DNA of 64,000 bases from an uncultured Chlorobiaceae bacterium (GTDB lineage Bacteria; Bacteroidota; Chlorobiia; Chlorobiales; Chlorobiaceae). The stretch spans positions 1 to 64,000 of the forward strand of contig CAIPMW010000004.1 of the NCBI GenBank assembly GCA_903866255.1. Direction: 5' to 3'. How positions within the stretch are numbered: the stretch's first letter is position 1; every line of letters starts with the position of its first letter. Of the stretch, positions 1 to 64,000 are shown piece after piece. The notes below the pieces were generated by a model. That model had not been told where the DNA came from and made no database searches. It saw nothing but the letters and a program-made list of their open reading frames with translations. The position numbers and the translations under genes are program-made.

Positions 1-61
1 GCCGAGCTCCAGCTCGGCAAAGGGAGTATATAATGCCGAGCTGGAGCCCGGCGTTCCCGGG
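1..61. repeat. Pair of short GC-rich palindromic repeats (REP-like)
   Basis: Two hairpin-forming units lie close together. The first has arms GCCGAGCT and AGCTCGGC around CC, and begins at the window edge so it may be cut. The second is GCCGAGCTGGAGCCCGGC followed by GTTCCCGGG. The second unit recurs with one difference at 2508-2534. Short palindromes of this kind occur as dispersed extragenic elements in many bacterial genomes; their role here is unknown. A hairpin could also end transcription, but no T-run follows. Confidence 0.6.
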
Positions 62-174
62 TATAAGCTCAAAGATTGCAATACATCCTTACCGAATAAC
101 CTATAATTCATGGAATTAGAAACATTGCTGTGCTGTTTGGTGCTTCCTCGTTATAATATTATCGGGAAATCAGG

Positions 175-492
175 TTGAACCAAGAAACAAGAGTTTTTTG
201 ACCCCAGCCCGCCATGCTTCATGGATAACGTTCGCCTCGACCATCAGGTTCTGGTAGATGAATTCTGCCGGATAGCTGTTGTTGGCATGAATTCCTCCCA
301 CTTTGGCCGCTGCCAGATAGAGCTGATCAGGCTTTTCCTGTTGAAAGAATGAACGGACTGCTGATTGGTTGGTCAGCTCAAGCTCCTTGTGTGTTCTGAC
401 GACAACATCCTGTGCACCAAGCCTCTTTGGCCTGAAGATTCCGCAAGATCGCTGATCCTGCCATCCCTCGATGGCCTGCTATGTATATCTTT
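175..492 (-). pseudogene. Truncated, frameshifted copy of fcl (GDP-L-fucose synthase)
   Basis: This stretch aligns along its whole length with the first part of the intact fcl gene at about 4350-4680, roughly 80-85% identical by eye. Conceptual translation gives [20 protein letters not shown] in one frame. After one net inserted base near CCTCTTTGG, a second frame continues with [34 protein letters not shown] and KKLLFLGST before a stop. Only about the first 115 codons remain, so no enzyme can be made. Most nucleotide changes are silent or conservative, which suggests it was once a working paralogue or came from a related strain. It has the same orientation as intact fcl. Confidence 0.85.
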
Positions 493-534
493 TACAATAA
501 CAATACTTTTCGTTGTAAATTGATACATCAAAAA

Positions 535-750
535 TCAGATCCTGGAAATTGTAAACCCATCTCCTCGATCATCAAACAGATCCTCCCAGTCAACATTATT
601 GTCTTCGCTGGTATCAAAAAAGCTGGCCATACCAATTGCTTTGAACTCTTGCTCGACGCATCTTTCCCCAAACTGAAATTGTGTCACACCGCCGCCCGTG
701 TTATTGTCTTTGTCGAGCACAATTTTCTCTGCACTGGTCATATATCGCAC
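535..750 (-). CDS. Small acidic hypothetical protein
   Basis: A 71-residue ORF starting at GTG, with a GAGAG ribosome-binding-like stretch 7 nt upstream; an ATG three codons later is an alternative start. The C-terminal half is acidic (TSEDNNVDWEDLFDD). I do not recognise the family. Acidic tails with D-W-E/G motifs occur in some small antitoxins, but nothing else supports that. It lies about 60 nt after the DUF1703-type ATPase/nuclease gene and could be its partner. It is antisense to a longer plus-strand ORF (481-1224) that is a shadow. Confidence 0.35.
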   Translation of the reverse strand: MRYMTSAEKIVLDKDNNTGGGVTQFQFGERCVEQEFKAIGMASFFDTSEDNNVDWEDLFDDRGDGFTISRI

Positions 751-810
751 TTGTCATCTCTCTTTATCAACGTTGCATTCATACAGTCCCTCCCACTCTG
801 GAGCAGAGCA

Positions 811-2328
811 TCACACCCTCTCAACCTCAAACCTGCTGACGTTTCTCGCTTTCGGGTCGAAGACTATGCCAATCAGATAGCGTTCGCCACCATATTTCTC
901 ATAATATTTCATCGTCTTGATCTGCTCAAGTGGCTCCCCGTCGCTCACCTTGAATTCAAAGAGAAAGGTTCTCCCTCCGACCTGCAGCGTCAGGTCAACC
1001 CTCCCCTTGTTGCTCACACCCTCGGCGATGATGACCACCCCGAAGCTGGCAAAAAAGGCATAGAGTACGCTGGCGTAAAATCCCTCGTAACGCTCAATAT
1101 CATTGTTGGTGTAATTATTATAGGCGATGCTCGCAAAAAGACGTTTGATGACAGGTTCCAGACCTCCAGCATCTCCGGCCTCCAGAAGATCAAGCAGCTC
1201 ATTGCGGATCAGCTCTTTTTGTGAACCACTGATCATCGATTGCAAAATATACTCGTGAAAACTGATCTGCACCTCCATGTTGGGAAACCCCAACTCGTAG
1301 CGAACTCCCCTGCCCGATCGTATCAAGCGCTTGATGGTCAAATAGCCAGTCTGGAACAGAATGCTCTCCAGGTTAAGATGTTCAATATCAAAGCTGTTGA
1401 CCAGACTTTTTTCAACGTTGATATTCAATAAATCAGGGATGAAATAGCTGTTTTTTTTGATCAACTCAACCAGGAAGCGCGGCGTACCGGTTTCAAACCA
1501 GTAATTATCAAACTCATAATCGTTTTTGATAAACAGCAGGATATCGAAAGGGTTATAAACACTGTCACCCAAAAAGTTATAACCGTTGTACCACCGTTTG
1601 ACCTGCTCCATATCCACCCCTTCGAGATAGGGGGCAAAAGTGGTGTCGAGGTCAAACTGGGTGTACCCGCAGATGTTGCCAAAAGCAGGGTTCAGGCTGA
1701 TATCTTCAAGATTGTTCAGACCGCTGAAAAGCGACACTTTGGAAAATTTGCTCACACCGGTGAGAAACACAAAGCGCAGATACTCGTCATTTTCCTTGAT
1801 TTTTGTGTAGAAATCACGCATTCCATCACGAATAACAAGGGCCTCGGGAATATTCTCAATATTGTCGAGAATCGGCTTGTCGTACTCGTCAACCAAAATC
1901 ACAACCTTCTGGTGATATTTCTCCCAGGCTTTCTCGATTAATTCTGCGAAGAAGTAATTTGCCCGAGCTCTGTTTTCACACTCCAGCCCAAGTCGCTTCT
2001 CATTCGATTTAAGGATGTACAACAAATCCTCCTCCAGATCGGCTTTCGAGTGAATCCCGCCACTGAAGCTGATTTTGATAACCGGATATTTCACCTCCCA
2101 ATTCCACTGCTCCTCAATCAGCAGCCCCCGGAACAGCTCCCGATGTCCCTCAAAAATATTTTTCAGCGTGTCGAGAAACAGGCTCTTCCCGAATCGCCGG
2201 GGACGCGACAGAAAAACGTATTTAAACCTGTCGATCAGGCTATAGGCTATCCCCGTTTTGTCGATATAGAGGTAATCCTCGTTTATGATCTCGCTGAAGG
2301 TCTGTATCCCTATCGGCAGCTTTTTCAT
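811..2328 (-). CDS. AAA-ATPase / PD-(D/E)XK nuclease family protein (DUF1703 type)
   Basis: About 505 residues. The N-terminus (LPIGIQTFSEIINEDYLYID) and following RPRRFGKSLFLDTL (Walker A-like GKS) are typical of the AAA-ATPase-like domain of the AAA_ATPase_like/DUF1703 family. VDEYDKPIL is a Walker B-like motif. The C-terminus has GRVDLTLQVG followed by LFEFK, the D...E-x-K arrangement of a PD-(D/E)XK nuclease. The family occurs in many paralogues in Chlorobi and Bacteroidetes genomes and its role is not established; a selfish or defence role is often suspected. The chosen ATG has GAGG 6 nt upstream, unlike the ATG four codons earlier. It sits between gmd and the fcl relic. Confidence 0.85.
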   Translation of the reverse strand: MKKLPIGIQTFSEIINEDYLYIDKTGIAYSLIDRFKYVFLSRPRRFGKSLFLDTLKNIFEGHRELFRGLLIEEQWNWEVKYPVIKISFSGGIHSKADLEEDLLYILKSNEKRLGLECENRARANYFFAELIEKAWEKYHQKVVILVDEYDKPILDNIENIPEALVIRDGMRDFYTKIKENDEYLRFVFLTGVSKFSKVSLFSGLNNLEDISLNPAFGNICGYTQFDLDTTFAPYLEGVDMEQVKRWYNGYNFLGDSVYNPFDILLFIKNDYEFDNYWFETGTPRFLVELIKKNSYFIPDLLNINVEKSLVNSFDIEHLNLESILFQTGYLTIKRLIRSGRGVRYELGFPNMEVQISFHEYILQSMISGSQKELIRNELLDLLEAGDAGGLEPVIKRLFASIAYNNYTNNDIERYEGFYASVLYAFFASFGVVIIAEGVSNKGRVDLTLQVGGRTFLFEFKVSDGEPLEQIKTMKYYEKYGGERYLIGIVFDPKARNVSRFEVERV

Positions 2329-2359
2329 CGTCAACCTCATTGTAACTCGTTAGCCCATC

Positions 2360-2393
2360 AGAGGCATCTGTACGGTAACACACCGATGCCTCT
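2360..2393. terminator. Inverted repeat followed by T-run (plus-strand terminator shape)
   Basis: AGAGGCATC and GATGCCTCT form a perfect 9-bp stem with a 16-nt loop. On the plus strand CCACACTTTTTTT follows. On that strand it has the form of an intrinsic terminator, although no plus-strand gene ends here. On the minus strand it lies just upstream of the ATPase/nuclease gene, where it could instead act as a leader hairpin or operator. Confidence 0.4.
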
Positions 2394-2507
2394 CCACACT
2401 TTTTTTACTACATAGGGGAATATAATACTTTTTGACAGAACACTTCGATACGGGCTGGCGCCCTACTCAGTGACCGGAATACTCACCGAATATTCGTCTC
2501 TCTTTCT

Positions 2508-2534
2508 GCCGAGCTGGAGCTCGGCGTTCCCGGG
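2508..2534. repeat. Short GC-rich palindromic repeat
   Basis: GCCGAGCTGGAGCTCGGC has perfect 8-bp arms around GG and is followed by GTTCCCGGG. It matches the unit at 35-61 with one substitution. It lies about 60 nt past the gmd stop codon, so it may also form the 3' hairpin of the gmd transcript. Together with 1-61 it brackets the ATPase/nuclease gene and the fcl relic. Confidence 0.6.
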
Positions 2535-2592
2535 AGATGTTATGCGGAATGCGGAAGAGTTATGGAGTGACGAGGACTACTCTTTACTCACA

Positions 2593-4690
<2,098 letters not shown>

Positions 4691-4771
4691 TTTACTACTC
4701 TACTGAGAGCCCAAACGACAGACCTTCTCTGTTCGGTCAATGGGTGAAAAGCCAAGATCACGGCTCAAGAG

Positions 4772-5263
4772 CTATACCATAAAACGCAATTTTTGTAAGT
4801 ACGCTTGAGCTTCTGCTATAGAATCTTCTTCCGGGGCCCATGGCGCAAACTCTTTTGCAGCATGAGGATCGAACGGGCCTGCTTTAAGTTCAAACAAGAT
4901 TGAATCTGATACCAAAGCAAGAATGGTATGCCAGGTTCCGGGTTCAAGTTCTACACCAACACTGTTCCTCTTGTCATTTTGATAGTTTTCAGTACCAAAG
5001 CGAACAATCTTATCCAGACTTCCATCATCGCAAAACGTAACCAGAGCGAAAAAGCCACGAACAGCAATCAATGTTTCGACTTTTGGATCAACAGAGTGCC
5101 TGTGCGGACGAATATAACTATTGACTTCAATTGCATTGAAAAGCCGTTGACAAGGGTCTTCATAACTCTCGTGAATATTCCGGTGCTGTCGGGCACGTAA
5201 CGATTGTTTCGCCTCACAGGATAACGCATATAATTCGTCAGTAAAAAAAACATTAACGCTCAT
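4772..5263 (-). CDS. wbuC: WbuC family cupin-fold protein
   Basis: A 163-residue cupin-like protein with a metal-site pattern in YIRPHRHSVDPKVETLIAVRG. Homologues (WbuC) sit next to wbuB in FucNAc-containing O-antigen loci such as E. coli O26; the biochemical role is not firmly known. The start ATG overlaps the stop of the upstream wbuB by 4 nt. Pairing with wbuB and fnlABC is the main support for the name. Confidence 0.85.
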   Translation of the reverse strand: MSVNVFFTDELYALSCEAKQSLRARQHRNIHESYEDPCQRLFNAIEVNSYIRPHRHSVDPKVETLIAVRGFFALVTFCDDGSLDKIVRFGTENYQNDKRNSVGVELEPGTWHTILALVSDSILFELKAGPFDPHAAKEFAPWAPEEDSIAEAQAYLQKLRFMV

Positions 5264-6450
5264 CCCTGCAAAGCTTTGACAATGTTATCAACCGCTGTTT
5301 GTGGGGAAAACAGTTTGGAAAATAACGATTTGCAACGTGCGGCATACGTGTTGTCTCTCCTGATTTCATCAGCAAGCATTAGAGCATGGTGTGCCATATT
5401 TTCAACTGACGAATCTGTGCAACAATAGCCTACCCGTTCACTCTCAATAAGGTGAACCAGATCATTTCCAGGATTGATACTTGCCAAAACAGGGAGCCCT
5501 GCCTGCATATAGGACAAGAATTTACCAGGTATGTTGTGTGTTTTATGACGAGGATCGAGCGCAACCAGGCCTGCATGACATTGTGCATACAGACCAGAAA
5601 TTTCGTCCGGGTCAATCTCATCGAAAAAGATGACGTTTTCCAGTCGTCGGTCAATCGCATCTTCGCGCAACCGTTGAGCATCACTGCCGCGCCCGACGAA
5701 AAGAAAACCAATATCGGAACGCCCCATTAAGCGCTCAGCCAAATCAAGCAAAATCCCCATTCCCTGCGCTATACCCATGTTACCGGCGTAGACAAAAATC
5801 TTCCGTCCTGACAATGGGGTATCGTTCACTGATATACTGCACCCGCGAGCTGGCGCATCAGACAACCAGTTCTGCAGGACTTCGATTTCGACGGAGGATT
5901 TTTCCCGCCAATCAGTGAAATAAGCGCGGTTGCCTTGCGTCTGGATTCCAATCACATTAGCAACAGAATACTGGTAGTGAGCTATTTTTTTAAAAAAGCG
6001 GTAAGGCAAACCCCTGCCCATAAGCCCCATATCAACTGCCCACTCCGGAAAAATATCGCGTATAATAAGGTAACTCTTACAGTTGCTCGATTTTTTCAGG
6101 GCGCTGACAATAGGCCCAAGAAAAATTGTTGGAGAATACCACACCACGCCATCCCACCGTTGGTTACCGAGTGGGCTCCTGCGCAAGTTACGCAGCATAA
6201 AAAAAGGCATCAACAACTCACCAAGCGTTCGGCGAATGTAATCGATGTCTTTCGTCCTGGGAGTCTTCAGGCGCACAACCTGAACACCGTTCAAAACCTC
6301 AATTTTATACGGTATATGCAACTCTGGCGCTGCCACCATCATCGTCACTTCATGCCCCTGTCTCACGAACTCAATTGAGAGGTCACGCAACTGGACTGCA
6401 CCGGATGAACGCAGTGGTGGATAGACATCCGCAATCAATACAAGCCGCAT
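5260..6450 (-). CDS. wbuB: Glycosyltransferase WbuB (GT4, L-fucosamine transferase)
   Basis: A 396-residue GT4 enzyme. The N-terminal domain opens with LIADVYPPLRSSGAVQLRDL. Family-typical IRDIFPEWAVDMGLM and the C-terminal donor domain FVYAGNMGIAQGMG and NIPGKFLSYMQAGLPVLA follow. WbuB homologues transfer N-acetyl-L-fucosamine from its UDP form to the lipid-linked repeat unit. That fits the fnlABC genes directly upstream in the same operon. AGGA lies close upstream of the ATG. It is preceded by fnlC with a 12-nt gap. Confidence 0.9.
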   Translation of the reverse strand: MRLVLIADVYPPLRSSGAVQLRDLSIEFVRQGHEVTMMVAAPELHIPYKIEVLNGVQVVRLKTPRTKDIDYIRRTLGELLMPFFMLRNLRRSPLGNQRWDGVVWYSPTIFLGPIVSALKKSSNCKSYLIIRDIFPEWAVDMGLMGRGLPYRFFKKIAHYQYSVANVIGIQTQGNRAYFTDWREKSSVEIEVLQNWLSDAPARGCSISVNDTPLSGRKIFVYAGNMGIAQGMGILLDLAERLMGRSDIGFLFVGRGSDAQRLREDAIDRRLENVIFFDEIDPDEISGLYAQCHAGLVALDPRHKTHNIPGKFLSYMQAGLPVLASINPGNDLVHLIESERVGYCCTDSSVENMAHHALMLADEIRRDNTYAARCKSLFSKLFSPQTAVDNIVKALQG

Positions 6451-6462
6451 TCCATCCTGTCG

Positions 6463-7593
6463 TTAGTATTTTTTCCAGACAACACGATTCACATAATCAG
6501 TGTAACTATGAATAATACGAACTACCTTGTCAGATACATTCGGCATACTGTAATCACTTACTTGCCTCAACAAGCGATCAGCCCCTCTTGTTTGACTGTC
6601 GAGGATCGCCAAGGCCTGGATAACTCGCTCAACTTCAAGGCCAACCATCATCACCGAAGCCTCTTCCATACCCTCGGGGCGCTCATGGGCTTCACGAATA
6701 TTAAGTGCCGGGAAATTGAGAATAGACGACTCTTCGTTAATGGTACCACTATCGGAAAGCACGGCCTTGGCCTGCATCTGCAGATGGACATAATCGAAAA
6801 AACCGAGCGGCTTTAACAACTCCACCCGATTATGAAAGACAACACCACTTGTCTCAATGCGCTTGCGTGTTCTTGGATGGGTTGAAACAATCACCCGTTT
6901 ACCATACTCTTCAGCAAGTGTGTTCAGGATGTCGACAAGCTTCTCAAAATTCCTGTTTGACTCAATATTTTCCTCACGATGAGCACTCACTAAAAAATAA
7001 TCTCCAGAAGCAAGGTCAAGCCGCCGCAACACATCCGATCGATCAATCTTTTCACGATAATGCGAAAGCACTTCAAACATCGGGCTCCCTGTCTTGATAA
7101 TCCTGTCTGCAGGCAACCCTTCACGCAAAAGATATTCCCGTGCAATATCGCTGTAGGTCAAATTAATGTCCGCCGTATGATCAACAATCTTGCGGTTGAT
7201 CTCCTCCGGCACCCTTTGGTCAAAACAGCGATTCCCCGCTTCCATGTGGAAGACAGGAATCTTCCGCCGCTTGGCCGGGTAAACGGCAAGGCAAGAGTTG
7301 GTATCACCAAGAATCAGAAGGGCATCCGGCTTTTCAATGGCCATCACGGCATCAGCTTTGGCGATAATCAACCCGACGGTTTCAGCCGCAGTGGAACCTG
7401 CTGCTTCGAGAAAATGAGAGGGCTTACGAATGCCAAGATCATCAATAAAAATCTGGTTCAGCTCATAATCGTAGTTCTGCCCGGTATGCACCAGCAGATG
7501 TTCCGTATGCTCATCAAGCTTTGCGAGCACCCGCGAGAGACGAATAATCTCTGGCCGGGTACCAACAATGGTCATCACTTTCAACTTTTTCAT
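6463..7593 (-). CDS. fnlC: UDP-N-acetylglucosamine 2-epimerase family, UDP-L-FucNAc synthase
   Basis: A 376-residue WecB-like non-hydrolysing 2-epimerase with [48 protein letters not shown] and [10 protein letters not shown]. In FucNAc pathways (FnlC, WbjD, CapG) this enzyme inverts C2 in the last step to UDP-N-acetyl-L-fucosamine. Position in the row fnlA-fnlB-fnlC-wbuB supports that rather than a role in UDP-ManNAc formation. Its start overlaps the fnlB stop by 4 nt. Confidence 0.9.
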
Positions 7594-8723
7594 AATGTCA
7601 CCTTCATTGCAATAGTGTCCGGCTGTTGACTGTCAAAAATCTCGTTGGCCCAGAGCATCACCACCATCTCATCCGTACCAATATTGGTAATATCGTGCGT
7701 CCAACCGGGCACGGTTTCTACCACCTCGGCCTTGTCTCCGCTGGTCAAAAGCTCATGCGTCTCACCAGTTTGCATGTGCCTGAATTTGAAGCGTGCTTGA
7801 CCCCGAATGACCAAAAACTTCTCGGTCTTGCTATGGTGATAGTGACCTCCACGGGTAATGCCTGGCACTACGGTAAAGTATGAAAACTGACCGCAATCTG
7901 GCGTTTTAAGCATCTCTACAAACACACCACGCGAGTCAGCATGCTGCGCCACAGTATAGGCAAACAACTCTGGTGGCAAATAGCTCACATAAGTGGCATA
8001 AAGCGCCCGCACCAATCCAGTGCCCACTCGCTCGGTCATCAGCGTGTTGCGACTATCTTTAAAAAAACGGATCAACCGAGCAAGCTCACCCACTGTGGTG
8101 CTGTATTGCGGTTCCACTGTAGCAAAACCATCTGCATCCGCAATCGCTTCTGCGCCATCCATCAACTGCAAAAAACGTGCAACCACATCATCCACATACA
8201 CCAGCGTAACCGGCGCAGCCGGGTCGTTCACCTGTATGGGTAATTCCCGTGCAATGTTGTGACAAAACGTGGCAACCGCCGAATTGTAGTTGGGCTTGCA
8301 CCACTTGCCAAACACATTGGGCAGCCGAAAAACATGCACAAGCACGCCGTACTCACGCTGCAAGGCAAACAAGGCATTTTCAGCATATAGTTTGCTTGAA
8401 CCGTAAGCGTTGTCGCGGTCAGCCTGGGTGGAAGAGGTGTAAACGACAGGTATCTTTTTGCCAGAGACCGCAGCCACCGCGCCCACGGACTGGCAGAGCA
8501 CCTTCGTAAAATCCACATTGCCCGACACAAACTCCGCAGGGTCTTGGTGACGGTTAACCCCTGCCAAATGAAACACAAAGTCCACTCCGTGCAACAGCGC
8601 AGGCAACTTCGCTACGTCATGGCCACGAGTAAAGCACACCACCTGGACATCTTTGCGCTCGGCCAAGTGTAACTGCAAGTTTTTGCCGATAAATCCGTCA
8701 GCACCGGTGATCAAAACTTTCAT
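7590..8723 (-). CDS. fnlB: Bifunctional reductase/epimerase FnlB (CapF/WbjC)
   Basis: A 377-residue two-domain enzyme. Residues 1-250 are an SDR/epimerase domain ([25 protein letters not shown]). Residues 260-377 form a cupin with metal-binding [15 protein letters not shown]. CapF-type enzymes epimerise and reduce the 4-keto sugar made by FnlA to give UDP-N-acetyl-L-talosamine-type products. Full length, both domains intact. GAGATTAGG precedes the ATG. It is coupled by ATGA overlap to fnlC and is separated from fnlA by two small inserted genes. Confidence 0.92.
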
Positions 8724-8730
8724 CCTAATC

Positions 8731-8979
8731 TCAATTGGCGACTACTTCTTTAACGAACAAATGTGCAGAAATAGTATCAGGGCTTAAATCTTGTCCATCA
8801 GGCCAACCAACGCCCGAAAAGAATAAGCTAACCTGATTAAAATAGTGTTGATTTTTCAACACAGCAAAATAGTCAGATGCCATAAATGGTTTTACATTAA
8901 ACATTCCTTGACGACCATCAGCAAATGCAACATCTAAAAAACCATCAGGCAACGCAGTAACGTTTACAATTTTATTCAT
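8731..8979 (-). CDS. DUF2442 domain protein
   Basis: An 82-residue small protein. Recognised as DUF2442 by VTALPDGFLDVAFADGRQGMFNVKPF and the tail DLSPDTISAH. The function of DUF2442 is not established. It is very often encoded next to DUF4160, as here, and the pair behaves in gene context like a toxin-antitoxin or small regulatory module. It is 15 nt downstream of the DUF4160 gene and 8 nt upstream of fnlB, so it is inside the FucNAc operon. Confidence 0.8.
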   Translation of the reverse strand: MNKIVNVTALPDGFLDVAFADGRQGMFNVKPFMASDYFAVLKNQHYFNQVSLFFSGVGWPDGQDLSPDTISAHLFVKEVVAN

Positions 8980-8994
8980 ATCTACTCTAATGGC

Positions 8995-9237
8995 TTAATT
9001 CTTTGAATAGGCAATCCACGCACCGCCAAAGGTCCAATCGGCCATAATATTATCACGGTGAATTTCTAACCACGCCTGTACCAATTTCATCTTGTTCTGG
9101 GGTAAATTACCTTCGAGCACTTCGCTGCTTTGAATTGCTATCACTGCAGTATATTCGGCATATTCTACATGAAAATGAGGCACATGGTGTTGCTGTGTAT
9201 CGTAGAAATACATATAGAATACAATACCATAGAACAT
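8995..9237 (-). CDS. DUF4160 domain protein
   Basis: About 80 residues with MFYGIVFYMYFYD, VPHFHVEYAEY and LEGNLPQNKMKLVQAWLEIH, typical of DUF4160. The ORF track places the start at 9291 inside fnlA. I prefer the ATG at 9237, although no clear ribosome-binding site precedes it. Homologues usually begin about five residues earlier (MPTISIFYG-like). Here the matching codons read KPILSM with no start codon, so the original start may have been lost. It overlaps no sugar gene if 9237 is used. Partner of the DUF2442 gene. Confidence 0.7.
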   Translation of the reverse strand: MFYGIVFYMYFYDTQQHHVPHFHVEYAEYTAVIAIQSSEVLEGNLPQNKMKLVQAWLEIHRDNIMADWTFGGAWIAYSKN

Positions 9238-9256
9238 TGAAAGTATAGGCTTGATG

Positions 9257-10288
9257 CTATTCCTCTGCCAAAGCCTGTTCCCCCCGCGCAATGGCCTGCA
9301 TAAAGCGCAACTTCATCAGCAACGCTTTCATGCCCTCCACATCCAGACGGGTAGTGTTGTGCGAGTTGTAATCTTCAGCTTGCGATATTTTTTGCTCACC
9401 CTGCTCCACAAACTTGCCATAGTTCAGGTCGCGTAAATCTGGTGGCAAGCGATAATAATTGCCCAAGTCTTGCGCTGCTACCATTTCTTCACGGCTGAGC
9501 AGCGCCTCATATAGTTTTTCACCATGGCGAGTACCGATAGTGTTGACCTGATGCTCAGGCACATTCAGCAAAGCCTTTACCGCCTCGGTTAGTGTTCCAA
9601 TGGTAGCGGCTGGGGCCTTTTGCACAAAAATATCGCCTGGGTTGCCATGTTCAAAGGCATATTGCACCAAGTCCACGGCATCGTCCAGCGTCATCATGAA
9701 GCGAGTCATGGCGGGGTCAGTAATGGTAAGGGGCTGCCCGGCTCGAATCTGATCAACAAACAAAGGAATGACCGAACCACGCGATGCCATCACATTGCCA
9801 TAGCGTGTCACACAAATGGTCGTAGCATCACTTTCACGCGACTTCGCCACGGCGACCTTTTCCATCATTGCCTTGCTGATGCCCATGGCGTTGATGGGAT
9901 AGACAGCCTTGTCGGTGCTCAGGCAAATCACTCGTTTGATGCCATGGGCAATGGCAACCTCCAGCACGTTCTCGGTGCCCAACACATTCGTCTTAACCGC
10001 TTGTAATGGGTAAAACTCGCAGGAGGGAACCTGCTTTAACGCAGCGGCATGAAACACATAGTCCACCCCGCGCATGGCAGTACGCACACCGTCCGGGTCA
10101 CGCACATCGCCTATATAAAACTTGAGTTTAGCGTTATTATAACGCTTGCGCATGTCATCCTGCTTTTTTTCATCCCGGCTGAAGATACGAATTTCGCGTA
10201 AATCGGAATCCAGAAAGCGACGCAACACGGCATTCCCAAAAGAACCCGTGCCACCTGTAATCATCAATACCTTTCCGTCGAACATCAT
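9257..10288 (-). CDS. fnlA: UDP-GlcNAc 4,6-dehydratase / 5-epimerase FnlA (WbjB/CapE)
   Basis: A 343-residue extended SDR with VLMITGGTGSFGNAVLRRFL, a Lys in STDKAVYPINAMGISKAMME, and VTRYGNVMASRGSVIPLF. It starts the UDP-L-FucNAc pathway by dehydrating and epimerising UDP-GlcNAc. The family length is normal. It is separated from fnlB by the DUF4160/DUF2442 pair, which is unusual because fnlABC are normally adjacent. A relic of an RmlD-like reductase ends 10 nt upstream of its start. Confidence 0.93.
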   Translation of the reverse strand: MMFDGKVLMITGGTGSFGNAVLRRFLDSDLREIRIFSRDEKKQDDMRKRYNNAKLKFYIGDVRDPDGVRTAMRGVDYVFHAAALKQVPSCEFYPLQAVKTNVLGTENVLEVAIAHGIKRVICLSTDKAVYPINAMGISKAMMEKVAVAKSRESDATTICVTRYGNVMASRGSVIPLFVDQIRAGQPLTITDPAMTRFMMTLDDAVDLVQYAFEHGNPGDIFVQKAPAATIGTLTEAVKALLNVPEHQVNTIGTRHGEKLYEALLSREEMVAAQDLGNYYRLPPDLRDLNYGKFVEQGEQKISQAEDYNSHNTTRLDVEGMKALLMKLRFMQAIARGEQALAEE

Positions 10289-10297
10289 TAATTTTTT

Positions 10298-10434
10298 TTA
10301 TTGGCATGCATGCATCGACTTAATCATGTCTGGCCATTCTGGTGCAGTGTAACCCGTTGCCAATCTGAAACGATCAGCATTAAGCGAACGGTCGATGACT
10401 AAATTATCATCTGGAACAATATCTATTGACTTGC
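10298..10434 (-). pseudogene. 3' relic of an RmlD-like sugar-nucleotide reductase
   Basis: Reading the minus strand in a frame different from the glycosyltransferase gene gives KSIDIVPDDNLVIDRSLNAD and FRLATGYTAPEWPDMIKSMH, then a stop. This is the C-terminal signature of RmlD/WbvR-like reductases (RSLxxxRFRxATGY, then WPxMIxxMH). Only about 43 codons remain and a stop lies just upstream in frame. The fragment begins inside the last codons of the glycosyltransferase gene, so the recombination junction is near 10410-10434. In UDP-L-QuiNAc loci a reductase of this type works with FnlA homologues. Confidence 0.75.
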
Positions 10435-11597
10435 CACTTCAGGTATTGTTTTGCAACTGCAGCCAAAAAACTTAACGTCTCATCCGCACAGCGCGGCCAT
10501 AAATATTGCCGGGCGCGCTCATAACTTGCTTGCGCCAAGTCCGTACGCAATTGCGGCGAGTCAACCAACTTGTGCAAGGCGCGAACAATGTCATCAGGTT
10601 GTTCCGGGTCAAAGTACACACCAGCATCACCCAATATTTCAGCCATCGGCCCTCGGTCAGAGCAGGCAATTGGTAAACCTGCTGCCATGTATTCCAGCAA
10701 AATATTAGGCATGTTTTCACAACTTGAAGCAAACAGCCCGGCATCAGCTTCTGCATAACGAAGATGCAAGTCATTAAAAGGGATTGGGCCATGGTAATGC
10801 ACCCAACGCCGCTCAGCGTCCAAACAGCTTATCGTTTCATTTAAACGTTGCAGCGCAGGCGGATAGGCTGGCCCTACCAAATCCAGCACGATCGGTAACC
10901 CTTCTTTGCGCAATACGGCAACCGCTTCAATAACATGCCATTGATGCTTGTATTGGTCTATGATTGAAACGTACAGGACGCGATAAGGATGATCTTGATC
11001 GTAACCAACCATACAGCGCTGCACCCTGGGCGACATGTTAAAACGAGGATTAAGCCCATGCGGTATGATGCATGTTTTTCCGAGTAACTTGCCAGTGACC
11101 CTCAAGACCGCATCACGAGCATACTGCGTTAAAAAAATGACACCGTCGGTTTTTCGAAACGATCGAGATTGAACAAATCGCAGCAAAAACAATTTAAGGG
11201 TAAATAAAGTCAACCCATAGCGAAGCAATTCAGGCATCTCAAACGGCAGCAAATTTTGGCTCATAGTCACTACAGGATGAAAATTCCCTGCGTAACTGCC
11301 ACCGGGTACAAACAGAACATCACACCCTTCATCATGTGCTGCTTGTGACAACCGGTAACGTTGCCAATGAGTGCGGTGAAACAAGCCTTTATCGAGAGCC
11401 ACCGGGTTACACTTATAGAGCCAAGGACGATTTTCAAGGGCATTCAAAGTGGACATACTGCCCCAAACCACAACGCGTTCGATACCTAACGCTGAAGGTT
11501 GTGCCGCTCGCAGAAACTCAACCAGATGGGTTACACCTCCACCACGACGCAAGTTTGTAGCATCTATACCTATCGTTAGGGAATTATTTACTTTCAC
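10407..11597 (-). CDS. Glycosyltransferase family 4 protein
   Basis: A 396-residue GT4 enzyme with N-terminal IGIDATNLRRGGGVTHLVEF (glycine-rich acceptor-side loop) and CIIPHGLNPRF. The donor-side segment YVSIIDQYKHQWHVIEA is followed by E-x7-E-like ASSCENMPNILLEYMAAGLP. Substrate unknown; it probably adds one sugar of the repeat unit at the cytoplasmic face. The start is GTG without a good ribosome-binding site. Its last few codons run into the RmlD relic, so the C-terminus (VNRYCSR) may be foreign sequence left by a deletion. Confidence 0.85.
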   Translation of the reverse strand: MKVNNSLTIGIDATNLRRGGGVTHLVEFLRAAQPSALGIERVVVWGSMSTLNALENRPWLYKCNPVALDKGLFHRTHWQRYRLSQAAHDEGCDVLFVPGGSYAGNFHPVVTMSQNLLPFEMPELLRYGLTLFTLKLFLLRFVQSRSFRKTDGVIFLTQYARDAVLRVTGKLLGKTCIIPHGLNPRFNMSPRVQRCMVGYDQDHPYRVLYVSIIDQYKHQWHVIEAVAVLRKEGLPIVLDLVGPAYPPALQRLNETISCLDAERRWVHYHGPIPFNDLHLRYAEADAGLFASSCENMPNILLEYMAAGLPIACSDRGPMAEILGDAGVYFDPEQPDDIVRALHKLVDSPQLRTDLAQASYERARQYLWPRCADETLSFLAAVAKQYLKWQVNRYCSR

Positions 11598-11637
11598 ACT
11601 TAAATTGCTTTACAGATGCACCACGAAATTGAGTCTT

Positions 11638-12798
11638 TTATCCACAGGGAAAATATGGGTTAACCTTTTTAATCTGCAAATACCTTGCCGCAATAATTGG
11701 AATTAAGAACAATCCGCTATTACCCCCTATCAAATAAGGATTGGAAAAGGATGCAAATACAATAGAAGTATAACTCAAAAACAAGACTCTAATTAATCTA
11801 TCATTTTTTACATATATAAATGAAATTACTGTCCAATAAAATAGCATATATAAATAAAATAAAAACCCAACAATCCCCGTTGTAGACAAAACATGAAGGA
11901 TAACGACCTCAATATTATAACTTCCGTTTGAGTATATATGACCCAATCCATAACCGAATAATAAATTATGCGCAATTGCTTTTCCAGCAATATCGAGCTG
12001 TGCAAATTTTACTGGAGAAGAATTTATCGTTTTATTAAGAATAACATCTGCTAACTGATCATAACTTATGATAATAAAAGTTATAAAAAAAAGCAATGCG
12101 AAAACCAAATATACATATTTATAAAAGCTCTTATAATGAATGCAAATCAAATAGCCAAAAACAAATAAAAATATTATCCATAATACAGTTGTCTGTGTGA
12201 TTAGTAGAGCTGTAAATGATATCAGAAAAAGGGAATATGATATTTTTCCATAGAGATAATACGAAAATAAAAGACCTATTGGTATGATTACAGCCTGGCC
12301 CACAAATACTCTTACATATCCAGCATTTAAAGCTATCCAGGATGGCTGACTCTCTATTGCCGAATCGTATATCGGCAAATATTCTGTCATTATATTATTA
12401 GTAAAAAAATAACAAAGCAATAAGATTTTTAATGAAACAAATATGGAAGCTAAATAATAATGATATATATATCGATTAAGGTCATAACATTTTGATAACT
12501 CAACATAAATAAATATGTTAAACAACGTAAACAACGGGAAAATAAATATTAAAGCAACACTTAATTCATTTCCGACCAGCACTCCATATAATAATAAAAA
12601 TGAAAACAAACAAGCCACGGTCATACAATACAACACTACTCTTTTAATCATTAGTGCCTTGTTTAGCAAAACAACTATATATATAATAAAAGAAGAAATA
12701 AAAATAAACTTAACAATAAGAGGTTGATCAAAAACACAAGCAAAATAGATGCTTAGAATATTGATACTATTAAGAACCCGAATACTTATTTTATTCAC
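11638..12798 (-). CDS. O-antigen polymerase-like membrane protein (Wzy)
   Basis: A 386-residue protein made mostly of hydrophobic helices (about 10-12 by eye). The larger loop DIAGKAIAHNLLFGYGLGH, followed by VVILHVLSTTGIVGFLFYLY, resembles Wzy/O-antigen ligase family proteins. It would polymerise lipid-linked repeat units in the periplasm. Base composition is clearly more AT-rich than the flanking sugar genes, common for wzy and a sign of separate origin. The start is GTG with a weak site upstream; an alternative is a short downstream start. No other Wzy candidate is seen. Confidence 0.75.
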   Translation of the reverse strand: MNKISIRVLNSINILSIYFACVFDQPLIVKFIFISSFIIYIVVLLNKALMIKRVVLYCMTVACLFSFLLLYGVLVGNELSVALIFIFPLFTLFNIFIYVELSKCYDLNRYIYHYYLASIFVSLKILLLCYFFTNNIMTEYLPIYDSAIESQPSWIALNAGYVRVFVGQAVIIPIGLLFSYYLYGKISYSLFLISFTALLITQTTVLWIIFLFVFGYLICIHYKSFYKYVYLVFALLFFITFIIISYDQLADVILNKTINSSPVKFAQLDIAGKAIAHNLLFGYGLGHIYSNGSYNIEVVILHVLSTTGIVGFLFYLYMLFYWTVISFIYVKNDRLIRVLFLSYTSIVFASFSNPYLIGGNSGLFLIPIIAARYLQIKKVNPYFPCG

Positions 12799-13208
12799 GT
12801 GGATATATTTCTGCTAATTTCCGTATTTATTATTCCTGCGGAATGCAGGTATCTTTTTCCATGAAACTTTTCTCCTGATGGGTTGTGTTATTTCGAATGG
12901 CAAGTTACATCTTCACACTGAAACCGCTTTTCCCGTAAACAGTTTTCTGCCAAACTTGCCCTGAATCCACTGATCTATTAATTTCTGATTTCATATTTAA
13001 TCTTCGGTAAGTTTACCGTAGTTGACTTGTGCTTGTCTTTCTTGTCTCATATCTGACATCTTTATTACTTGTCAATAATTTTCACGACAAGGGCTTTTGA
13101 CCATCCCCGCTTTTTTGCACACTACCCCGCCAACTGAGTGCGAAATACAGTACCTCACCCATAGCACTGCCTGTTTATTTACAGCGCACTACCTTAGGTC
13201 GGTTGATC
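12799..13208. other. AT-rich intergenic region, 410 nt
   Basis: No recognisable gene. Minus-strand reading shows a mini-ORF MEKDTCIPQE with AGGAG 8-9 nt upstream of its ATG near 12861, about 60 nt before wzy, and a 20-codon ORF MSDMRQERQAQVNYGK. TTGTC and CGACAA near 13069-13090 could pair. It probably contains the promoter or leader of wzy, or is the scar of a removed gene. I see no clear transposase remnant. Confidence 0.4.
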
Positions 13209-14132
13209 TCATTCAAGAAGTTTTCTTTTATTATACAAATATCTAAATATATTTATCGGCAAGAATGACATTATATACAAAATCAGCGATTTCTTGTTGA
13301 GATCCCTAAACGTGAAGCTTTGTCTTAGAATTGCTGATTTACCAGATAACAATTTAGAAACGGAAGAAAAATAAAAAATGGTTTGTGTTATTTTTTGTAT
13401 TTCCTGTGGATAATATTCTTCAAAACAGGGATAAAGATTTATGCAATTTTCCAGAAAAAACTGATATTCAAATGCAATTTTATCAAATTTTTTCCATGTA
13501 TCACTTAAACCATGGACCCTGTATTTTGTTATGACGTCTGCACAATATGCACAGTGCCAGTCATGCGCTACCCTGCAAAAAAGATCCATCTCTTCAATCA
13601 TTTCAAATCTGTTATCAAAACATTCTTGCAGATTGTCCAAAGCAGTTTTTCTGACAACAACGCTTGAAATACAAAGAAAATAAAATTGCAGCAAATTTCG
13701 GAATATATCGCCCTCTGGCATCTGTTTTTTGTAGAGAATAAATGATTTTCCCTTATTATTGAAATAAACTGTATTTGCATAGGAGAGTCCTACCTTCGGA
13801 TTCTTAAAATGCAATACCTGCTTTTCAAGTTTATCAGGAAACCATACATCATCACTGTCAAGAATGGCTATAAGATCGCCTTGAGACTTTTGTATTGCCA
13901 AATTTCGAGCCATCCCAAGAGGAACATTTTTTTCTCCACAAAAATATTTAAGTCTTGAGTCATAGCTTTGCGCTATTGCAGCCGTATTGTCGATCGATGC
14001 ATTATCCCATAAAATAATTTCCCAATTACCATAAGACTGACAATAAACAGAATCAACTGCATCTTTAAGGTATGCTTCTGAGTTGTAGCAATTAATAATA
14101 ACGGAGACCAGCGGCAATGTATCTTTACTCAA
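13209..14132 (-). CDS. Glycosyltransferase family 2 protein
   Basis: About 308 residues with the GT-A signature LVSVIINCYNSEAYLKDAVD, ILWDNASIDNT and the metal-binding LIAILDSDDVWF (DxD). Likely transfers a sugar to the growing repeat unit; donor unknown. The track start at 14192 (TTG) overlaps the upstream gene. I prefer the TTG at 14132 because AAGAGG lies 6-7 nt upstream and the protein then begins just before the fold (MSKDTLPLVSVIINC). AT-rich like wzy, so both probably arrived together. Confidence 0.85.
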   Translation of the reverse strand: MSKDTLPLVSVIINCYNSEAYLKDAVDSVYCQSYGNWEIILWDNASIDNTAAIAQSYDSRLKYFCGEKNVPLGMARNLAIQKSQGDLIAILDSDDVWFPDKLEKQVLHFKNPKVGLSYANTVYFNNKGKSFILYKKQMPEGDIFRNLLQFYFLCISSVVVRKTALDNLQECFDNRFEMIEEMDLFCRVAHDWHCAYCADVITKYRVHGLSDTWKKFDKIAFEYQFFLENCINLYPCFEEYYPQEIQKITQTIFYFSSVSKLLSGKSAILRQSFTFRDLNKKSLILYIMSFLPINIFRYLYNKRKLLE

Positions 14133-14166
14133 AATTAACCTCTTTATCAATACTAATATTTTTATT

Positions 14167-15462
14167 TCACTCGGAGGGTATATGATAGTCAAAACCTGTC
14201 AAAACCCGTTTTAACGCATAGATTACGCGCATCGGAAGATCAAGTTCAGCAAGTCTTAACCTTCTTACAATCGAAAATGTTAATTTTGTACTGATAACGG
14301 CAGACACAAACAGCTTCAATACACTGTCAAGACTATGATATTGACGATAATATGATCTTGTTTTCATTGCGAGCTTTTCATACTCGCTTCCTCTTGCGTC
14401 ATCAAGAATCAGCTCCAGACTTGAATTACCAGCACAATAGTGCCTGTCTGTAATCATTGAGCCAAGAGTATACTCTTCTGAATCAAAAAGGTATCGGTAT
14501 TGATAATCCGCTGTCAACTGCGTGTAGCTGAAATCGAGGAGAACCACAGGTATTGCGAGTTTCGCGCCTTCAAGGGCAGCGGTTCCCATCGCAAACAAGA
14601 GATCAACATGTTCAACCAGAACCATATCCAACCGTTCCAGGGGAACTGTTCCATGAAAAATCACTGAAAAAAATTGATTTTTCAACTCTTTGGCAAACAT
14701 GACAAGCTGGTCTGCCTCTTCTCCATCACCAATGATATGGAACTCTACCGGGCAATTGCGGTTTGTTGCATATGCAGCAATGCGCTTGAGAGTGTAGGAA
14801 AGAATCGGAATCTTGAAATCTTCAAGCCTTCCAATCCATGCGCAACGAAGTGGTACGGCAGGTTTAAGCCTTTCTCCGAGATCAATTATACTGTCTGAAC
14901 CCGGAACAGGCACAAATGTCGCAACATCTATATGTGCGCCAGTTGCAAGCCTGACTCCCTCCAGATTTGCCCGATCCATAAAGACTATCCCCTGACAACG
15001 AAAGCACTCTTCGACCAGCTTTCTGAGTTTTTGCCTTTGAGCAGCAAACAACATCTTTCTGATGATAAGCGACAGAGAAAAGCTATCCTGTTGAGGGCTT
15101 AGCCAATGCGATCCTGGAGAAATATTGAAGGGATGAAGATGCCAGAACAACAATCGTGTTCCATTGCCAAATGAGATTTCCTCGGGTAAGCGCCATAAGG
15201 GCAGTGACTGCATAACGCATACGGAGTCATCATCAATAATTATCCTTTTTCCGGGAACCAGATGCAGGATTTTCAGACGGCTGTCAGTAACATTTCTTGC
15301 CATATACCCATCGGGGTAATCTATCAGACTGATATGAAGCTCCGGATAACCACCGACAAGTGCATGTGCCATTCTTAAAAAAAGAACGGGTACCCCACCA
15401 ATAGTATGATAGGGAAAGAAAAAAAAGATTTTCCGGATATTTGCCTTTTCAAAAGGAGTCAA
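14167..15462 (-). CDS. Glycosyltransferase (GT4-like)
   Basis: A 431-residue protein opening with IRKIFFFFPYHTIGGVPVLF (GGV loop). Donor-domain segments are CAWIGRLEDFKIPILSYTL, EFHIIGDGEEADQLV, and a late MGTAALEGAKLAIPVVLLDF in place of the usual E-x7-E loop. Probably a GT-B glycosyltransferase of the repeat unit. The start codon is TTG with a strong AGGAG 7 nt upstream; no ATG or GTG fits better. It lies 24 nt after the sulfotransferase gene. Confidence 0.75.
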   Translation of the reverse strand: MTPFEKANIRKIFFFFPYHTIGGVPVLFLRMAHALVGGYPELHISLIDYPDGYMARNVTDSRLKILHLVPGKRIIIDDDSVCVMQSLPLWRLPEEISFGNGTRLLFWHLHPFNISPGSHWLSPQQDSFSLSLIIRKMLFAAQRQKLRKLVEECFRCQGIVFMDRANLEGVRLATGAHIDVATFVPVPGSDSIIDLGERLKPAVPLRCAWIGRLEDFKIPILSYTLKRIAAYATNRNCPVEFHIIGDGEEADQLVMFAKELKNQFFSVIFHGTVPLERLDMVLVEHVDLLFAMGTAALEGAKLAIPVVLLDFSYTQLTADYQYRYLFDSEEYTLGSMITDRHYCAGNSSLELILDDARGSEYEKLAMKTRSYYRQYHSLDSVLKLFVSAVISTKLTFSIVRRLRLAELDLPMRVIYALKRVLTGFDYHIPSE

Positions 15463-15486
15463 GCGAGCTCTCCTGAGGCAATGCCA

Positions 15487-16503
15487 TTATGCCTTTTTTG
15501 GGATACAATGTTCAAAAATGCGCTGAAAATCCCCCTTGAATATTTCAAGCTCCTTTAGCTTCCAGAGCTCCATATTATGCCTGGAACGTTCTGGATCAAA
15601 ATACTTGTATGGCTCCTGATGATCTGTGCGCCCCAATTCAAGAAAAGAACAGACATTATCCACCGTTGCCTGGTAGTTGGTGACCAGATCCTCAAAATTG
15701 ACCCGCAATACACGATCCGACAGATCATTGATCATCGAACGATATAAATTATAACGTTTGATAAAGGTATCGACATCGTGAGCACCGGCTATTCGACGGT
15801 AGAATTCAAGATTGTCATTAAACCCCTGTTGTGTTGTAATTGCAGTGGCATAGATATCACGTGGATCACGATCAACAACAATACATTGCGCCTTTTCGCC
15901 AAGCAGCACAAGATTTTTTCCCGGATCAAATGGCTCAAGAGCATTGTGGGTAACCAGAATACCATACTCAGCAACATTCAGATCCCTGGTCAATATTCGA
16001 TGAACAAATCCCTGTGCTGCAGGATAAAAGGCATCAGGAAATGTCAGCCTGTAATGCCTCATCTTGTTGTGACCCACCCTGCCTAAAAGTTTGCGGACAA
16101 AGGTTGCCAAGCCACTATCCTCCAGATCATCATACGGCCAGGGAGTTTCCCACTCGAGTGTTACGGATTCTGTCAAAAACTTCTCAAGGCACTCAATGAT
16201 GTCAGGATACAACCGTGCATAGCCATAACCTGTGGAATAGAACTTTTGCGGAAAACCAGGAGTTGCTGCAAGCTTTTTGATGGTTTTTTCAAAACGGTTT
16301 AACGCTGAATGGGTGCGGATGGGTGACCAGTCATCCAAGGCATGACGAAGATCTATCAACCCCCCACTGATCCTTAAAAGATCAAATTCAACCCGGTAGT
16401 TTGGAACATGGATCCCCTTGAACTCCCTCAGGAGATCACTTACGGCAGCCTTGCCGGAAAACATATACCCGGAAAGATCGAGAACCTTAAACTGTCCTGA
16501 CAT
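15487..16503 (-). CDS. Sulfotransferase family protein
   Basis: About 338 residues. YMFSGKAAVSDLLREF fits a degenerate 5'-phosphosulfate loop. VVDRDPRDIYAT and VLRVNFEDLV fit the 3'-phosphate-binding region of PAPS-dependent sulfotransferases, and FDPERSRHNMELWK is typical of the C-terminus. It would transfer sulfate from PAPS to a sugar hydroxyl. The start is uncertain: TTG at 16518 or ATG at 16503, both inside the end of the aminotransferase gene. Its place among glycosyltransferases suggests a sulfated polysaccharide. No PAPS synthesis genes lie in the window. Confidence 0.8.
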   Translation of the reverse strand: MSGQFKVLDLSGYMFSGKAAVSDLLREFKGIHVPNYRVEFDLLRISGGLIDLRHALDDWSPIRTHSALNRFEKTIKKLAATPGFPQKFYSTGYGYARLYPDIIECLEKFLTESVTLEWETPWPYDDLEDSGLATFVRKLLGRVGHNKMRHYRLTFPDAFYPAAQGFVHRILTRDLNVAEYGILVTHNALEPFDPGKNLVLLGEKAQCIVVDRDPRDIYATAITTQQGFNDNLEFYRRIAGAHDVDTFIKRYNLYRSMINDLSDRVLRVNFEDLVTNYQATVDNVCSFLELGRTDHQEPYKYFDPERSRHNMELWKLKELEIFKGDFQRIFEHCIPKKA

Positions 16504-17626
16504 TCCCGGCACTGTCAAAATAATTTCGAATCCCGGTCACTACACGGTCTTGCTCAGATTCACTCAACTCTGCATGTAACGGCAGACTGAGCAATTCATC
16601 ACCCAGAAGCTCGGCATTGGGCAACGCATAATCAGTTGCAAAATAGTCAAGCTGGTGATTGGGCTGGTAATGCAGACCACACTCAATATGCGAGGCCCGC
16701 AAATGATTCATCAGCGCATCACGATGAGTAGCGGAAACACGAACAGGAAAAATGTGGGGAATGAGGTTTTCATAGCATAAATCGAGAAATCGAATGCCCG
16801 GCACACCTGACAACTCTTGCTGGTAACGAGCAACGCAATGTTGGCGATGAAGGGCAAACTGCCCTATTTTTGTCAATTGAACCCTGCCGATTGCAGCCAT
16901 AAGGTTGCTCATGTGGTAGCGGTAACCCTGATGGCGTACATCAAAAAACCAGCTTCGCTGGCCGCTGTAACGCTTTTCGGTATCCTGCTCCACTCCAAGC
17001 AATCTTGCATCACGAATACGCTGCACAAGAGCCTTGTCTCCGGTAACAACAGCCCCTCCTTCACCCGCAGTGATATTTTTGATACCATCGAAACTAAAGC
17101 AGATCACATCCCCTTGATCGCCAATAACCTTGCCATTCCTGTAACAGCCAAATCCATGAGCCGCATCTTCAATCACCCTCAGTCCAAAACGCCCGGCAAA
17201 GAGGTAAACAAGATCCATTTCCGTACTGTCACTGGCATAGTGCACCGGCATGATCGCTTTGGTCTTTGAAGTGATCCTGCGCTCGGCATCGGTCAGATCG
17301 AGAAAAACACGATCCAGAGTCACATCACAGGCAACCGGCTTTGCTCCTGTTGCTGAAACAGCCTGAAATGATGCTACATAGGTAATTGAAGGCACCAGCA
17401 CCTCATCCCCCGGACCAATTCCCAAACACTCCAGTGCAAGATGCAGCGCAGCGGTACCGGTGTTGACGCAAATCACGTCGTTCTCGGTACCGATAAAGGC
17501 ACGCAACTCCTCTTCAAACTGCTGCACCTCCTTGCCCATACCCAGATAACCGGCATCTATGACACTGGCAAGAGCAACTTTCTCTTCCTCACCCACAGAA
17601 GATCTTGAAAGGCGAATAACGTTCAT
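16487..17626 (-). CDS. DegT/DnrJ/EryC1/StrS aminotransferase
   Basis: A 379-residue PLP-dependent sugar aminotransferase. VNTGTAALHLAL binds the cofactor phosphate, VIEDAAHGFG has the conserved Asp, and CFSFDGIKNITAGEGGAVV holds the PLP lysine. It would aminate a keto-sugar nucleotide. It follows the CDP-glucose dehydratase and RmlC-like genes, so a 4-keto-6-deoxy CDP-sugar is the likely substrate, but sequence alone does not fix the position aminated. It starts 10 nt after the upstream gene. Confidence 0.88.
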   Translation of the reverse strand: MNVIRLSRSSVGEEEKVALASVIDAGYLGMGKEVQQFEEELRAFIGTENDVICVNTGTAALHLALECLGIGPGDEVLVPSITYVASFQAVSATGAKPVACDVTLDRVFLDLTDAERRITSKTKAIMPVHYASDSTEMDLVYLFAGRFGLRVIEDAAHGFGCYRNGKVIGDQGDVICFSFDGIKNITAGEGGAVVTGDKALVQRIRDARLLGVEQDTEKRYSGQRSWFFDVRHQGYRYHMSNLMAAIGRVQLTKIGQFALHRQHCVARYQQELSGVPGIRFLDLCYENLIPHIFPVRVSATHRDALMNHLRASHIECGLHYQPNHQLDYFATDYALPNAELLGDELLSLPLHAELSESEQDRVVTGIRNYFDSAGNVRTV

Positions 17627-17635
17627 AACATATTC

Positions 17636-18073
17636 CTACCAGAAAAAGGGTATTTTATCCAGTTCAAGGTTGTCCGCCTCAGCAGGGTCATGTTCCTCAT
17701 CAGCGATATTGAGTAGAAGATTAAAGTCACAAAGCCCCTGGAATGCAACCCATAGGCCTGGTGCAACAGTCAATCTTGAATAATTTTCTGTCCCGAGAAT
17801 TATTTGCGAACAACATCCAGTGGTCGTGCTTGAAGTCCGGTCATCATAAATAACAAATCGGATACCACCAATTGGGACAACGAGATTCAATGTAACGCGA
17901 CGATGGCGTTTCCAGCCCTTGATGGTTTGCAGATGAATGATGGAAAAATATGCTTCACCAAAATCGACATAGCCGGGAGCTGAACGCTTGAGTGCATGCA
18001 AAATATCGCCCCTGGGATTGACAATGCGTTTTTGCGGTGTTACCTGCACCCCATCAATCAGGAGAGTGTCCAT
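17636..18073 (-). CDS. RmlC-like cupin, probable sugar-nucleotide epimerase or isomerase
   Basis: A 145-residue cupin. SIIHLQTIKGWKRHRRVTLN carries basic/His residues like the catalytic face of RmlC-type epimerases. VAPGLWVAFQGL and the tail DEEHDPAEADNLELDKIPF are typical of short dTDP-4-dehydrorhamnose 3,5-epimerase-like proteins. It overlaps the end of rfbG by 16 nt, which argues that it acts on the CDP-4-keto-6-deoxyglucose made by RfbG. It could be a 3- or 5-epimerase or a ketoisomerase; I cannot distinguish them. Confidence 0.75.
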   Translation of the reverse strand: MDTLLIDGVQVTPQKRIVNPRGDILHALKRSAPGYVDFGEAYFSIIHLQTIKGWKRHRRVTLNLVVPIGGIRFVIYDDRTSSTTTGCCSQIILGTENYSRLTVAPGLWVAFQGLCDFNLLLNIADEEHDPAEADNLELDKIPFFW

Positions 18074-19161
18074 TCTCGGCCCCGCTCACTGGCAAATTGT
18101 TCGTATTCGACAAGCTGCTTTTGAGTGAATGCATACATATCGTTACTGCCTCGATAGTAAGAAGTGTACCATTCGCTGACCATGCGGATAGTTTCAGCAT
18201 AATCAAGATTTGGTTCCCATTTCAGATGAAAGAACGCCTTGTCGCAATTAAGCTTGAGCAAACCTGCTTCATGGAACGGAATGTTGTCAGTAATGCGATA
18301 AGCTTCATCTGAAGAGTCAAAGCCCCAGTTGCGGCCAAGATCTCCAATGAGTTCAACAACGGTGCGGTTCTGTTCAGCCCTTGGACCAAAGTTGAACGTT
18401 GAGCCATGCAATGTTTCGTTTTCAGCAAGAGCCATTCCAAGAGTAAGATAGCCACTCAATGGTTCCAGGACATGTTGCCAGGGACGCGTAGCTTTGGGAC
18501 TGCGGATTTCGACAATTTGTCCTTTATTCCAAGCTTTCATGCAATCAACAACGATACGATCCCTAGCCCAGTCACCACCACCGATGACATTACCCGCCCG
18601 GCCAACCCCCAAACGGACAAAATTGTCACTGCCCTGAAAAAATGAGTGCAGATAAGACTTTACGACCAGTTCGGCAGCTCCCTTGGATCCACTGTAGACA
18701 TCTTTTCCGCCAAGAGCATCGGTTTCCCGGTAACCCCAAACCCACTCTACGTTATCATAACACTTGTCACTCGTTATGATAACAGCTATGCATTTCCGGT
18801 TTAAACGCCTCAATACCTCAAGAACGTTCATGGTACCGATTGTGTTGGTCGTAAAGGTTTCAACAGGATCAATGTATGATACAGAAACAATGGCCTGGGC
18901 AGCCAGATGAAACACACAATCCGGTTGCTCTTCAGCAATCAACTCTTGCATGACTGCCAAATCCCGGACATCTGCCTGGTGATGGGAGAGCCGACCGGTA
19001 AGTCCAGTCTCCTCAAACATCGAAGGGTTGGTCGGCACATCTTTGGAAATGCCAATAACGTCAGCACCAAGCTTCAAAAGCCAAGCGGTGAGCCAGCTTC
19101 CCTTGAATCCGGTATGACCGGTAACCAGTACTCTCTTCCCTTTATAATAGCCTTTGAACAT
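18058..19161 (-). CDS. rfbG: CDP-glucose 4,6-dehydratase
   Basis: About 367 residues. RVLVTGHTGFKGSWLTAWLL is the diagnostic NAD-binding motif of RfbG. FHLAAQAIVSVSYIDPVETF and the catalytic YSGSKGAAELV follow. It converts CDP-glucose to CDP-4-keto-6-deoxyglucose, the entry to CDP-deoxysugars. The track start (19182) lies inside rfbF. The ATG at 19161 is better because GGAG lies 6 nt upstream and its ATG overlaps the rfbF stop as TGATG. Confidence 0.95.
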   Translation of the reverse strand: MFKGYYKGKRVLVTGHTGFKGSWLTAWLLKLGADVIGISKDVPTNPSMFEETGLTGRLSHHQADVRDLAVMQELIAEEQPDCVFHLAAQAIVSVSYIDPVETFTTNTIGTMNVLEVLRRLNRKCIAVIITSDKCYDNVEWVWGYRETDALGGKDVYSGSKGAAELVVKSYLHSFFQGSDNFVRLGVGRAGNVIGGGDWARDRIVVDCMKAWNKGQIVEIRSPKATRPWQHVLEPLSGYLTLGMALAENETLHGSTFNFGPRAEQNRTVVELIGDLGRNWGFDSSDEAYRITDNIPFHEAGLLKLNCDKAFFHLKWEPNLDYAETIRMVSEWYTSYYRGSNDMYAFTQKQLVEYEQFASERGREWTLS

Positions 19162-19931
19162 CAACTTCTCCAAACTTTCCATGGTGGGTTTGTCTTCCAG
19201 AGTTCCTCAAGATGACTTCTGTCGCGCACAGTATCCATACACTGCCAGAAACCATTATGCCTGTAGGTCATTAACTGGCCGTCACGGACAAGGTTCTCCA
19301 TTGGGTCAGACTCAAGAATGGTGTCATCACCGTGGAGATAGTCAAAAATTCCAGACTCAAACACAAAGAAACCGCCATTGACCCATCCTTCTCCTGTCTG
19401 AGGTTTCTCGGTAAATTCAATTACCCGATCTCCATCAAAATTAATACCACCGAATCGCGCCGTAGGATGAACCGCCGTAACCGTCGCAATTTTACCATGG
19501 GATTTGTGAAAGGCCACAAGCTTTCTGATATCGACCGAACAAACGCCATCGCCATAGGTCAGCATAAAGGTGTTGTTCCCTACATGCTTTTTCAGCCGAT
19601 GGAGCCTGCCGCCAGTCATGCTGTTCATCCCCGTATCAACAAGATGAACCAGCCAATCCCTTTCACAGTTTTTTTTGGCCGATACTTCCCCATTTTTCAG
19701 GGAGATGGTCAGATCACTTTGAAAATTATAGTAATTAAGAAAATATTCCTTGATGAACTCTCCCTTGTAACCAAGGGCAATAATGAATTCCCTGAAACCG
19801 TAATGACCGTAAATATTCATAATGTGCCAGAGAATCGGCTTGCCGCCGATATCCACCATGGGTTTCGGTTTGACAATGGTCTCTTCGCTCAACCGTGAAC
19901 CAAACCCGCCTGCAAGAATGACCGTTTTCAT
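19161..19931 (-). CDS. rfbF: Glucose-1-phosphate cytidylyltransferase
   Basis: A 256-residue nucleotidyltransferase with VILAGGFGSRLSEETIVKPK, MVDIGGKPILWHIM and TYGDGVCSVDI, all typical of RfbF. It makes CDP-glucose from CTP and glucose-1-phosphate. It is coupled to rfbG by overlapping stop and start codons, the standard rfbFG arrangement. Length is normal. No clear ribosome-binding site precedes the ATG. Confidence 0.95.
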   Translation of the reverse strand: MKTVILAGGFGSRLSEETIVKPKPMVDIGGKPILWHIMNIYGHYGFREFIIALGYKGEFIKEYFLNYYNFQSDLTISLKNGEVSAKKNCERDWLVHLVDTGMNSMTGGRLHRLKKHVGNNTFMLTYGDGVCSVDIRKLVAFHKSHGKIATVTAVHPTARFGGINFDGDRVIEFTEKPQTGEGWVNGGFFVFESGIFDYLHGDDTILESDPMENLVRDGQLMTYRHNGFWQCMDTVRDRSHLEELWKTNPPWKVWRS

Positions 19932-19944
19932 TCAATTCATTGTC

Positions 19945-21042
19945 TTAATAACAATTACACGCATCAATAACCGCCTGTACCTCCGCCTCTGTCATGCATG
20001 GAGCCATTGGCAGACTCAGTACAGTCCTGTGAATTTCCTCTGTTATGGGGTAACTATAGTCGTTCCACTCAACATAGGCTGGCTGTTTGTGCGGAGCTAC
20101 CGGATAATGAATAACCGTGCCTATGCCTCTTTGGCGAAGGTGCTCCTGGAAGAGATCACGCAATTCTGTTCTGATAACAAACAGATGCCACACATGGGAC
20201 TCCTGGCATAAACACCCGGGAAGAATTAATCGGGGATTGGTGATCAAGTTCAGATATTTGCTGGCAATTGCACGACGACTGCTATTGTCACGATCGAGAT
20301 ATTGGAGTTTTACAGAGAGCAAGGCAGCCTGCAACTCGTCAAGGCGACTGTTTACCCCTTTAAAAAGATTCTCGTATTTAACTGTCGAACCATAATTACC
20401 CAATGCACGAATGGTATCGGCAAGTTTCGCGTCATTAGTGGTTACCGCCCCGCCATCGCCCAGCGCTCCCAGGTTTTTTCCCGGATAAAAACTGAACCCG
20501 GCAGCATCACCAAGATTACCGGCCCGCTTGCAATGATAGAGCGCTCCATGCGCCTGGGCTGCATCCTCGATGATCTTGAGCCCATACTTGTCTGCCAGTT
20601 TCTGCAGCTCGTCAGAGTATCCAATCTGCCCATAAAGATGGACTACCATAATTGCCCTTGTTCTCGACGTAATCGAATCCTCAATTCTGGAAATATCCAG
20701 ATTAAAGGTATGCAACTCCGGTTCCACAGGTTTCGGAATGAGACGATTTGCCGATATGGCAAGCATAGAGGCTATGTAGGTGTTGGCAGGAACAATGACC
20801 TCATCGCCTTCAGCCATCTGGCCAAACTCAATATATGCCCTGAAAACAAGCGACAGCGCATCCAGTCCATTTGCCACTCCGATTGCCTGTGATACTCCGC
20901 AATAATCAGCAAACCTCCTCTCAAACTCTCGTACTTCATTCCCAAGTATATACCAGCCGGAATCAACCACTCTGGCCATTGCAGAAACAATCTCGTCTCT
21001 ATATTCAGCATTGACTTTACCTAGATTTAAAAACGGAATCAT
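19945..21042 (-). CDS. DegT family aminotransferase, FdtB/QdtB-like
   Basis: A 365-residue PLP enzyme with [38 protein letters not shown] and the lysine in [17 protein letters not shown]. This subgroup resembles FdtB/QdtB, which aminate 3-keto-6-deoxy dTDP-hexoses. The upstream neighbour, overlapping by 4 nt, encodes fused FdtC-like acetyltransferase and FdtA-like ketoisomerase domains, supporting a 3-amino sugar. RmlA and RmlB, which would supply the dTDP substrate, are not in the window. Confidence 0.85.
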
Positions 21043-21959
21043 TCTCCAACCCCTTTTAGGTATTCATCGTAACTCCTGATATAGTCTTCAGAAGAATAGA
21101 CCTCGGAGGCAAGAACCATTAGTATTGCATCAGTGGAGTATTTATACTGAACACCCCATATCATAGGCGGAATATATAGACCCTGTGCTGGGGAGTTTAA
21201 TAAAAACTCCTGTCGTTTTTGACCGTTATCAACCATGACTGAGCAATTCCCCCTCACACATACCAAGAACTGATGCACCTCTTTATGAGCATGTTCTCCT
21301 CGGGTTTCCTTACTCGGCACATCAAAAACAAGAAAATAGCGCTTAGGAATAAAGGGCAGAAACTGCCCATATTCAGCAAACGAGAGATTTCCTCGCATAT
21401 CTTTAATCAATGGCAAATGACAAAACATAACACCAGCAACAGAGGACTCTGTTTCGCTCCCTGAGCTCCGTTGTGCATTACTATTATGGCTATGAGTATT
21501 AACATATCCAATAACAACCGCCGGGTTTCCTGCAACGATTGCATTTGGAGGGACATCGCGCGTAACAACCGCACCAGCACCCACCATAGCGTTTATTCCC
21601 ACACTCAAACCAGCAAGAATTGTTGCATTCGCACCAATGGAAGAGCCTTTACACAAAAAAGTCTTTGTATACTCTTCAGGATGTTGTTTGCTTCTCGGAA
21701 AAAGATCATTGGTAAATGTTGCATTGGGACCGATAAATACATCATCCTCGATCCTTAGTCCGTCCCAGAGCTGTACACCGCACTTAACAGTTACACGATC
21801 ACCGATGACAACATCGTTTTCAATAAAAACATGATCGCAGATATTACAATCAGTTCCAATCCGCGCCCCCGGAAGAACATGGGAAAAAGCCCAAAGACGG
21901 GTATTATCTCCAATGGTTTCTGATTCAATTAGCGATTGGGGATGTTTGAAAAATGTCAT
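21039..21959 (-). CDS. Fused sugar N-acetyltransferase and 3,4-ketoisomerase (FdtC-FdtA / WxcM-like)
   Basis: A 306-residue two-domain protein. Residues 1-150 form a left-handed beta-helix of hexapeptide repeats ([40 protein letters not shown]), as in FdtC/WbbJ-type acetyltransferases. Residues 175-306 are a cupin with [19 protein letters not shown], as in FdtA/WxcM ketoisomerases. Together they would shift the keto group to C3 and acetylate the amine added by the downstream FdtB-like enzyme. AGGAG lies 7 nt upstream of the ATG. Such fusions are known in the WxcM-like family. Confidence 0.88.
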
Positions 21960-21969
21960 GAACTGGCTC

Positions 21970-23058
21970 CTAATGATTTACTCTTATCTGTCCCAATAAG
22001 TTGTACAGCCTAAAATACGCTCGAACATGCTCTTTCAGAGAATCATCAAATGGAATCTGCCTGCGTACCAGAGCGCCAGGACCTTCAGACAGAATACATC
22101 CCAAAGTACTCCCAATGTTTTTTTTGTCACTGGAAAGAGCATCAAAATACGAGTCAATATCACACAGACTAAAATCGTAGTCAGGAAAATTTTCGGAAAG
22201 CTGTTCGCGCATCCGATCAAACAGCTCCCTGGACAGCAAACCAGTCTGGTATGAGAGATAATTGGCTAAATCCATACCCACTGTAACTGCCTGACCATGA
22301 CGGATGCCATAGTTGGTGATAGTCTCGATAGCATGGCCAAAGGTATGGCCGTAGTTGAACTTGTTACGCTCACCCTTGTCAAATTCATCAACTTCGATAA
22401 CCGACTTCTTGATGGCAAGGCTTTCCTGTGTATACTCTTTGAGAAGCTCACGATGAGCTATAAGATTGTCATAATTACTGACCAGCTTTCCAATCAACGG
22501 GCTGTTTGAATAGTAATAAAAATGCAGAATTTCACCGATACCGGATTTAATATCCTCAACAGCAAGGGATTGCAGAAAGAGGGAATCAATAAAAATCTGA
22601 TCGGGAGGATAAAAGTTGCCAAGCAGATTTTTCTTGTGGCCCAGATTAATGGAAGTTTTGCTTCCAATGCAACTGTCGCCCTGCGCCAGGAGAGTTGTGG
22701 GGAAAAAAATCCAGCCGACACCCCGATAAAGAATGGAGGCAATAAAAGCCGTCACATCCTGGATTACTCCGCCACCAATCGCAATCAGCTTCTGGTTGCG
22801 TCGCACCTTTCGTTCTACCAGGATTTCAATAATCTCCTTGCATTTTTCAAGCGTCTTGGTCGTTTCCGACGCTTCTATGACAAGGCACCTCTCCTCAACA
22901 ACGGCGTTATGAAGGCGATCATGGTAGATATCAAATACCGTGCGGTCACAGATGACAAAGGCTCCATCATCTGTCAACTGTTTCAGCGGAAGAGTGAAAT
23001 CATTGACAAAGTTAACAGCATACTCTTTTAATGCAGATCGGATAATCAGGTCAGACAT
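21970..23058 (-). CDS. 3-dehydroquinate synthase-like (AroB/sugar-phosphate cyclase superfamily) protein
   Basis: About 362 residues. [39 protein letters not shown] and the zinc histidines in [10 protein letters not shown] and RHGQAV place it in the AroB superfamily, which includes sedoheptulose-7-phosphate cyclases. The usual A-E-V/I-x-K motif reads [11 protein letters not shown] here. The zinc-ligand Glu is kept but the substrate-binding Lys is His, so the substrate is probably not DAHP. I chose ATG 23058, which has GGAGG 8 nt upstream and overlaps the SDR stop. It lies in a sugar operon, not with shikimate genes. Confidence 0.85.
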
Positions 23059-23782
23059 TGACAAAACCTCCATCGATAATGAGATTATGACCGGTTATAT
23101 AGGTATTGAGATCGCTGGCAAGAAAGAGTATCGAACGGGAGATCTCTTCTGGTTGAGCAAACCGACCGATAGGTAGCTCTGCAGCCATCCGTTCCATTTC
23201 AGCACTGCCGAGAATACGTTGTGTCAACTCGGTCACAACAAAGCCGGGAGAGACTGAATTGACGAGAATGTTAAAGGGAGCAAGATCGATAGCACTAGAA
23301 ACCGTCAGACCTCGCAAACCAAATTTGGACATCGAATAGAGAACCCGCCAGGCCTTGCTGATAACCCCGAAAACAGATGAAACATTAATGATCCGTCCGT
23401 AGTTGTTCGCCTTCATGATTTTGCTGACACAACGCACCATCATAAACGGAGCATCAAGGTTTACTGCCGAGATATCATCCCAGTCTTCGATCAACGTCTC
23501 ATCAATCGGGTTAATCCTGTTAATACCTGCATTATTGATACAGACATCTATCCTATCCATCTTTGCCACAACTTCAAAAAAACGTTCAGTCTTATTACGA
23601 TCCGTAAAGTCAACAGCCAGATATCGCTCATTGCCAACGGGCAAATCAACGGGCGGAAGTGAAGATGTACCGGTAACATAAACATCGGCACCAAGGCTCA
23701 GCAAATCTTCGGCCACCTGTCGGCCAATTCCCTTGGTACCGCCGGTAACAAGGGCTATCTTGCCCTGAAAATCGATCTTCAT
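23051..23782 (-). CDS. SDR family oxidoreductase
   Basis: About 243 residues, classical short-chain dehydrogenase: ALVTGGTKGIGRQVAEDLL (NAD(P) binding), INNAGINRI, catalytic Ser in NVSSVFG and YSMSKFGLRG (Tyr-x3-Lys), C-terminal [13 protein letters not shown]. It would oxidise or reduce a hydroxyl/keto group of the sugar intermediate. The track start at 23800 is a TTG inside the upstream gene; the ATG at 23782 follows that gene's stop and begins just before the fold. It overlaps the cyclase-like gene by 8 nt. Confidence 0.88.
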   Translation of the reverse strand: MKIDFQGKIALVTGGTKGIGRQVAEDLLSLGADVYVTGTSSLPPVDLPVGNERYLAVDFTDRNKTERFFEVVAKMDRIDVCINNAGINRINPIDETLIEDWDDISAVNLDAPFMMVRCVSKIMKANNYGRIINVSSVFGVISKAWRVLYSMSKFGLRGLTVSSAIDLAPFNILVNSVSPGFVVTELTQRILGSAEMERMAAELPIGRFAQPEEISRSILFLASDLNTYITGHNLIIDGGFVNV

Positions 23783-23787
23783 ATCAG

Positions 23788-24702
23788 TCAGCACACCCAA
23801 AGAGCTCCAAGTAAATTGTCAACAGCCTCCATCTCCATTTGCTGGCGACATTCAAGAGTGTATGAGCCCACATGCGGAGTCAGCAACGCGTTGTCACGCC
23901 CGCACAAGGCTCCACTGTAGGGCTCGCTTCCAAAGGTATCAAGCCAGACACCACCAAGAGTACCTGCATCAAGGGCGGCCATCAGTGCTTCTTCATCAAC
24001 CAATCCTCCACGGGCAACGTTCAGCAGAACAGCTCCTTTTTTCAGAAGACCAAACTCACGCTCACCCAGCAAACATGCCTCACCACTGTTGTGCAAAGTG
24101 ACGATATCGGCAAGCGGCAACGCCTCGTCGAGCGACACAAGTTCAATGTCGTGCAGAGTTGACTGGTCAAGGAAAGGATCGACAACCAAAAGACGTACCC
24201 TGAAAGGAGCAAGCAATGCAGCAACCCGGCGACCAATCCTTCCATAACCAACAATCGCAACAGTTTTGCCCTCCAGTTGTCCTCCAATGCGTTTTTCCCA
24301 TTTGCCGGAATGAAGTGCGCGATCCATTTGCGCAATTTTTCGCATAAGTGAGAGCAAAGCACCAATAGTAAGCTCAGCCACAGCTTCAACAGGGCCATTG
24401 GGAGTGGAACATACCGCAATACCAAGTTCACGTGCCGCTGGCTGATCTACATTGCTCATACCGGAACCTACACGGGAAATGGCCTTCAGACTGGAAAACT
24501 CCAGAACCTCACGGTCAAGCGGTTCCAAACCGGCAATAATACCGACCACATCCGGAGTCAGCAGTTCGAAAAGCTCAGATTTGGTCAGTTTACGCCGGAA
24601 AGGGTTGTCAATTATCTCGTAACCGGCATTTTGCAGTCGGATAACCGGGCTTTTGTCAGTCTCAGCAAACGACGAGGGCCCGAGCAGAATTTTTGATGTC
24701 AT
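23788..24702 (-). CDS. D-isomer-specific 2-hydroxyacid dehydrogenase (phosphoglycerate dehydrogenase-like)
   Basis: A 304-residue NAD-dependent enzyme. AIVGYGRIGRRVAALL binds NAD. The catalytic triad is visible as Arg in ISRVGSGMSNVD or LNVARGGLVDEEA, Glu in DTFGSEPY and His in LLTPHVGS. It would interconvert a 2-hydroxyacid and a 2-keto acid. In this operon, with a KdsB-like enzyme and a pyruvate-type aldolase, a role in making or reducing a keto-acid part of the sugar is plausible but unproven. It is not the serine-pathway SerA by context. Confidence 0.85.
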   Translation of the reverse strand: MTSKILLGPSSFAETDKSPVIRLQNAGYEIIDNPFRRKLTKSELFELLTPDVVGIIAGLEPLDREVLEFSSLKAISRVGSGMSNVDQPAARELGIAVCSTPNGPVEAVAELTIGALLSLMRKIAQMDRALHSGKWEKRIGGQLEGKTVAIVGYGRIGRRVAALLAPFRVRLLVVDPFLDQSTLHDIELVSLDEALPLADIVTLHNSGEACLLGEREFGLLKKGAVLLNVARGGLVDEEALMAALDAGTLGGVWLDTFGSEPYSGALCGRDNALLTPHVGSYTLECRQQMEMEAVDNLLGALWVC

Positions 24703-24727
24703 GATTGATTTAATAAGAATTCCTGGA

Positions 24728-25075
24728 TTATTCGGGAAGATCTTTAATATGCCAGATTACGCCTTCGTGATCCCTGAAAAAATATACCTTTCCAAAAGGC
24801 GCATCCTGCTCGGATTCGATATGCAAGTCAAGTCTGGCAAGCAGAGCTTTGGGATCAGGTCTGCGCAGACATGGATTGCAGAAGCCACTCATGGTCGGCA
24901 AATCGTCAATCTTTTTCTTTTTCACCTCAATATTGATTCCCTCAGGAGAGGTAAACATTGAGGTTCCGCTTTTGGAAATAACCTCAAAGCTGCCACCCTC
25001 AAATACCGCTACAAGAAACTCACAATAACGGTTAATATCAGAAACGTGCACTTCAACATGGTCAAAACGTGACAT
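24728..25075 (-). CDS. VOC (glyoxalase/dioxygenase fold) family protein
   Basis: A 115-residue protein with FDHVEVHVSDINRYCEFL at the N-terminus and FFRDHEGVIWHIKD at the C-terminus, the paired beta-alpha-beta modules of VOC proteins. His in FDHVEV and residues near VIWHI could bind metal. The family covers isomerases, epimerases, lyases and dioxygenases, so the reaction is unknown. GGGGAG lies upstream of the ATG. It is in the middle of the putative new sugar cluster. Confidence 0.8.
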   Translation of the reverse strand: MSRFDHVEVHVSDINRYCEFLVAVFEGGSFEVISKSGTSMFTSPEGINIEVKKKKIDDLPTMSGFCNPCLRRPDPKALLARLDLHIESEQDAPFGKVYFFRDHEGVIWHIKDLPE

Positions 25076-25106
25076 GTAAGGCTCCCCTGTTCATATGAAT
25101 TAAAAT

Positions 25107-25721
25107 TTAGTTGGTCAGCCTGCACTGAAACCAGTGAGCCAGAATGTGGTTCAGTACAAGATGGGCATCTTCGACCGGGCCATATTCACCGGCTTCTGAC
25201 TGAACATGAAGAACAACATCGCTGATTTCCTTCAGTTTGCCTCCACCGAATCCAAGAAATCCAATGACTCTGCCACCCTGCTCTTGTACCCACTCCGCCG
25301 CCGCAACCACATTGGGTGAATTGCCGCTGGCCGAAATCGCAAGCAGTTTATCGCCAGGTCTGAAGTGTATTTTAAGCTGATTGAGAAAAATGTTCTCATA
25401 ACCAACATCATTGGCAATGGCCGTGATGACGGAAGAATTATCCGTCAGCGCAAGAACCCGGAATGGCTTGTCGGTACCGGTCTTTTTCAGGATATCAAAA
25501 CCGATATCATTTGCCATACTGCTTGCCGTGGTAGCCGATCCGCCGTTTCCTGCAATAAAAATTGTAGCACCACTTTCACGGGCAGCTTCAAATTCCGCAA
25601 CCAGCCGATCGATGGCTTCAGGTTCAATGGAATCGAGAACCTGCTTTAAATAGGTAAAATAGCCTCGTGCAAATGCTCCTGCACTGTTTGAAGATGCATA
25701 AACCTTTTGAATGTTATTCAT
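25107..25721 (-). CDS. SIS domain sugar isomerase, GmhA-like
   Basis: A 204-residue protein with the SIS signatures FIAGNGGSATTASSMANDI and LLAISASGNSPNVVAAAEW and the C-terminal GEYGPVEDAHLVLNHILAHW. This matches phosphoheptose isomerase-type GmhA proteins, which convert sedoheptulose-7-phosphate to a heptose-7-phosphate. Substrate here is unproven. A heptulose phosphate would link it with the AroB-like cyclase, whose relatives use seven-carbon substrates. AGGAGG precedes the ATG by 11 nt. Confidence 0.85.
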   Translation of the reverse strand: MNNIQKVYASSNSAGAFARGYFTYLKQVLDSIEPEAIDRLVAEFEAARESGATIFIAGNGGSATTASSMANDIGFDILKKTGTDKPFRVLALTDNSSVITAIANDVGYENIFLNQLKIHFRPGDKLLAISASGNSPNVVAAAEWVQEQGGRVIGFLGFGGGKLKEISDVVLHVQSEAGEYGPVEDAHLVLNHILAHWFQCRLTN

Positions 25722-25739
25722 ACGGGTGGTAACCTCCTG

Positions 25740-26777
25740 TCATGGATGAGAAATATTGAACTGCTGCTGCCATTGACTGTCAGCGCAGTATATCTTGTAG
25801 ACAAGCTCCATAACCCTTAAGGCATCGGTGCTCGTTCCGCTTTCTATCGGATTGTCATTCACTATGGCCGAGGCAAACTCGCTTACCTCATCACGCCACG
25901 AATTATCCTCAAGATAGGCGGTAGTTTCTTCTGTAAATGATCCAACGATTGAACCATCTTTTTTGGGCACAAAACGCAGTTTCTCCTCACCATAGCTTTT
26001 GGAGCCCGACAATATGCCCGTCAATTCCAGCAACGCATCTTCCAGTGTGACCTCAAGGCGGAAACGATGTTGCCACTGGGTAGCCGTGGAATGGATCATG
26101 GCGACACATCCGGAGCGATTCCTCATGATAGCGTAGGCGTTGTCTTCCACATCATGATTCCAGTAATCATTGGAAACAAAACTCTTGACCTCTTCAAAAT
26201 CACCTGCAAAAAAAAGAATCATGTCGAGCATGTGGATCCCCTGATCCAGAAGAATCCCACCTCCGGCATACTTTCGCTCAGAGCGCCAGCCGCCGGAAAA
26301 AGGAATGACACTGCTTTTTCCGTAGATTCCCCTGATATTGATAACCTTGCCATACTTGCCACTGTCAATAATCCGCTTTGCTTCGATAACAGAAGCATGA
26401 TAGCGATGATTGAAACCATATTTAAGCTTTATCTGCGGATGGTGCTTTTCAGCTTCAATCACCCTTCGAATATCCTCAACCGTTTTTCCCGGAGGTTTCT
26501 CACAAAAAACATGAAAGCCATGTTCAATTCCGGAAATTGTGGCTTGAGCCGCCAAATGGTTTGGCAAGCTTACGAAAAGAATATCGATATCCTGAGAATA
26601 GAGTGACTTGAAGTCGGGGAAAAAATGCACACCATCATCAGCGATTCCATTTTTTTCAAAAGAGATATCACTCACCGCAACCGTCGCCAGATCTGGATGC
26701 TGGTCAATAAACAAACGGCGCCTTTTTCCTACAACACCAAAACCGGCAATACCAACTTTTAACTTGCTTGATACCAT
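25740..26777 (-). CDS. Gfo/Idh/MocA family oxidoreductase
   Basis: A 345-residue NAD(P)-dependent enzyme: KVGIAGFGVVGKRRRLFI (nucleotide binding), VFCEKPPGKT with the catalytic Lys, and GGGILLDQGIHMLDMIL with the conserved Asp and His. Relatives oxidise or reduce sugar hydroxyls, often at C3 of a sugar nucleotide. Full length. Lies 19 nt upstream of the SIS gene in the same operon. Confidence 0.88.
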   Translation of the reverse strand: MVSSKLKVGIAGFGVVGKRRRLFIDQHPDLATVAVSDISFEKNGIADDGVHFFPDFKSLYSQDIDILFVSLPNHLAAQATISGIEHGFHVFCEKPPGKTVEDIRRVIEAEKHHPQIKLKYGFNHRYHASVIEAKRIIDSGKYGKVINIRGIYGKSSVIPFSGGWRSERKYAGGGILLDQGIHMLDMILFFAGDFEEVKSFVSNDYWNHDVEDNAYAIMRNRSGCVAMIHSTATQWQHRFRLEVTLEDALLELTGILSGSKSYGEEKLRFVPKKDGSIVGSFTEETTAYLEDNSWRDEVSEFASAIVNDNPIESGTSTDALRVMELVYKIYCADSQWQQQFNISHP

Positions 26778-26822
26778 TATTGAGAATTTCAGAAAATAGT
26801 TATATCTATTGCATTACAGCTC

Positions 26823-27806
26823 TCACAACTCCCAATCTTTTGTGCAGATAACCATCATATGTGAACTTAACAGATGACGAGCCAGAAAATCCTGCAATTC
26901 TTGTTTAGCTCTTTCAGATGCTTGTAACATAAACGATTGCCAGAACCTGTCCGTCACATGCGGAAGGTTGTTTTCGATAATATTGACATCCAGCCTTCCG
27001 GGAGTTGTTGTTTCCAGGAGGTTAAAGCCGCAACGTGCAAGAAGTTTCGATACAGAATGCGGATTGAAAAAATTAAGATGGTGCGGCGGCGAAACTGCCT
27101 GTGAGTGTTCCCACAACACCCGTATATCAGCCCCCATGCCATTCAATGTACTGAAAATAAAGGTATCTCCGATTCGCATCAGCTTGTTGAGAGTGCCAAG
27201 AAAGAGAGCCGGGTCATAGAGATGCTCAAAAAGTTCAAAACTGACAAAACAACGGGTTTTATCATCCAGGTCATCTGGTGAAACATCCTCCAGAAACTTT
27301 TCAATCACCTCAAAACCCTTGCTTCGACAAACCTCGGCAAGATGAAGCGACGGCTCGATGACTGTTACCTTGCAGCCGTAAACAAGGCTGATCTCCTCGG
27401 CAAAGGTGCCGTAGCCACCCCCAATATCGACAATCTCATCGACAGCCGGAAGAGTGGAAAGTTTTTGACGAATAAGCTCCGCCTTGGGCTTCCATATTTT
27501 CTCTCTTCTGGCAGCTTCCGTCTCTCTGTAAAACGTGGTAGCCCAATAGCGGGTTGAAGGAGAGTCGGTATAGTATCGATCAAAAGCTGAACGTTCAGGG
27601 CGCGGATTGACATAAAGGGTACGACACTGTGGACACTCAGCATAACTGAATCCGGATTTGATGAACGCTGTCTCCCCGTTTGCTCCACAAGAGGGACAGC
27701 AAACCTCATGTCTCGAAGCATCGCTGAAATACGTGGCGGTATCCTCGGCTGTCAGCCTCAGATACTCATCAAAAATCTCTTTGGGACGAATATCATGCTC
27801 TTTCAT
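26823..27806 (-). CDS. Class I SAM-dependent methyltransferase with zinc ribbon
   Basis: A 327-residue protein. Residues 35-65 hold a four-cysteine ribbon (CCPSCGANG, then CPQCRTLYVNP). A methyltransferase domain follows with VDIGGGYGTFAEEI (SAM motif I) and FVSFELFEHLYDPALFL. Such two-part proteins are common in sugar clusters and methylate hydroxyl or carbon positions of nucleotide sugars. The target is unknown. Its start overlaps the end of the KdsB-like gene by 14 nt. Confidence 0.85.
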   Translation of the reverse strand: MKEHDIRPKEIFDEYLRLTAEDTATYFSDASRHEVCCPSCGANGETAFIKSGFSYAECPQCRTLYVNPRPERSAFDRYYTDSPSTRYWATTFYRETEAARREKIWKPKAELIRQKLSTLPAVDEIVDIGGGYGTFAEEISLVYGCKVTVIEPSLHLAEVCRSKGFEVIEKFLEDVSPDDLDDKTRCFVSFELFEHLYDPALFLGTLNKLMRIGDTFIFSTLNGMGADIRVLWEHSQAVSPPHHLNFFNPHSVSKLLARCGFNLLETTTPGRLDVNIIENNLPHVTDRFWQSFMLQASERAKQELQDFLARHLLSSHMMVICTKDWEL

Positions 27807-28566
27807 ACAACTTCAGCAGACTATCATTTTTCATAAGCTGCTCGACATATTGTAAATCTGCAACAGTATCAACAGCATGCGTCTCGAATCTGGTTCGGAT
27901 CATCCGGATTTTAATCCCGTTTTCGACAATCCGCATCATATCAACCGACTCTATGATTTCGAGTGGCGTCTGCTCCATCCCGTTATACTCAATCAGAAAG
28001 TCCCGGCGAAAAGGAATGATCGGAACCTGCTTGAACATCGGTATCTCTCCAGAGTATTTTTTTCGGGACGGAATCGGTTCCCGTGAAAAATAGAGAGCAT
28101 TACCAGCAAGATCATTCACCACCTTGACCTGATTGGGATCCTCAAATTCACTCTGAGAGGTAATTTGGCCAAGCAGATTGGTAATCAGCAGATTCGGGTT
28201 ATCGATCATGGGTTGAACAGCTTCGGTAATCATTTCGGGATAGACCATCGGCTCATCACCCTGAATCATGGCAAGAATATCGATTCGTGTTCCGCTCTCC
28301 TCCTCAATCTTCAGCATCCCTTCCGCACAACGGTCGCTGGCACGCTCGTGAGTATCAGCGGTCATGACTGCTTTTCCGCCAATAGACTCAATGTAGTCAA
28401 ACACCTCCTGATCACAGGTAGCAACATAGAGCTCCGTCAACTCAGGGCACATCCGGCAACGGTAATAAACATGCCCGATCATAGGAATACCGTTTATCAT
28501 GGCCATCGGTTTTCCCGGATAACGGGAAGAAGCCATGCGGGCAGGGATCATGCCTGTGATGTTCAT
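27793..28566 (-). CDS. KdsB-like CMP-sugar (ulosonic acid) cytidylyltransferase
   Basis: A 257-residue nucleotidyltransferase of the KdsB group: GMIPARMASSRYPGKPMAMI, MIQGDEPMVYPEMI and ESVDMMRIVENGIKIRMIRT. KdsB activates Kdo with CTP. Here it stands in an operon of unusual sugar genes, not with Kdo genes, so it probably activates a different ulosonic acid. It could also serve the legionaminic pathway as LegF, though it lies outside that block. Coupled by ATGA overlap to the FkbM gene. Confidence 0.85.
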   Translation of the reverse strand: MNITGMIPARMASSRYPGKPMAMINGIPMIGHVYYRCRMCPELTELYVATCDQEVFDYIESIGGKAVMTADTHERASDRCAEGMLKIEEESGTRIDILAMIQGDEPMVYPEMITEAVQPMIDNPNLLITNLLGQITSQSEFEDPNQVKVVNDLAGNALYFSREPIPSRKKYSGEIPMFKQVPIIPFRRDFLIEYNGMEQTPLEIIESVDMMRIVENGIKIRMIRTRFETHAVDTVADLQYVEQLMKNDSLLKLYERA

Positions 28567-29450
28567 CGCATCAACTCCTCACGAATAAAAATGTAGTTAT
28601 AAAAATTTTTACTTTTTCCTTCATCAAATTGAGGAGCATGCTCTTTTGCAAATATACTAAATCCACTTCTTTTAAAAGTGTCTAGTATTCGACTAATAGC
28701 TTCATCACAACCATTTAATTCAATCAAAACAGATTTTAATCTCTTATCATAAAGAGCTTCAGAACAACCCTTTACAAGTCCGTCTTCATAACCATCTATA
28801 TCAATTTTAATATGAGTAGGGAAAGGGGGTTTGTAGATCCTTATAAATTCATCTAAAGAAAAACTAATCATCGCTTGATTAAACAAAACTTTAGACTGCA
28901 CTACTCCAGCATAATTGAAATCCTTCAATTTTGATTCACTAAATTGAGAGTATGCCCCACCAAAATTAGTATCACCCATATTAAAAGAACCGATTTTTTG
29001 GCTCTCAGAAAGAGCTATGCAATATGCAGAAATACACTCATCAAGATGATTAATTTCGATATTTTTGTTTAAAACCCAGTAATTAGCTGAGGATGGCTCA
29101 AATGCACATACTTGAATTCCTTTAGTAACAGCCGCATAAAGAGAATATACCCCAATATTTGCACCAATATCCCAAAATATGTCACCATCTTGAAATGTAT
29201 CAATCCATCTGAGTGTTTCCGGCTCCTTCACGAAGAATTCTTCAACACGAAAAAGAACATCATAGCCTGGACAAGTCAAAATCATTGATTTATTTCCAAG
29301 CAGTGATATTTTTTTTAGAGGAATCAAATCTTGTACAAGCTCTAAAATAAACCTTTCACGCTGTTTATTGCCGACAGGAAGTAGTAATATATTTATAGCA
29401 TTATTCATTACTACCTTTAAATAATCAGCAAATCGCCTTTTAATACTCAT
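28563..29450 (-). CDS. FkbM family methyltransferase
   Basis: About 295 residues. DIFWDIGANIGVYSLYAAVT is the SAM-binding motif I and HIKIDIDGYEDGLVKGC the second family motif of FkbM-type O-methyltransferases. It probably methylates a sugar hydroxyl. The track start is a TTG; the ATG three codons in (29450) is simpler, though no ribosome-binding site is clear. It is visibly more AT-rich than both neighbours, suggesting separate acquisition. Confidence 0.82.
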   Translation of the reverse strand: MSIKRRFADYLKVVMNNAINILLLPVGNKQRERFILELVQDLIPLKKISLLGNKSMILTCPGYDVLFRVEEFFVKEPETLRWIDTFQDGDIFWDIGANIGVYSLYAAVTKGIQVCAFEPSSANYWVLNKNIEINHLDECISAYCIALSESQKIGSFNMGDTNFGGAYSQFSESKLKDFNYAGVVQSKVLFNQAMISFSLDEFIRIYKPPFPTHIKIDIDGYEDGLVKGCSEALYDKRLKSVLIELNGCDEAISRILDTFKRSGFSIFAKEHAPQFDEGKSKNFYNYIFIREELMR

Positions 29451-29557
29451 AGAAATCAATCATTAAATGAATCAAAAACATATTATCAAATCCACACCAT
29501 GATACCGAAAAAATAATGGTCTATAGAACTACGCTTAGCACTGTCTCACCTTTATCA

Positions 29558-30331
29558 CTATGATCTTATTTTCTTAAGTGATTGATTACAAGTTTCTCCT
29601 AAAAACAGAAAATCAGTACTGAATGCAACAAATGAATAGCCTTTGTCGATACGAGCACTGACTTGAGTGTAATCTGAAGGAACAACATGATAGCCAAGAG
29701 GTTTATGAAGTTTTACAGAAACCTCTTCGTAATGGGCAATAGCCGCCTTTACATCTGAATCCTCGAATTTTCCGGGTTTGCCCATAGATGCCGACAGGTC
29801 ATAGGGGCCGATAATGGTACCATCGATACCTTCGACAGAGAGGATCGACTCGATATTATTGATTGCATCTATATGCTCAATCTGGGCAATAACTACCGAC
29901 TCATCCTCAAGCCACTCTACATATTCCTCAAAACCAGCTCCATATTTCTGCGCTCTTGCCAGTCCAACACCCCTTGTACCTGCCGGAGGATACTTTACTG
30001 CCCGAACTGCGGCCTCAGCTTGTTCATGCGAATTAACCATCGGGACAATAACACCATGCGCCCCTGCATCCATTACCCGCTTGATCTGGCTGGAATCATT
30101 TCCTGTCAAACGCACCAGCGCTGTTTTACCTTTAAGAGCAATGATTCGGATCAACTCTTCAGCCTCCCGAATGGTGATGACGCTGTGCTCCATGTCAACA
30201 GTCAACCAGTCAAACCCTGCATCTGCCATTATCTCGGCAATAGCCGGATGAGCAAGAGTTATCCAGGAACCGATGGTCAGTTGTTTTTCCCTCAATGCCT
30301 TTTTCAGGCTTTTACCGTTACACTGTTCCAC
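29558..30331 (-). CDS. HpcH/HpaI family aldolase
   Basis: About 257 residues. LTIGSWITLAHPAIAEIMAD, FDWLTVDMEHS, GAHGVIVPMVNSHEQAEAAV, AQIEHIDAINNIESIL and GPYDLSASMG are hallmarks of class II pyruvate aldolases of the HpcH/HpaI family. These join pyruvate-type enolates to aldehydes, giving 2-keto-3-deoxy acids. In a sugar cluster with a KdsB-like enzyme, the aldolase could build the ulosonic acid chain. I chose GTG 30331 over the TTG at 30358 because GGGGA lies upstream; it overlaps the wzx end by 14 nt. Confidence 0.85.
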   Translation of the reverse strand: MEQCNGKSLKKALREKQLTIGSWITLAHPAIAEIMADAGFDWLTVDMEHSVITIREAEELIRIIALKGKTALVRLTGNDSSQIKRVMDAGAHGVIVPMVNSHEQAEAAVRAVKYPPAGTRGVGLARAQKYGAGFEEYVEWLEDESVVIAQIEHIDAINNIESILSVEGIDGTIIGPYDLSASMGKPGKFEDSDVKAAIAHYEEVSVKLHKPLGYHVVPSDYTQVSARIDKGYSFVAFSTDFLFLGETCNQSLKKIRS

Positions 30332-31799
30332 TTCGCAGCTTCCCCATGATTGAAACAAGTTTATCTCTTTCCTCCCTGTAAAGAATCAGCGAGTAGAAAA
30401 CAAGACACATGATCGCGATTAAAAATGATTTATAAAGAAGCACAGAAAAGAGTGAAGAAAATGAAAGGCTCTCTCCCGCGACAATAACCGCTATACTGAG
30501 TCCCATGAGTGCTGCCAGGCGTCCTCTCTCGTATGGAATAGTATAAAGACGGTTTGAAACCAGAAAAACCAGCATAAAAACTGTACAATAGCAAATCAAA
30601 ATCACTACTGCAGCCGCCAGATAGCCAAAGCGGGGCACCAGCAGATAGTTGAGAAAGAGCGAAACCAGCGATGTAAACCAGAAAATATAGGCATGATAAA
30701 TCACCTTCCGACTGAAATAAATGCCGTTATCGATAATATTGACCGCCCCGTAAACAAGCATTCCCATCATGACAAAAGGAACCACCCGGCATGCTTCGAC
30801 ATATTCCTTGTGGCCAGCAAGAAGCGTTATGATTTCACGGGAAAAAATACTCAGAAACACCGTGATCATCAATCCAATCATAAAGTAATAGGTCAGTACC
30901 TTTTTATAGAGCTCATCCGCATTATGATCGTTTCGATACTGCATTCTCATGGGCGACCAGATCTGGCCAAACGGAAAAACAAGAATGATGTTTATAACCA
31001 TTCCGATCTGATAACCCAGTGAATAGATACCGAGGTCGCCAAGTGAACAGTACTTGTTGATAAAAAAACGATTCAGCCAGTCAAATGAAAAATAAGCGAG
31101 CGAGATAATAATCGCCTGCAAACCAAATGGAATCTGAATTTTTAACTCTTTGGGTGAATAGCCCAGTACAAAATTTTTTCGAACCATCAGAAACAGAACG
31201 ACACAAACCACAGCCTGATTGAGCAATCCACCAAGAATTGGAGCCAGAACCCCCAGCTTCATCCAGACCAGAAAGAAGACAATCAATAACGAGGAGAGCA
31301 GAAGCGAAACAATATTGAGCACCACCACCTGCCGTGAAAGCCGCTGGAAACGCAGCAACATGTAAAAAAGTGTATTGATGAACGTTATCGCTGAGGATAC
31401 GAGCATCAGTGAAATATGCAGAGAGTATGCTGTCGATTTGAAAAGCCACCCGGAAACCATGCCCCCAAACAGAAATCCCAAAGCATTCTGTACCACCGCT
31501 CCAAAGAGGGTAACAAAGAGGGAAGTACTGACTACACGCTTGCGTTCTTCAGGGTCGTCATAATCATAGTAGGATCTGGCCAACGCTGATGAGGCTCCAA
31601 GATAAAAAATAGCTCCTACAAGTGTTCCGCAAATAGTGACAAGGGAGAGCACTCCATACATATCGGTGGTATAGTACCGTGTATAGAGCGGAATAAGAAT
31701 AAAGCCTGTAAGTGCCTGAAGAACTGAACCCAATCCATAAATGACAGTATGACTTCCAGCCTCTTTGATCTTGTCAAAGAGGCTTCTTACTTCTGTCAT
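30318..31799 (-). CDS. Oligosaccharide flippase (Wzx/MATE-like polysaccharide transporter)
   Basis: A 493-residue integral membrane protein with about 14 hydrophobic segments. The N-terminus GSHTVIYGLGSVLQALTGFI and LIPLYTRYYTTDMYGVLSL are typical of Wzx-type flippases. It would move the undecaprenyl-linked repeat unit across the inner membrane for Wzy-dependent polymerisation. It begins a transcription unit that runs left through the new-sugar genes; a 400-nt AT-rich region lies upstream. Confidence 0.9.
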   Translation of the reverse strand: MTEVRSLFDKIKEAGSHTVIYGLGSVLQALTGFILIPLYTRYYTTDMYGVLSLVTICGTLVGAIFYLGASSALARSYYDYDDPEERKRVVSTSLFVTLFGAVVQNALGFLFGGMVSGWLFKSTAYSLHISLMLVSSAITFINTLFYMLLRFQRLSRQVVVLNIVSLLLSSLLIVFFLVWMKLGVLAPILGGLLNQAVVCVVLFLMVRKNFVLGYSPKELKIQIPFGLQAIIISLAYFSFDWLNRFFINKYCSLGDLGIYSLGYQIGMVINIILVFPFGQIWSPMRMQYRNDHNADELYKKVLTYYFMIGLMITVFLSIFSREIITLLAGHKEYVEACRVVPFVMMGMLVYGAVNIIDNGIYFSRKVIYHAYIFWFTSLVSLFLNYLLVPRFGYLAAAVVILICYCTVFMLVFLVSNRLYTIPYERGRLAALMGLSIAVIVAGESLSFSSLFSVLLYKSFLIAIMCLVFYSLILYREERDKLVSIMGKLRSGTV

Positions 31800-32196
31800 T
31801 GGAGTCTCATTATTTTTTTGAATTCATTTTACTATGTGCGACGAGAAATAATAATTTGCGCCCTTTCTTCCACTTTAAATTTATTAGTTCCGATTTTCAA
31901 AACCATACCCGGCTGCCATTGCAGCAGCGCTATTAGTCGCCGTTTAAAAATGACTATAACGAAATACGCAAAAATCATCCATATTGAGCTATCTGGTAAA
32001 GCATTATTAAAAAATGAATATCATGATGAATAGAACTATAGAATAGGGTCGAATCACAATTAATTCCATTTCTAAAACAAAAGTACTATAAAAAAACCGC
32101 TTACTGATTTAGTATAATATTCCATAATTACACAATAGCTCTAAGCTGCCTTGGTTTATAATCTTATTATAGATTTAGAAATAGAATAGCATGCAC
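31800..32196. other. AT-rich intergenic region upstream of wzx
   Basis: No gene is evident on either strand. The region is rich in A and T and has several TATACT/TATAGT-like hexamers on the minus strand, but none has a well-placed -35 box. It probably contains the promoter for wzx and the genes to its left. It adjoins the legG relic and so marks a module boundary. Confidence 0.45.
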
Positions 32197-32231
32197 TCAG
32201 CAGTAACCATTAATTTTGACGGATTGATATA

Positions 32232-32338
32232 GCTCTGTTTCGGCTGCAACAAAATGGAGGTACGACATTTTGGTAATGGAATGCCGGATTGCCTCGTCAA
32301 AAGCGCCTTCGGTCAGTTCACCTCCATGCAAATGGAAA
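32232..32338 (-). pseudogene. Relic of legG/neuC (hydrolysing UDP-sugar 2-epimerase)
   Basis: The minus strand reads FHLHGGELTEGAFDEAIRHS, then ITKMSYLHFVAAETE. This is the conserved core of NeuC/LegG-type hydrolysing 2-epimerases (typical HIHGGExTEGAxDEAIRHxI). Only about 36 codons remain. The right end is joined directly to the truncated mazF, and the two overlap in different frames. LegG is the one legionaminic-pathway step otherwise missing from the nearby legB-legC-neuD-neuB block. Confidence 0.75.
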
Positions 32339-32471
32339 TTTTGCTACTGATAAACGCTACCACAACATGGTTATGGGGCCCAATTGCATCTGTCAGGCAT
32401 AATGCTGGCCGCACTTTCGTTGCTGAAAAATCGTCAAACGGAAATGGCAACAGCACGATTTTTCCTCTCAT
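32313..32471 (-). pseudogene. Truncated MazF/PemK-like toxin
   Basis: This ORF is too short for the track. It begins at an ATG overlapping the antitoxin stop (ATGA) and reads MRGKIVLLPFPFDDFSATKV, then RPALCLTDAIGPHNHVVVAF. This is the N-terminal half of PemK/MazF endoribonuclease-type toxins. After ISSKI the sequence changes to the legG relic and stops at 52 codons, about half the usual length. It is probably inactive, so the antitoxin gene upstream has lost its partner. Confidence 0.75.
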
Positions 32472-32725
32472 AACTGCAATGATTTACCATCCGCCAAGCT
32501 ATAAATATCCTCATCCGCATCCGCCAAAAAATCAAAAACAGGGTTCGTTGCAACACCCCGCAACCACTCCTTTTCAGAGATATCCATTACCAAATTATTC
32601 TTCGAAGAATCTTCCTGCTCTTCCAACAAGACAACTTCCACGCACTGTCCAACCCGGAAGGGCAAGCCTTTGAGTACGGTATTGTCTGGGTCGACGATAA
32701 CAACATGAGTTCGATATGCGTACAT
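32468..32725 (-). CDS. Antitoxin-like small protein (partner of truncated mazF)
   Basis: About 85 residues: HVVIVDPDNTVLKGLPFRVG and the acidic C-terminus FDFLADADEDIYSLADGKSL, a tail seen in small antitoxins. ATG 32725 is preferred to GTG 32728, with GGAG 6 nt upstream. The stop overlaps the truncated mazF start, the usual antitoxin-toxin order. With the toxin broken it may persist as an orphan antitoxin or regulator. Confidence 0.65.
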   Translation of the reverse strand: MYAYRTHVVIVDPDNTVLKGLPFRVGQCVEVVLLEEQEDSSKNNLVMDISEKEWLRGVATNPVFDFLADADEDIYSLADGKSLQL

Positions 32726-32907
32726 CACTCACTCCTTTTTCAAGACATTGGTGCGTATTGTGGAATTTCAGATTTGCCATTATAACTCTATCAGTGCATC
32801 ACCCCAAGATTCAAGCTCCTGCTCAGTTGCGCGGCTTAACTTCTCCGTTGTTCACTGGAGCAGGGCACCAAAGCAACATCCCCTGGCTATATAAAATAAA
32901 GAGACAA

Positions 32908-33189
32908 CTACGAGTCACCATAATGGCCTCGTAGCGAAAGAACATAAACTGTAACAACCGAATCATTGATTGTGTAAATCAACCGCTCCTTTCTGTTCAA
33001 TCTTCTCGACCAATAACCAGATAAATTACCTCTGAGCTGTTCGGCTTTTCCCGTACCAAAGGCAGGATGTTCAGTCAGCTCATCGATGATTTTTTCAATT
33101 TTCCTCAGGATCGACTTATCCCCATGTTTTTGCCAGTAGAGAAGATCTTTATCAGCCTTGGCCGTAAATTTTACTGTATACCTTTCCAT
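32908..33189 (-). CDS. Txe/YoeB family toxin (RelE superfamily)
   Basis: A 93-residue protein. [20 protein letters not shown] at the N-terminus and the catalytic region [20 protein letters not shown], ending in [12 protein letters not shown], match YoeB/Txe ribosome-dependent mRNA interferases. Glu in EQL, Arg in SRR and the terminal His-Tyr pair are present. It overlaps the upstream antitoxin by 19 nt. Likely an active toxin. Confidence 0.9.
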
Positions 33190-33428
33190 AGTTGGCTGGA
33201 GTCTTTTACCTCCCGTACCCGACCTGCAGCTATATCCTCCTCAGCCTCTTTCAGCGCTGCCAACAATCTCGGATTGGAGAAATACTTATCCGCGCCGCTA
33301 ATTTTTTTTGCCGGAATAATCTCGTATGTCTCAGCTTTGCCATACTGAATAACAACTCGCTCATTATTGGCCATGGTCAGGTACTTCTTGAGATTCCTGC
33401 GCAACTCTGTTGTGCTTATCGCTATCAT
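33171..33428 (-). CDS. YefM/Phd-type antitoxin
   Basis: About 85 residues: [20 protein letters not shown] is the Phd/YefM DNA-binding N-terminus, followed by [20 protein letters not shown] and an acidic toxin-binding tail. The track ORF starts at 33500, but ATG 33428 has GAGAGG about 6 nt upstream and matches the family start. It would neutralise the YoeB-like toxin and autorepress the pair. Confidence 0.88.
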
Positions 33429-33513
33429 AACCACCTCTCTTTGTGTTATCCGCTTGCCCTTTCCATAATAAACATTTTTTTTGTCTGAATAATCACACAC
33501 CAGTGCCGGGCGA

Positions 33514-33909
33514 TCAAACCCTCACAGCAAGGCCGTTTCCCCTCAGAAATCTTCCCGCGTGTTTAGAAAAGGTCTCTATGATGGATATCGCTGCCTGTAT
33601 TGCTTGTGGACTTTTGAGTATTGTGGCAAGCATATACAATCCTTTTTCGGTAAATGCCTTGGGATTTACCGTAGAGTGCTTGAGCTTGTCGAACCGGTGG
33701 AAATTTTCCGCCAGTTCATTTTTTTCAGGCTTTAAAAGTTTTAAGATATAACCCTGAGGGAACTTATCCGGATTATTCGTCACTGCTTGATTAATATCCA
33801 TGGTCTCAACTCCATAAATTTGAGCAACATCACTGTCAAGCAAGACACTCTGACCTCTTATCTCAACGATCAGCTCTTTTAAATTCTCAATTTTTATGAT
33901 CTCACTCAT
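33514..33909 (-). CDS. ORF6N domain protein
   Basis: A 131-residue protein with LIVEIRGQSVLLDSDVAQIY, NNPDKFPQGYILKLLKPEKN and FTEKGLYMLATILKS, typical of the ORF6N (KilA-N-related) domain found in phage and mobile-element proteins with suspected DNA-binding roles. Its ATG overlaps the neuB stop (ATGA), so it is translated with neuB. The C-terminus (RFLRGNGLAVRV) is shorter than in many homologues and may be truncated. Confidence 0.85.
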   Translation of the reverse strand: MSEIIKIENLKELIVEIRGQSVLLDSDVAQIYGVETMDINQAVTNNPDKFPQGYILKLLKPEKNELAENFHRFDKLKHSTVNPKAFTEKGLYMLATILKSPQAIQAAISIIETFSKHAGRFLRGNGLAVRV

Positions 33910-34907
33910 AACAGATCATCCTTGTCGTAGTCTTTCACGGCAGCTTGTCCAATAATCTCATCCCACCGCATGGGTGAAATACCTGTTCCTGGTCGCTTGG
34001 CTGTGACGTTCTGTGCACTGAAGAGTTCACCAGCTTTAATCAACTTGCTGGCAACAAGTGATTTACGAGCAACAGGCTTATTCTTTGCTTCGCCTGGAGT
34101 GAGCCGTTTGATGCCATCACCAAGAGCAACTTCGATATTGCGAATGGCTGTTATCATGGCGTTGAGTTCTGTGGGTTCAAGACTTGCCTTGTGGTCGGGA
34201 CCCGGCAAATTGCGATCAAGGGTAAAGTGTTTTTCGATGACCGTTGCGCCCAAGGCAACAGCGGCAATTGCAACTTCTATACCTTGCGTATGGTCTGAAT
34301 AACCCACAGCTACACCAAAAGCACTATGGATGCTCTGCATCACTCTAAGATTTACCTCTGCCATGGGCGTAGGGTATTCTGTGGTGCAATGCAGCAGTGT
34401 CAGATTAGCTCGGGAGGTTCCGGCTTTTTCAATCACCTCAATTGCGGCTTCAATTTCACCCAACGTTGCCATCCCTGTGGAGAGAATAACAGGCTTACCA
34501 AATTGACCAATATGGCGCAAGTAAGGGAGATTGGTGATCTCTCCTGATGGAATTTTGAACTGACTCTGACCGAGACTCACCAGCAGATTGACACTCTTGA
34601 TATCAAAGCCTGTGGAGAAAAAGCCGATATTTTGCAATGCACAATGGGCGATAATTTCGTTGTGCATTGCAGGTGTGAGTTCCAGTCGGCGAAGCATCTC
34701 GTGCTGTGATTCATTTCCATCCGTAGTCTTTGCCTGGTAGTCAGCCTTTTTGGCTGAGTGTGTAACCAGACGGTCTGCATTGAAGGTCTGAAACTTGACA
34801 AGATCAGCTCCCGCTTCGGCCGCAACATCTATCAACTGTTTGGCTAACTCCATGTCACCATTATGATTGACCCCGGCTTCAGCGATAATGAGCGTTCGTT
34901 GTGTCAT
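33906..34907 (-). CDS. neuB: N-acetylneuraminate/legionaminate synthase family protein
   Basis: A 333-residue NeuB enzyme: IIAEAGVNHNGDMELAKQLI, LVKFQTFNADRLVT, LLHCTTEYPTPMAEVNLRVM, GYSDHTQGIE and IEKHFTLDRNLPGPDHKASL, ending in a SAF (antifreeze-like) domain with RPGTGISPMRWDEIIG. It condenses a hexosamine with PEP to give a nonulosonic acid. The neighbours legB, legC and neuD point to legionaminic acid or a relative. ATGA overlaps link it to neuD and to the ORF6N gene. Confidence 0.93.
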   Translation of the reverse strand: MTQRTLIIAEAGVNHNGDMELAKQLIDVAAEAGADLVKFQTFNADRLVTHSAKKADYQAKTTDGNESQHEMLRRLELTPAMHNEIIAHCALQNIGFFSTGFDIKSVNLLVSLGQSQFKIPSGEITNLPYLRHIGQFGKPVILSTGMATLGEIEAAIEVIEKAGTSRANLTLLHCTTEYPTPMAEVNLRVMQSIHSAFGVAVGYSDHTQGIEVAIAAVALGATVIEKHFTLDRNLPGPDHKASLEPTELNAMITAIRNIEVALGDGIKRLTPGEAKNKPVARKSLVASKLIKAGELFSAQNVTAKRPGTGISPMRWDEIIGQAAVKDYDKDDLL

Positions 34908-35533
34908 GAGCTGCTTTTCCCGGTATATCGTGAATGATCAGGCTGATTACTGCGCACCGAAAGGCCCATCCCAATCACACAATCCTTTCCAATGTTCACA
35001 CCTTCTTTGATCACCGAGCCACTTCCGATAAAGCTGCCTGCCCCAACTTTTACACCACCATTAAGGATAGCTCCTGTTGAAATATGGCAGTGATCGGCTA
35101 CAGTAGCATCATGTTCATGGAGTGAGCGATTGTTGATAATGCAATTATCTCCAACCCTGACCCCAGCATTAACAATTGAACCATGCATAACTATTGTGCC
35201 AGAACCAAGAGTGGCGTGTCGGGACACATAGGCGGTCGGCGCTATGATAACTGGAAGTTGAAAACCGAGCTTGACTGCTTGAAGATAAAGTCGTATACGG
35301 CGACCTGACGACAGAATCTGACCCAAAGAGATCAGTGCATAGTGGTACTCTTTGACCAGTTGAGGTAAGTCATCATCGGTGGCTATCACCTTATAGCCCA
35401 AATGCTTGTCGTGCATTTCATGCGCCATTCCGACCAACCCGGTAATATGGTATTGGCCTTGTTGCTCAATAACATCAATACAGGAGTGTGCATGGCCGCC
35501 AGCGCCAATGAGTATGATCTTTGGTTTGCTCAT
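34904..35533 (-). CDS. neuD: NeuD family sugar O-/N-acetyltransferase
   Basis: A 209-residue protein. The N-terminal PglD_N-type domain (IILIGAGGHAHSCIDVIEQQ) is followed by a left-handed beta-helix (VGDNCIINNRSLHEHDATVA). In legionaminic loci this protein (LegH) acetylates the 4-amino group made by LegC; NeuD in sialic acid loci O-acetylates. It overlaps legC and neuB by 4 nt on each side. Length normal. Confidence 0.88.
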   Translation of the reverse strand: MSKPKIILIGAGGHAHSCIDVIEQQGQYHITGLVGMAHEMHDKHLGYKVIATDDDLPQLVKEYHYALISLGQILSSGRRIRLYLQAVKLGFQLPVIIAPTAYVSRHATLGSGTIVMHGSIVNAGVRVGDNCIINNRSLHEHDATVADHCHISTGAILNGGVKVGAGSFIGSGSVIKEGVNIGKDCVIGMGLSVRSNQPDHSRYTGKSSS

Positions 35534-36717
35534 GATACGACTTGAAGCAGACTTGAACTGCTCGGAATATTAATCAACCTCTGCACAAGCGACTGTGCAC
35601 CAGCCAAATCCATGCGAGGGCATCCCCTGAATGGCGCCAGGTCGTGCATCAAAATCCATGCAGGTCGAGTCATGAAGCCAGCATCGTTCGTGGCTTGAAG
35701 CAGAATATCGCGTTGATCGGCATTGTTTGAAACAAGGACAAGAGTTTGCAACCAGTAGTTGCTTTGACAGTGTGCCGGTTCCTCCATCAGCCTGATACCC
35801 GACACTGTTGCGAATGCCGCTTGGTAACGCTGAAACAGCTCCCTTTTTGCTGCAAGAATTGCTGGCAACTGCTCCAACTGCGCACAACCCAAAGCCGCAT
35901 TAATGTTGGGCATACGGTAGTTATAACCGATTTCATCATGGCGGTACTCCCATGCATGCGGCAGTTTAGCTGTGGTCGTCAGATGCTTGGCATGGCGGGC
36001 AAGCTCTGCATCATCAGTTAATATTGCACCTCCGCCTCCCGTTGTAATGGTCTTGTTCCCGTTAAAACTCAAGGTGCCCATCAAACCAAACGTTCCGGTA
36101 TGGCGACCGTGATAGTAACTGCCAAGAGACTCGGCAGCATCTTCAAGAAGTACAAGATTAAAATCGTGTGCTACAGCCATTACTCCATCCAAATCAACAG
36201 GATGACCAAAGGTGTGCATGGGTACGAGAGCCCGGATGACCTTTCCTGTTGTGCTGTTGATACACTGACCTGCTCGCTGCTCTGTATGGCGTTCTATATA
36301 GCCACGCAACTTTACAGCATCAACACCTAACGTTTTTTCCTCACTATCCACAAAATGCGGTGTTGCGCCGCAATAGGTCACGGCATTGGCGGTAGCTACA
36401 AAGGTAAAAGCCGGAATCAGCACTTCATCGCCAGTGTTCACACCTGCCAGTTTTAACGCAATGTGCAGTGCGGCTGTACCATTCACCACAGCAACCGCAT
36501 GTTTGGCACCAGTAAAGGCTACAAGATCGGCCTCAAAGCGGTCAACAAACTTGCCGACAGACGAGACAAAGGTTGAATCGAGACACTCTTTGAGATAGAG
36601 CCACTCGTTGCCAGAAAAGTTTGGTTCATGCAAAACAGCGGATTTCTGGCCGATAACGGCACGAAGAGCGGAAATGACCTGATCGACAAATCTGACAGAT
36701 GAACTCAACATGTTCAA
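35530..36717 (-). CDS. legC: LegC family aminotransferase
   Basis: A 395-residue DegT-type PLP enzyme. VNGTAALHIALKLAGV binds phosphate, LLEDAAESLGSYY has the conserved Asp, and LSFNGNKTITTGGGGAIL holds the PLP lysine. The N-terminal FSGNEWLYLKECLDSTFVSS is typical of LegC, which aminates the 4-keto sugar made by LegB. TTG 36717 has AAGG 6 nt upstream; an ATG two codons later is also possible. A 140-nt gap and a PIN/antitoxin pair separate it from legB. Confidence 0.9.
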   Translation of the reverse strand: MNMLSSSVRFVDQVISALRAVIGQKSAVLHEPNFSGNEWLYLKECLDSTFVSSVGKFVDRFEADLVAFTGAKHAVAVVNGTAALHIALKLAGVNTGDEVLIPAFTFVATANAVTYCGATPHFVDSEEKTLGVDAVKLRGYIERHTEQRAGQCINSTTGKVIRALVPMHTFGHPVDLDGVMAVAHDFNLVLLEDAAESLGSYYHGRHTGTFGLMGTLSFNGNKTITTGGGGAILTDDAELARHAKHLTTTAKLPHAWEYRHDEIGYNYRMPNINAALGCAQLEQLPAILAAKRELFQRYQAAFATVSGIRLMEEPAHCQSNYWLQTLVLVSNNADQRDILLQATNDAGFMTRPAWILMHDLAPFRGCPRMDLAGAQSLVQRLINIPSSSSLLQVVS

Positions 36718-36856
36718 GATTTACCTTATTTCAACCTGTCGATAAATTGAAAAAAACACAACAACGCCGATAGCACATTTATCAAAACCCGGGGAAATAA
36801 TGTTATCCTTTTTTAAGATAAATCGTTACATCCATTGCCGTCAATTTTTTGGCAAT

Positions 36857-37237
36857 TCATTTACCGAACAATCTTCCTTGCAGTTCACTGTAATCTGGAA
36901 ATACAGTATCTATACTTGCGAGCTTTGCATCATAGACAAGAGCCGTCGCAATAATTATCCGATCTGCAGGATCCCTGTGAATTTCTGGAAGCATAATTTC
37001 GCAGGTAACAGGAAGGGATTCGATACCTGAATTTTCAAGCCCTTTCTTTATCCAAGCTTCAACAGGTAACAACAACTGGAGCTTTCCTCGTTTGACCAAC
37101 AAAGTGACCTCAAAACAGGATATTGCCGAAACCGCCCAATGACTGTCCACCGAGAGAGCATTGACAATTGTTTCAGACAGAGCTGAATTGCCGTTGATGA
37201 TCCATTTCACCCAGACATGCGTATCAAGCACAATCAT
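36857..37237 (-). CDS. PIN domain toxin (VapC-like)
   Basis: About 126 residues with MIVLDTHVWVKWI, the acidic sites Asp (LDTHVW), Glu (SCFEVTLL), Asp (DPADRIIIATAL) and a last Asp in ASIDTVFPD. PIN toxins are usually tRNA- or rRNA-cleaving RNases. ATG 37237 overlaps the antitoxin stop (ATGA); the track start 37252 is inside the antitoxin. Inserted between legB and legC. Confidence 0.9.
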   Translation of the reverse strand: MIVLDTHVWVKWIINGNSALSETIVNALSVDSHWAVSAISCFEVTLLVKRGKLQLLLPVEAWIKKGLENSGIESLPVTCEIMLPEIHRDPADRIIIATALVYDAKLASIDTVFPDYSELQGRLFGK

Positions 37238-37464
37238 TTGAGGCAACTCCACTCTTCTGCCGGCGACACCGGAGTGATTATATCACCCAGTATTTTACCT
37301 TTCCCTGCAATGAGAGGTGATGGCTGATGTTTCTGTATTGAAACCGCTGTTGCGTCCTTCTCAGCAAGGATTGTTACGATAACGTATGCATGCCTGAGCG
37401 GCGGCTTATCTCCGAGCCATTTTATGTCTCCGTGCTCATAGATGGCTTCATAACTTTGCAGCAT
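37234..37464 (-). CDS. Antitoxin of the PIN toxin
   Basis: A 76-residue protein. SYEAIYEHGDIKWLGDKPPL, followed by a strand AYVIVTIL, is like DUF104/DUF2281-type antitoxins. The tail KGKILGDIITPVSPAEEW resembles C-termini of Phd-like partners of PIN toxins. GAGGAG lies 6-7 nt upstream of the ATG. Coupled to the PIN gene by ATGA overlap. Confidence 0.82.
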   Translation of the reverse strand: MLQSYEAIYEHGDIKWLGDKPPLRHAYVIVTILAEKDATAVSIQKHQPSPLIAGKGKILGDIITPVSPAEEWSCLK

Positions 37465-37512
37465 AACTATCTCCTCGATGGTTTTCCGAAATTACTGATA
37501 TGCGCACATCGT

Positions 37513-38510
37513 TCACAGGTTGTATATATCCGATTTGTAACTGGCCAAATTCGCAGGGTTCATGAACCATTCCGCAGTCTCAGCAAGACCGCGCTTGAAC
37601 CCCTCACGACCTGCTGCCATCCGAATAGTTGACGAGCTTTAGAATTATCAGCCCATAACCGCTCAACCTCAGAGTTCGCTGGACGCAAACGATCCTCGTC
37701 AGTAATAATCTCAATCTCGGTGTTCATCACTTCCGCAATCAACTGAACGGTATCACCAATAGAAATCTCAAAGTTACTGCCAAAGTTGACGACCTCGCCC
37801 AAACCATTATTGGAGTTCATCGCCGCAATAAATCCGGCGACCGTGTCTCCCACAAAATTGAAATCACGCGTGGGCGAAACGGCACCAAGTTTTATTTGCC
37901 GTTTACCACTGGCAATTTGGGTAATGATGGTCGGAATAACAGCTCGGGCAGACTGACGGGGGCCGTAGGTGTTGAAAGGTCTTACAATAACTACCGGCAA
38001 ACCAAAAGAGGCGAAAAATGAGTAGGCCAACTGATCAGCAGCAATCTTTGTTGCCGAGTAAGGTGACTGCCCCTGCAACGGATGCTCTTCGGTAATGGGA
38101 ACAAAACGTGCAGTACCATAAACCTCACTGGTTGAGGTGTGAACGACTCTCTTGATGCGAAGCTCCCGTGCAGCCTGCAAAACATTGAGCGTACCCTTGA
38201 TGTTGGTATCGACATAGGTATCGGGCGAGTGGTATGAATAGGGTATTGCTATAAGTGCCGCCAGATGCAGTACCACGTCGCAACCCTTCATTGCCTCCTT
38301 TACCCCATGCGGATCTCGTATATCACCGGCGAATACACTGAACTTTCCTCTAATATCTGATGCGCAATGGTCAAGCCAACCCCAGGTATTGAACGAATTA
38401 TAGAGTACAAAGGCGCGAACGTCGTAACCTTGCCGTACAAGAGCTTCAGTGAGGTGAGAACCGATAAAGCCATCTGCTCCGGTTACAAAAACTGTTTTAT
38501 AGTTCCGCAT
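37513..38510 (-). CDS. legB: LegB-type NAD-dependent 4,6-dehydratase, frameshifted near the C-terminus
   Basis: [20 protein letters not shown] (NAD binding), DVVLHLAALIAIPYSYHSPD and SPYSATKIAADQLA (Tyr-x3-Lys) identify LegB, which makes the 4-keto-6-deoxy UDP-GlcNAc that starts legionaminic acid synthesis. The open frame stops at 37560 after an odd tail (VVRGSSAVLLRLRNGS). In the next frame the expected end is intact: GREGFKRGLAETAEWFMNPA, NLASYKSDIYNL, then a stop at 37513. A net one-base loss near 37611-37617 explains this. About 316 residues are made, missing the normal last ~30; activity is uncertain. Confidence 0.88.
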
Positions 38511-38591
38511 AGAAAAAGTTTATCGACAATTTGTACTGATAGTCACAAGATTTGAGTGGAGGGGAGATACTGACCTTCTGGAATATCGGGA

Positions 38592-40400
38592 TTAATTGAG
38601 AGAAAGGGGACGGGATAACCCGGAACGTACAGTGGATATGATCTCCTGGTAGGTGCCTGTGCGTTTGATTCCTCCATCGGCCAGTTCCACGATCAGTGTG
38701 CAGTTTTTCAGCGTTGTGAGGCGGTGTGCAATGATAAGAATAGTAAGCTCATTACCGAGGCTTTCGATGGCCTGCATGACGGCCTGTTCAGTTTCATTAT
38801 CGAGGGCACTGGTCGCTTCATCAAAGATGATGACGTCTGCCTGTTTGTAGAGCGCCCGGGCGATGCCAATGCGCTGTCGTTGCCCACCGGAGAGGCGGAT
38901 GCCTCGTTCGCCGACGCAGGTTTGGTAATTCTTTGGCCAGCTTTCGATGATATCGGCCATTTGTGCCTGGCGGGCAGCTTGCTTGACGCGGTTGTGGTCG
39001 ATTTTTACTTTAGGAACGCCAAAGGCAATGTTCTCTTCTATAGTGCTGTCGGCGAGAAAAATGGACTGTGGGACGTGGGCAATGTGTGCCTGCCATGCGC
39101 GATTGTTGGCCGCAGTCAATGGTTGTGAGTCTATTTCGATGTCGCCTGCTGTTGGCTGCAGAAGCCCCATAATGATGTCGAGCAGGGTGCTTTTGCCGGA
39201 GCCAGTGACACCAATGAAGCCAATTCGGCTCCCTTTGGTTATAGAGAGGCTCAGGTTGTTGAGCACCATGGGTGTTTGACCTGTATAACGAAAAGAAAGA
39301 TTGTTCACATTGATCTGTTGGTGAAACAGATGTGGCTGGGCGGGTGGCTGATCGACATAATCAGGCATGGGCTGGTCGAGCAGCTCGAGTGTATCACATA
39401 ACGAAACCTCTCCCCCTTGTATGCCTGACCAGGAGCTGTAAGCACTCTGAAGTACGGGCAGCAGACGCTGGGCGCCAAGAGCAAGCGCTCCAAGAACAGG
39501 AATTGCTTTGGCGATACCATCCGGTTGTTTGGCAAGTAGATAGGCCAGAATGGCAATAAGCATCATGCCAAGTGCCTCGATACCGAATCGCGGGCTTTGG
39601 GCAATAAACGTACTGTTTCCCTGCGCTTTACGCAAGGGGAGGTCTGCATTGCTATAGATTTTACAGTAAGCACCCTGGCTGCCGTCGATCAGAACATCGC
39701 GTATGCCGCCAAGACCCTCTTGCAGCGATTTTATAACTTGTGTTGATTCGCGGGCGATGCACTGGCTGTTCATCAACTGCTGATTTTGTGTAAGCCTGAT
39801 AATCCCTGCGTAAATGAGACCAAATCCAGCAAAAGCTGCGAGAGCAATGATGGGATCGATAGACAACAATGCGAGAAGAATGGTTGTCAACATGATGCTG
39901 GAGCTGATGAGTGTCAGGGCAGGCACGATAATGCTGTAAATCACACCGTTGGCTTTTGTTGAAATTCCATTAATGACTTCGCTGCTGTTGCGGGCAACAT
40001 GGACTGCGTAGGGCTGGTAAAGAGTGCGGCGGTAGATGCTGATGCTGAGGTCCGCTCCAGTTGCAAAGGAGAGGCGCGTGCTGGCCCAGAGGAGGATAAG
40101 CCGCATGGCACCGGACAACAGGGCGGCAATGCCAAAGGTGATGGTGAGAGGAAACAGGAGCTGACTGGCATTCGTCATACCTGCCGCCCGGATTAATGGT
40201 TGCGCTGCGGGGAGCTGGAATATTCTGTCGGGTGCTGTCAAAACGGCAAGAAAAGGAAGTACAGCGCCTATGCTTATAATTTCAGCAAATGAAGCTGCGA
40301 TCATAAGGATAAGGAGCAGAGCGAACTGGGTGCGACGTCTGGGCGGAATGTGCCGCCAGAGGCGTAACAACAGAAGGTATATCGATTGAGATTTTTGCAC
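38592..40400 (-). CDS. ABC transporter, fused permease and ATPase (MsbA/PglK-like)
   Basis: A 602-residue half transporter. Residues 1-330 contain about six membrane helices. The ATPase domain has GVTGSGKST (Walker A), HVPQSIFLADSTIEENIAFG (Q-loop), LSGGQRQR (signature) and VIIFDEATSALD (Walker B). Relatives such as PglK flip lipid-linked oligosaccharides. It lies just downstream of the WecA-type transferase, so a lipid-linked glycan is the probable cargo. Starts at GTG without a clear site. Confidence 0.92.
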   Translation of the reverse strand: MQKSQSIYLLLLRLWRHIPPRRRTQFALLLILMIAASFAEIISIGAVLPFLAVLTAPDRIFQLPAAQPLIRAAGMTNASQLLFPLTITFGIAALLSGAMRLILLWASTRLSFATGADLSISIYRRTLYQPYAVHVARNSSEVINGISTKANGVIYSIIVPALTLISSSIMLTTILLALLSIDPIIALAAFAGFGLIYAGIIRLTQNQQLMNSQCIARESTQVIKSLQEGLGGIRDVLIDGSQGAYCKIYSNADLPLRKAQGNSTFIAQSPRFGIEALGMMLIAILAYLLAKQPDGIAKAIPVLGALALGAQRLLPVLQSAYSSWSGIQGGEVSLCDTLELLDQPMPDYVDQPPAQPHLFHQQINVNNLSFRYTGQTPMVLNNLSLSITKGSRIGFIGVTGSGKSTLLDIIMGLLQPTAGDIEIDSQPLTAANNRAWQAHIAHVPQSIFLADSTIEENIAFGVPKVKIDHNRVKQAARQAQMADIIESWPKNYQTCVGERGIRLSGGQRQRIGIARALYKQADVIIFDEATSALDNETEQAVMQAIESLGNELTILIIAHRLTTLKNCTLIVELADGGIKRTGTYQEIISTVRSGLSRPLSLN

Positions 40401-40530
40401 GTTGGAGTTATTGCGGCAAACGAGCTTATGCCTGGTTGTACCCTTTTTTACCGAGCGGAATTATGTTGACCTGGCCTCTCCACGTTGTGCATTATTACCA
40501 ACTGCTCTGCCTGGGCAGAATCCGGTAAAT

Positions 40531-41613
40531 TCATATTTGATGCACCGTAAAAGTTACCTCGCGTCTCAAGCGATCATAAATCATGGCGTAAACAAAAAAA
40601 CTGCCAAACCATGCCGCAACAAGAAATGAGATATGACTGTAATACCAGACCGCTATGAGCGCCATAAAAAATGTAAATATCCAGCACAATGGAGCAACCA
40701 GACTATTACGTATGGATTGCGAAAGATATGGTACCAAACGATTCACCGCATTAACTTTTATCAAACTATGCAGATGAGCACTATCGGGATAGCTGGCATG
40801 AGTTTTGTTCCAGTAACGGCGGGCAATGCTATAAACCGTTTCAATAACAGGATAACCACACACCAACAATGGCGCCCATACTGAAACTTGAGGATTGCGC
40901 ATCGGAAGCATTACGGCAACCCATGCCAGCAGAAATCCCAGCAGATACGCTCCCCCATCACCCATAAATATCTTCCCGAAAGGAAAATTGACCACAAAAA
41001 AGCCACTGATAACCACCGTCATTATGACACATAACTGCACGAGCTGAAGATCCCCAACCTGCCAGGCAATCAAGCCAAGAGCAGTAAAGCATATCATAAC
41101 CGTGCCCGAAGCCAAACCATTAAAGCCATCAATAATGTTTGTTGCATTTGCCACTCCCGCAACCGCAAAAGCGGTAAAAACAACACCAATGGGCAGATAA
41201 GCGATCAAACTGTCGACACCCGGGACATCGACACGGGTAAGACTGTAACCGGTAAGCCACCACGCAGCCACAGCGCTGAGCATGGTGGCAATGAGACGAT
41301 CGCGAACACCAACTTTTTTGGTCAAATCTTCAGTTAAACCTGCAGCAAATGCAGGTAATCCGGCAAGAAGCATTTGACCGAGCAGGTGGGCCGTCGAACC
41401 TGAAGCTAACCACCAGGCGCCAATCAACCCCAGAAAAAGAGCAACACCACCAATGCGAGGCGTTGGTGCAACATGAAATTTTTGAACACCATCAGTGGTA
41501 TCCAGAGAATGCTTGCCATGCCATTTTTTGGATATCACAAGAAGTACCGAAATAACAAGCGAGATGATTCCTGGAACAAGCTGCTCCATGGAGAGAGAAA
41601 AAGGTTGATTCAC
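40531..41613 (-). CDS. MraY/WecA family undecaprenyl-phosphate sugar-phosphate transferase
   Basis: A 360-residue polytopic membrane protein with KFHVAPTPRIGGVALFLGL, NATNIIDGFNGLASG (catalytic Asp) and FPFGKIFMGDGGAYLLG, the diagnostic motifs of WecA/WbpL-type enzymes. It starts the repeat unit by moving a HexNAc-1-phosphate to undecaprenyl phosphate; FucNAc or QuiNAc-type donors are possible. Start GTG. It lies 33 nt after the Wzz-like gene. Confidence 0.93.
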   Translation of the reverse strand: MNQPFSLSMEQLVPGIISLVISVLLVISKKWHGKHSLDTTDGVQKFHVAPTPRIGGVALFLGLIGAWWLASGSTAHLLGQMLLAGLPAFAAGLTEDLTKKVGVRDRLIATMLSAVAAWWLTGYSLTRVDVPGVDSLIAYLPIGVVFTAFAVAGVANATNIIDGFNGLASGTVMICFTALGLIAWQVGDLQLVQLCVIMTVVISGFFVVNFPFGKIFMGDGGAYLLGFLLAWVAVMLPMRNPQVSVWAPLLVCGYPVIETVYSIARRYWNKTHASYPDSAHLHSLIKVNAVNRLVPYLSQSIRNSLVAPLCWIFTFFMALIAVWYYSHISFLVAAWFGSFFVYAMIYDRLRREVTFTVHQI

Positions 41614-41646
41614 CAGATCAATAATATGTACTCATTTGAACAAGAG

Positions 41647-42864
41647 TCAGTTCCAGCGAAGATTTTGTTTAAGCTTGTTGAGCCGCTCCTGGCTTTCGGA
41701 ATCTTTATTGGCGTGCAGAAGCGCTTCAGAGATGAATGCCCAGAGGATGGCAAGAAATCCTCCGGCGACTGCGGCAATGAGCACCGCCACTCTCCGGTTT
41801 GGTTTGGACTTTTGTTCGGGTGTAACGGCTTTATCAAGCACCTGAATGACTGAACTCTCTTTGGCTTCATCAATTTTAGCCATTTCAAACTGTTTGGAAA
41901 GAAGCTCATAAATTGTTTCAGCGTATTTCAGATCACGCACCTTGCGTATGTATTCAAGACCTGTTTCAGGAACTTTGCTTGAGGTAACAGTACCAGTTTC
42001 AACCTTGGCGAGCTGCCCACGCAAACCCGCCAGCACCTGCTGCATACGAATATAGTCAGGGTTATTAGCGGTAGCAAAGGTACGCATGGCGCCAAGTTCA
42101 ACCTCCTTCATGGCAATCTGACCCTTTAGAGCAGAGGCTGTTTCAATAATCACCCTCGCCTGGGCATCAAGCTGAATAACACCGGTTTTCTCCTGTAACT
42201 GTTTGAGATTTACCTCAGCATCACCGAGCGTCTGTTTTGCATGCTGCAGTTGCTTTTCAAAAAAGAGACGACGCTGTGACGCTTCTGTGACGGCAAAATC
42301 CTGTGTCAGTTGCTGCAAGGCCTCAATATACCCATTGGCAAGCATTGCAGCTCTTTTTGGACTCTGATCATCAACCTGCAGGGTAATAAGGCCATTTTTA
42401 CCAGAAGTAATCCTGGTTGCTCCCATAAGTTTACTGCGGGTTTGACCGGGAGTTTTGGTTTTATAAACACCCTCAAGTTTGAATCGCTGGATCATCTTGT
42501 CCTGCAACGTTCTGCTTTTCAGCATGGCAATATAGGTGTCGTTGGGATTTTTCATCCCCGCAACGCCAGCCATGCCACTTAAGGCGCCAAGCTGACTGAG
42601 CATTGCCGACGTACCTGATTGCTGCTGTGGCGGCATGATTTGGGTGTCTGCCGTGTAGATATTCGGGCTTAACAGAGTAAATAGTACTGCTGCAACAGCA
42701 GCAATAAGCGGAGCCCCAAGAATAAGCTTTTTATGCTTTGCAAGAGTTATGGCAAGGTCAAGCAGACTGATTTCATCGTCCATTGACTTATCCCGGGGGA
42801 GAGAGGATTCGATTGGTTCAGGCACGGATTTTACAACATTATTTTGAGAGTAACTTAATACCAT
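41647..42864 (-). CDS. Wzz/chain-length determinant family protein
   Basis: About 405 residues. After a cytoplasmic lead, ISLLDLAITLAKHKKLILGA enters a first membrane helix. A long periplasmic coiled coil follows (ALQQLTQDFAVTEASQRRLF onward), then PNRRVAVLIAAVAGGFLAIL as the second helix. This is the Wzz/PCP topology that sets polymer length with Wzy. No kinase domain is fused. The start is uncertain (42864 ATG or 42879 TTG), both overlapping wza. Confidence 0.88.
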   Translation of the reverse strand: MVLSYSQNNVVKSVPEPIESSLPRDKSMDDEISLLDLAITLAKHKKLILGAPLIAAVAAVLFTLLSPNIYTADTQIMPPQQQSGTSAMLSQLGALSGMAGVAGMKNPNDTYIAMLKSRTLQDKMIQRFKLEGVYKTKTPGQTRSKLMGATRITSGKNGLITLQVDDQSPKRAAMLANGYIEALQQLTQDFAVTEASQRRLFFEKQLQHAKQTLGDAEVNLKQLQEKTGVIQLDAQARVIIETASALKGQIAMKEVELGAMRTFATANNPDYIRMQQVLAGLRGQLAKVETGTVTSSKVPETGLEYIRKVRDLKYAETIYELLSKQFEMAKIDEAKESSVIQVLDKAVTPEQKSKPNRRVAVLIAAVAGGFLAILWAFISEALLHANKDSESQERLNKLKQNLRWN

Positions 42865-44740
42865 ACACTCCAATACCAAACTGGGAAAGGATAGAGGTCC
42901 AGTCCTTCAGGAATGAAGTCAAACCGAGTCCGGATTTAATAATTTTTTCGGGCACAACTATAGCATCTCCCGGATTGATGGAACCTCGCCATCCTCCATG
43001 ATCACGGCTCTGCACAGTACCATCAGCACAGATTCGATAGGCTATTGATTTGTCGCCAGAGGCGGTTACACCACCAGCCTTTTCGAGATAGTCGTCAAGG
43101 TGGTAGGCTGGCTGATAGATAAATGTATTCTGCTGGAAAACGGAGCCAAGCACACTGACCGTAGTGGATTTTTCCGGGATATAGATTTTGTCGCCATTTT
43201 CAAGAGGGAAATCCGGAAGATCACTGATTGTGCTTTCAAAGGCATTCAGACCAAGAATGATGCGCCCATCAGCCGTGAAGGCCCGTAATTTTGAAATAAG
43301 AAGACGCTGGAACTCTGCCTGCTTCTGAATCATTTGTGTCTTTTCAGGATTAGACTCACTGGCAATCCTCTCTTTATAGTTACTGTCAATTTCTTTTTCA
43401 AAGCGATCGATGGCTTCATTAACCTGCTTCTGCTGCTCCAGACGTACGCTTTCGCGAGTGAACACGGTACCATAGACAAAGCCATTATCCCTGGCGCCCC
43501 CAACTCGAGTGAGGAGGCTTTTGAGCGTTTCGTCTTTATCAATCTGGTAGACTCCTGGCTGTTTGACCGCGCCATCAATGAGCACAAAGGATCGAACCAC
43601 CTTGACCTGAAACGGTATCGCGGCGGGGGCAAACACATGAATAATATCTGTGGAGCTTAACATAATGTTCGACAGCTCTTTTGTTATCGCATCTTTTTCA
43701 GCCTGCAGCTCTGCAATGGTCTGGTAGCAGTTATTTACACTTTTTTCAACAATAACCTGCTTGAGGTCGGCGGATGAATCAAACCCACCAGCCCAGTTCA
43801 CTGCTTCTGAGAGAGAGGTTTTTTTATTCAATTCAAAAATTCCGGGCCTTTTGACGTTGCCAAAAAGCGCAACAAGCGGCCCTACCTCTGGAATATAGAT
43901 AACATCGCCATCCTGGAGGGCTCTATCCATACTTTTATCGCCATGGAGCAACATATCGTAGAGATCAATTGAAACCGGAGCAGCATTGCCACGCTTCAGT
44001 TGAATATCTCGCATCGTACCGGTAGCAGATGGCCCGCCGGAGGCAAAAAGGGCATTGAGCAGTGAGCTCATGGCACTGAGGGTATAGGTACCCGGGCGCT
44101 GCGCATGGCCGAGAATATAAATTTGTACACTTCGGGTCTGGGCTATACTGGCGGTGAGTTCAAAGTGGGAGTATATCCTGCTGACTGCTTTTTTCAGGTG
44201 ACCCTGGAGGTCGCGATAAAGAACTCCTGCAACATTGACCGAACCCACGCGTGGAAGATATATTTCGCCGCTCCGATTAACGGTAACGTTAATATCAATA
44301 TCAACCATCCCCCAACCACGAATCTGCAAGGCGTCGCCAGGGCCGATAACGTAGTCCGCATTGACCTGGGCTCCGCTGAGAGGCGCATAGGTACTCGGCA
44401 CGTTACCAAACAAATCCCGACCAAAAACAGCAAGATTTACCCCTGTGGAACCTGCTACATAAGATTCAAAGCGACCTGCTCTGGAGATGGAGACTGGCGT
44501 CACCACATCGCGCTCCTCTTTCCCTTTGACTGTTTCACCAGCTAACTTGCTATCGTCTGATAATGCACTGGTAAGAGAGGCTTGCCCCAATGCAGACTGT
44601 AAGGCAGAGAATGAGGGTGCCGCACCACCTGCTTTTGAGGGTGCCGACCCGGCACCAGCACTGGAACTTTCTGCAGCTCCACCAGACTGTGGGAAAGAGA
44701 AAAACATGAGTGCAACAAGAAAAAAACGGGCGTAACGCAT
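42839..44740 (-). CDS. wza: Wza-like polysaccharide export outer membrane protein
   Basis: A 633-residue exported protein with signal peptide (MRYARFFLVALMFFSFPQSG). The Poly_export domain NADYVIGPGDALQIRGWGMV is followed by several SLBB repeats (LGHAQRPGTYTLSAMSSLLN; FGNVKRPGIFELNKKTSLSE; DGAVKQPGVYQIDKDETLKS). It would form the outer-membrane exit for the polymer. No lipobox is evident, unlike E. coli Wza. It is the first clear export gene after a terminator and a good promoter candidate. Confidence 0.93.
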   Translation of the reverse strand: MRYARFFLVALMFFSFPQSGGAAESSSAGAGSAPSKAGGAAPSFSALQSALGQASLTSALSDDSKLAGETVKGKEERDVVTPVSISRAGRFESYVAGSTGVNLAVFGRDLFGNVPSTYAPLSGAQVNADYVIGPGDALQIRGWGMVDIDINVTVNRSGEIYLPRVGSVNVAGVLYRDLQGHLKKAVSRIYSHFELTASIAQTRSVQIYILGHAQRPGTYTLSAMSSLLNALFASGGPSATGTMRDIQLKRGNAAPVSIDLYDMLLHGDKSMDRALQDGDVIYIPEVGPLVALFGNVKRPGIFELNKKTSLSEAVNWAGGFDSSADLKQVIVEKSVNNCYQTIAELQAEKDAITKELSNIMLSSTDIIHVFAPAAIPFQVKVVRSFVLIDGAVKQPGVYQIDKDETLKSLLTRVGGARDNGFVYGTVFTRESVRLEQQKQVNEAIDRFEKEIDSNYKERIASESNPEKTQMIQKQAEFQRLLISKLRAFTADGRIILGLNAFESTISDLPDFPLENGDKIYIPEKSTTVSVLGSVFQQNTFIYQPAYHLDDYLEKAGGVTASGDKSIAYRICADGTVQSRDHGGWRGSINPGDAIVVPEKIIKSGLGLTSFLKDWTSILSQFGIGVYGIKLLSK

Positions 44741-44857
44741 AAACCGGATGATAGTTACTCAAAATAAATTTAAAGCTCCGCCACCTTCAGTCACACCTGA
44801 AGAGGAAACCAAACCCACACAAACCAATTGCAGGTTTTATGACGCAAAATGCGCTGC

Positions 44858-44885
44858 AATATATAAAAATGTTCGTTTTTCTCAA
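44858..44885 (-). promoter_or_regulatory. Candidate sigma70-type promoter for the wza operon
   Basis: On the minus strand TTGAGA and TATATT are separated by 16 nt, each differing by one base from the consensus boxes. It lies about 117 nt upstream of the wza start and downstream of a terminator that ends the preceding unit. Intergenic region 44741-45072 holds no other gene. Confidence 0.45.
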
Positions 44886-45017
44886 CAGTAATAAGACTCC
44901 TGACCGTGCCTGACCTGGCAGGGATGTCATAACACATCGCATAACGCTGCGATCAAAGAAAAAACACTGAAAAGGGGAGATGCACAGAACCAGGCAAGGG
45001 CAGTTATGGCAACCGCT

Positions 45018-45063
45018 GAAAAAGCTCTCTGGCCACATTCGGGCATGATTGATGTGACCAGAG
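45018..45063 (-). terminator. Rho-independent terminator after the Gly-rich exported protein gene
   Basis: Read on the minus strand, CTCTGGTCACAT and ATGTGGCCAGAG form a 12-bp stem with one G-T pair, followed by AGCTTTTT. It begins 10 nt after the stop codon of the 45073-45450 gene. Confidence 0.75.
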
Positions 45064-45072
45064 AAAATGTTG

Positions 45073-45450
45073 CTACTTTTGATCTTTAAGATCACGCTGA
45101 TTGAGATCCTTGAGATCACGCTGATTACCACCACCTCCAGAGCCTTCACCCTGCTGGTTTCCGCTACCCTGCTGGCTGCTTCCGCCCTGCTGCGTTCCAC
45201 CACCAACACTTCCGCCGGTTGTGCCACCAACAGAACCTGCAACATTGCCACCAACCGTTGAACCAACACTGCCACCAATTACTGAGCCTATAGTCGCTGA
45301 CAATGTGGCGCTTGCCGTGACATCCGACAAATTGGATAAAGGTGCAATTGCTGAGTAATCAGAATTGTTCACGACAGCCAGAAGTGGCGAGGCTGCATAA
45401 CCGACAAGAGCGGCAGTCAGCAAGCCTGCCCGTATAATAGTTTTATTCAT
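45073..45450 (-). CDS. Exported Gly/Ser/Gln-rich repetitive protein, unknown function
   Basis: A 125-residue protein with an N-terminal signal peptide (IIRAGLLTAALVGYAASPLL). A Gly-Val-Ser repeat section follows (GSVIGGSVGSTVGGNVAGSV), then a Gly/Gln tail ending in two copies of NQRDLKD. I do not recognise a family. CAGGA lies upstream of the ATG. It lies just downstream of another exported protein and upstream of wza, so it may be a surface or matrix component, which is inference. Confidence 0.75.
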   Translation of the reverse strand: MNKTIIRAGLLTAALVGYAASPLLAVVNNSDYSAIAPLSNLSDVTASATLSATIGSVIGGSVGSTVGGNVAGSVGGTTGGSVGGGTQQGGSSQQGSGNQQGEGSGGGGNQRDLKDLNQRDLKDQK

Positions 45451-45471
45451 GATGTTTTTCCTGGTAAAATT

Positions 45472-46254
45472 TTACAATTTAAAGCCAAAACCGGCTGCAC
45501 CGACAAAACGGACACCGTCACCGGAGTTATCGGTAAGGTCAGCAAGACCTATGGTAACACCAAATGGGATATTGCCTATCTCGAAAGATTTCGATACACC
45601 AGCATTAAGGTTCAGCCCGTTCCAGTCAGTAACAACATTGAACGATTCCGCCACCTCATAGGCAAGGTTGCCAAACACGTATGTTCCGTGTGGGCCTTTA
45701 CCTGTAAGGATATCAGCAGGGCTCTTGTCTCCAAAACGCCCTGAGCCAGCCCCTACGCTGTAGTGCAGTTTTGTGGTATTTGATGCTTTATTGACAACAG
45801 ATTCGTCCTGCACACCCCGGCTGTAGACGATATAAAAGCTTTTGCCAGAATCTCCACCATCGGTCAGCATGACATTTTCAACACCAACCGCAATGGCGTC
45901 ACCATCTTCAAGATGCCTGAAAAGGTGGACTGATGTAGAATATTCTTTCCATGCGGAAACATCAAGCGAAATCAGGGAAACCTGCACCCCAATCTCCTTT
46001 GGATCACCAATACCCGCACCAAGCACAGCAGCCCCATCACTTTTTTTGGAATATGGCGACGGTGATGTTCCACCAATACCCATAAAGACCACATTATTTG
46101 AGGCTCCCCAAGCAACAGGAGTCGTCACGGATTTCCCATTATTATTTGTCCTGGCGACAACCGAACTGTACTGCCCGGCCCCAGCCTCGGGCGAATTAAG
46201 GGCCAACATGCCGAACATGGCTGGTATAAGATAACTCGCTTTTCTACGCTTCAT
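45472..46254 (-). CDS. Exported hypothetical protein
   Basis: A 260-residue protein with a signal peptide ending near NSPEAGAG. The rest alternates short hydrophobic strands with Gly/Asn turns and ends with VRFVGAAGFGFKL, an aromatic-hydrophobic end like an outer-membrane beta-barrel strand. No family is recognised. Possible role in surface attachment or polymer export based only on position. It shares the minus strand and a short gap with the Gly-rich gene. Confidence 0.75.
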   Translation of the reverse strand: MKRRKASYLIPAMFGMLALNSPEAGAGQYSSVVARTNNNGKSVTTPVAWGASNNVVFMGIGGTSPSPYSKKSDGAAVLGAGIGDPKEIGVQVSLISLDVSAWKEYSTSVHLFRHLEDGDAIAVGVENVMLTDGGDSGKSFYIVYSRGVQDESVVNKASNTTKLHYSVGAGSGRFGDKSPADILTGKGPHGTYVFGNLAYEVAESFNVVTDWNGLNLNAGVSKSFEIGNIPFGVTIGLADLTDNSGDGVRFVGAAGFGFKL

Positions 46255-46432
46255 TTTTTCAGGGTTTTAAGTTTAAGAGCAATGATTCATAAATTTTCTT
46301 CGCACGACCATCATCATATATTGACGCTTTCCATTATTTACCATCTCTTTTTTGTCGAAAAAAAACACTACTTCAACACACTCCTTAGAAAAATATACTA
46401 AAATATTAAAAATTTAAAAGAACTCTTGCTGA

Positions 46433-46478
46433 CGGGCCATAAAATATCGATTTTTTCTCGGTACCAGTTTATGGCCCG
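46433..46478 (-). terminator. Inverted repeat downstream of recQ
   Basis: CGGGCCATAAA and TTTATGGCCCG form a perfect 11-bp stem with a loop of about 24 nt, 20 nt past the recQ stop codon. The T-run after the stem on the minus strand is weak and delayed, so termination is likely but not certain. Confidence 0.5.
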
Positions 46479-46497
46479 AATGAATCGTAAAACTATT

Positions 46498-48315
46498 TCA
46501 TTGTTTTTCATTGCAATAGCGATTAATAAGACAGAGGAACTGGCGCCCGTAGCGCTCAAGCTTTACCTCTCCCACGCCGGAAACGGAGAGCATACTCTCT
46601 GCATCACGCGGACAGAGTCGGGCCATGTCGTGCAGCGTACGGTCCGAAAAAACGATGTATGGCGGAATCCCCTGTTCGTCGGCAATCTGCTTGCGCAGTG
46701 TTCTGAGCAGTTCAAAAAGCTTCAGGCTAAGGGCGGTCTCAGCTTTCAGCGGTATCGCTGCGACCTTTTTCTTCTCCAGTACCCTGACAATCTCGATCCG
46801 CTCTTCACCTTTCAGAAGCTGAACGGCCTTCGGGAGAAGAGAAAGTGTCGGGTAGAGCCCTTCCGATTTTTCAACCACCTTATGAGCAAGTAACTCATCA
46901 ATAAGCTGGCGCCAGTATTTTTTGTCGTGCTCTTTGCCTACCCCCCAGGTTTTGAGACGATCATGGCCGAAATCACGAATTTTTTGATTGGCGCTGCCGG
47001 TGACAATATCAACGATATGCGTGGCACCAAACCGCTCTTCAGTACGCACGATAGCCGAGAGCAGCATCTGTGCCTCGCGGGTGCAGTCAACCACATCACG
47101 GGTGCCAAGGCAAATATCGCAGGAGTTGCAGTTAGCGTGAGGATAGATCTCTCCGAAATAATCGAGCAGGGTTCTGCGACGGCACACTGAGTTGCCAGCA
47201 AAGGCGATCACTTTTGAGAGTGCTCCCAGCGCTTTTGCCCGCTCAATTTCGTCAGCCATTGCATCAATAAAAAAGCGGACTTTGGGAATATCTCCCTGTG
47301 CAAAAAGCAGGGTGCATTGCGCTGGCTCACCATCGCGGCCTGCCCGACCGGTCTCCTGATAGTAGTTCTCAATGCTTTTCGGCAGATCAGCATGAATAAC
47401 AAACCGGATGTTTGATTTGTCGATGCCCATGCCGAAGGCTATCGTGGCAACAATAACGTCCGCTTCGTCTCTAATAAAGGCCTCCTGATTGCTGCTGCGA
47501 TCACCGTCACTGAGTCCGGCATGGTATGGCAGTGCGCGGAAACCTTTTGATTGCAGCATGGCCGCAGTGTCGTTAACACTTTTTCGACTGGTACGATAGA
47601 CGATACCTGCTTTACCGGGATTACTTTTGACCAGCGCAACAATTTGAGCCTCAACATTATCCTTGAAGCGAACGTCGTACAGAAGGTTTGGTCGATCAAA
47701 TGATGCCCTGACCACGAGAGGGGTACGAAGGGCAAGTTTATCGAGAATATCCTTCTGTACCCGGTGGGTGGCCGTTGCGGTAAAGGCGGCTACCGGCAGG
47801 TCGGGAAAAATGGTGACGAGCGCAGAGAGCGAGAGGTAGTCGGGGCGAAAATCGTGTCCCCATTCGGAGACGCAATGCGCCTCATCAATCACCGCCATAC
47901 TGATCGGAAGCCGGGCAAGTGTCTGGCGAAAGTGGTCGAGGGTGAAGCGTTCTGGAGCGACGTAGAGCAGATCGAGGTCATGAGCAAAGAGGTCACGCAT
48001 CACCTCGTCGCGCTCCGGTGGTGTCTGGGAGCTGTTGAGAAAAGCCGCACGAATGCCGTTAGCCCGAGCGCCATCCACCTGGTCTTTCATAAGAGCAATA
48101 AGCGGGCTGATCACCATGCAGATCCCGGGCAGCAACAGAGCCGGCAACTGGTAGCAAAGTGATTTGCCCCCGCCGGTGGGCATTACCGCAAAAACATCCC
48201 TCTTGTCGAGAACAGCGCGAACAACCTGCTCCTGATTGGGGCGAAACTCACGAAAACCAAAGACCTTGCGAAGGGTTGAAAAAATGGCTTCGTCTGTCAC
48301 GAATGGAGTGCTCAT
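46498..48315 (-). CDS. recQ: ATP-dependent DNA helicase RecQ
   Basis: A 605-residue 3'-5' helicase. FGFREFRPNQEQVVRAVLDK begins the helicase, VMPTGGGKSLCYQLPALLL is Walker A, VIDEAHCVSEWGHDFRPDY is DExH, and HADLPKSIENYYQETGRAGR is motif VI. The zinc region CNSCDIC, a winged helix and a C-terminal HRDC domain (LRKQIADEQGIPPYIVFSDR) follow. It acts in recombinational repair. Full length. Confidence 0.97.
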   Translation of the reverse strand: MSTPFVTDEAIFSTLRKVFGFREFRPNQEQVVRAVLDKRDVFAVMPTGGGKSLCYQLPALLLPGICMVISPLIALMKDQVDGARANGIRAAFLNSSQTPPERDEVMRDLFAHDLDLLYVAPERFTLDHFRQTLARLPISMAVIDEAHCVSEWGHDFRPDYLSLSALVTIFPDLPVAAFTATATHRVQKDILDKLALRTPLVVRASFDRPNLLYDVRFKDNVEAQIVALVKSNPGKAGIVYRTSRKSVNDTAAMLQSKGFRALPYHAGLSDGDRSSNQEAFIRDEADVIVATIAFGMGIDKSNIRFVIHADLPKSIENYYQETGRAGRDGEPAQCTLLFAQGDIPKVRFFIDAMADEIERAKALGALSKVIAFAGNSVCRRRTLLDYFGEIYPHANCNSCDICLGTRDVVDCTREAQMLLSAIVRTEERFGATHIVDIVTGSANQKIRDFGHDRLKTWGVGKEHDKKYWRQLIDELLAHKVVEKSEGLYPTLSLLPKAVQLLKGEERIEIVRVLEKKKVAAIPLKAETALSLKLFELLRTLRKQIADEQGIPPYIVFSDRTLHDMARLCPRDAESMLSVSGVGEVKLERYGRQFLCLINRYCNEKQ

Positions 48316-48354
48316 GGTGTAATGGAATAGACAAAAATATCCGGTATCGCATAA

Positions 48355-49305
48355 TCACTCAACAGGTTTGTGTGATTTTCGGGTGGAACGAATGACCTCT
48401 GTCGCTTTGTTGAGCGACTGACGCGACTCTTCAACATCAGGGCGACTGTCAGCAAATTTTACAAGGTCGGCCTGTTTGAGAAGATTCATGATACTTTCAA
48501 AGCCTGCAACACCGAGCTTTTTAAGGTCGCGCTCAATCTCCTGCGTCACCGCCTCAAGGGCGCTGATGCGATAGTGCGTTTCGAGAAAGGAGCGCATGAT
48601 GTTGCTGAGCTCTTCGTAGCATTCGTGTGGTGGCATTCCTGCCGAAAGACTCGAACCGAGTTTGCGGAGCTTGCGCTGGGCAACCTGGCTGGAATCGACC
48701 TTTTCTGCACTGTTGCGCACCGTCCGTTTCAGAAAGAAGAGCAAAAGCAGCACCAATACTCCAACACCAAAAGCTCCAAGCAGCAATGGCATAAGCATAA
48801 GATAGGGTATCGGCGGAGAGAGTGGTGGCTTGATTGGCCTGATATCGCGCATGGAGGCGTCGGTAAGCTCTCGTACATAGACTGAGGAAGATGGCTTGTA
48901 GCTCACCTTGCCGGTCGGTCGCCCGCTGGCATCACGAAGTGCCACAGTGAATGAGGGCAGCGCCTGCCGCCCGGGAACAAAGAGGGCAAGTTCCAGCTCA
49001 AAGAGATCCTGGCCAAAAGCTGAACGTACTGTTGAGGAGCTGTGTCGGCTGCTGACAAGTTCGAAGGGCTTCACGGCAGCAGCGTCGATTCCTTCAAGGG
49101 AGACTGCCACTCCCTTGTCATGCCGGACATTGATGGTGCAGTGAATACGGTCGCCAACAAGCAGTGTGTCGGGGGTAACCGTTACATTGACCATAGGTTG
49201 CGCCACCCCCTCCACATCAAAAAATGCAGGCATGAGTGAAAGTGACAGCAGCAGAAAAATCTTTGTGAGTAACCCTGCTGCCTGCCTGTTACACCTTGCG
49301 TTCAC
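48355..49305 (-). CDS. BatD-like membrane protein
   Basis: A 316-residue protein. The signal segment FLLLSLSLMPAFF precedes a beta-rich periplasmic part (VNVTVTPDTLLVGDRIHCTI). A membrane helix (YLMLMPLLLGAFGVGVLVLL) leads to a cytoplasmic tail with HECYEELSNIMRSFLETHY. This layout matches short BatD-like proteins in MoxR-DUF58 operons, thought to help assemble or fold other proteins. GTG start overlaps the DUF58 gene end by 17 nt. Confidence 0.75.
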   Translation of the reverse strand: MNARCNRQAAGLLTKIFLLLSLSLMPAFFDVEGVAQPMVNVTVTPDTLLVGDRIHCTINVRHDKGVAVSLEGIDAAAVKPFELVSSRHSSSTVRSAFGQDLFELELALFVPGRQALPSFTVALRDASGRPTGKVSYKPSSSVYVRELTDASMRDIRPIKPPLSPPIPYLMLMPLLLGAFGVGVLVLLLLFFLKRTVRNSAEKVDSSQVAQRKLRKLGSSLSAGMPPHECYEELSNIMRSFLETHYRISALEAVTQEIERDLKKLGVAGFESIMNLLKQADLVKFADSRPDVEESRQSLNKATEVIRSTRKSHKPVE

Positions 49306-50179
49306 GGTAACGAAAAAAGCTGTTCAGGTCACCGATAAATGAGCGATCGGTCTCCAGAAAGAGAGAGTCGATCCGCATACGACGAAGTCGCTGGCGAAGC
49401 TCATCGTGTTGTCGTAACTGCTCCTCACGGTATCGGGCTATGCCGGGACGGCTTGCGGCATCAACGGTCAATCGCAACCCTGTTTCCGGATCTTCAAGGT
49501 CAAGCAAACCGGAAAGAGGAAGAGCTTTGTCGAGCGGATCGCTGATGTGTACCAGAATAAAATCGTGGCGAGTATTCAGCAGCTTCATCCCCTTTTCATA
49601 GTCACTGTCCACAAGGTCGGTCAAGAGAAAGATGATCTCCTGCCGTTTGCGGGTATAGCGAACAAAAGAGAGTGCCGCGTTGATATCGGTTTTGCGGCTT
49701 TCGGGCTTCAGGCGCAACAGCTCTTCAAGAATCATCAGCAGATGATGGCGCCCTTTACGAGGAGGAATATAGCGTTCAACCCGATCGGTAAAAACCAGAA
49801 GCCCCACCTTGTCATTATTCTGGAGAGCGCTGAAGGCAAGCACCGCACTCAGCTCAAGCGCAAGATCTCTCTTGCTCCGCTCACGGCTGCCAAAAAGCAT
49901 GGAGGCCGATGCATCCACGACAAGCAAGAGGCTGCGTTCCCGCTCCTCGGTAAAAAGCTTGACATAGAGTTCGCTTTTGCGGGCAGAGGTATTCCAGTCG
50001 ACCGAGCGGACATCGTCACCATATTGATATTCACGAACATGGCTGAACTCAATACCTTTACCCTTGAAGGATGAGTGATATTCGCCACTGAACAGCTCGC
50101 TGGCCATCCGTTTCGAGCGAATCTCAACCCGCCTGATACTCTGCCGAAGCTCCTTCAATTGTTCTTTATATCTCTCCAT
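49289..50179 (-). CDS. DUF58 domain protein (VWA-like)
   Basis: About 296 residues. FKGKGIEFSHVREYQYGDDV, RSVDWNTSAR and LLLVVDASASMLFGS (MIDAS-like DxSxS) are typical of DUF58. These proteins act with MoxR ATPases in complex maturation or chaperone-like roles. ATG 50179 has GGAGG 5 nt upstream and replaces the track start at 50209. Middle gene of a moxR-DUF58-batD-like operon. Confidence 0.92.
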   Translation of the reverse strand: MERYKEQLKELRQSIRRVEIRSKRMASELFSGEYHSSFKGKGIEFSHVREYQYGDDVRSVDWNTSARKSELYVKLFTEERERSLLLVVDASASMLFGSRERSKRDLALELSAVLAFSALQNNDKVGLLVFTDRVERYIPPRKGRHHLLMILEELLRLKPESRKTDINAALSFVRYTRKRQEIIFLLTDLVDSDYEKGMKLLNTRHDFILVHISDPLDKALPLSGLLDLEDPETGLRLTVDAASRPGIARYREEQLRQHDELRQRLRRMRIDSLFLETDRSFIGDLNSFFRYRERKV

Positions 50180-50212
50180 GGTAACCTCCGGGCGTAGTAT
50201 CGAGCACAATCA

Positions 50213-51211
50213 TCAAGGCACCTGCACATTTTGCAGAATCTGTCGAATCATATCATCAGCCTTGATATTGTCAGCTTCAGCTTCGTATCCAGGCCTTATC
50301 CGATGCCGGAGAGTGTCACAGGCAATAGCCTTGACATCCTCCGGGGTTATGTATGGCCGATGCTGCAGAAAAGCGTGGGCCTTGGCTGCAAGCAACAGAA
50401 AAATTGAGGCTCTGGGCGATGCGCCATACTCAATCATGGATCCAAGCTCCGCCATTCCATAGAGTCCCGGATTTCTTGTGGCAACAACCAGGTCAATGAT
50501 ATAGCGCTGAACTCTGGGATCAACATAAATCCGGTCGATAAGGGCTCGTGCCCGAAAAATATCTCCCGGCTGTACAACCACGCTGATCGGGCTCTTGCTG
50601 GCAGTAATCGCCGAACGAATCATAATTTCAAGCTCCTCCTCATACGAGGGATAATCGACAATGACCTTCATCATAAAGCGGTCAACCTGGGCTTCAGGAA
50701 GAACGTAGGTACCTTCATGCTCAACAGGGTTCTGGGTAGCGAGCACCATAAATGGCTCCTGCAGGGGAAAGGTCTGACTGCCGATGGTAACCTGCCGCTC
50801 CTGCATGGCTTCAAGCAGCGCTGACTGCACTTTGGCCGGGGAGCGGTTAATTTCATCCGCAAGAATGACATTGGCAAAAACCGGCCCCTTTCGGGGATAG
50901 AATTCCATATCCTTGGGATTGTAGATCATGGTGCCGATAAGGTCGGCTGGCAGCATGTCGGGGGTAAACTGGATCCGCTGAAACTTCAGATTCATCACTG
51001 AAGCAACCGTACTGATGATCAGCGTTTTGGCAAGTCCAGGCACACCCTCAAGCAGAATATGGCCATTGACCAGCATGGCAATAAATACGCGCCTGATCAC
51101 CTCAAGCTGGCCGACAACCCGACAGGCAAGCTGCTCCTCAGCCAGTTCAAGAAATCGTGAGGCTTCAATAATCTGCCCTTCAAGCTCCTCAAGTTCTACA
51201 GCATGCTGCAT
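50213..51211 (-). CDS. MoxR family AAA+ ATPase
   Basis: A 332-residue ATPase: LEGVPGLAKTLIISTVASVM (Walker A), VILADEINRSPAKVQSALLE (Walker B and MoxR insert), LATQNPVEHEGTYVLPEAQV and DRFMMKV. MoxR proteins activate partner proteins together with VWA/DUF58 proteins. GAGGAGA lies 8 nt upstream of the ATG. First gene of the three-gene minus-strand unit. Confidence 0.95.
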   Translation of the reverse strand: MQHAVELEELEGQIIEASRFLELAEEQLACRVVGQLEVIRRVFIAMLVNGHILLEGVPGLAKTLIISTVASVMNLKFQRIQFTPDMLPADLIGTMIYNPKDMEFYPRKGPVFANVILADEINRSPAKVQSALLEAMQERQVTIGSQTFPLQEPFMVLATQNPVEHEGTYVLPEAQVDRFMMKVIVDYPSYEEELEIMIRSAITASKSPISVVVQPGDIFRARALIDRIYVDPRVQRYIIDLVVATRNPGLYGMAELGSMIEYGASPRASIFLLLAAKAHAFLQHRPYITPEDVKAIACDTLRHRIRPGYEAEADNIKADDMIRQILQNVQVP

Positions 51212-51327
51212 AGGAATTGTCTCCTCTTTTCCCAGGGCTTGAGCCCTGCGCTACCAATATTTCGCCACTACGGGACTACCATGGAACATTGTCTGTTACC
51301 TTTGCGAGGCATCAGGCGTTATACATA

Positions 51328-51555
51328 CTACAGATTTTTGTAAAGGCCATTAAAACCCATAAACAGCAGCGCAGTACCAATAATAACCGCTGGCCATGTG
51401 TAGATATCGGGGATAGAGAGAAAACTGTGAAGCATCCCGAAATCAGGAGTGAGCAGCATCATAAGATTTGCGCCAACCAGAACCAAAAGAAGATGAAAAA
51501 TACTTACCTTGACCTGCGGACTGCTTTTGGTACCGGACTTTTCAGTGTTACCCAT
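51328..51555 (-). CDS. Small membrane protein, unknown
   Basis: A 75-residue protein with two predicted membrane segments (VSIFHLLLVLVGANLMMLLT and WPAVIIGTALLFMGFNGLY). No family recognised. It is divergent from tsaD with only 26 nt between the starts and lacks a clear ribosome-binding site. A small palindrome CAGGGCTTGAGCCCTG lies downstream at about 51233-51248, before moxR. Confidence 0.55.
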   Translation of the reverse strand: MGNTEKSGTKSSPQVKVSIFHLLLVLVGANLMMLLTPDFGMLHSFLSIPDIYTWPAVIIGTALLFMGFNGLYKNL

Positions 51556-51581
51556 AAAATCTTTTAAAAGAGTGTTATACC

Positions 51582-52628
51582 ATGAATATTCTGGGTATAG
51601 AAACTAGTTGTGACGAAACATCGGGAGCCATACTCCGTAACGGACATGTCTGCTCCAGCGTTATCAGTTCTCAACTCTGCCACACCTCTTTTGGTGGTGT
51701 TGTGCCGGAACTGGCGTCCAGAGAACATGAGCGGCTGATCGTTTCGATTGTCGACGCTGCCATAACTGAAGCCAATATAACAAAAAATGAACTGGATGCC
51801 ATAGCGGCAACCGCTGGTCCGGGGCTGATCGGCGCCGTTATGGTCGGACTCTCTTTTGCCCAGGGACTTGCCTGGGCGCTTGGCATACCTTTTGTGCCCG
51901 TCAATCATATTGAAGCACACATCTTTTCACCATTTATCAGCGAAGGAGCCTGCCACCGAGCGCCTGAAGGCTGCTTTGTTTCGTTGACCGTCTCCGGTGG
52001 ACATACTCTGCTTTCAGTTGTGGAACCTGATCTCTCTTACACGGTGGTTGGCCGAACACTTGATGATGCCGCTGGCGAGGCATTCGACAAAACCGGCAAA
52101 ATGCTTGGTCTTCCCTACCCCGCAGGCCCGGTGATTGACAAGCTGGCAGAACAGGGAGACCCCTCTTTTCACCTTTTTCCCAGAGCTCTTACTTCGCGCT
52201 CACAAAGCAGTAAAAGCTGGCTGGGAAATTTCGATTTCAGCTTTTCAGGCATGAAAACCTCGGTTCTCACCTGGTTGCAGAGACAAACTTCAGAGTTTAT
52301 TGAGTTCCATAAGGCAGATATTGCCGCCTCAATCCAGGCCGCCATTGTGGGCGTACTGGTGGAAAAAAGCATGGCCGTGGTGCGCAGCAGGGGCATCAGG
52401 GCCCTCTCTATCGCTGGCGGAGTCAGCGCCAACAGCGCATTACGGAATGCCATGCAAGAGGCATGCGACCGCGAGGGAGTGACGCTCTACCTTCCAAAGA
52501 CACTCTATTCCACAGACAATGCCGCAATGATTGCGACGCTGGCCAACCTGAAAATTTCACGCGGCATGAAAGCTGAATGCCACTACAACATTACGCCTTA
52601 TGCAAGCTTTGCCGCCGCAAAGCGATGA
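51582..52628 (+). CDS. tsaD: tRNA threonylcarbamoyladenosine synthase subunit TsaD
   Basis: A 348-residue enzyme that transfers threonylcarbamoyl to A37 of ANN-decoding tRNAs with TsaB and Tsa[38 protein letters not shown], the metal-binding [12 protein letters not shown] (HxxxH), [11 protein letters not shown] and [13 protein letters not shown] are all present. Full length. AAGAG precedes the ATG. Confidence 0.97.
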
Positions 52629-52672
52629 GCAAGAACAGGGGGCGGATATCCGTTAGTGATGCTGGGCAAACG

Positions 52673-53608
52673 TCACTCTCTGCGATCTCCTATTGAGGCC
52701 TGCAACTGCCCGGATAAATCATCCATCATGGCATAACGCCTGCGGTACATCGCCCTTTTATTCGACTTTATCTTCTGATCGAGACGAGGGCTGGCCTTGA
52801 GGGGAAGGGTGAACCAGCCATCCGTCATCAATACTCCACCCAATTCCATCCAAAGCGAATCATAATCAAAAGTGGTGAGGTGTACTAAAGGTATATGTAT
52901 AAGATGTTTGTGATTATGAGGGTGAATTGCATTACTGATACCACACAGATTTGTGACTCCCAGTGCACCCATGAGCTCCTGGGCGACAAGTATCATCAGA
53001 GCATTTGGTCTCAACCCATGCATTGCTTTTGTCAGCACTTTAACCTCATCTTTATTTGCAAAACCCTGTATGCACCCTATATACCCTACAGACTTTTCGC
53101 CTGACCTCCGCTCAATAGAAAATGCCAGTTTAAAAAGTGATTTTTGCGAGGATACGGATTTCAGGGACACCATAAGCGACCCTTCCTTTCGTAGACCAGT
53201 ATTGTGACAAAGAATAACGTCAATGTCACCATATCCTTCAAGATAAATACGCGCAAGCATCGATCCCTCTGCACAAAGGATGGCGTCACGGAGAGTACCC
53301 TTTGCCAGAATAAACTGATAGGTATCAGATATGACTTTTTTCCGCTGTGCTATGTTCCATTTTGTCGACATGAAGACACGCAATGGGGCAAAAATTAAAT
53401 ACGGTATTTTTTGAAAAAAAGGGAGGATTTCGTTACGCGAAACCCAGTCGAACCAGCTTAATGATTCTTGAGGACTGAGTGCGGCAAGGAGCACCCAGCG
53501 AATTTTATTTTTCCATCGCATCACCGCACTTGACGATCTGTACAATGAGTTAGCCAGTGTCCATGCTGATACTCCCGCCCTTAGCGGACTACTGATTCTA
53601 ACATTCAT
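52673..53608 (-). CDS. VirK/YbjX (DUF535) family protein
   Basis: A 311-residue protein with AEGSMLARIYLEGYGDIDVI, VGYIGCIQGFANKDEVKVLT, LRPNALMILVAQELMGALGV and CGISNAIHPHNHKH. These match the DUF535/VirK family, a single-domain family of unclear biochemical role linked in enterobacteria to envelope stress and virulence. It is convergent with tsaD. Confidence 0.85.
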   Translation of the reverse strand: MNVRISSPLRAGVSAWTLANSLYRSSSAVMRWKNKIRWVLLAALSPQESLSWFDWVSRNEILPFFQKIPYLIFAPLRVFMSTKWNIAQRKKVISDTYQFILAKGTLRDAILCAEGSMLARIYLEGYGDIDVILCHNTGLRKEGSLMVSLKSVSSQKSLFKLAFSIERRSGEKSVGYIGCIQGFANKDEVKVLTKAMHGLRPNALMILVAQELMGALGVTNLCGISNAIHPHNHKHLIHIPLVHLTTFDYDSLWMELGGVLMTDGWFTLPLKASPRLDQKIKSNKRAMYRRRYAMMDDLSGQLQASIGDRRE

Positions 53609-53747
53609 TTATAACGTCATTTAAAGGGAAATCAATGAAAGGCCTGCTGAACGGAACAAGATTGAAACGGAATATGCCAGAAGCAGGCGGAAAGGAGCTA
53701 TACAAAAATGACTCAGTCGGATTGATACGGCAAACGTTCCGTTGGAA

Positions 53748-53993
53748 TCACGATGCTTTACTCTCTGAAACACTTTGTTTCTCTTTTGATACAACAGCAT
53801 CAACCGATTGATCTTTAGCATCCGCGCTGTCAACTGCTTTTTTGAATTCATGTTCAAGATCAGCCTGAGCTTTTTTGAACTCTCTCATCCCTTTGCCGAG
53901 ACCCCTGGCAAGTTCAGGGAGCTTCGAAGGGCCAAAAAATAACAGAACAATAAACAGAATCAGCAGTAACTCTTGTCCACCCAAACCAAACAT
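53748..53993 (-). CDS. tatA: Twin-arginine translocase subunit TatA/TatE
   Basis: An 81-residue protein: [20 protein letters not shown] is the membrane helix, [20 protein letters not shown] the hinge and amphipathic helix, followed by a charged tail. TatA forms the pore of the Tat system for folded proteins. No tatC is in the window. Confidence 0.95.
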
Positions 53994-54047
53994 CTCCCAT
54001 CTCCTGAAGTCATGTTATCGATAGCTGACTGGCTGTAATATATAACT

Positions 54048-54075
54048 CAGAAAAGCCCTGAAAAGAGCTTTTCTG
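54048..54075. terminator. Hairpin flanked by A-run between tatA and the basic protein gene
   Basis: CAGAAAAGC and GCTTTTCTG form a perfect 9-bp stem with a 10-nt loop; an A8 tract follows on the plus strand. On the minus strand the T-tract comes before the stem, not after, so its use as a terminator for the gene at 54169-54375 is doubtful. Confidence 0.35.
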
Positions 54076-54168
54076 AAAAAAAATTAAACATAGGGGCAAG
54101 CTTGGCCTCAACGTTCGTCATTTCATCAACAACTTTTTCTCTCGATGATACCAACATGACCCCCTGAC

Positions 54169-54375
54169 TTACTTTGCGGCGTTTTTCCTTGCTTTTGATT
54201 TTTTTGCCACTTTCTTCTTCACAGCCTTTTTCTTTGCTGCAGGCGCCGCAACTTTTGCTTCAGTTGTGACAGCAGGCTTCTCTGTTGCTGCCTTATCAGC
54301 GGCAAAAGAGACACCACCAAAAAATCCGGTCATCGCGAGGGAGACAATAATTCCAGAAAGAAGATTCTTTTTCAT
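54169..54375 (-). CDS. Small exported Lys/Ala-rich protein, unknown
   Basis: A 68-residue protein. A signal peptide (LLSGIIVSLAMTGFFGGVSF) is followed by an Ala/Lys-rich mature part of about 43 residues (AAPAAKKKAVKKKVAKKSKA). No family recognised; the composition resembles histone-like tails, but the signal peptide points outside the cytoplasm. Lys/Ala-rich tails could bind nucleic acid or acidic polymers. Confidence 0.65.
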   Translation of the reverse strand: MKKNLLSGIIVSLAMTGFFGGVSFAADKAATEKPAVTTEAKVAAPAAKKKAVKKKVAKKSKARKNAAK

Positions 54376-54774
54376 CTGTTATTTGATATTTAACTGTTAG
54401 CAGGCAAGGCGAAGCAACATGCTTCTCCCAAGTGGTACGTGAACCAGGCTATTTCCTTTCAAAATTAATAATAAAAACCTGGATTTTTCTTGCTGAAGCC
54501 TTTTTTTCAGAACAATAGCGACTGCGCCTGAGGCAGGTTCATGAGAGAGAGCTCCATTGGACTTGACAACGTTCCAGCCTGACAGTGACCGGGTGATTGC
54601 TTTTTTTTGTGTCCATGAACAAGCTTTTTTGTATGTTCACAGACGATGTACTACCATACTATTGTAACGTTGTGACGCTTTTGTGACGATGAGAATGTAC
54701 AAAATATTGCCATACACAGTAAAGACAGTAAATAGATTACATTCACTCTCACTATAATAAAAATTGATATTGCC
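54376..54774 (+). promoter_or_regulatory. Intergenic promoter region of the yajC-carA unit
   Basis: A 399-nt divergent region. A perfect TATAAT lies at about 54753-54758, only 16 nt before the yajC ATG, but no good -35 box is spaced correctly. A weak inverted repeat TGAACA/TGTTCA near 54615-54640 surrounds CTTTTTT. It should also contain the promoter of the small basic protein gene. No other gene seen. Confidence 0.35.
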
Positions 54775-55134
54775 ATGTACAATACCCTTCTTGCGCTGTT
54801 TCTGTTCTCCCCTCCTGCCGGTGCTGGTGGACAGGCGCCAAACCCTTTGATCCAGATTGTCCCGTTAGTCCTTATCTTTGTTGTTTTTTATTTCTTCATG
54901 ATCCGTCCACAGCAGAAAAAGCAGAAGGATCGGGAGAAGGTGCTCGACAGCCTGAAGAGAGGTGACAAGGTTGTCACCATCGGTGGCGCCCATGGCACCG
55001 TTGCCGGTATTGATACGGAGAAGAAAACTGTTCTGGTTCAGGTAAGCGACACCACAAAAATCAAGTTCGACCGTACTGCTATTGCCAATATTGAAAAGCA
55101 GGATGCAGGCGATAAACTCACGACCAAAGAGTAA
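54775..55134 (+). CDS. yajC: Preprotein translocase subunit YajC
   Basis: A 119-residue protein with one membrane helix (IVPLVLIFVVFYFFMIRPQQ). The family sequence follows: KKQKDREKVLDSLKRGDKVV, TIGGAHGTVAGI. It is an accessory to SecDF in protein export. The start follows a short leader without a strong ribosome-binding site. It precedes carA by 9 nt. Confidence 0.93.
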   Translation: MYNTLLALFLFSPPAGAGGQAPNPLIQIVPLVLIFVVFYFFMIRPQQKKQKDREKVLDSLKRGDKVVTIGGAHGTVAGIDTEKKTVLVQVSDTTKIKFDRTAIANIEKQDAGDKLTTKE

Positions 55135-55143
55135 CAGGAGATA

Positions 55144-56268
55144 ATGCAGCAAACACGTGCACGACTGGTGCTGGAAAACGGCTCTGTCTACAGGGGAACC
55201 GCTTATGGTCATCAGGGGGAAGCAACCGGTGAGGTGGTTTTCAATACCTCTTTGACCGGATATCAGGAGATTTTGACCGACCCCTCCTATGCGGGGCAGA
55301 TGGTGATGATGACCTATCCTTTGATCGGAAACTATGGCATCAATCCAGCCGATAACGAATCCGGCAGGATATGGGCCTCGGCCTTTATTGTTCATGAGGT
55401 ATCGCGCATCCACAGTAACTTTGAGGCTTCACAGAGTCTTGAGTCCCGTCTCAAGGACGCTGGAGTGATGGGGTTGGCGGGTATTGATACCCGGAGACTG
55501 GTACGCGAAATTCGGGAGAAAGGGGCCATGAGGGGCATTATCTCCCTGACCGACGAAACAGATGAAGCGCTGGGGGAGAGAGCCCGCCAGAGTCCGGCAA
55601 TGTCGGGGCGCGACCTGGTAAAAACCGTTACCACCAGCAGCAATTATACCATTGAGCGAGCGGATGGCCGCTACCATGTTGCCGCATTTGATTTTGGCAT
55701 CAAGAGCAATATTCTGCGTATGCTGCACCATGCCGGATGCAGGGTGACAGTACTGAAGGCCACAACAACGGCTGATGAGGTGATTGCACTCAATCCGGAC
55801 GGAGTCTTTCTCTCGAATGGCCCGGGAGATCCTGCCGCTGTAGGCTATGCCATTGAGACCATCAACAAGCTTGTCGCGTATAACCGAACCACAAGGGCTT
55901 TGCCGATTTTTGGTATCTGCCTCGGCCACCAGTTGCTTTCACTGGCTTTTGGCGCTGAAACATTCAAGCTGAAATTTGGCCACCATGGCGGCAACCATCC
56001 AGTTAAAAATCTCACGACCAGCCAGATAGAGATAACGTCACAGAACCACGGTTTTGCCGTAGTTCCGGAGTCACTGCCGGAAGGACTTGTGATGACTCAC
56101 CTCAACCTTTACGACAATACTGTTGAAGGTGTCAAGCATAAAACATTGCCCTGCTTTTCGGTGCAGTACCATCCCGAAGCCGCCCCGGGACCCCATGACT
56201 CACACTACCTCTTTGATGAGTTCACCTCGCTTATGGATTTAACTCAACCAACTTTGCTGAAGAGATGA
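55144..56268 (+). CDS. carA: Carbamoyl-phosphate synthase small subunit
   Basis: A 374-residue glutaminase subunit. [20 protein letters not shown] and [20 protein letters not shown] begin it; [14 protein letters not shown] holds the catalytic Cys, and [18 protein letters not shown] the catalytic His-Glu. It supplies ammonia to CarB for arginine and pyrimidine synthesis. AGGAG precedes the ATG. carB is not in the window. The stop overlaps the next gene by 4 nt. Confidence 0.97.
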
Positions 56269-57404
56269 AAAAAAGATTATTCACTCCCGGGCCAACCCCG
56301 GTACCAGAAAATGTCATGCTCCGCATGGCTGCGCCGATTATCCATCACAGGAACCCCGAGTTCATGGAAATTTTGACCAGGGTCCATGCCGATCTCAAGT
56401 ACCTCTTCAGAACAACCCAGCCGGTTGTTGTGCTCAGTTGCTCGGGAACCGGTGGCATGGAGGCGACTATTTCGAGCCTCTTCAAACAGGGGGAGAAGGT
56501 GATTACCGTCAACGCCGGTAAATTTGGTGAACGATGGGGGGAACTGGTAAAAATCTTCACGGGCAACTGCGTTGAGGAGAAGGTTGCCTGGGGTACGGCA
56601 ATTCAGCCCGGACGACTGGCAGAGCTGCTCAAGGAGCATCCTGATGCCAAAGGAGTATGCCTGACCCACTCTGAAACATCTACCGGCACTGCCGCTGATA
56701 TCAAAACACTCAGCGCCCTGATTCGTGAAAAATCGGAAGCTCTGGTGATTGTTGACGGGATTACTGCTGTTGGCGCTCACGAATTTCAGTTTGATGAGTG
56801 GGGTGTTGATGTCTGCATTACCGGTTCCCAGAAAGGGCTCATGATGCCTCCGGGACTTGCTCTCGTCGCCATCTCTGAACGGGCTCAGGGGGTCATCAAG
56901 GGAAACAGCGGTACGGCGCAGTACTACCTGAGCCTGAAAAAGGCGCTGAAGTCGCATGCTGGCGATGATACTCCCTTTACACCGGCAGTATCGCTGGTCA
57001 TCGGCCTTGACGAAGCGTTGCAGATGATCAAGGCTGAGGGAATTGAACATATCTGGAAACGCCACGAAAGTCTCTCGAACGCCTGCCGGCAGGGGTGTCA
57101 TGCGCTTGGCATGAAACTGTTCAGCAACTCCCCGTCGTATGCAGTGACGCCCGTCTGGCTGCCTGAAGGGGTAAAATGGTCTGCATTCAATAAGGCTCTG
57201 AAAAAAAGCAACGGCATCACGGTTGCCGCTGGTCAGGATGAGTACAAAGACAAGATTTTCCGTATTTCGCATCTTGGATTTTACGATGAGCTTGACATGC
57301 TGACCGTTATTGGCGGCATTGAGCGGGCGCTCAAGGAGATTGACTTCGCCTTTGACATTGGCGCCGGGGTCAGCGCTGTTCAGAAAGCATTCCTCGGCAA
57401 CTGA
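56265..57404 (+). CDS. Alanine-glyoxylate / serine-pyruvate family aminotransferase
   Basis: A 379-residue class V PLP enzyme: [40 protein letters not shown] and the PLP lysine in [20 protein letters not shown]. Members act on alanine or serine with glyoxylate or pyruvate, or on soluble hydrogenase small-subunit-like annotations in older records. It could feed serine/glycine synthesis. Coupled to carA by ATGA overlap. The track ORF 56277-57440 on the other strand is its shadow. Confidence 0.9.
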
Positions 57405-57423
57405 AGCCTGCGGTGATCTGACC

Positions 57424-58068
57424 ATGATATTCCTGCACACCCTCCTGCTTGCTGTTGCACTGTTGACATCAATGCAGGAGAGGTTCAGGGAGTACCGAAT
57501 GCAACTGAAGGCTTATGCACTCTATGAACGTCACGCCTACCATGCCGCTCAGGTTGCTTTTGAGGAGATCACCGCTGTTGTCCAGGAGGAAAAAGAGAGA
57601 GCCACAGCAGGTTTCAATCTTGCATGTGCACTGTATATGCAGGGGAATTTTCCAGATGCCGCGGCCCTTTTTGCCAGAAGCGCCAAACACTGGAGCAAGA
57701 ACAGGAACATGCGACAAAGAGCCATCTTCAATGAAGGCGATGCGTTGGCAATAATGGCGATTGGTGAGAGTTCAAAAGCTCACAGAACCGTATTGTTCCG
57801 TCAATCGCTCAATCGCTTCAAGACAGTACTGTTAACAGACCCTGGAGATGGCGACGCAAAAATCAATTATGAAATTGTCTCCCGTTACCTCCGTGAGCTT
57901 GAGACACCCGAAAAAAGATCATCTCCCCAACCACTCTCAAGCGTCAGGAATAACATGGCGGAACGCCTGCTTGATAATGCGCAGCAGGATGAATCGTCAC
58001 TCATGCGACGCCCTCCGCCGCGAAAAGCACCCGCAAGTCGTAACAGCCACAACGATAAAGACTGGTAA
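57424..58068 (+). CDS. TPR-like protein, possibly BatC/BatE-related
   Basis: About 214 residues. After an N-terminal hydrophobic segment (IFLHTLLLAVALLT), helical repeats suit a tetratricopeptide fold (ALYERHAYHAAQVAFEEITA; GFNLACALYMQGNFPDAAAL; NEGDALAIMAIG). The C-terminus is charged and Pro-rich. Similar small TPR proteins are part of Bat operons; a batD gene lies 3.4 kb downstream. The track start 57310 is inside the previous gene; ATG 57424 follows its stop. Confidence 0.7.
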   Translation: MIFLHTLLLAVALLTSMQERFREYRMQLKAYALYERHAYHAAQVAFEEITAVVQEEKERATAGFNLACALYMQGNFPDAAALFARSAKHWSKNRNMRQRAIFNEGDALAIMAIGESSKAHRTVLFRQSLNRFKTVLLTDPGDGDAKINYEIVSRYLRELETPEKRSSPQPLSSVRNNMAERLLDNAQQDESSLMRRPPPRKAPASRNSHNDKDW

Positions 58069-58074
58069 GACGCA

Positions 58075-59502
58075 ATGGCTGAAAAAGATGTGAACAGAAA
58101 AGTGCTCCTTGTTTTTCTCCCTTCTGAGAGTGGTGTTGACGGAGCACAGTCACTCTACGGCGAAAAAGAGATAAACCCTTTTTTCAATTGGTTTAATCAC
58201 TCACTGAGATCCATTATCAAACAGAGTCAGTTCGCCATCCCGCCGCTCTCTCTGATGATCCTCAGCTCGGTCGATGTACCGGGAGTTGAGCAGTCAATCT
58301 GTGATATGCGTTTTGAAAAATTTCCCTTTGATAAACCATGGGATCTGGTGGGTATCAGCGTTCAGACTGGCATGGCAAAAAAAGCGTTTGAACTGGCTGA
58401 CCAGCTTCGCTCCAGAGGAGTATCGGTTGTGCTGGGAGGTGCGCATGTTACCCTTTTTCCCCGGTCGTGTCGCCCACATGCGGATGTTCTTGTACATGGT
58501 GAGGCTGATGACCTCTGGAAAGAGCTGCTTATTGACCTTGCATCAGGTGCCATCAAGCCAACCTACCACTCAGACACCTTTCCTGATCTGGGACTTTCAC
58601 GGCCTGTACAGAAAAGAGCTCTCATCAAAAGCCGATATTTTACTACAAACCTGATTCAGACAGGAAGAGGATGCCAGTACCGTTGTGATTTCTGCAATGT
58701 CCATCTCCTCAATGGCCGCGCCCTGCGTCGGAGAGCAATCAGCGATGTCGTCAGTGAAGTTGCCCGGTTTCGGGAACATGACCGCAGAATATTCTTTTTT
58801 GTCGACGATTCGATCAACGCCGATCCGGTGTATGCCCGCGAACTCTTCCAAAAACTTGTTCCACTCAAGATCCGCTGGTTCGGTCAGGCAACAACAACCC
58901 TTGGCCAGCAGCATGAGTTGTTGAGCACCTTTGCCGATTCAGGGTGCCAGGCACTCCTTGTTGGTATAGAGAGCATTGAACCAGCCAGTAGAATCGCCCA
59001 CAAAAAAAGCCAGAATCGGGCTGGTGAACTTGTGAAGGCCATTACCTCTATAAGGGATTCTGGAATAAGCCTCTACGGAAGCTTTATTTATGGCCTCGAC
59101 GGTGATACGCTTGATACACCGGCCTCCATTCTCGATTTCGTGAACGCAACCAAACTTGACGTCCCAGGCATCAATATTTTGCGACCAACCCCTGGAACAC
59201 AAATTTTTGAACGACTTCGAGAGGAGGGCCGACTGCTCTTTGATCCTCTGGACAGTACGGCCTACCGGTACTCTTTTGGTCAGGAGATGCTCTACTCACC
59301 CAAAAATATTCCGCTTGATCTTTTTGTTGAGAGCTACTCTGACCTGACACAAAAGCTGTTTACCGTAAAAAATGCGTTGACAAGGGGCCTGTCGGCTCCA
59401 AGAGCGAAAAGCGCCGTGATGCTCTTCAATCTCTTTTACACGCATCTGTACGCTCTCTCCCGTCATGACCTGCGGCATCAACAGGAAATGGATGGCAGAT
59501 AA
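58075..59502 (+). CDS. B12-binding domain radical SAM protein
   Basis: A 475-residue protein. Residues 60-170 form a cobalamin-binding-like domain (VGISVQTGMAKKAFELADQL; VLGGAHVTLFP). The radical SAM cluster motif is GRGCQYRCDFCNV (Cx3Cx2C), followed by FFVDDSINADPVYARELFQK. Relatives include methyltransferases and the Chlorobi bacteriochlorophyll-side-chain enzymes (BchE/BchQ/BchR types); I cannot assign the substrate. It lies 6 nt after the TPR gene. Confidence 0.85.
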   Translation: MAEKDVNRKVLLVFLPSESGVDGAQSLYGEKEINPFFNWFNHSLRSIIKQSQFAIPPLSLMILSSVDVPGVEQSICDMRFEKFPFDKPWDLVGISVQTGMAKKAFELADQLRSRGVSVVLGGAHVTLFPRSCRPHADVLVHGEADDLWKELLIDLASGAIKPTYHSDTFPDLGLSRPVQKRALIKSRYFTTNLIQTGRGCQYRCDFCNVHLLNGRALRRRAISDVVSEVARFREHDRRIFFFVDDSINADPVYARELFQKLVPLKIRWFGQATTTLGQQHELLSTFADSGCQALLVGIESIEPASRIAHKKSQNRAGELVKAITSIRDSGISLYGSFIYGLDGDTLDTPASILDFVNATKLDVPGINILRPTPGTQIFERLREEGRLLFDPLDSTAYRYSFGQEMLYSPKNIPLDLFVESYSDLTQKLFTVKNALTRGLSAPRAKSAVMLFNLFYTHLYALSRHDLRHQQEMDGR

Positions 59503-59594
59503 AAAACCATTTTGCCTTATGCTGATTAATTTTTAAACTGCTTGTCGAGATTTTTAACACACACCCGACACAACAATCTAAACCTGTATCAATA

Positions 59595-60026
59595 ATGACC
59601 ATGAAGCCTTTTATCCCGTTTCTGACCGTTGGCCTTTTATTTCTGAGTGCATGCGGCCTTGAAAAACCGCCAGCATCGCTCAAGTTTCCTGAAGATAAAA
59701 AGGCGGCAGCTCCTGCTGCGGCTACTGCGCCAACTGCTGCGCCAGCAACGGCGGCTCCGGCAGATCCGAAATTGGCTGCGGGTAAAACCGTCTATGATGC
59801 CAACTGCGGTGCGTGTCACGAAGCGGGCATGATGGGGGCTCCAAAACCTGGTGACAAGGCTGCGTGGAGTGCTCGTATCGCCCAGGGAATTGAGGTCATG
59901 ACCAAAAAATCGATCGATGGATTTACTGGAAAAGCGGGCGCGATGCCGGCAAAAGGCGGCAACGCAAGCTTGACAAACGAAGAGATAACCAATGCCGTTG
60001 CCTTCATGGCAGACAAGTCAAAATAA
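59595..60026 (+). CDS. Lipoprotein cytochrome c (c-555-like)
   Basis: A 143-residue protein. A signal peptide ends in the lipobox LSAC, so it is probably lipid-anchored in the periplasm. An Ala/Pro-rich linker follows (AAATAPTAAPATAAPADPKL). The heme domain has CGACHEAGMMGAPKPGDKAA (CxxCH) and a Met ligand in GAMPAKGGNASLTNEE. The domain matches the soluble c-555 encoded next door. It could shuttle electrons to the reaction centre while tethered. Confidence 0.92.
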   Translation: MTMKPFIPFLTVGLLFLSACGLEKPPASLKFPEDKKAAAPAAATAPTAAPATAAPADPKLAAGKTVYDANCGACHEAGMMGAPKPGDKAAWSARIAQGIEVMTKKSIDGFTGKAGAMPAKGGNASLTNEEITNAVAFMADKSK

Positions 60027-60051
60027 ATACTCATTATTTACCTCTTTCTGC

Positions 60052-60081
60052 GGGAGCTGGCAGATACAGCTCCCCTTTCTT
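60052..60081 (+). terminator. Terminator after the lipoprotein cytochrome gene
   Basis: GGGAGCTG and CAGCTCCC form an 8-bp GC-rich stem with a 7-nt loop, followed by CTTTCTT. It lies 26 nt past the stop codon. Confidence 0.65.
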
Positions 60082-60123
60082 CGCAAAAAAAAATGCTGAG
60101 AGGTAGAATAATGTTGGAGATAT

Positions 60124-60152
60124 TTGGATTGCTTCCAATAAAGTTGTATAAA
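60124..60152 (+). promoter_or_regulatory. Candidate promoter of the c-555 gene
   Basis: TTGGAT and TATAAA are separated by 17 nt, giving a near-consensus -10 box and a partial -35 box. It lies about 70 nt upstream of the cytochrome ATG, which is preceded by a strong AGGAG 8 nt away. With the terminator just upstream, this gene is likely its own unit. Confidence 0.4.
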
Positions 60153-60220
60153 TAGGGTTGTGTTCTTTAACGCACAGTAACAACCCAACCCACACCACCA
60201 ATTAAACAGGAGAATCAGCG

Positions 60221-60571
60221 ATGAACCGTTTTCTTTCAGCCGCACTTTGTGTGCTTTTTGTTAGTTCTGTCTGTTCAACCGCAGCAACCGCAGCAAAAAA
60301 AGCTCCAGATTTAACTAAAGGCCAGACCGTTTACGAGGGCGGTTGTGTAGCATGCCACAAAGCAGGCCTCATGGGAGCGCCTAAATTAGGTGACAAGGCA
60401 GCATGGGCTCCCCGTATCGCCCAGGGAAATAAAGTTCTTGTCAATAATGCCATCAATGGATTCCAGGGCAAAGTGGGCAAAATGTTGCCTAAGGGTGGCA
60501 ATGCCAGCCTGACCAATGATGACGTAGAAAACGCAGTTGCTTACATGGCAAAGCAGGGCGGCAGCAAGTAA
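60221..60571 (+). CDS. Cytochrome c-555, soluble periplasmic
   Basis: A 116-residue protein with signal peptide (CVLFVSSVCSTAATA). The class I heme c domain has CVACHKAGLMGAPKLGDKAA (CxxCH) and a Met ligand in GKMLPKGGNASLTNDD. It is very like cytochrome c-555 of Chlorobium, which carries electrons from thiosulfate or sulfide oxidation to the photosynthetic reaction centre. This is the main taxonomic marker in the window. Confidence 0.95.
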   Translation: MNRFLSAALCVLFVSSVCSTAATAAKKAPDLTKGQTVYEGGCVACHKAGLMGAPKLGDKAAWAPRIAQGNKVLVNNAINGFQGKVGKMLPKGGNASLTNDDVENAVAYMAKQGGSK

Positions 60572-60586
60572 ACGCTCTTTCTGGTG

Positions 60587-60620
60587 AAAAGGCGGGCTTG
60601 TCTCCCGCCTTTTGACTTTT
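60587..60620 (+). terminator. Rho-independent terminator after c-555
   Basis: AAAAGGCGGG and CCCGCCTTTT form a 10-bp stem with a 7-nt loop, followed by GACTTTT. It begins 15 nt after the c-555 stop codon. A strong intrinsic terminator. Confidence 0.85.
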
Positions 60621-60666
60621 CCCGCCGAATCTCCATTTGACTACATACCCACATACTTGTTGTACC

Positions 60667-61467
60667 ATGACCACTCTTAACCTTGGCTTTATTGGAACAG
60701 GCAGAATTGCGCGTGCCCTTGTTGCAGGCCTCAGCAACAGGGAAAAAACTCTCATTTCAGGTTTCGACCGGGACTTGGCTACCCTGCGGGCAATTGCTGC
60801 AGATTACCCTGTTCAACCAATGCTGTCGATTGCCGAAATAGCCCGACAAGCAGAGGTAATCATCCTTGCTGTTAAACCATACCAGGTGGCGGAGGTACTT
60901 GCTGAACTGAAACCATTGCTCAACCCGGAACACCTGCTGATCAGTGTTGCCGCAGGCATCTCGACGGATTTTATCACAAAAAACACAGTACCTTCATTGA
61001 AAGTAATCAGAGTCATGCCCAATACTCCTGCCTTGGTTGGTGAAGGGATGGCTGCTGTCTCTCGAGGAAAAATGGCTTCAGATGAGGACACAGCCCTTGT
61101 CTGCAAACTCTTCAGTTCGATTGGTCGTGTGGCAATTCTTGATGAATCACAGATGGATGCTGCAACTGCTGTATCTGGCAGCGGACCGGCCTATATGTTC
61201 CATATCCTTGATGCACTGGCGACAGGAGGCAAGTTGTGCGGTCTTTCTTATGACGAGGCACTGCTTCTTGCTGCGCAAACCATGCTCGGCGCTGCAAAAA
61301 TGGCGCTTTCCGGCAGCAAAAATCCTGATGAACTCAAACGGGATGTTACAACGCCTGGCGGAACTACAGAGGCGGGACTGAATATCATGGATGAGAAAGG
61401 TATCCGTCAGATTCTGGTCGAGACGGTGGCTGCCGCTGCAGCCCGATCCAGGGAACTTATGAAATAA
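60667..61467 (+). CDS. proC: Pyrroline-5-carboxylate reductase
   Basis: About 266 residues. LGFIGTGRIARALVAGLSNR binds NAD(P), VIRVMPNTPALVGEGMAAVS and AVSGSGPAYMFHILDALATG form the active site and dimer region, and DVTTPGGTTEAGL is the ProC signature. It catalyses the last step of proline synthesis. ATG 60667 is preferred over the track start 60637 because it begins at the fold; no strong ribosome-binding site is seen. Confidence 0.95.
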   Translation: MTTLNLGFIGTGRIARALVAGLSNREKTLISGFDRDLATLRAIAADYPVQPMLSIAEIARQAEVIILAVKPYQVAEVLAELKPLLNPEHLLISVAAGISTDFITKNTVPSLKVIRVMPNTPALVGEGMAAVSRGKMASDEDTALVCKLFSSIGRVAILDESQMDAATAVSGSGPAYMFHILDALATGGKLCGLSYDEALLLAAQTMLGAAKMALSGSKNPDELKRDVTTPGGTTEAGLNIMDEKGIRQILVETVAAAAARSRELMK

Positions 61468-61476
61468 CCCTCTGCG

Positions 61477-62781
61477 ATGAGAAGCTTTGCCCGATACCTC
61501 CTCCTCTCCCTGCTTCTGCTTGCTACCTGTTGTACTCCCGCAGTTGCAGAAGCTTCGGAAATGCCGGGCAACAGGCTCTTTCTCACCACATCAGCCAGTA
61601 ACACCCATCCTTTTGCAGGCCAGGAGATACTGTTGACCTACACGCTCTGGTTCAGGGATGTTGCACCAAAAATATCCAGCGAAACCAACCCTTCGTTTAC
61701 AGGACTATGGGCTAAAGAGAGCCAACCTGAGCGCTTTATAAAAAGCATGCAGAAAAAAGTGAATGGGGATGAGTTGAGAAGCGCCGTTGTGAAGCAGTTC
61801 AGAGTGGTACCACTCCAGGCTGGCACTTTTACCATAGCAGGATACGTGATGCAGTGCATTCTGCCACAGCAGCAGATTGCCACAAACCTCAAAGAGATCC
61901 CTGAAACCTTTGTTCGAATCACCGCGCCGCCAATTATTCTCTCCTCACTGGCCCTCCCGGAACCAGTGCCCGAAGGCTTCTCCGGTGGTGTAGGCGCTTT
62001 CACGCTTGACCTCAGGAGCGACAATCAGAAGATCAGAGTCGGAGAGCCGTTAACACTGAAGCTGATCGTCACTGGTACAGGCAACCTGCACACCCTTCAG
62101 CTTCCCGGGCCAACCCTTCCGGAAAGCTTCCGCCATAATCCACCCGAAAGAACAACCTCCCCTGGCTCCATAACCTCAACCATTACCGCCTGGCCTCAAG
62201 TGACAGGTTCGTTTAAAATCCCCGCACTCCGCCTCGTTGTGTTCAATCCCGAAACAAGGAAGTTCAGCACTCTTGTTTCAAAAGCACTGACAATAACCGT
62301 TGAGGAGGGGCCATTCCAGGGGAAAATTGGCCAGGAGGCGGAACATCCAGCCGCCGCAGAAGGAAAGAACAATTTTTCCGTGCCAGCCACGGGCGCCATC
62401 ATCGCCATACTGTTCCTGCTCACCATAATCGCCATGGCGCTTAAAGGGAAAAAACTGCAGCAAAGTTCCAGGGCCACAACATCAGAACATCAGCCTGAAG
62501 GGGATGCCTCGGCTGAAACGATGAAACAACAGCTTTTCACCCTGCTCGAAACAGCCGGAATCAGGACTCCTGAAGCTATGACACGAAAAGAGCTGGAGCG
62601 GGCATTACAGGAACTCACCATTCCTGTTGAGAGTCAATCGGAACTCTCCGCAGTGCTTGATTCCCTCGATAAAATTCTCTACTGCCCTTCAGGGAAAAAT
62701 GGGAGCCCAATCCCTGCTTCGATTGTTGCAAAAGTTAATGCGCTATTGACTCTCCTTAAAACGGTGGAGCGTTGCCGCTGA
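61477..62781 (+). CDS. BatD family protein
   Basis: A 434-residue protein with a signal peptide (YLLLSLLLLATCCTPAVAEA). Beta-sandwich repeats follow (NTHPFAGQEILLTYTLWFRD; IRVGEPLTLKLIVTGTGNLH), with a late membrane helix (GAIIAILFLLTIIAMALKG) and a cytoplasmic tail. BatD proteins belong to the Bat (aerotolerance-type) complex with VWA proteins BatA/BatB, which are not in this window. It starts 9 nt after proC. The 3' end overlaps the opposite phosphodiesterase gene by 26 nt. Confidence 0.85.
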   Translation: MRSFARYLLLSLLLLATCCTPAVAEASEMPGNRLFLTTSASNTHPFAGQEILLTYTLWFRDVAPKISSETNPSFTGLWAKESQPERFIKSMQKKVNGDELRSAVVKQFRVVPLQAGTFTIAGYVMQCILPQQQIATNLKEIPETFVRITAPPIILSSLALPEPVPEGFSGGVGAFTLDLRSDNQKIRVGEPLTLKLIVTGTGNLHTLQLPGPTLPESFRHNPPERTTSPGSITSTITAWPQVTGSFKIPALRLVVFNPETRKFSTLVSKALTITVEEGPFQGKIGQEAEHPAAAEGKNNFSVPATGAIIAILFLLTIIAMALKGKKLQQSSRATTSEHQPEGDASAETMKQQLFTLLETAGIRTPEAMTRKELERALQELTIPVESQSELSAVLDSLDKILYCPSGKNGSPIPASIVAKVNALLTLLKTVERCR

Positions 62782-63604
62782 AAAGAGCAATGGCGCGTTC
62801 AGGATAATCGGTGATAATGCCGTCCGCGCCAATGTCTTGCATCGCAAGCATCTCCTCAGGATCATTAACCGTCCAGGGGATCACCCTGACACCTCGTTCA
62901 TGCAACCGATCTGTCAAATCACGGTCAACAAGAGAGCGGTGTGGATTGAGATAGTCTGGCAAAAAAACAGACATTGACAATAATCGCATGATATCTCCGG
63001 CACCCTCATTACCATGATCAATCAGCAGGCCGTAGCAAAGCTCCGGATTGAGCTTCCATGCCTCGCGAACCACCCTTTTGTCGAAAGACTGTATCCTGAC
63101 GCGAGCGGAGAGGCCTGCCGCTTCGACAAGATCCAGAACAAGCTCAGCATACTGCGATGGAGGTGGATGATATAGACCATCCTTGTCAGGCCATGACTTT
63201 AGTTCAAGATTATAGATCATACTCCCACTCAAACCGGCAGAAACCATAAAGGCATCAACCTCTCTGAAAACCTGGTAAAGAAGGGGCTTGCATGTGGCTA
63301 TCCGGGCCTGTTGCGGAAAGGAGGGGTGAGAGCGTCCGCAATCATAACGCGCGATATCGGAATAGAGCATATCGTACAACGTATAGCGCCAGCGATCCTC
63401 ATGACTCAATGGCTCTCCAGACACATCAGAGCAGAGTGGAGCTGAAAGCCAGGGATCATGAGAGACAATGATCTGTTGATCTTTCGATACCACCAGATCA
63501 AGCTCAACAACTCTCACACCAAGCAACGCAGCATGACAGAATGCCTGAATGGTATTTTCAGGAAAAAAGGCTCTTGCGCCACGATGGGCCTGTATTTCAA
63601 ACAC
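62756..63604 (-). CDS. Glycerophosphodiester phosphodiesterase family protein
   Basis: A 282-residue TIM-barrel enzyme. QAHRGARAFFPENTIQAFCH (catalytic His-Arg), VVELDLVVSKDQQIIVSHDP (Glu, Asp, second His) and the C-terminal VIPWTVNDPEEMLAMQDIGA and DGIITDYPE match GDPD. It hydrolyses glycerophosphodiesters to glycerol-3-phosphate. No signal peptide, so probably cytoplasmic. Convergent with batD. Confidence 0.92.
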   Translation of the reverse strand: MFEIQAHRGARAFFPENTIQAFCHAALLGVRVVELDLVVSKDQQIIVSHDPWLSAPLCSDVSGEPLSHEDRWRYTLYDMLYSDIARYDCGRSHPSFPQQARIATCKPLLYQVFREVDAFMVSAGLSGSMIYNLELKSWPDKDGLYHPPPSQYAELVLDLVEAAGLSARVRIQSFDKRVVREAWKLNPELCYGLLIDHGNEGAGDIMRLLSMSVFLPDYLNPHRSLVDRDLTDRLHERGVRVIPWTVNDPEEMLAMQDIGADGIITDYPERAIALFSGNAPPF

Positions 63605-63628
63605 GACTCTGTCAACCTCTGGATCAGT

Positions 63629-63940
63629 TTATGAATTTGGGTTGCGTTTGCCTGAGGGAGATCGAGATGGCTTGGAAAAACTCTTTTTCTTCGGCTTTCT
63701 CTTCTGTGGTTTGTTTCCATCAGGGCCTTTGGAGAGCGGATGAAGACCGCCACCACTTACACTGAAATAGTCGGAAGGGCTTTTAGGTCTGCTTTTGTTA
63801 AACCGATTTTTGCGATACTTTTTTTCAAGATCAGCATAAGGGCTTGGGGGGTCTGGAGAGGTATTGTAGTTATTGAAATTCGGCTCGTCAATGACCTCAA
63901 CATCATCCAAAACCACGTCGGGATGAACTTTCTTAAGCAA
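63629..63940 (-). CDS. Basic, low-complexity hypothetical protein
   Basis: A 103-residue protein. The N-terminal third is acidic (VVLDDVEVIDEPNFNNYN); the C-terminal half is rich in Lys, Arg, Ser and Pro (NKPQKRKPKKKSFSKPSRSP). It is likely disordered and may bind nucleic acid. I do not recognise a family. It lies 24 nt upstream of the phosphodiesterase gene on the same strand. The 60 nt beyond it to the window end probably contain its promoter. Confidence 0.6.
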   Translation of the reverse strand: MLKKVHPDVVLDDVEVIDEPNFNNYNTSPDPPSPYADLEKKYRKNRFNKSRPKSPSDYFSVSGGGLHPLSKGPDGNKPQKRKPKKKSFSKPSRSPSGKRNPNS

Positions 63941-64000
63941 GTTATTTCAATTTATGTTCTAACAAATCAAGAGCACTATTACTCAGGATTATTTCCGAAG

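Follow-up and report, generated by a model that had tools for sequence, protein, structure and literature searches.

A candidate pathway for making and CMP-activating an uncharacterised ulosonic acid in an uncultured Chlorobiaceae bacterium

About eight enzyme genes in a compact locus of an uncultured Chlorobiaceae bacterium very probably build and activate a sugar acid, as yet uncharacterised, for a polysaccharide of the cell surface. The locus lies within the window (the whole stretch of 64,000 nucleotides that was analysed), where a check of ORFs and strand places ten genes, all on the minus strand, at 21970-30358, with families assigned using Pfam and NCBIfam profiles (Table 1). The fuller reading, for which sequence comparison leaves the balance about even, is that these genes would form a module, conserved and passed on horizontally, whose product is a short, uncharacterised 2-ulosonic acid, made and CMP-activated for this polysaccharide by the mechanism proposed below. 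An earlier, sequence-only reading of the same DNA had described tightly packed minus-strand genes of the families listed here, which the ORF check and profiles bear out (the VOC-like protein by sequence reading only). It had also proposed a dedicated CMP-ulosonic-acid pathway in which the HpcH/HpaI and KdsB-like enzymes work together, a view now supported by conserved gene neighbourhoods, the coupling of a residue signature to HpaI, and the replacement of KdsB by a PseF-like cytidylyltransferase together with a NanM/YhcH-type anomerase in other clusters that have HpaI.

Table 1. Genes of the locus, with positions in the window and the basis for each assignment
Feature	Position	Strand	Basis
AroB-like protein, TIGR04425	21970..23073	-	432 bits vs cut-off 400; active-site residues; S7P-cyclase signature absent
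SDR oxidoreductase	23051..23800	-	profile match; near-constant neighbour of AroB-like gene
D-2-hydroxyacid dehydrogenase (PGDH-like)	23788..24702	-	profile match; Arg-Glu-His triad kept
Small VOC-like protein, 115 aa	24728..25075	-	sequence reading only
SIS-domain isomerase, GmhA-related, altered metal site	25107..25721	-	profile match; residue comparison
Gfo/Idh/MocA oxidoreductase	25740..26777	-	profile match; catalytic Lys and Asp/His kept
SAM methyltransferase (Methyltransf_23), zinc-ribbon N-terminus, optional part	26823..27806	-	profile match; neighbourhood comparison
KdsB-like cytidylyltransferase (CTP_transf_3), predicted CMP-ulosonate synthetase	27793..28566	-	profile; tree; residue signature
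FkbM-family methyltransferase, optional part	28563..29459	-	profile match; present in several related clusters too
HpcH/HpaI class II pyruvate aldolase (true start probably GTG at about 30331)	29558..30358	-	profile match; catalytic/metal residues conserved

Conservation of the gene cluster

Homologous clusters were found in the Omnitrophota, Bacteroidota, Thermodesulfobacteriota, Chloroflexota, and Pseudomonadota, often with the same gene order, indicating a real module rather than a chance assembly. One of them (L018) is collinear with the window over eight genes (HpaI-KdsB-MT-Gfo-SIS-HADH-SDR-AroB; 51-61% identity), and near-complete sets are present in L016, L020, L021, and L032, as well as in two relatives from the same phylum (L176 and L177). 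Culturable carriers include Mucilaginibacter segetis (L022) and Draconibacterium mangrovi (L030). The notion that these genes never co-occur elsewhere, which a neighbourhood search was to check, is therefore clearly false. The fixed set consists of the SDR, AroB-like, SIS, Gfo/Idh, and 2-hydroxyacid dehydrogenase genes plus a cytidylyltransferase. Clusters of the Bacteroidota type have a PseF-like cytidylyltransferase and YhcH/NanM-type anomerases in place of KdsB and retain HpaI. Sister clusters of a ThDP type contain the same AroB-SDR pair with a different aldolase and a ThDP enzyme of the YerE type; 73 of 79 such loci combine the pair with an aldolase or a NeuB-like synthase.

The genes for the zinc-ribbon methyltransferase (common to L018, L021, L032, and L042), the FkbM methyltransferase, and the VOC-like protein are peripheral to the core set. 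The last of these matches nothing in Pfam, NCBIfam, or PHROGs and lacks homologues in related loci; its fold predicted from the single sequence reaches a pLDDT of 38, and the putative 'VOC' label comes from sequence appearance alone.

The cytidylyltransferase and the aldolase

The KdsB-like protein scores 296.7 bits against the subfamily model NF009905 (cut-off 255) and falls below the cut-off of the kdsB equivalog TIGR00466 (135.4 versus 155.2 bits). A separate, ordinary KdsB is encoded on contig C87 of the same genome, and one is likewise present in 13/13 genomes tested that carry the KdsB-like protein. The 13 KdsB-like proteins form a group of their own (bootstrap 100 / SH-aLRT 99) that excludes the 13 KdsBs of those genomes, nine diagnostic positions differ between ordinary KdsB (D-G-N-H-G-Y-Y-E-Q) and the window protein (C-A-M-Q-P-I-F-D-M), and the substrate-region residues H180, Y184, E209, and Q210 of KdsB are changed throughout the group. 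As judged from tree and residues, the KdsB-like enzyme represents a new clade, distinct from the KdsB of the same genomes and predicted to consist of CMP-ulosonate synthetases. Compared with the Kdo pathway, the fold, family, and predicted activation of a 3-deoxy-2-ulosonic acid are shared, whereas the window has this separate clade, the altered substrate region, and an aldolase in place of KdsA.

Within the clade, the pocket signature tracks the aldolase exactly: HpaI is present in 7/7 intact clusters with the CAMQxIFDM-type signature, while in 7/7 intact clusters of the CACIGFFDS type HpaI is absent and a second Gfo/Idh and an aminotransferase are found. This correspondence supports the view that, in the variant found in the window, the aldolase makes the acid that becomes a CMP-ulosonic acid, and would tie aldolase-based keto-acid synthesis to CMP-sugar activation. 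The catalytic His and Arg (H58, R83) and metal-binding Glu and Asp (E161, D187) of the aldolase are conserved across 14 cluster members. The protein scores below the HpaI, GarL, and RhmA equivalog cut-offs (195.6 bits against HpaI, cut-off 368.8) and carries PYDLS where those enzymes sensu stricto have PADLS. HpaI occurs in only 12 of the 24 KdsB/PseF-type loci and so is not where the keto acid comes from in every case.

The sialic, legionaminic, and pseudaminic acid pathways (NeuB/PseI with NeuA/PseF, and NanM) resemble the proposed one in activating an ulosonic acid with CMP, and PseF-like and NanM-like proteins appear in related clusters; the window differs in using HpcH/HpaI rather than a PEP-dependent synthase and in having the AroB-SDR pair. 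No PEP-dependent NeuB/KdsA-type synthase was found at 21.9-30.4 kb, and the NeuB at 33.9 kb is part of a LegC/NeuD group.

The AroB-like protein and the proposed pathway

Dehydroquinate synthase (DHQS, AroB) makes the first ring of the aromatic amino acids. The AroB-like protein shares its fold, its cofactor and metal residues, and its carboxylate pocket, but exceeds the curated NCBIfam cut-off for TIGR04425, falls below that of the 3-dehydroquinate synthase model TIGR01357 (268 versus 305 bits), and is a paralogue of an ordinary AroB encoded on contig C82. TIGR04425 proteins are invariant at 13 of 15 DHQS active-site positions, among them the equivalents of the carboxylate-pocket residues K250 and R264, and the two exceptions in the window protein are His at 197 and Phe at 267. 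Sedoheptulose-7-phosphate (S7P) cyclases (EEVS and relatives) belong to the same superfamily, but the four annotated examples compared differ from DHQS at K250, R264, N268, H275, and K356; their signature (Met250, non-Arg264, Asp268, Pro275, no Lys356) is absent from the AroB-like protein, which is DHQS-like at all of these positions. The AroB-like tree separates CMP-type from ThDP-type proteins, and His197 occurs in 50/66 of the former versus 1/77 of the latter (counts that omit seven Campylobacterota loci, L086-L088, L091-L093, and L095, which are ordinary AroB by tree). These residues predict an NAD- and metal-dependent phosphate-eliminating enzyme with a DHQS-type active site, and the retention of DHQS residues missing from sedoheptulose-phosphate cyclases suggests that its substrate is probably a 2-ulosonate-7-phosphate. 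Of 145 classified loci, 130 have the SDR gene immediately upstream of the AroB-like gene, an arrangement seen in 0/8 ordinary aroB loci; the SDR is predicted to reduce the ketone produced by the AroB-like enzyme.

In the proposed pathway, HpaI would join pyruvate to an aldose phosphate, giving a 3-deoxy-2-ulosonate-7-phosphate. The AroB-like enzyme would carry out the first half of DHQS chemistry (oxidation at C5, elimination of the C7 phosphate, reduction, and opening), after which protonation of the enol, in place of its closure on C2, would give a 6-keto-7-deoxy acid. Reduction by the SDR would yield a terminally deoxygenated ulosonic acid with a free C2 keto group, which the KdsB-like enzyme would convert to a CMP-ulosonate. 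The SIS, Gfo/Idh, and 2-hydroxyacid dehydrogenase proteins would tailor the acceptor or control stereochemistry and oxidation state, and the methyltransferases would decorate the product.

The loss of phosphate without ring closure, yielding the terminally deoxygenated acid, is put forward tentatively. Ring closure is the default of DHQS chemistry once the enol has formed, which argues against it. The step is proposed as non-cyclising because the YerE-type enzyme of the ThDP sister clusters needs an intact alpha-keto acid; enzymes of this kind act on 4-hydroxy-2-oxo acids (PMC12247030). The branch of caryophyllose is 1,3,4,5-tetrahydroxyhexyl (PMC5706390), which requires 2-oxo-4,5,6-trihydroxyheptanoate (7-deoxy DAH), exactly the predicted product of the AroB-SDR pair. 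From gene content, the mycobacterial AroB-bearing locus (L081, L200, L201) is inferred to make caryophyllose. As a general and similarly tentative proposal, TIGR04425 proteins may be non-cyclising DHQS homologues that, with the SDR, convert 2-ulosonate-7-phosphate to 7-deoxy-2-ulosonic acid, used either as a CMP-sugar (with a KdsB-like, PseF-like, or NeuA-like partner) or as a ThDP branching donor of the caryophyllose type. The pathways of YerE, ErwE, and MMAR_2332 (yersiniose, erwiniose, and caryophyllose) are related in that the ThDP-type sisters share the SDR and AroB-like genes and an aldolase makes an alpha-keto acid, but in those pathways a CDP-keto-sugar receives the acid after its decarboxylation, whereas CMP activation is proposed for the window. 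The donors of erwiniose, yersiniose, and gastriose do not require terminal deoxygenation. The general proposal offers a testable function for a family so far named hypothetically and a candidate for the missing route to the donor of branched sugars of the caryophyllose type and, if true, would extend the reactions known for a textbook enzyme family and provide a new way to remove a terminal hydroxyl. Bradyrhizose was considered and rejected; its 11-gene cluster is too briefly described for comparison.

The sequence-only reading matched the gene set to no standard pathway; the set is not wholly unknown, as NCBI already names TIGR04425 a putative cyclizing phospholyase, role uncharacterised. None of the papers searched names TIGR04425, and no report of the pathway was found when AroB was looked for in connection with CMP-Kdo, valiolone, caryophyllose, or O-antigen.

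Alternative readings

An unlikely alternative is that oxidation comes first, with the SIS, Gfo/Idh, and 2-hydroxyacid dehydrogenase proteins turning a ketose-7-phosphate into an aldose, an aldonate, and a 2-keto-aldonate-7-phosphate, the AroB-like and SDR proteins then deoxygenating it, and HpaI acting later or only in some variants. These three proteins form the core of KdsB/PseF-type clusters, whereas ThDP-type ones almost always lack them and have an aldolase or synthase instead (Gfo/Idh/MocA is found in 21/24 KdsB/PseF-type cellular loci and 0/79 ThDP-type loci). The dehydrogenase triad is intact (R231, E260, and H277, conserved across 31 relatives), a recurrent PF04199 cyclase-like hydrolase of related clusters could serve as a lactonase, and the CACIGFFDS-type clusters have no aldolase nearby. 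However, this order of events leaves unexplained why the window and all intact CAMQxIFDM clusters have HpaI, and Gfo/Idh and the dehydrogenase are missing from phage CMP-type clusters. The metal site of the SIS protein is also altered relative to GmhA: the His64/Glu68 region is unconserved and Gln is replaced by Glu184, with only the last His kept. The SIS protein is 81% identical to a Syntrophaceae homologue from the same cluster type and far below every GmhA cut-off (91 versus 209 bits for the curated one). The isomerase had been expected to act on seven-carbon phosphates; its relationship to GmhA stands, but the scores and lost metal-site residues make a heptose-7-phosphate role unsafe.

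It is quite unlikely that the AroB-like protein cyclises its substrate to a quinate-like carbocyclic acid, with the SDR and Gfo/Idh proteins serving as dehydrogenases of cyclitols while the KdsB-like enzyme activates the carbocycle or a separate acid. Family homology, the word 'cyclizing' in the NCBI name, and the retained DHQS residues speak for such a carbasugar, as does the Gfo/Idh protein, whose best full-length match is to the inositol dehydrogenase family, though with a score far below that family's cut-off. Nevertheless, ring closure would use up the C2 keto group needed by the KdsB-type, NanM-anomerase, and ThDP partners, and related clusters lack recurring shikimate- or cyclitol-type downstream genes. 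The active site is wrong for an EEVS/valiolone route, which was rejected, and the carboxylate pocket likewise gives no support to the earlier suggestion of a C7-cyclitol synthase.

A very unlikely possibility is that two unrelated sugars are merely co-located, HpaI and the KdsB-like enzyme making one CMP-acid and the SDR, AroB-like, SIS, Gfo/Idh, and 2-hydroxyacid dehydrogenase proteins another. Some clusters do carry only one of the two parts (no cytidylyltransferase accompanies several SDR-AroB loci, and in L060 KdsB, HpaI, and the dehydrogenase adjoin a ThDP-type AroB cluster), but joint inheritance is repeated across phyla, and both the AroB tree and position 197 divide along the CMP-type/ThDP-type line. 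Finally, activation of Kdo, or of legionaminic acid from the LegC/NeuD/NeuB group (33.9-36.7 kb, 4-6 kb away), in an otherwise mosaic locus is highly improbable and was rejected even though no further CMP transferase was recognised within the window, because the genome encodes the separate KdsB and, on contig C25, a NeuA-like CMP transferase (by sequence), and because the distinct KdsB-like clade follows HpaI rather than NeuB in other phyla.

Viral contigs searched with the KdsB-like protein gave no match, and plasmids searched with the AroB-like protein gave none at E 1e-50; the plasmid matches at 1e-5 were only ordinary AroB and S7P-cyclase-type proteins, which were taken as the comparison set. 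The two-gene core of SDR and AroB-like protein occurs in many bacterial phyla and on at least 70 viral contigs.

Conservation of the cluster

The gene families named in the sequence-only reading for this minus-strand run of ten genes, which are separated by short gaps or overlap, were all matched by Pfam and NCBIfam, except for the VOC-like protein (115 aa), which matched neither. The AroB-like protein scores above the cut-off of TIGR04425 (NCBI name 'AroB-related putative sugar phosphate phospholyase (cyclizing)') and below that of true AroB. Since a second AroB and a second KdsB are encoded elsewhere in the genome, the cluster represents a dedicated set.

Ten aligned TIGR04425 proteins served as the query for scans of 84,980 genomes, from which the best 80 loci were taken, and of viral contigs, which yielded 79 loci; all ORFs around these loci were compared with the window proteins. 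A search for co-occurrence of the genes elsewhere was the check suggested in the earlier reading, and it showed conservation of the whole cluster. An Omnitrophota locus (L018) encodes HpaI aldolase, KdsB-like enzyme, methyltransferase, Gfo/Idh/MocA oxidoreductase (Gfo/Idh), GmhA-related isomerase (SIS), D-2-hydroxyacid dehydrogenase (HADH), SDR and AroB-like protein in the window's order with 51-61% identity, and most of the cluster is present in Syntrophaceae (L016), Bacteroidota (L020, L021), Nitrosomonadales (L032), L042 and others. Two loci from the window's own phylum (L176, L177) combine HpaI, HADH, Gfo/Idh, SIS, SDR and AroB-like genes with a PseF-like cytidylyltransferase, a YhcH/NanM-type anomerase (DUF386) and a PF04199 hydrolase. 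Cluster neighbours were found at none of eight ordinary aroB loci, most of these stretches being only ~4 kb long.

The KdsB-like enzyme and the two gene settings

All 13 cluster-bearing genomes compared (13/13) encode two KdsB-family proteins, with the 13 cluster copies forming one clade and the 13 ordinary KdsBs another (bootstrap 100, SH-aLRT 99). Residues D51, G76, N100, H180, Y184, E209 and Q210 are near-invariant in ordinary KdsBs but not in cluster copies, most of which carry one of two signatures, with slight variants. CAMQxIFDM occurs in the window, L017, L018, L020, L021, L032, L042 and L060, accompanied by HpaI in all but L017, whose upstream stretch is short. CACIGFFDS occurs in L016, L024, L026, L031, L037, L044 and L058; each of these loci lacks HpaI and has a second Gfo/Idh together with an aminotransferase (HisC-like or DegT). 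The signature is intermediate in L028, L038, L041 and L048. This coupling of pocket residues to aldolase or aminotransferase is the strongest evidence that the KdsB-like enzyme shares a pathway with one or the other, and that two products exist. For the window's variant, the HpaI/CAMQxIFDM coupling and the cluster conservation leave the central idea of the earlier reading, a CMP-ulosonic acid built with aldolase and KdsB-like enzyme, well supported.

In 130 of the 145 loci that were classified, the SDR gene immediately precedes the AroB-like gene; this pair has two main settings. The CMP type is marked by a cytidylyltransferase that is KdsB-like, PseF-like or part of a NeuA-cupin fusion; Gfo/Idh and HADH are each present in 21 of the 24 cellular KdsB/PseF-type loci, SIS in 16 and HpaI in 12. 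The ThDP type is marked by a YerE-like ThDP enzyme, in cells usually with CDP-glucose genes, and its pyruvate or PEP enzyme differs: at least one was found in 73 of 79 loci (divergent HpaI-like protein, 41; NeuB-like synthase, 27; 4-hydroxy-2-oxovalerate-aldolase-like protein, 6). Gfo/Idh and SIS are absent from these 79 loci, and HADH occurs in one. TIGR04425 proteins of both settings are separated from ordinary AroB and sedoheptulose-7-phosphate (S7P) cyclases in the AroB-like tree (SH-aLRT 100), where a 51-row clade (96) holds most CMP-type members.

A PF04199-like cyclase/hydrolase (arylformamidase-like), possibly a lactonase, recurs by CMP-type clusters (L020, L021, L026, L027, L030, L033, L035, L037, L039, L175-L177). 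A TIGR04326 'surface carbohydrate biosynthesis' protein, a candidate transferase for the CMP-sugar, is often encoded in KdsB-type clusters, adjoining KdsB or close to it (L032:15415-17313, L016, L020, L024, L026, L028, L031, L044). Among viral contigs L096-L174, the SDR and AroB-like pair is present on >70 IMG/VR contigs; about half carry a ThDP enzyme with NeuB-like or divergent HpaI proteins, and others a NeuA-cupin fusion, a phage SIS protein and a class III aminotransferase. Judged by gene content, these are phages with a putative unusual-sugar pathway.

Predicted substrate and proposed reaction of the AroB-like enzyme

Fifteen active-site positions of 3-dehydroquinate synthase (DHQS; A. 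nidulans numbering, mapped via motifs) were compared. TIGR04425 proteins agree with ordinary AroB at 13 of the 15, including K250 and R264, which in DHQS hold the substrate carboxylate, whereas four S7P cyclases (by annotation) have Met250, non-Arg264, Asp268 and Pro275 and lack Lys356. Because the DHQS residues are kept and the S7P-cyclase residues differ, the predicted substrate is a 2-ulosonate-7-phosphate, not sedoheptulose-7-phosphate, and the earlier suggestion of a C7-cyclitol is not supported. Position 197 is His in 50/66 CMP-type and 1/77 ThDP-type proteins; at position 267, Phe or Met predominates in cellular CMP-type proteins and Leu in the ThDP type.

The kept residues of the other enzymes are H58, R83, E161 and D187 in HpaI (motif PYDLS versus PADLS in its solved relatives), K94 and D178/H182 in Gfo/Idh, and R231, E260 and H277 in HADH, which should for this reason act beside a carboxylate. 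SIS resembles GmhA, yet it has not kept the His64/Glu68 region, and Glu stands in place of the GmhA Gln. SIS, Gfo/Idh and HADH might provide an oxidative entry ahead of the AroB-like step or might follow that step.

Ring closure by DHQS occurs on C2, and the 2-keto acid is lost. Ulosonic acids are the substrates of KdsB/PseF-type enzymes and NanM-type anomerases; YerE-type ThDP enzymes catalyse the decarboxylation of alpha-keto acids. Because the pair's partners thus need the 2-keto group that ring closure destroys, a non-cyclising reaction is proposed, which we regard as a tentative possibility rather than a likely one. Caryophyllose is 3,6-dideoxy-4-C-(1,3,4,5-tetrahydroxyhexyl)-hexopyranose (PMC5706390); its synthesis includes MMAR_2332, which, like ErwE, prefers 4-hydroxy-2-oxo acids (PMC12247030). 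From this structure and preference, the donor must be 2-oxo-4,5,6-trihydroxyheptanoate, the DAHP skeleton in 7-deoxy form. An aldolase, then phosphate elimination without ring closure, then SDR reduction would yield exactly this compound. Three of 149 mycobacterial genomes (L081, L200, L201) contain the TIGR04425 gene inside a conserved locus with RfbG, RfbH-like, RfbF, GT2, ThDP, divergent HpaI, SDR and, by sequence, FGGY-type kinase genes, a candidate caryophyllose-type sugar locus.

The cluster's parts are known families, and TIGR04425 already bears a hypothetical-equivalog name; the pathway, the CMP-synthetase clade and the predicted AroB-like reaction appear to have no description in the searchable literature.

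Flanking genes in the window

The CDP-glucose group, flippase and LegC/NeuD/NeuB genes beside the cluster indicate a surface polysaccharide locus.

Cluster and neighboring features in the window
Feature	Position	Relation to cluster
Ten-gene cluster (minus strand)	30358 to 21970	
CDP-glucose/aminotransferase group	16.5-21 kb	flank
Protein with acetyltransferase and cupin-like parts	21.0-22.0 kb	flank
Predicted flippase	30.3-31.8 kb	upstream
LegC/NeuD/NeuB	33.9-36.7 kb	flank
CDP-glucose synthase and 4,6-dehydratase, small cupin-like protein, DegT aminotransferases	16487-21959	
Two-gene unit	33171-33909	
LegC, NeuD, NeuB, with sugar-nucleotide dehydratase-like gene near by	33906-38510	

The CDP-glucose synthase group, which adjoins the acetyltransferase/cupin-like protein, resembles routes to amino-deoxyhexoses linked to CDP and possibly to dTDP; the KdsB-type clusters of L026, L032 and L044 likewise have related CDP-glucose genes at their flanks. 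Between the flippase and NeuB, the small two-gene unit encodes a 109-aa protein whose sequence is antitoxin-like and a second protein, of 131 aa, that matches the PADLOC candidate PDC-S05. Despite LegC/NeuD/NeuB, no NeuA/LegF was found within the window; contig C25 of the same genome encodes a NeuA-like protein adjoining an iron-type alcohol dehydrogenase.
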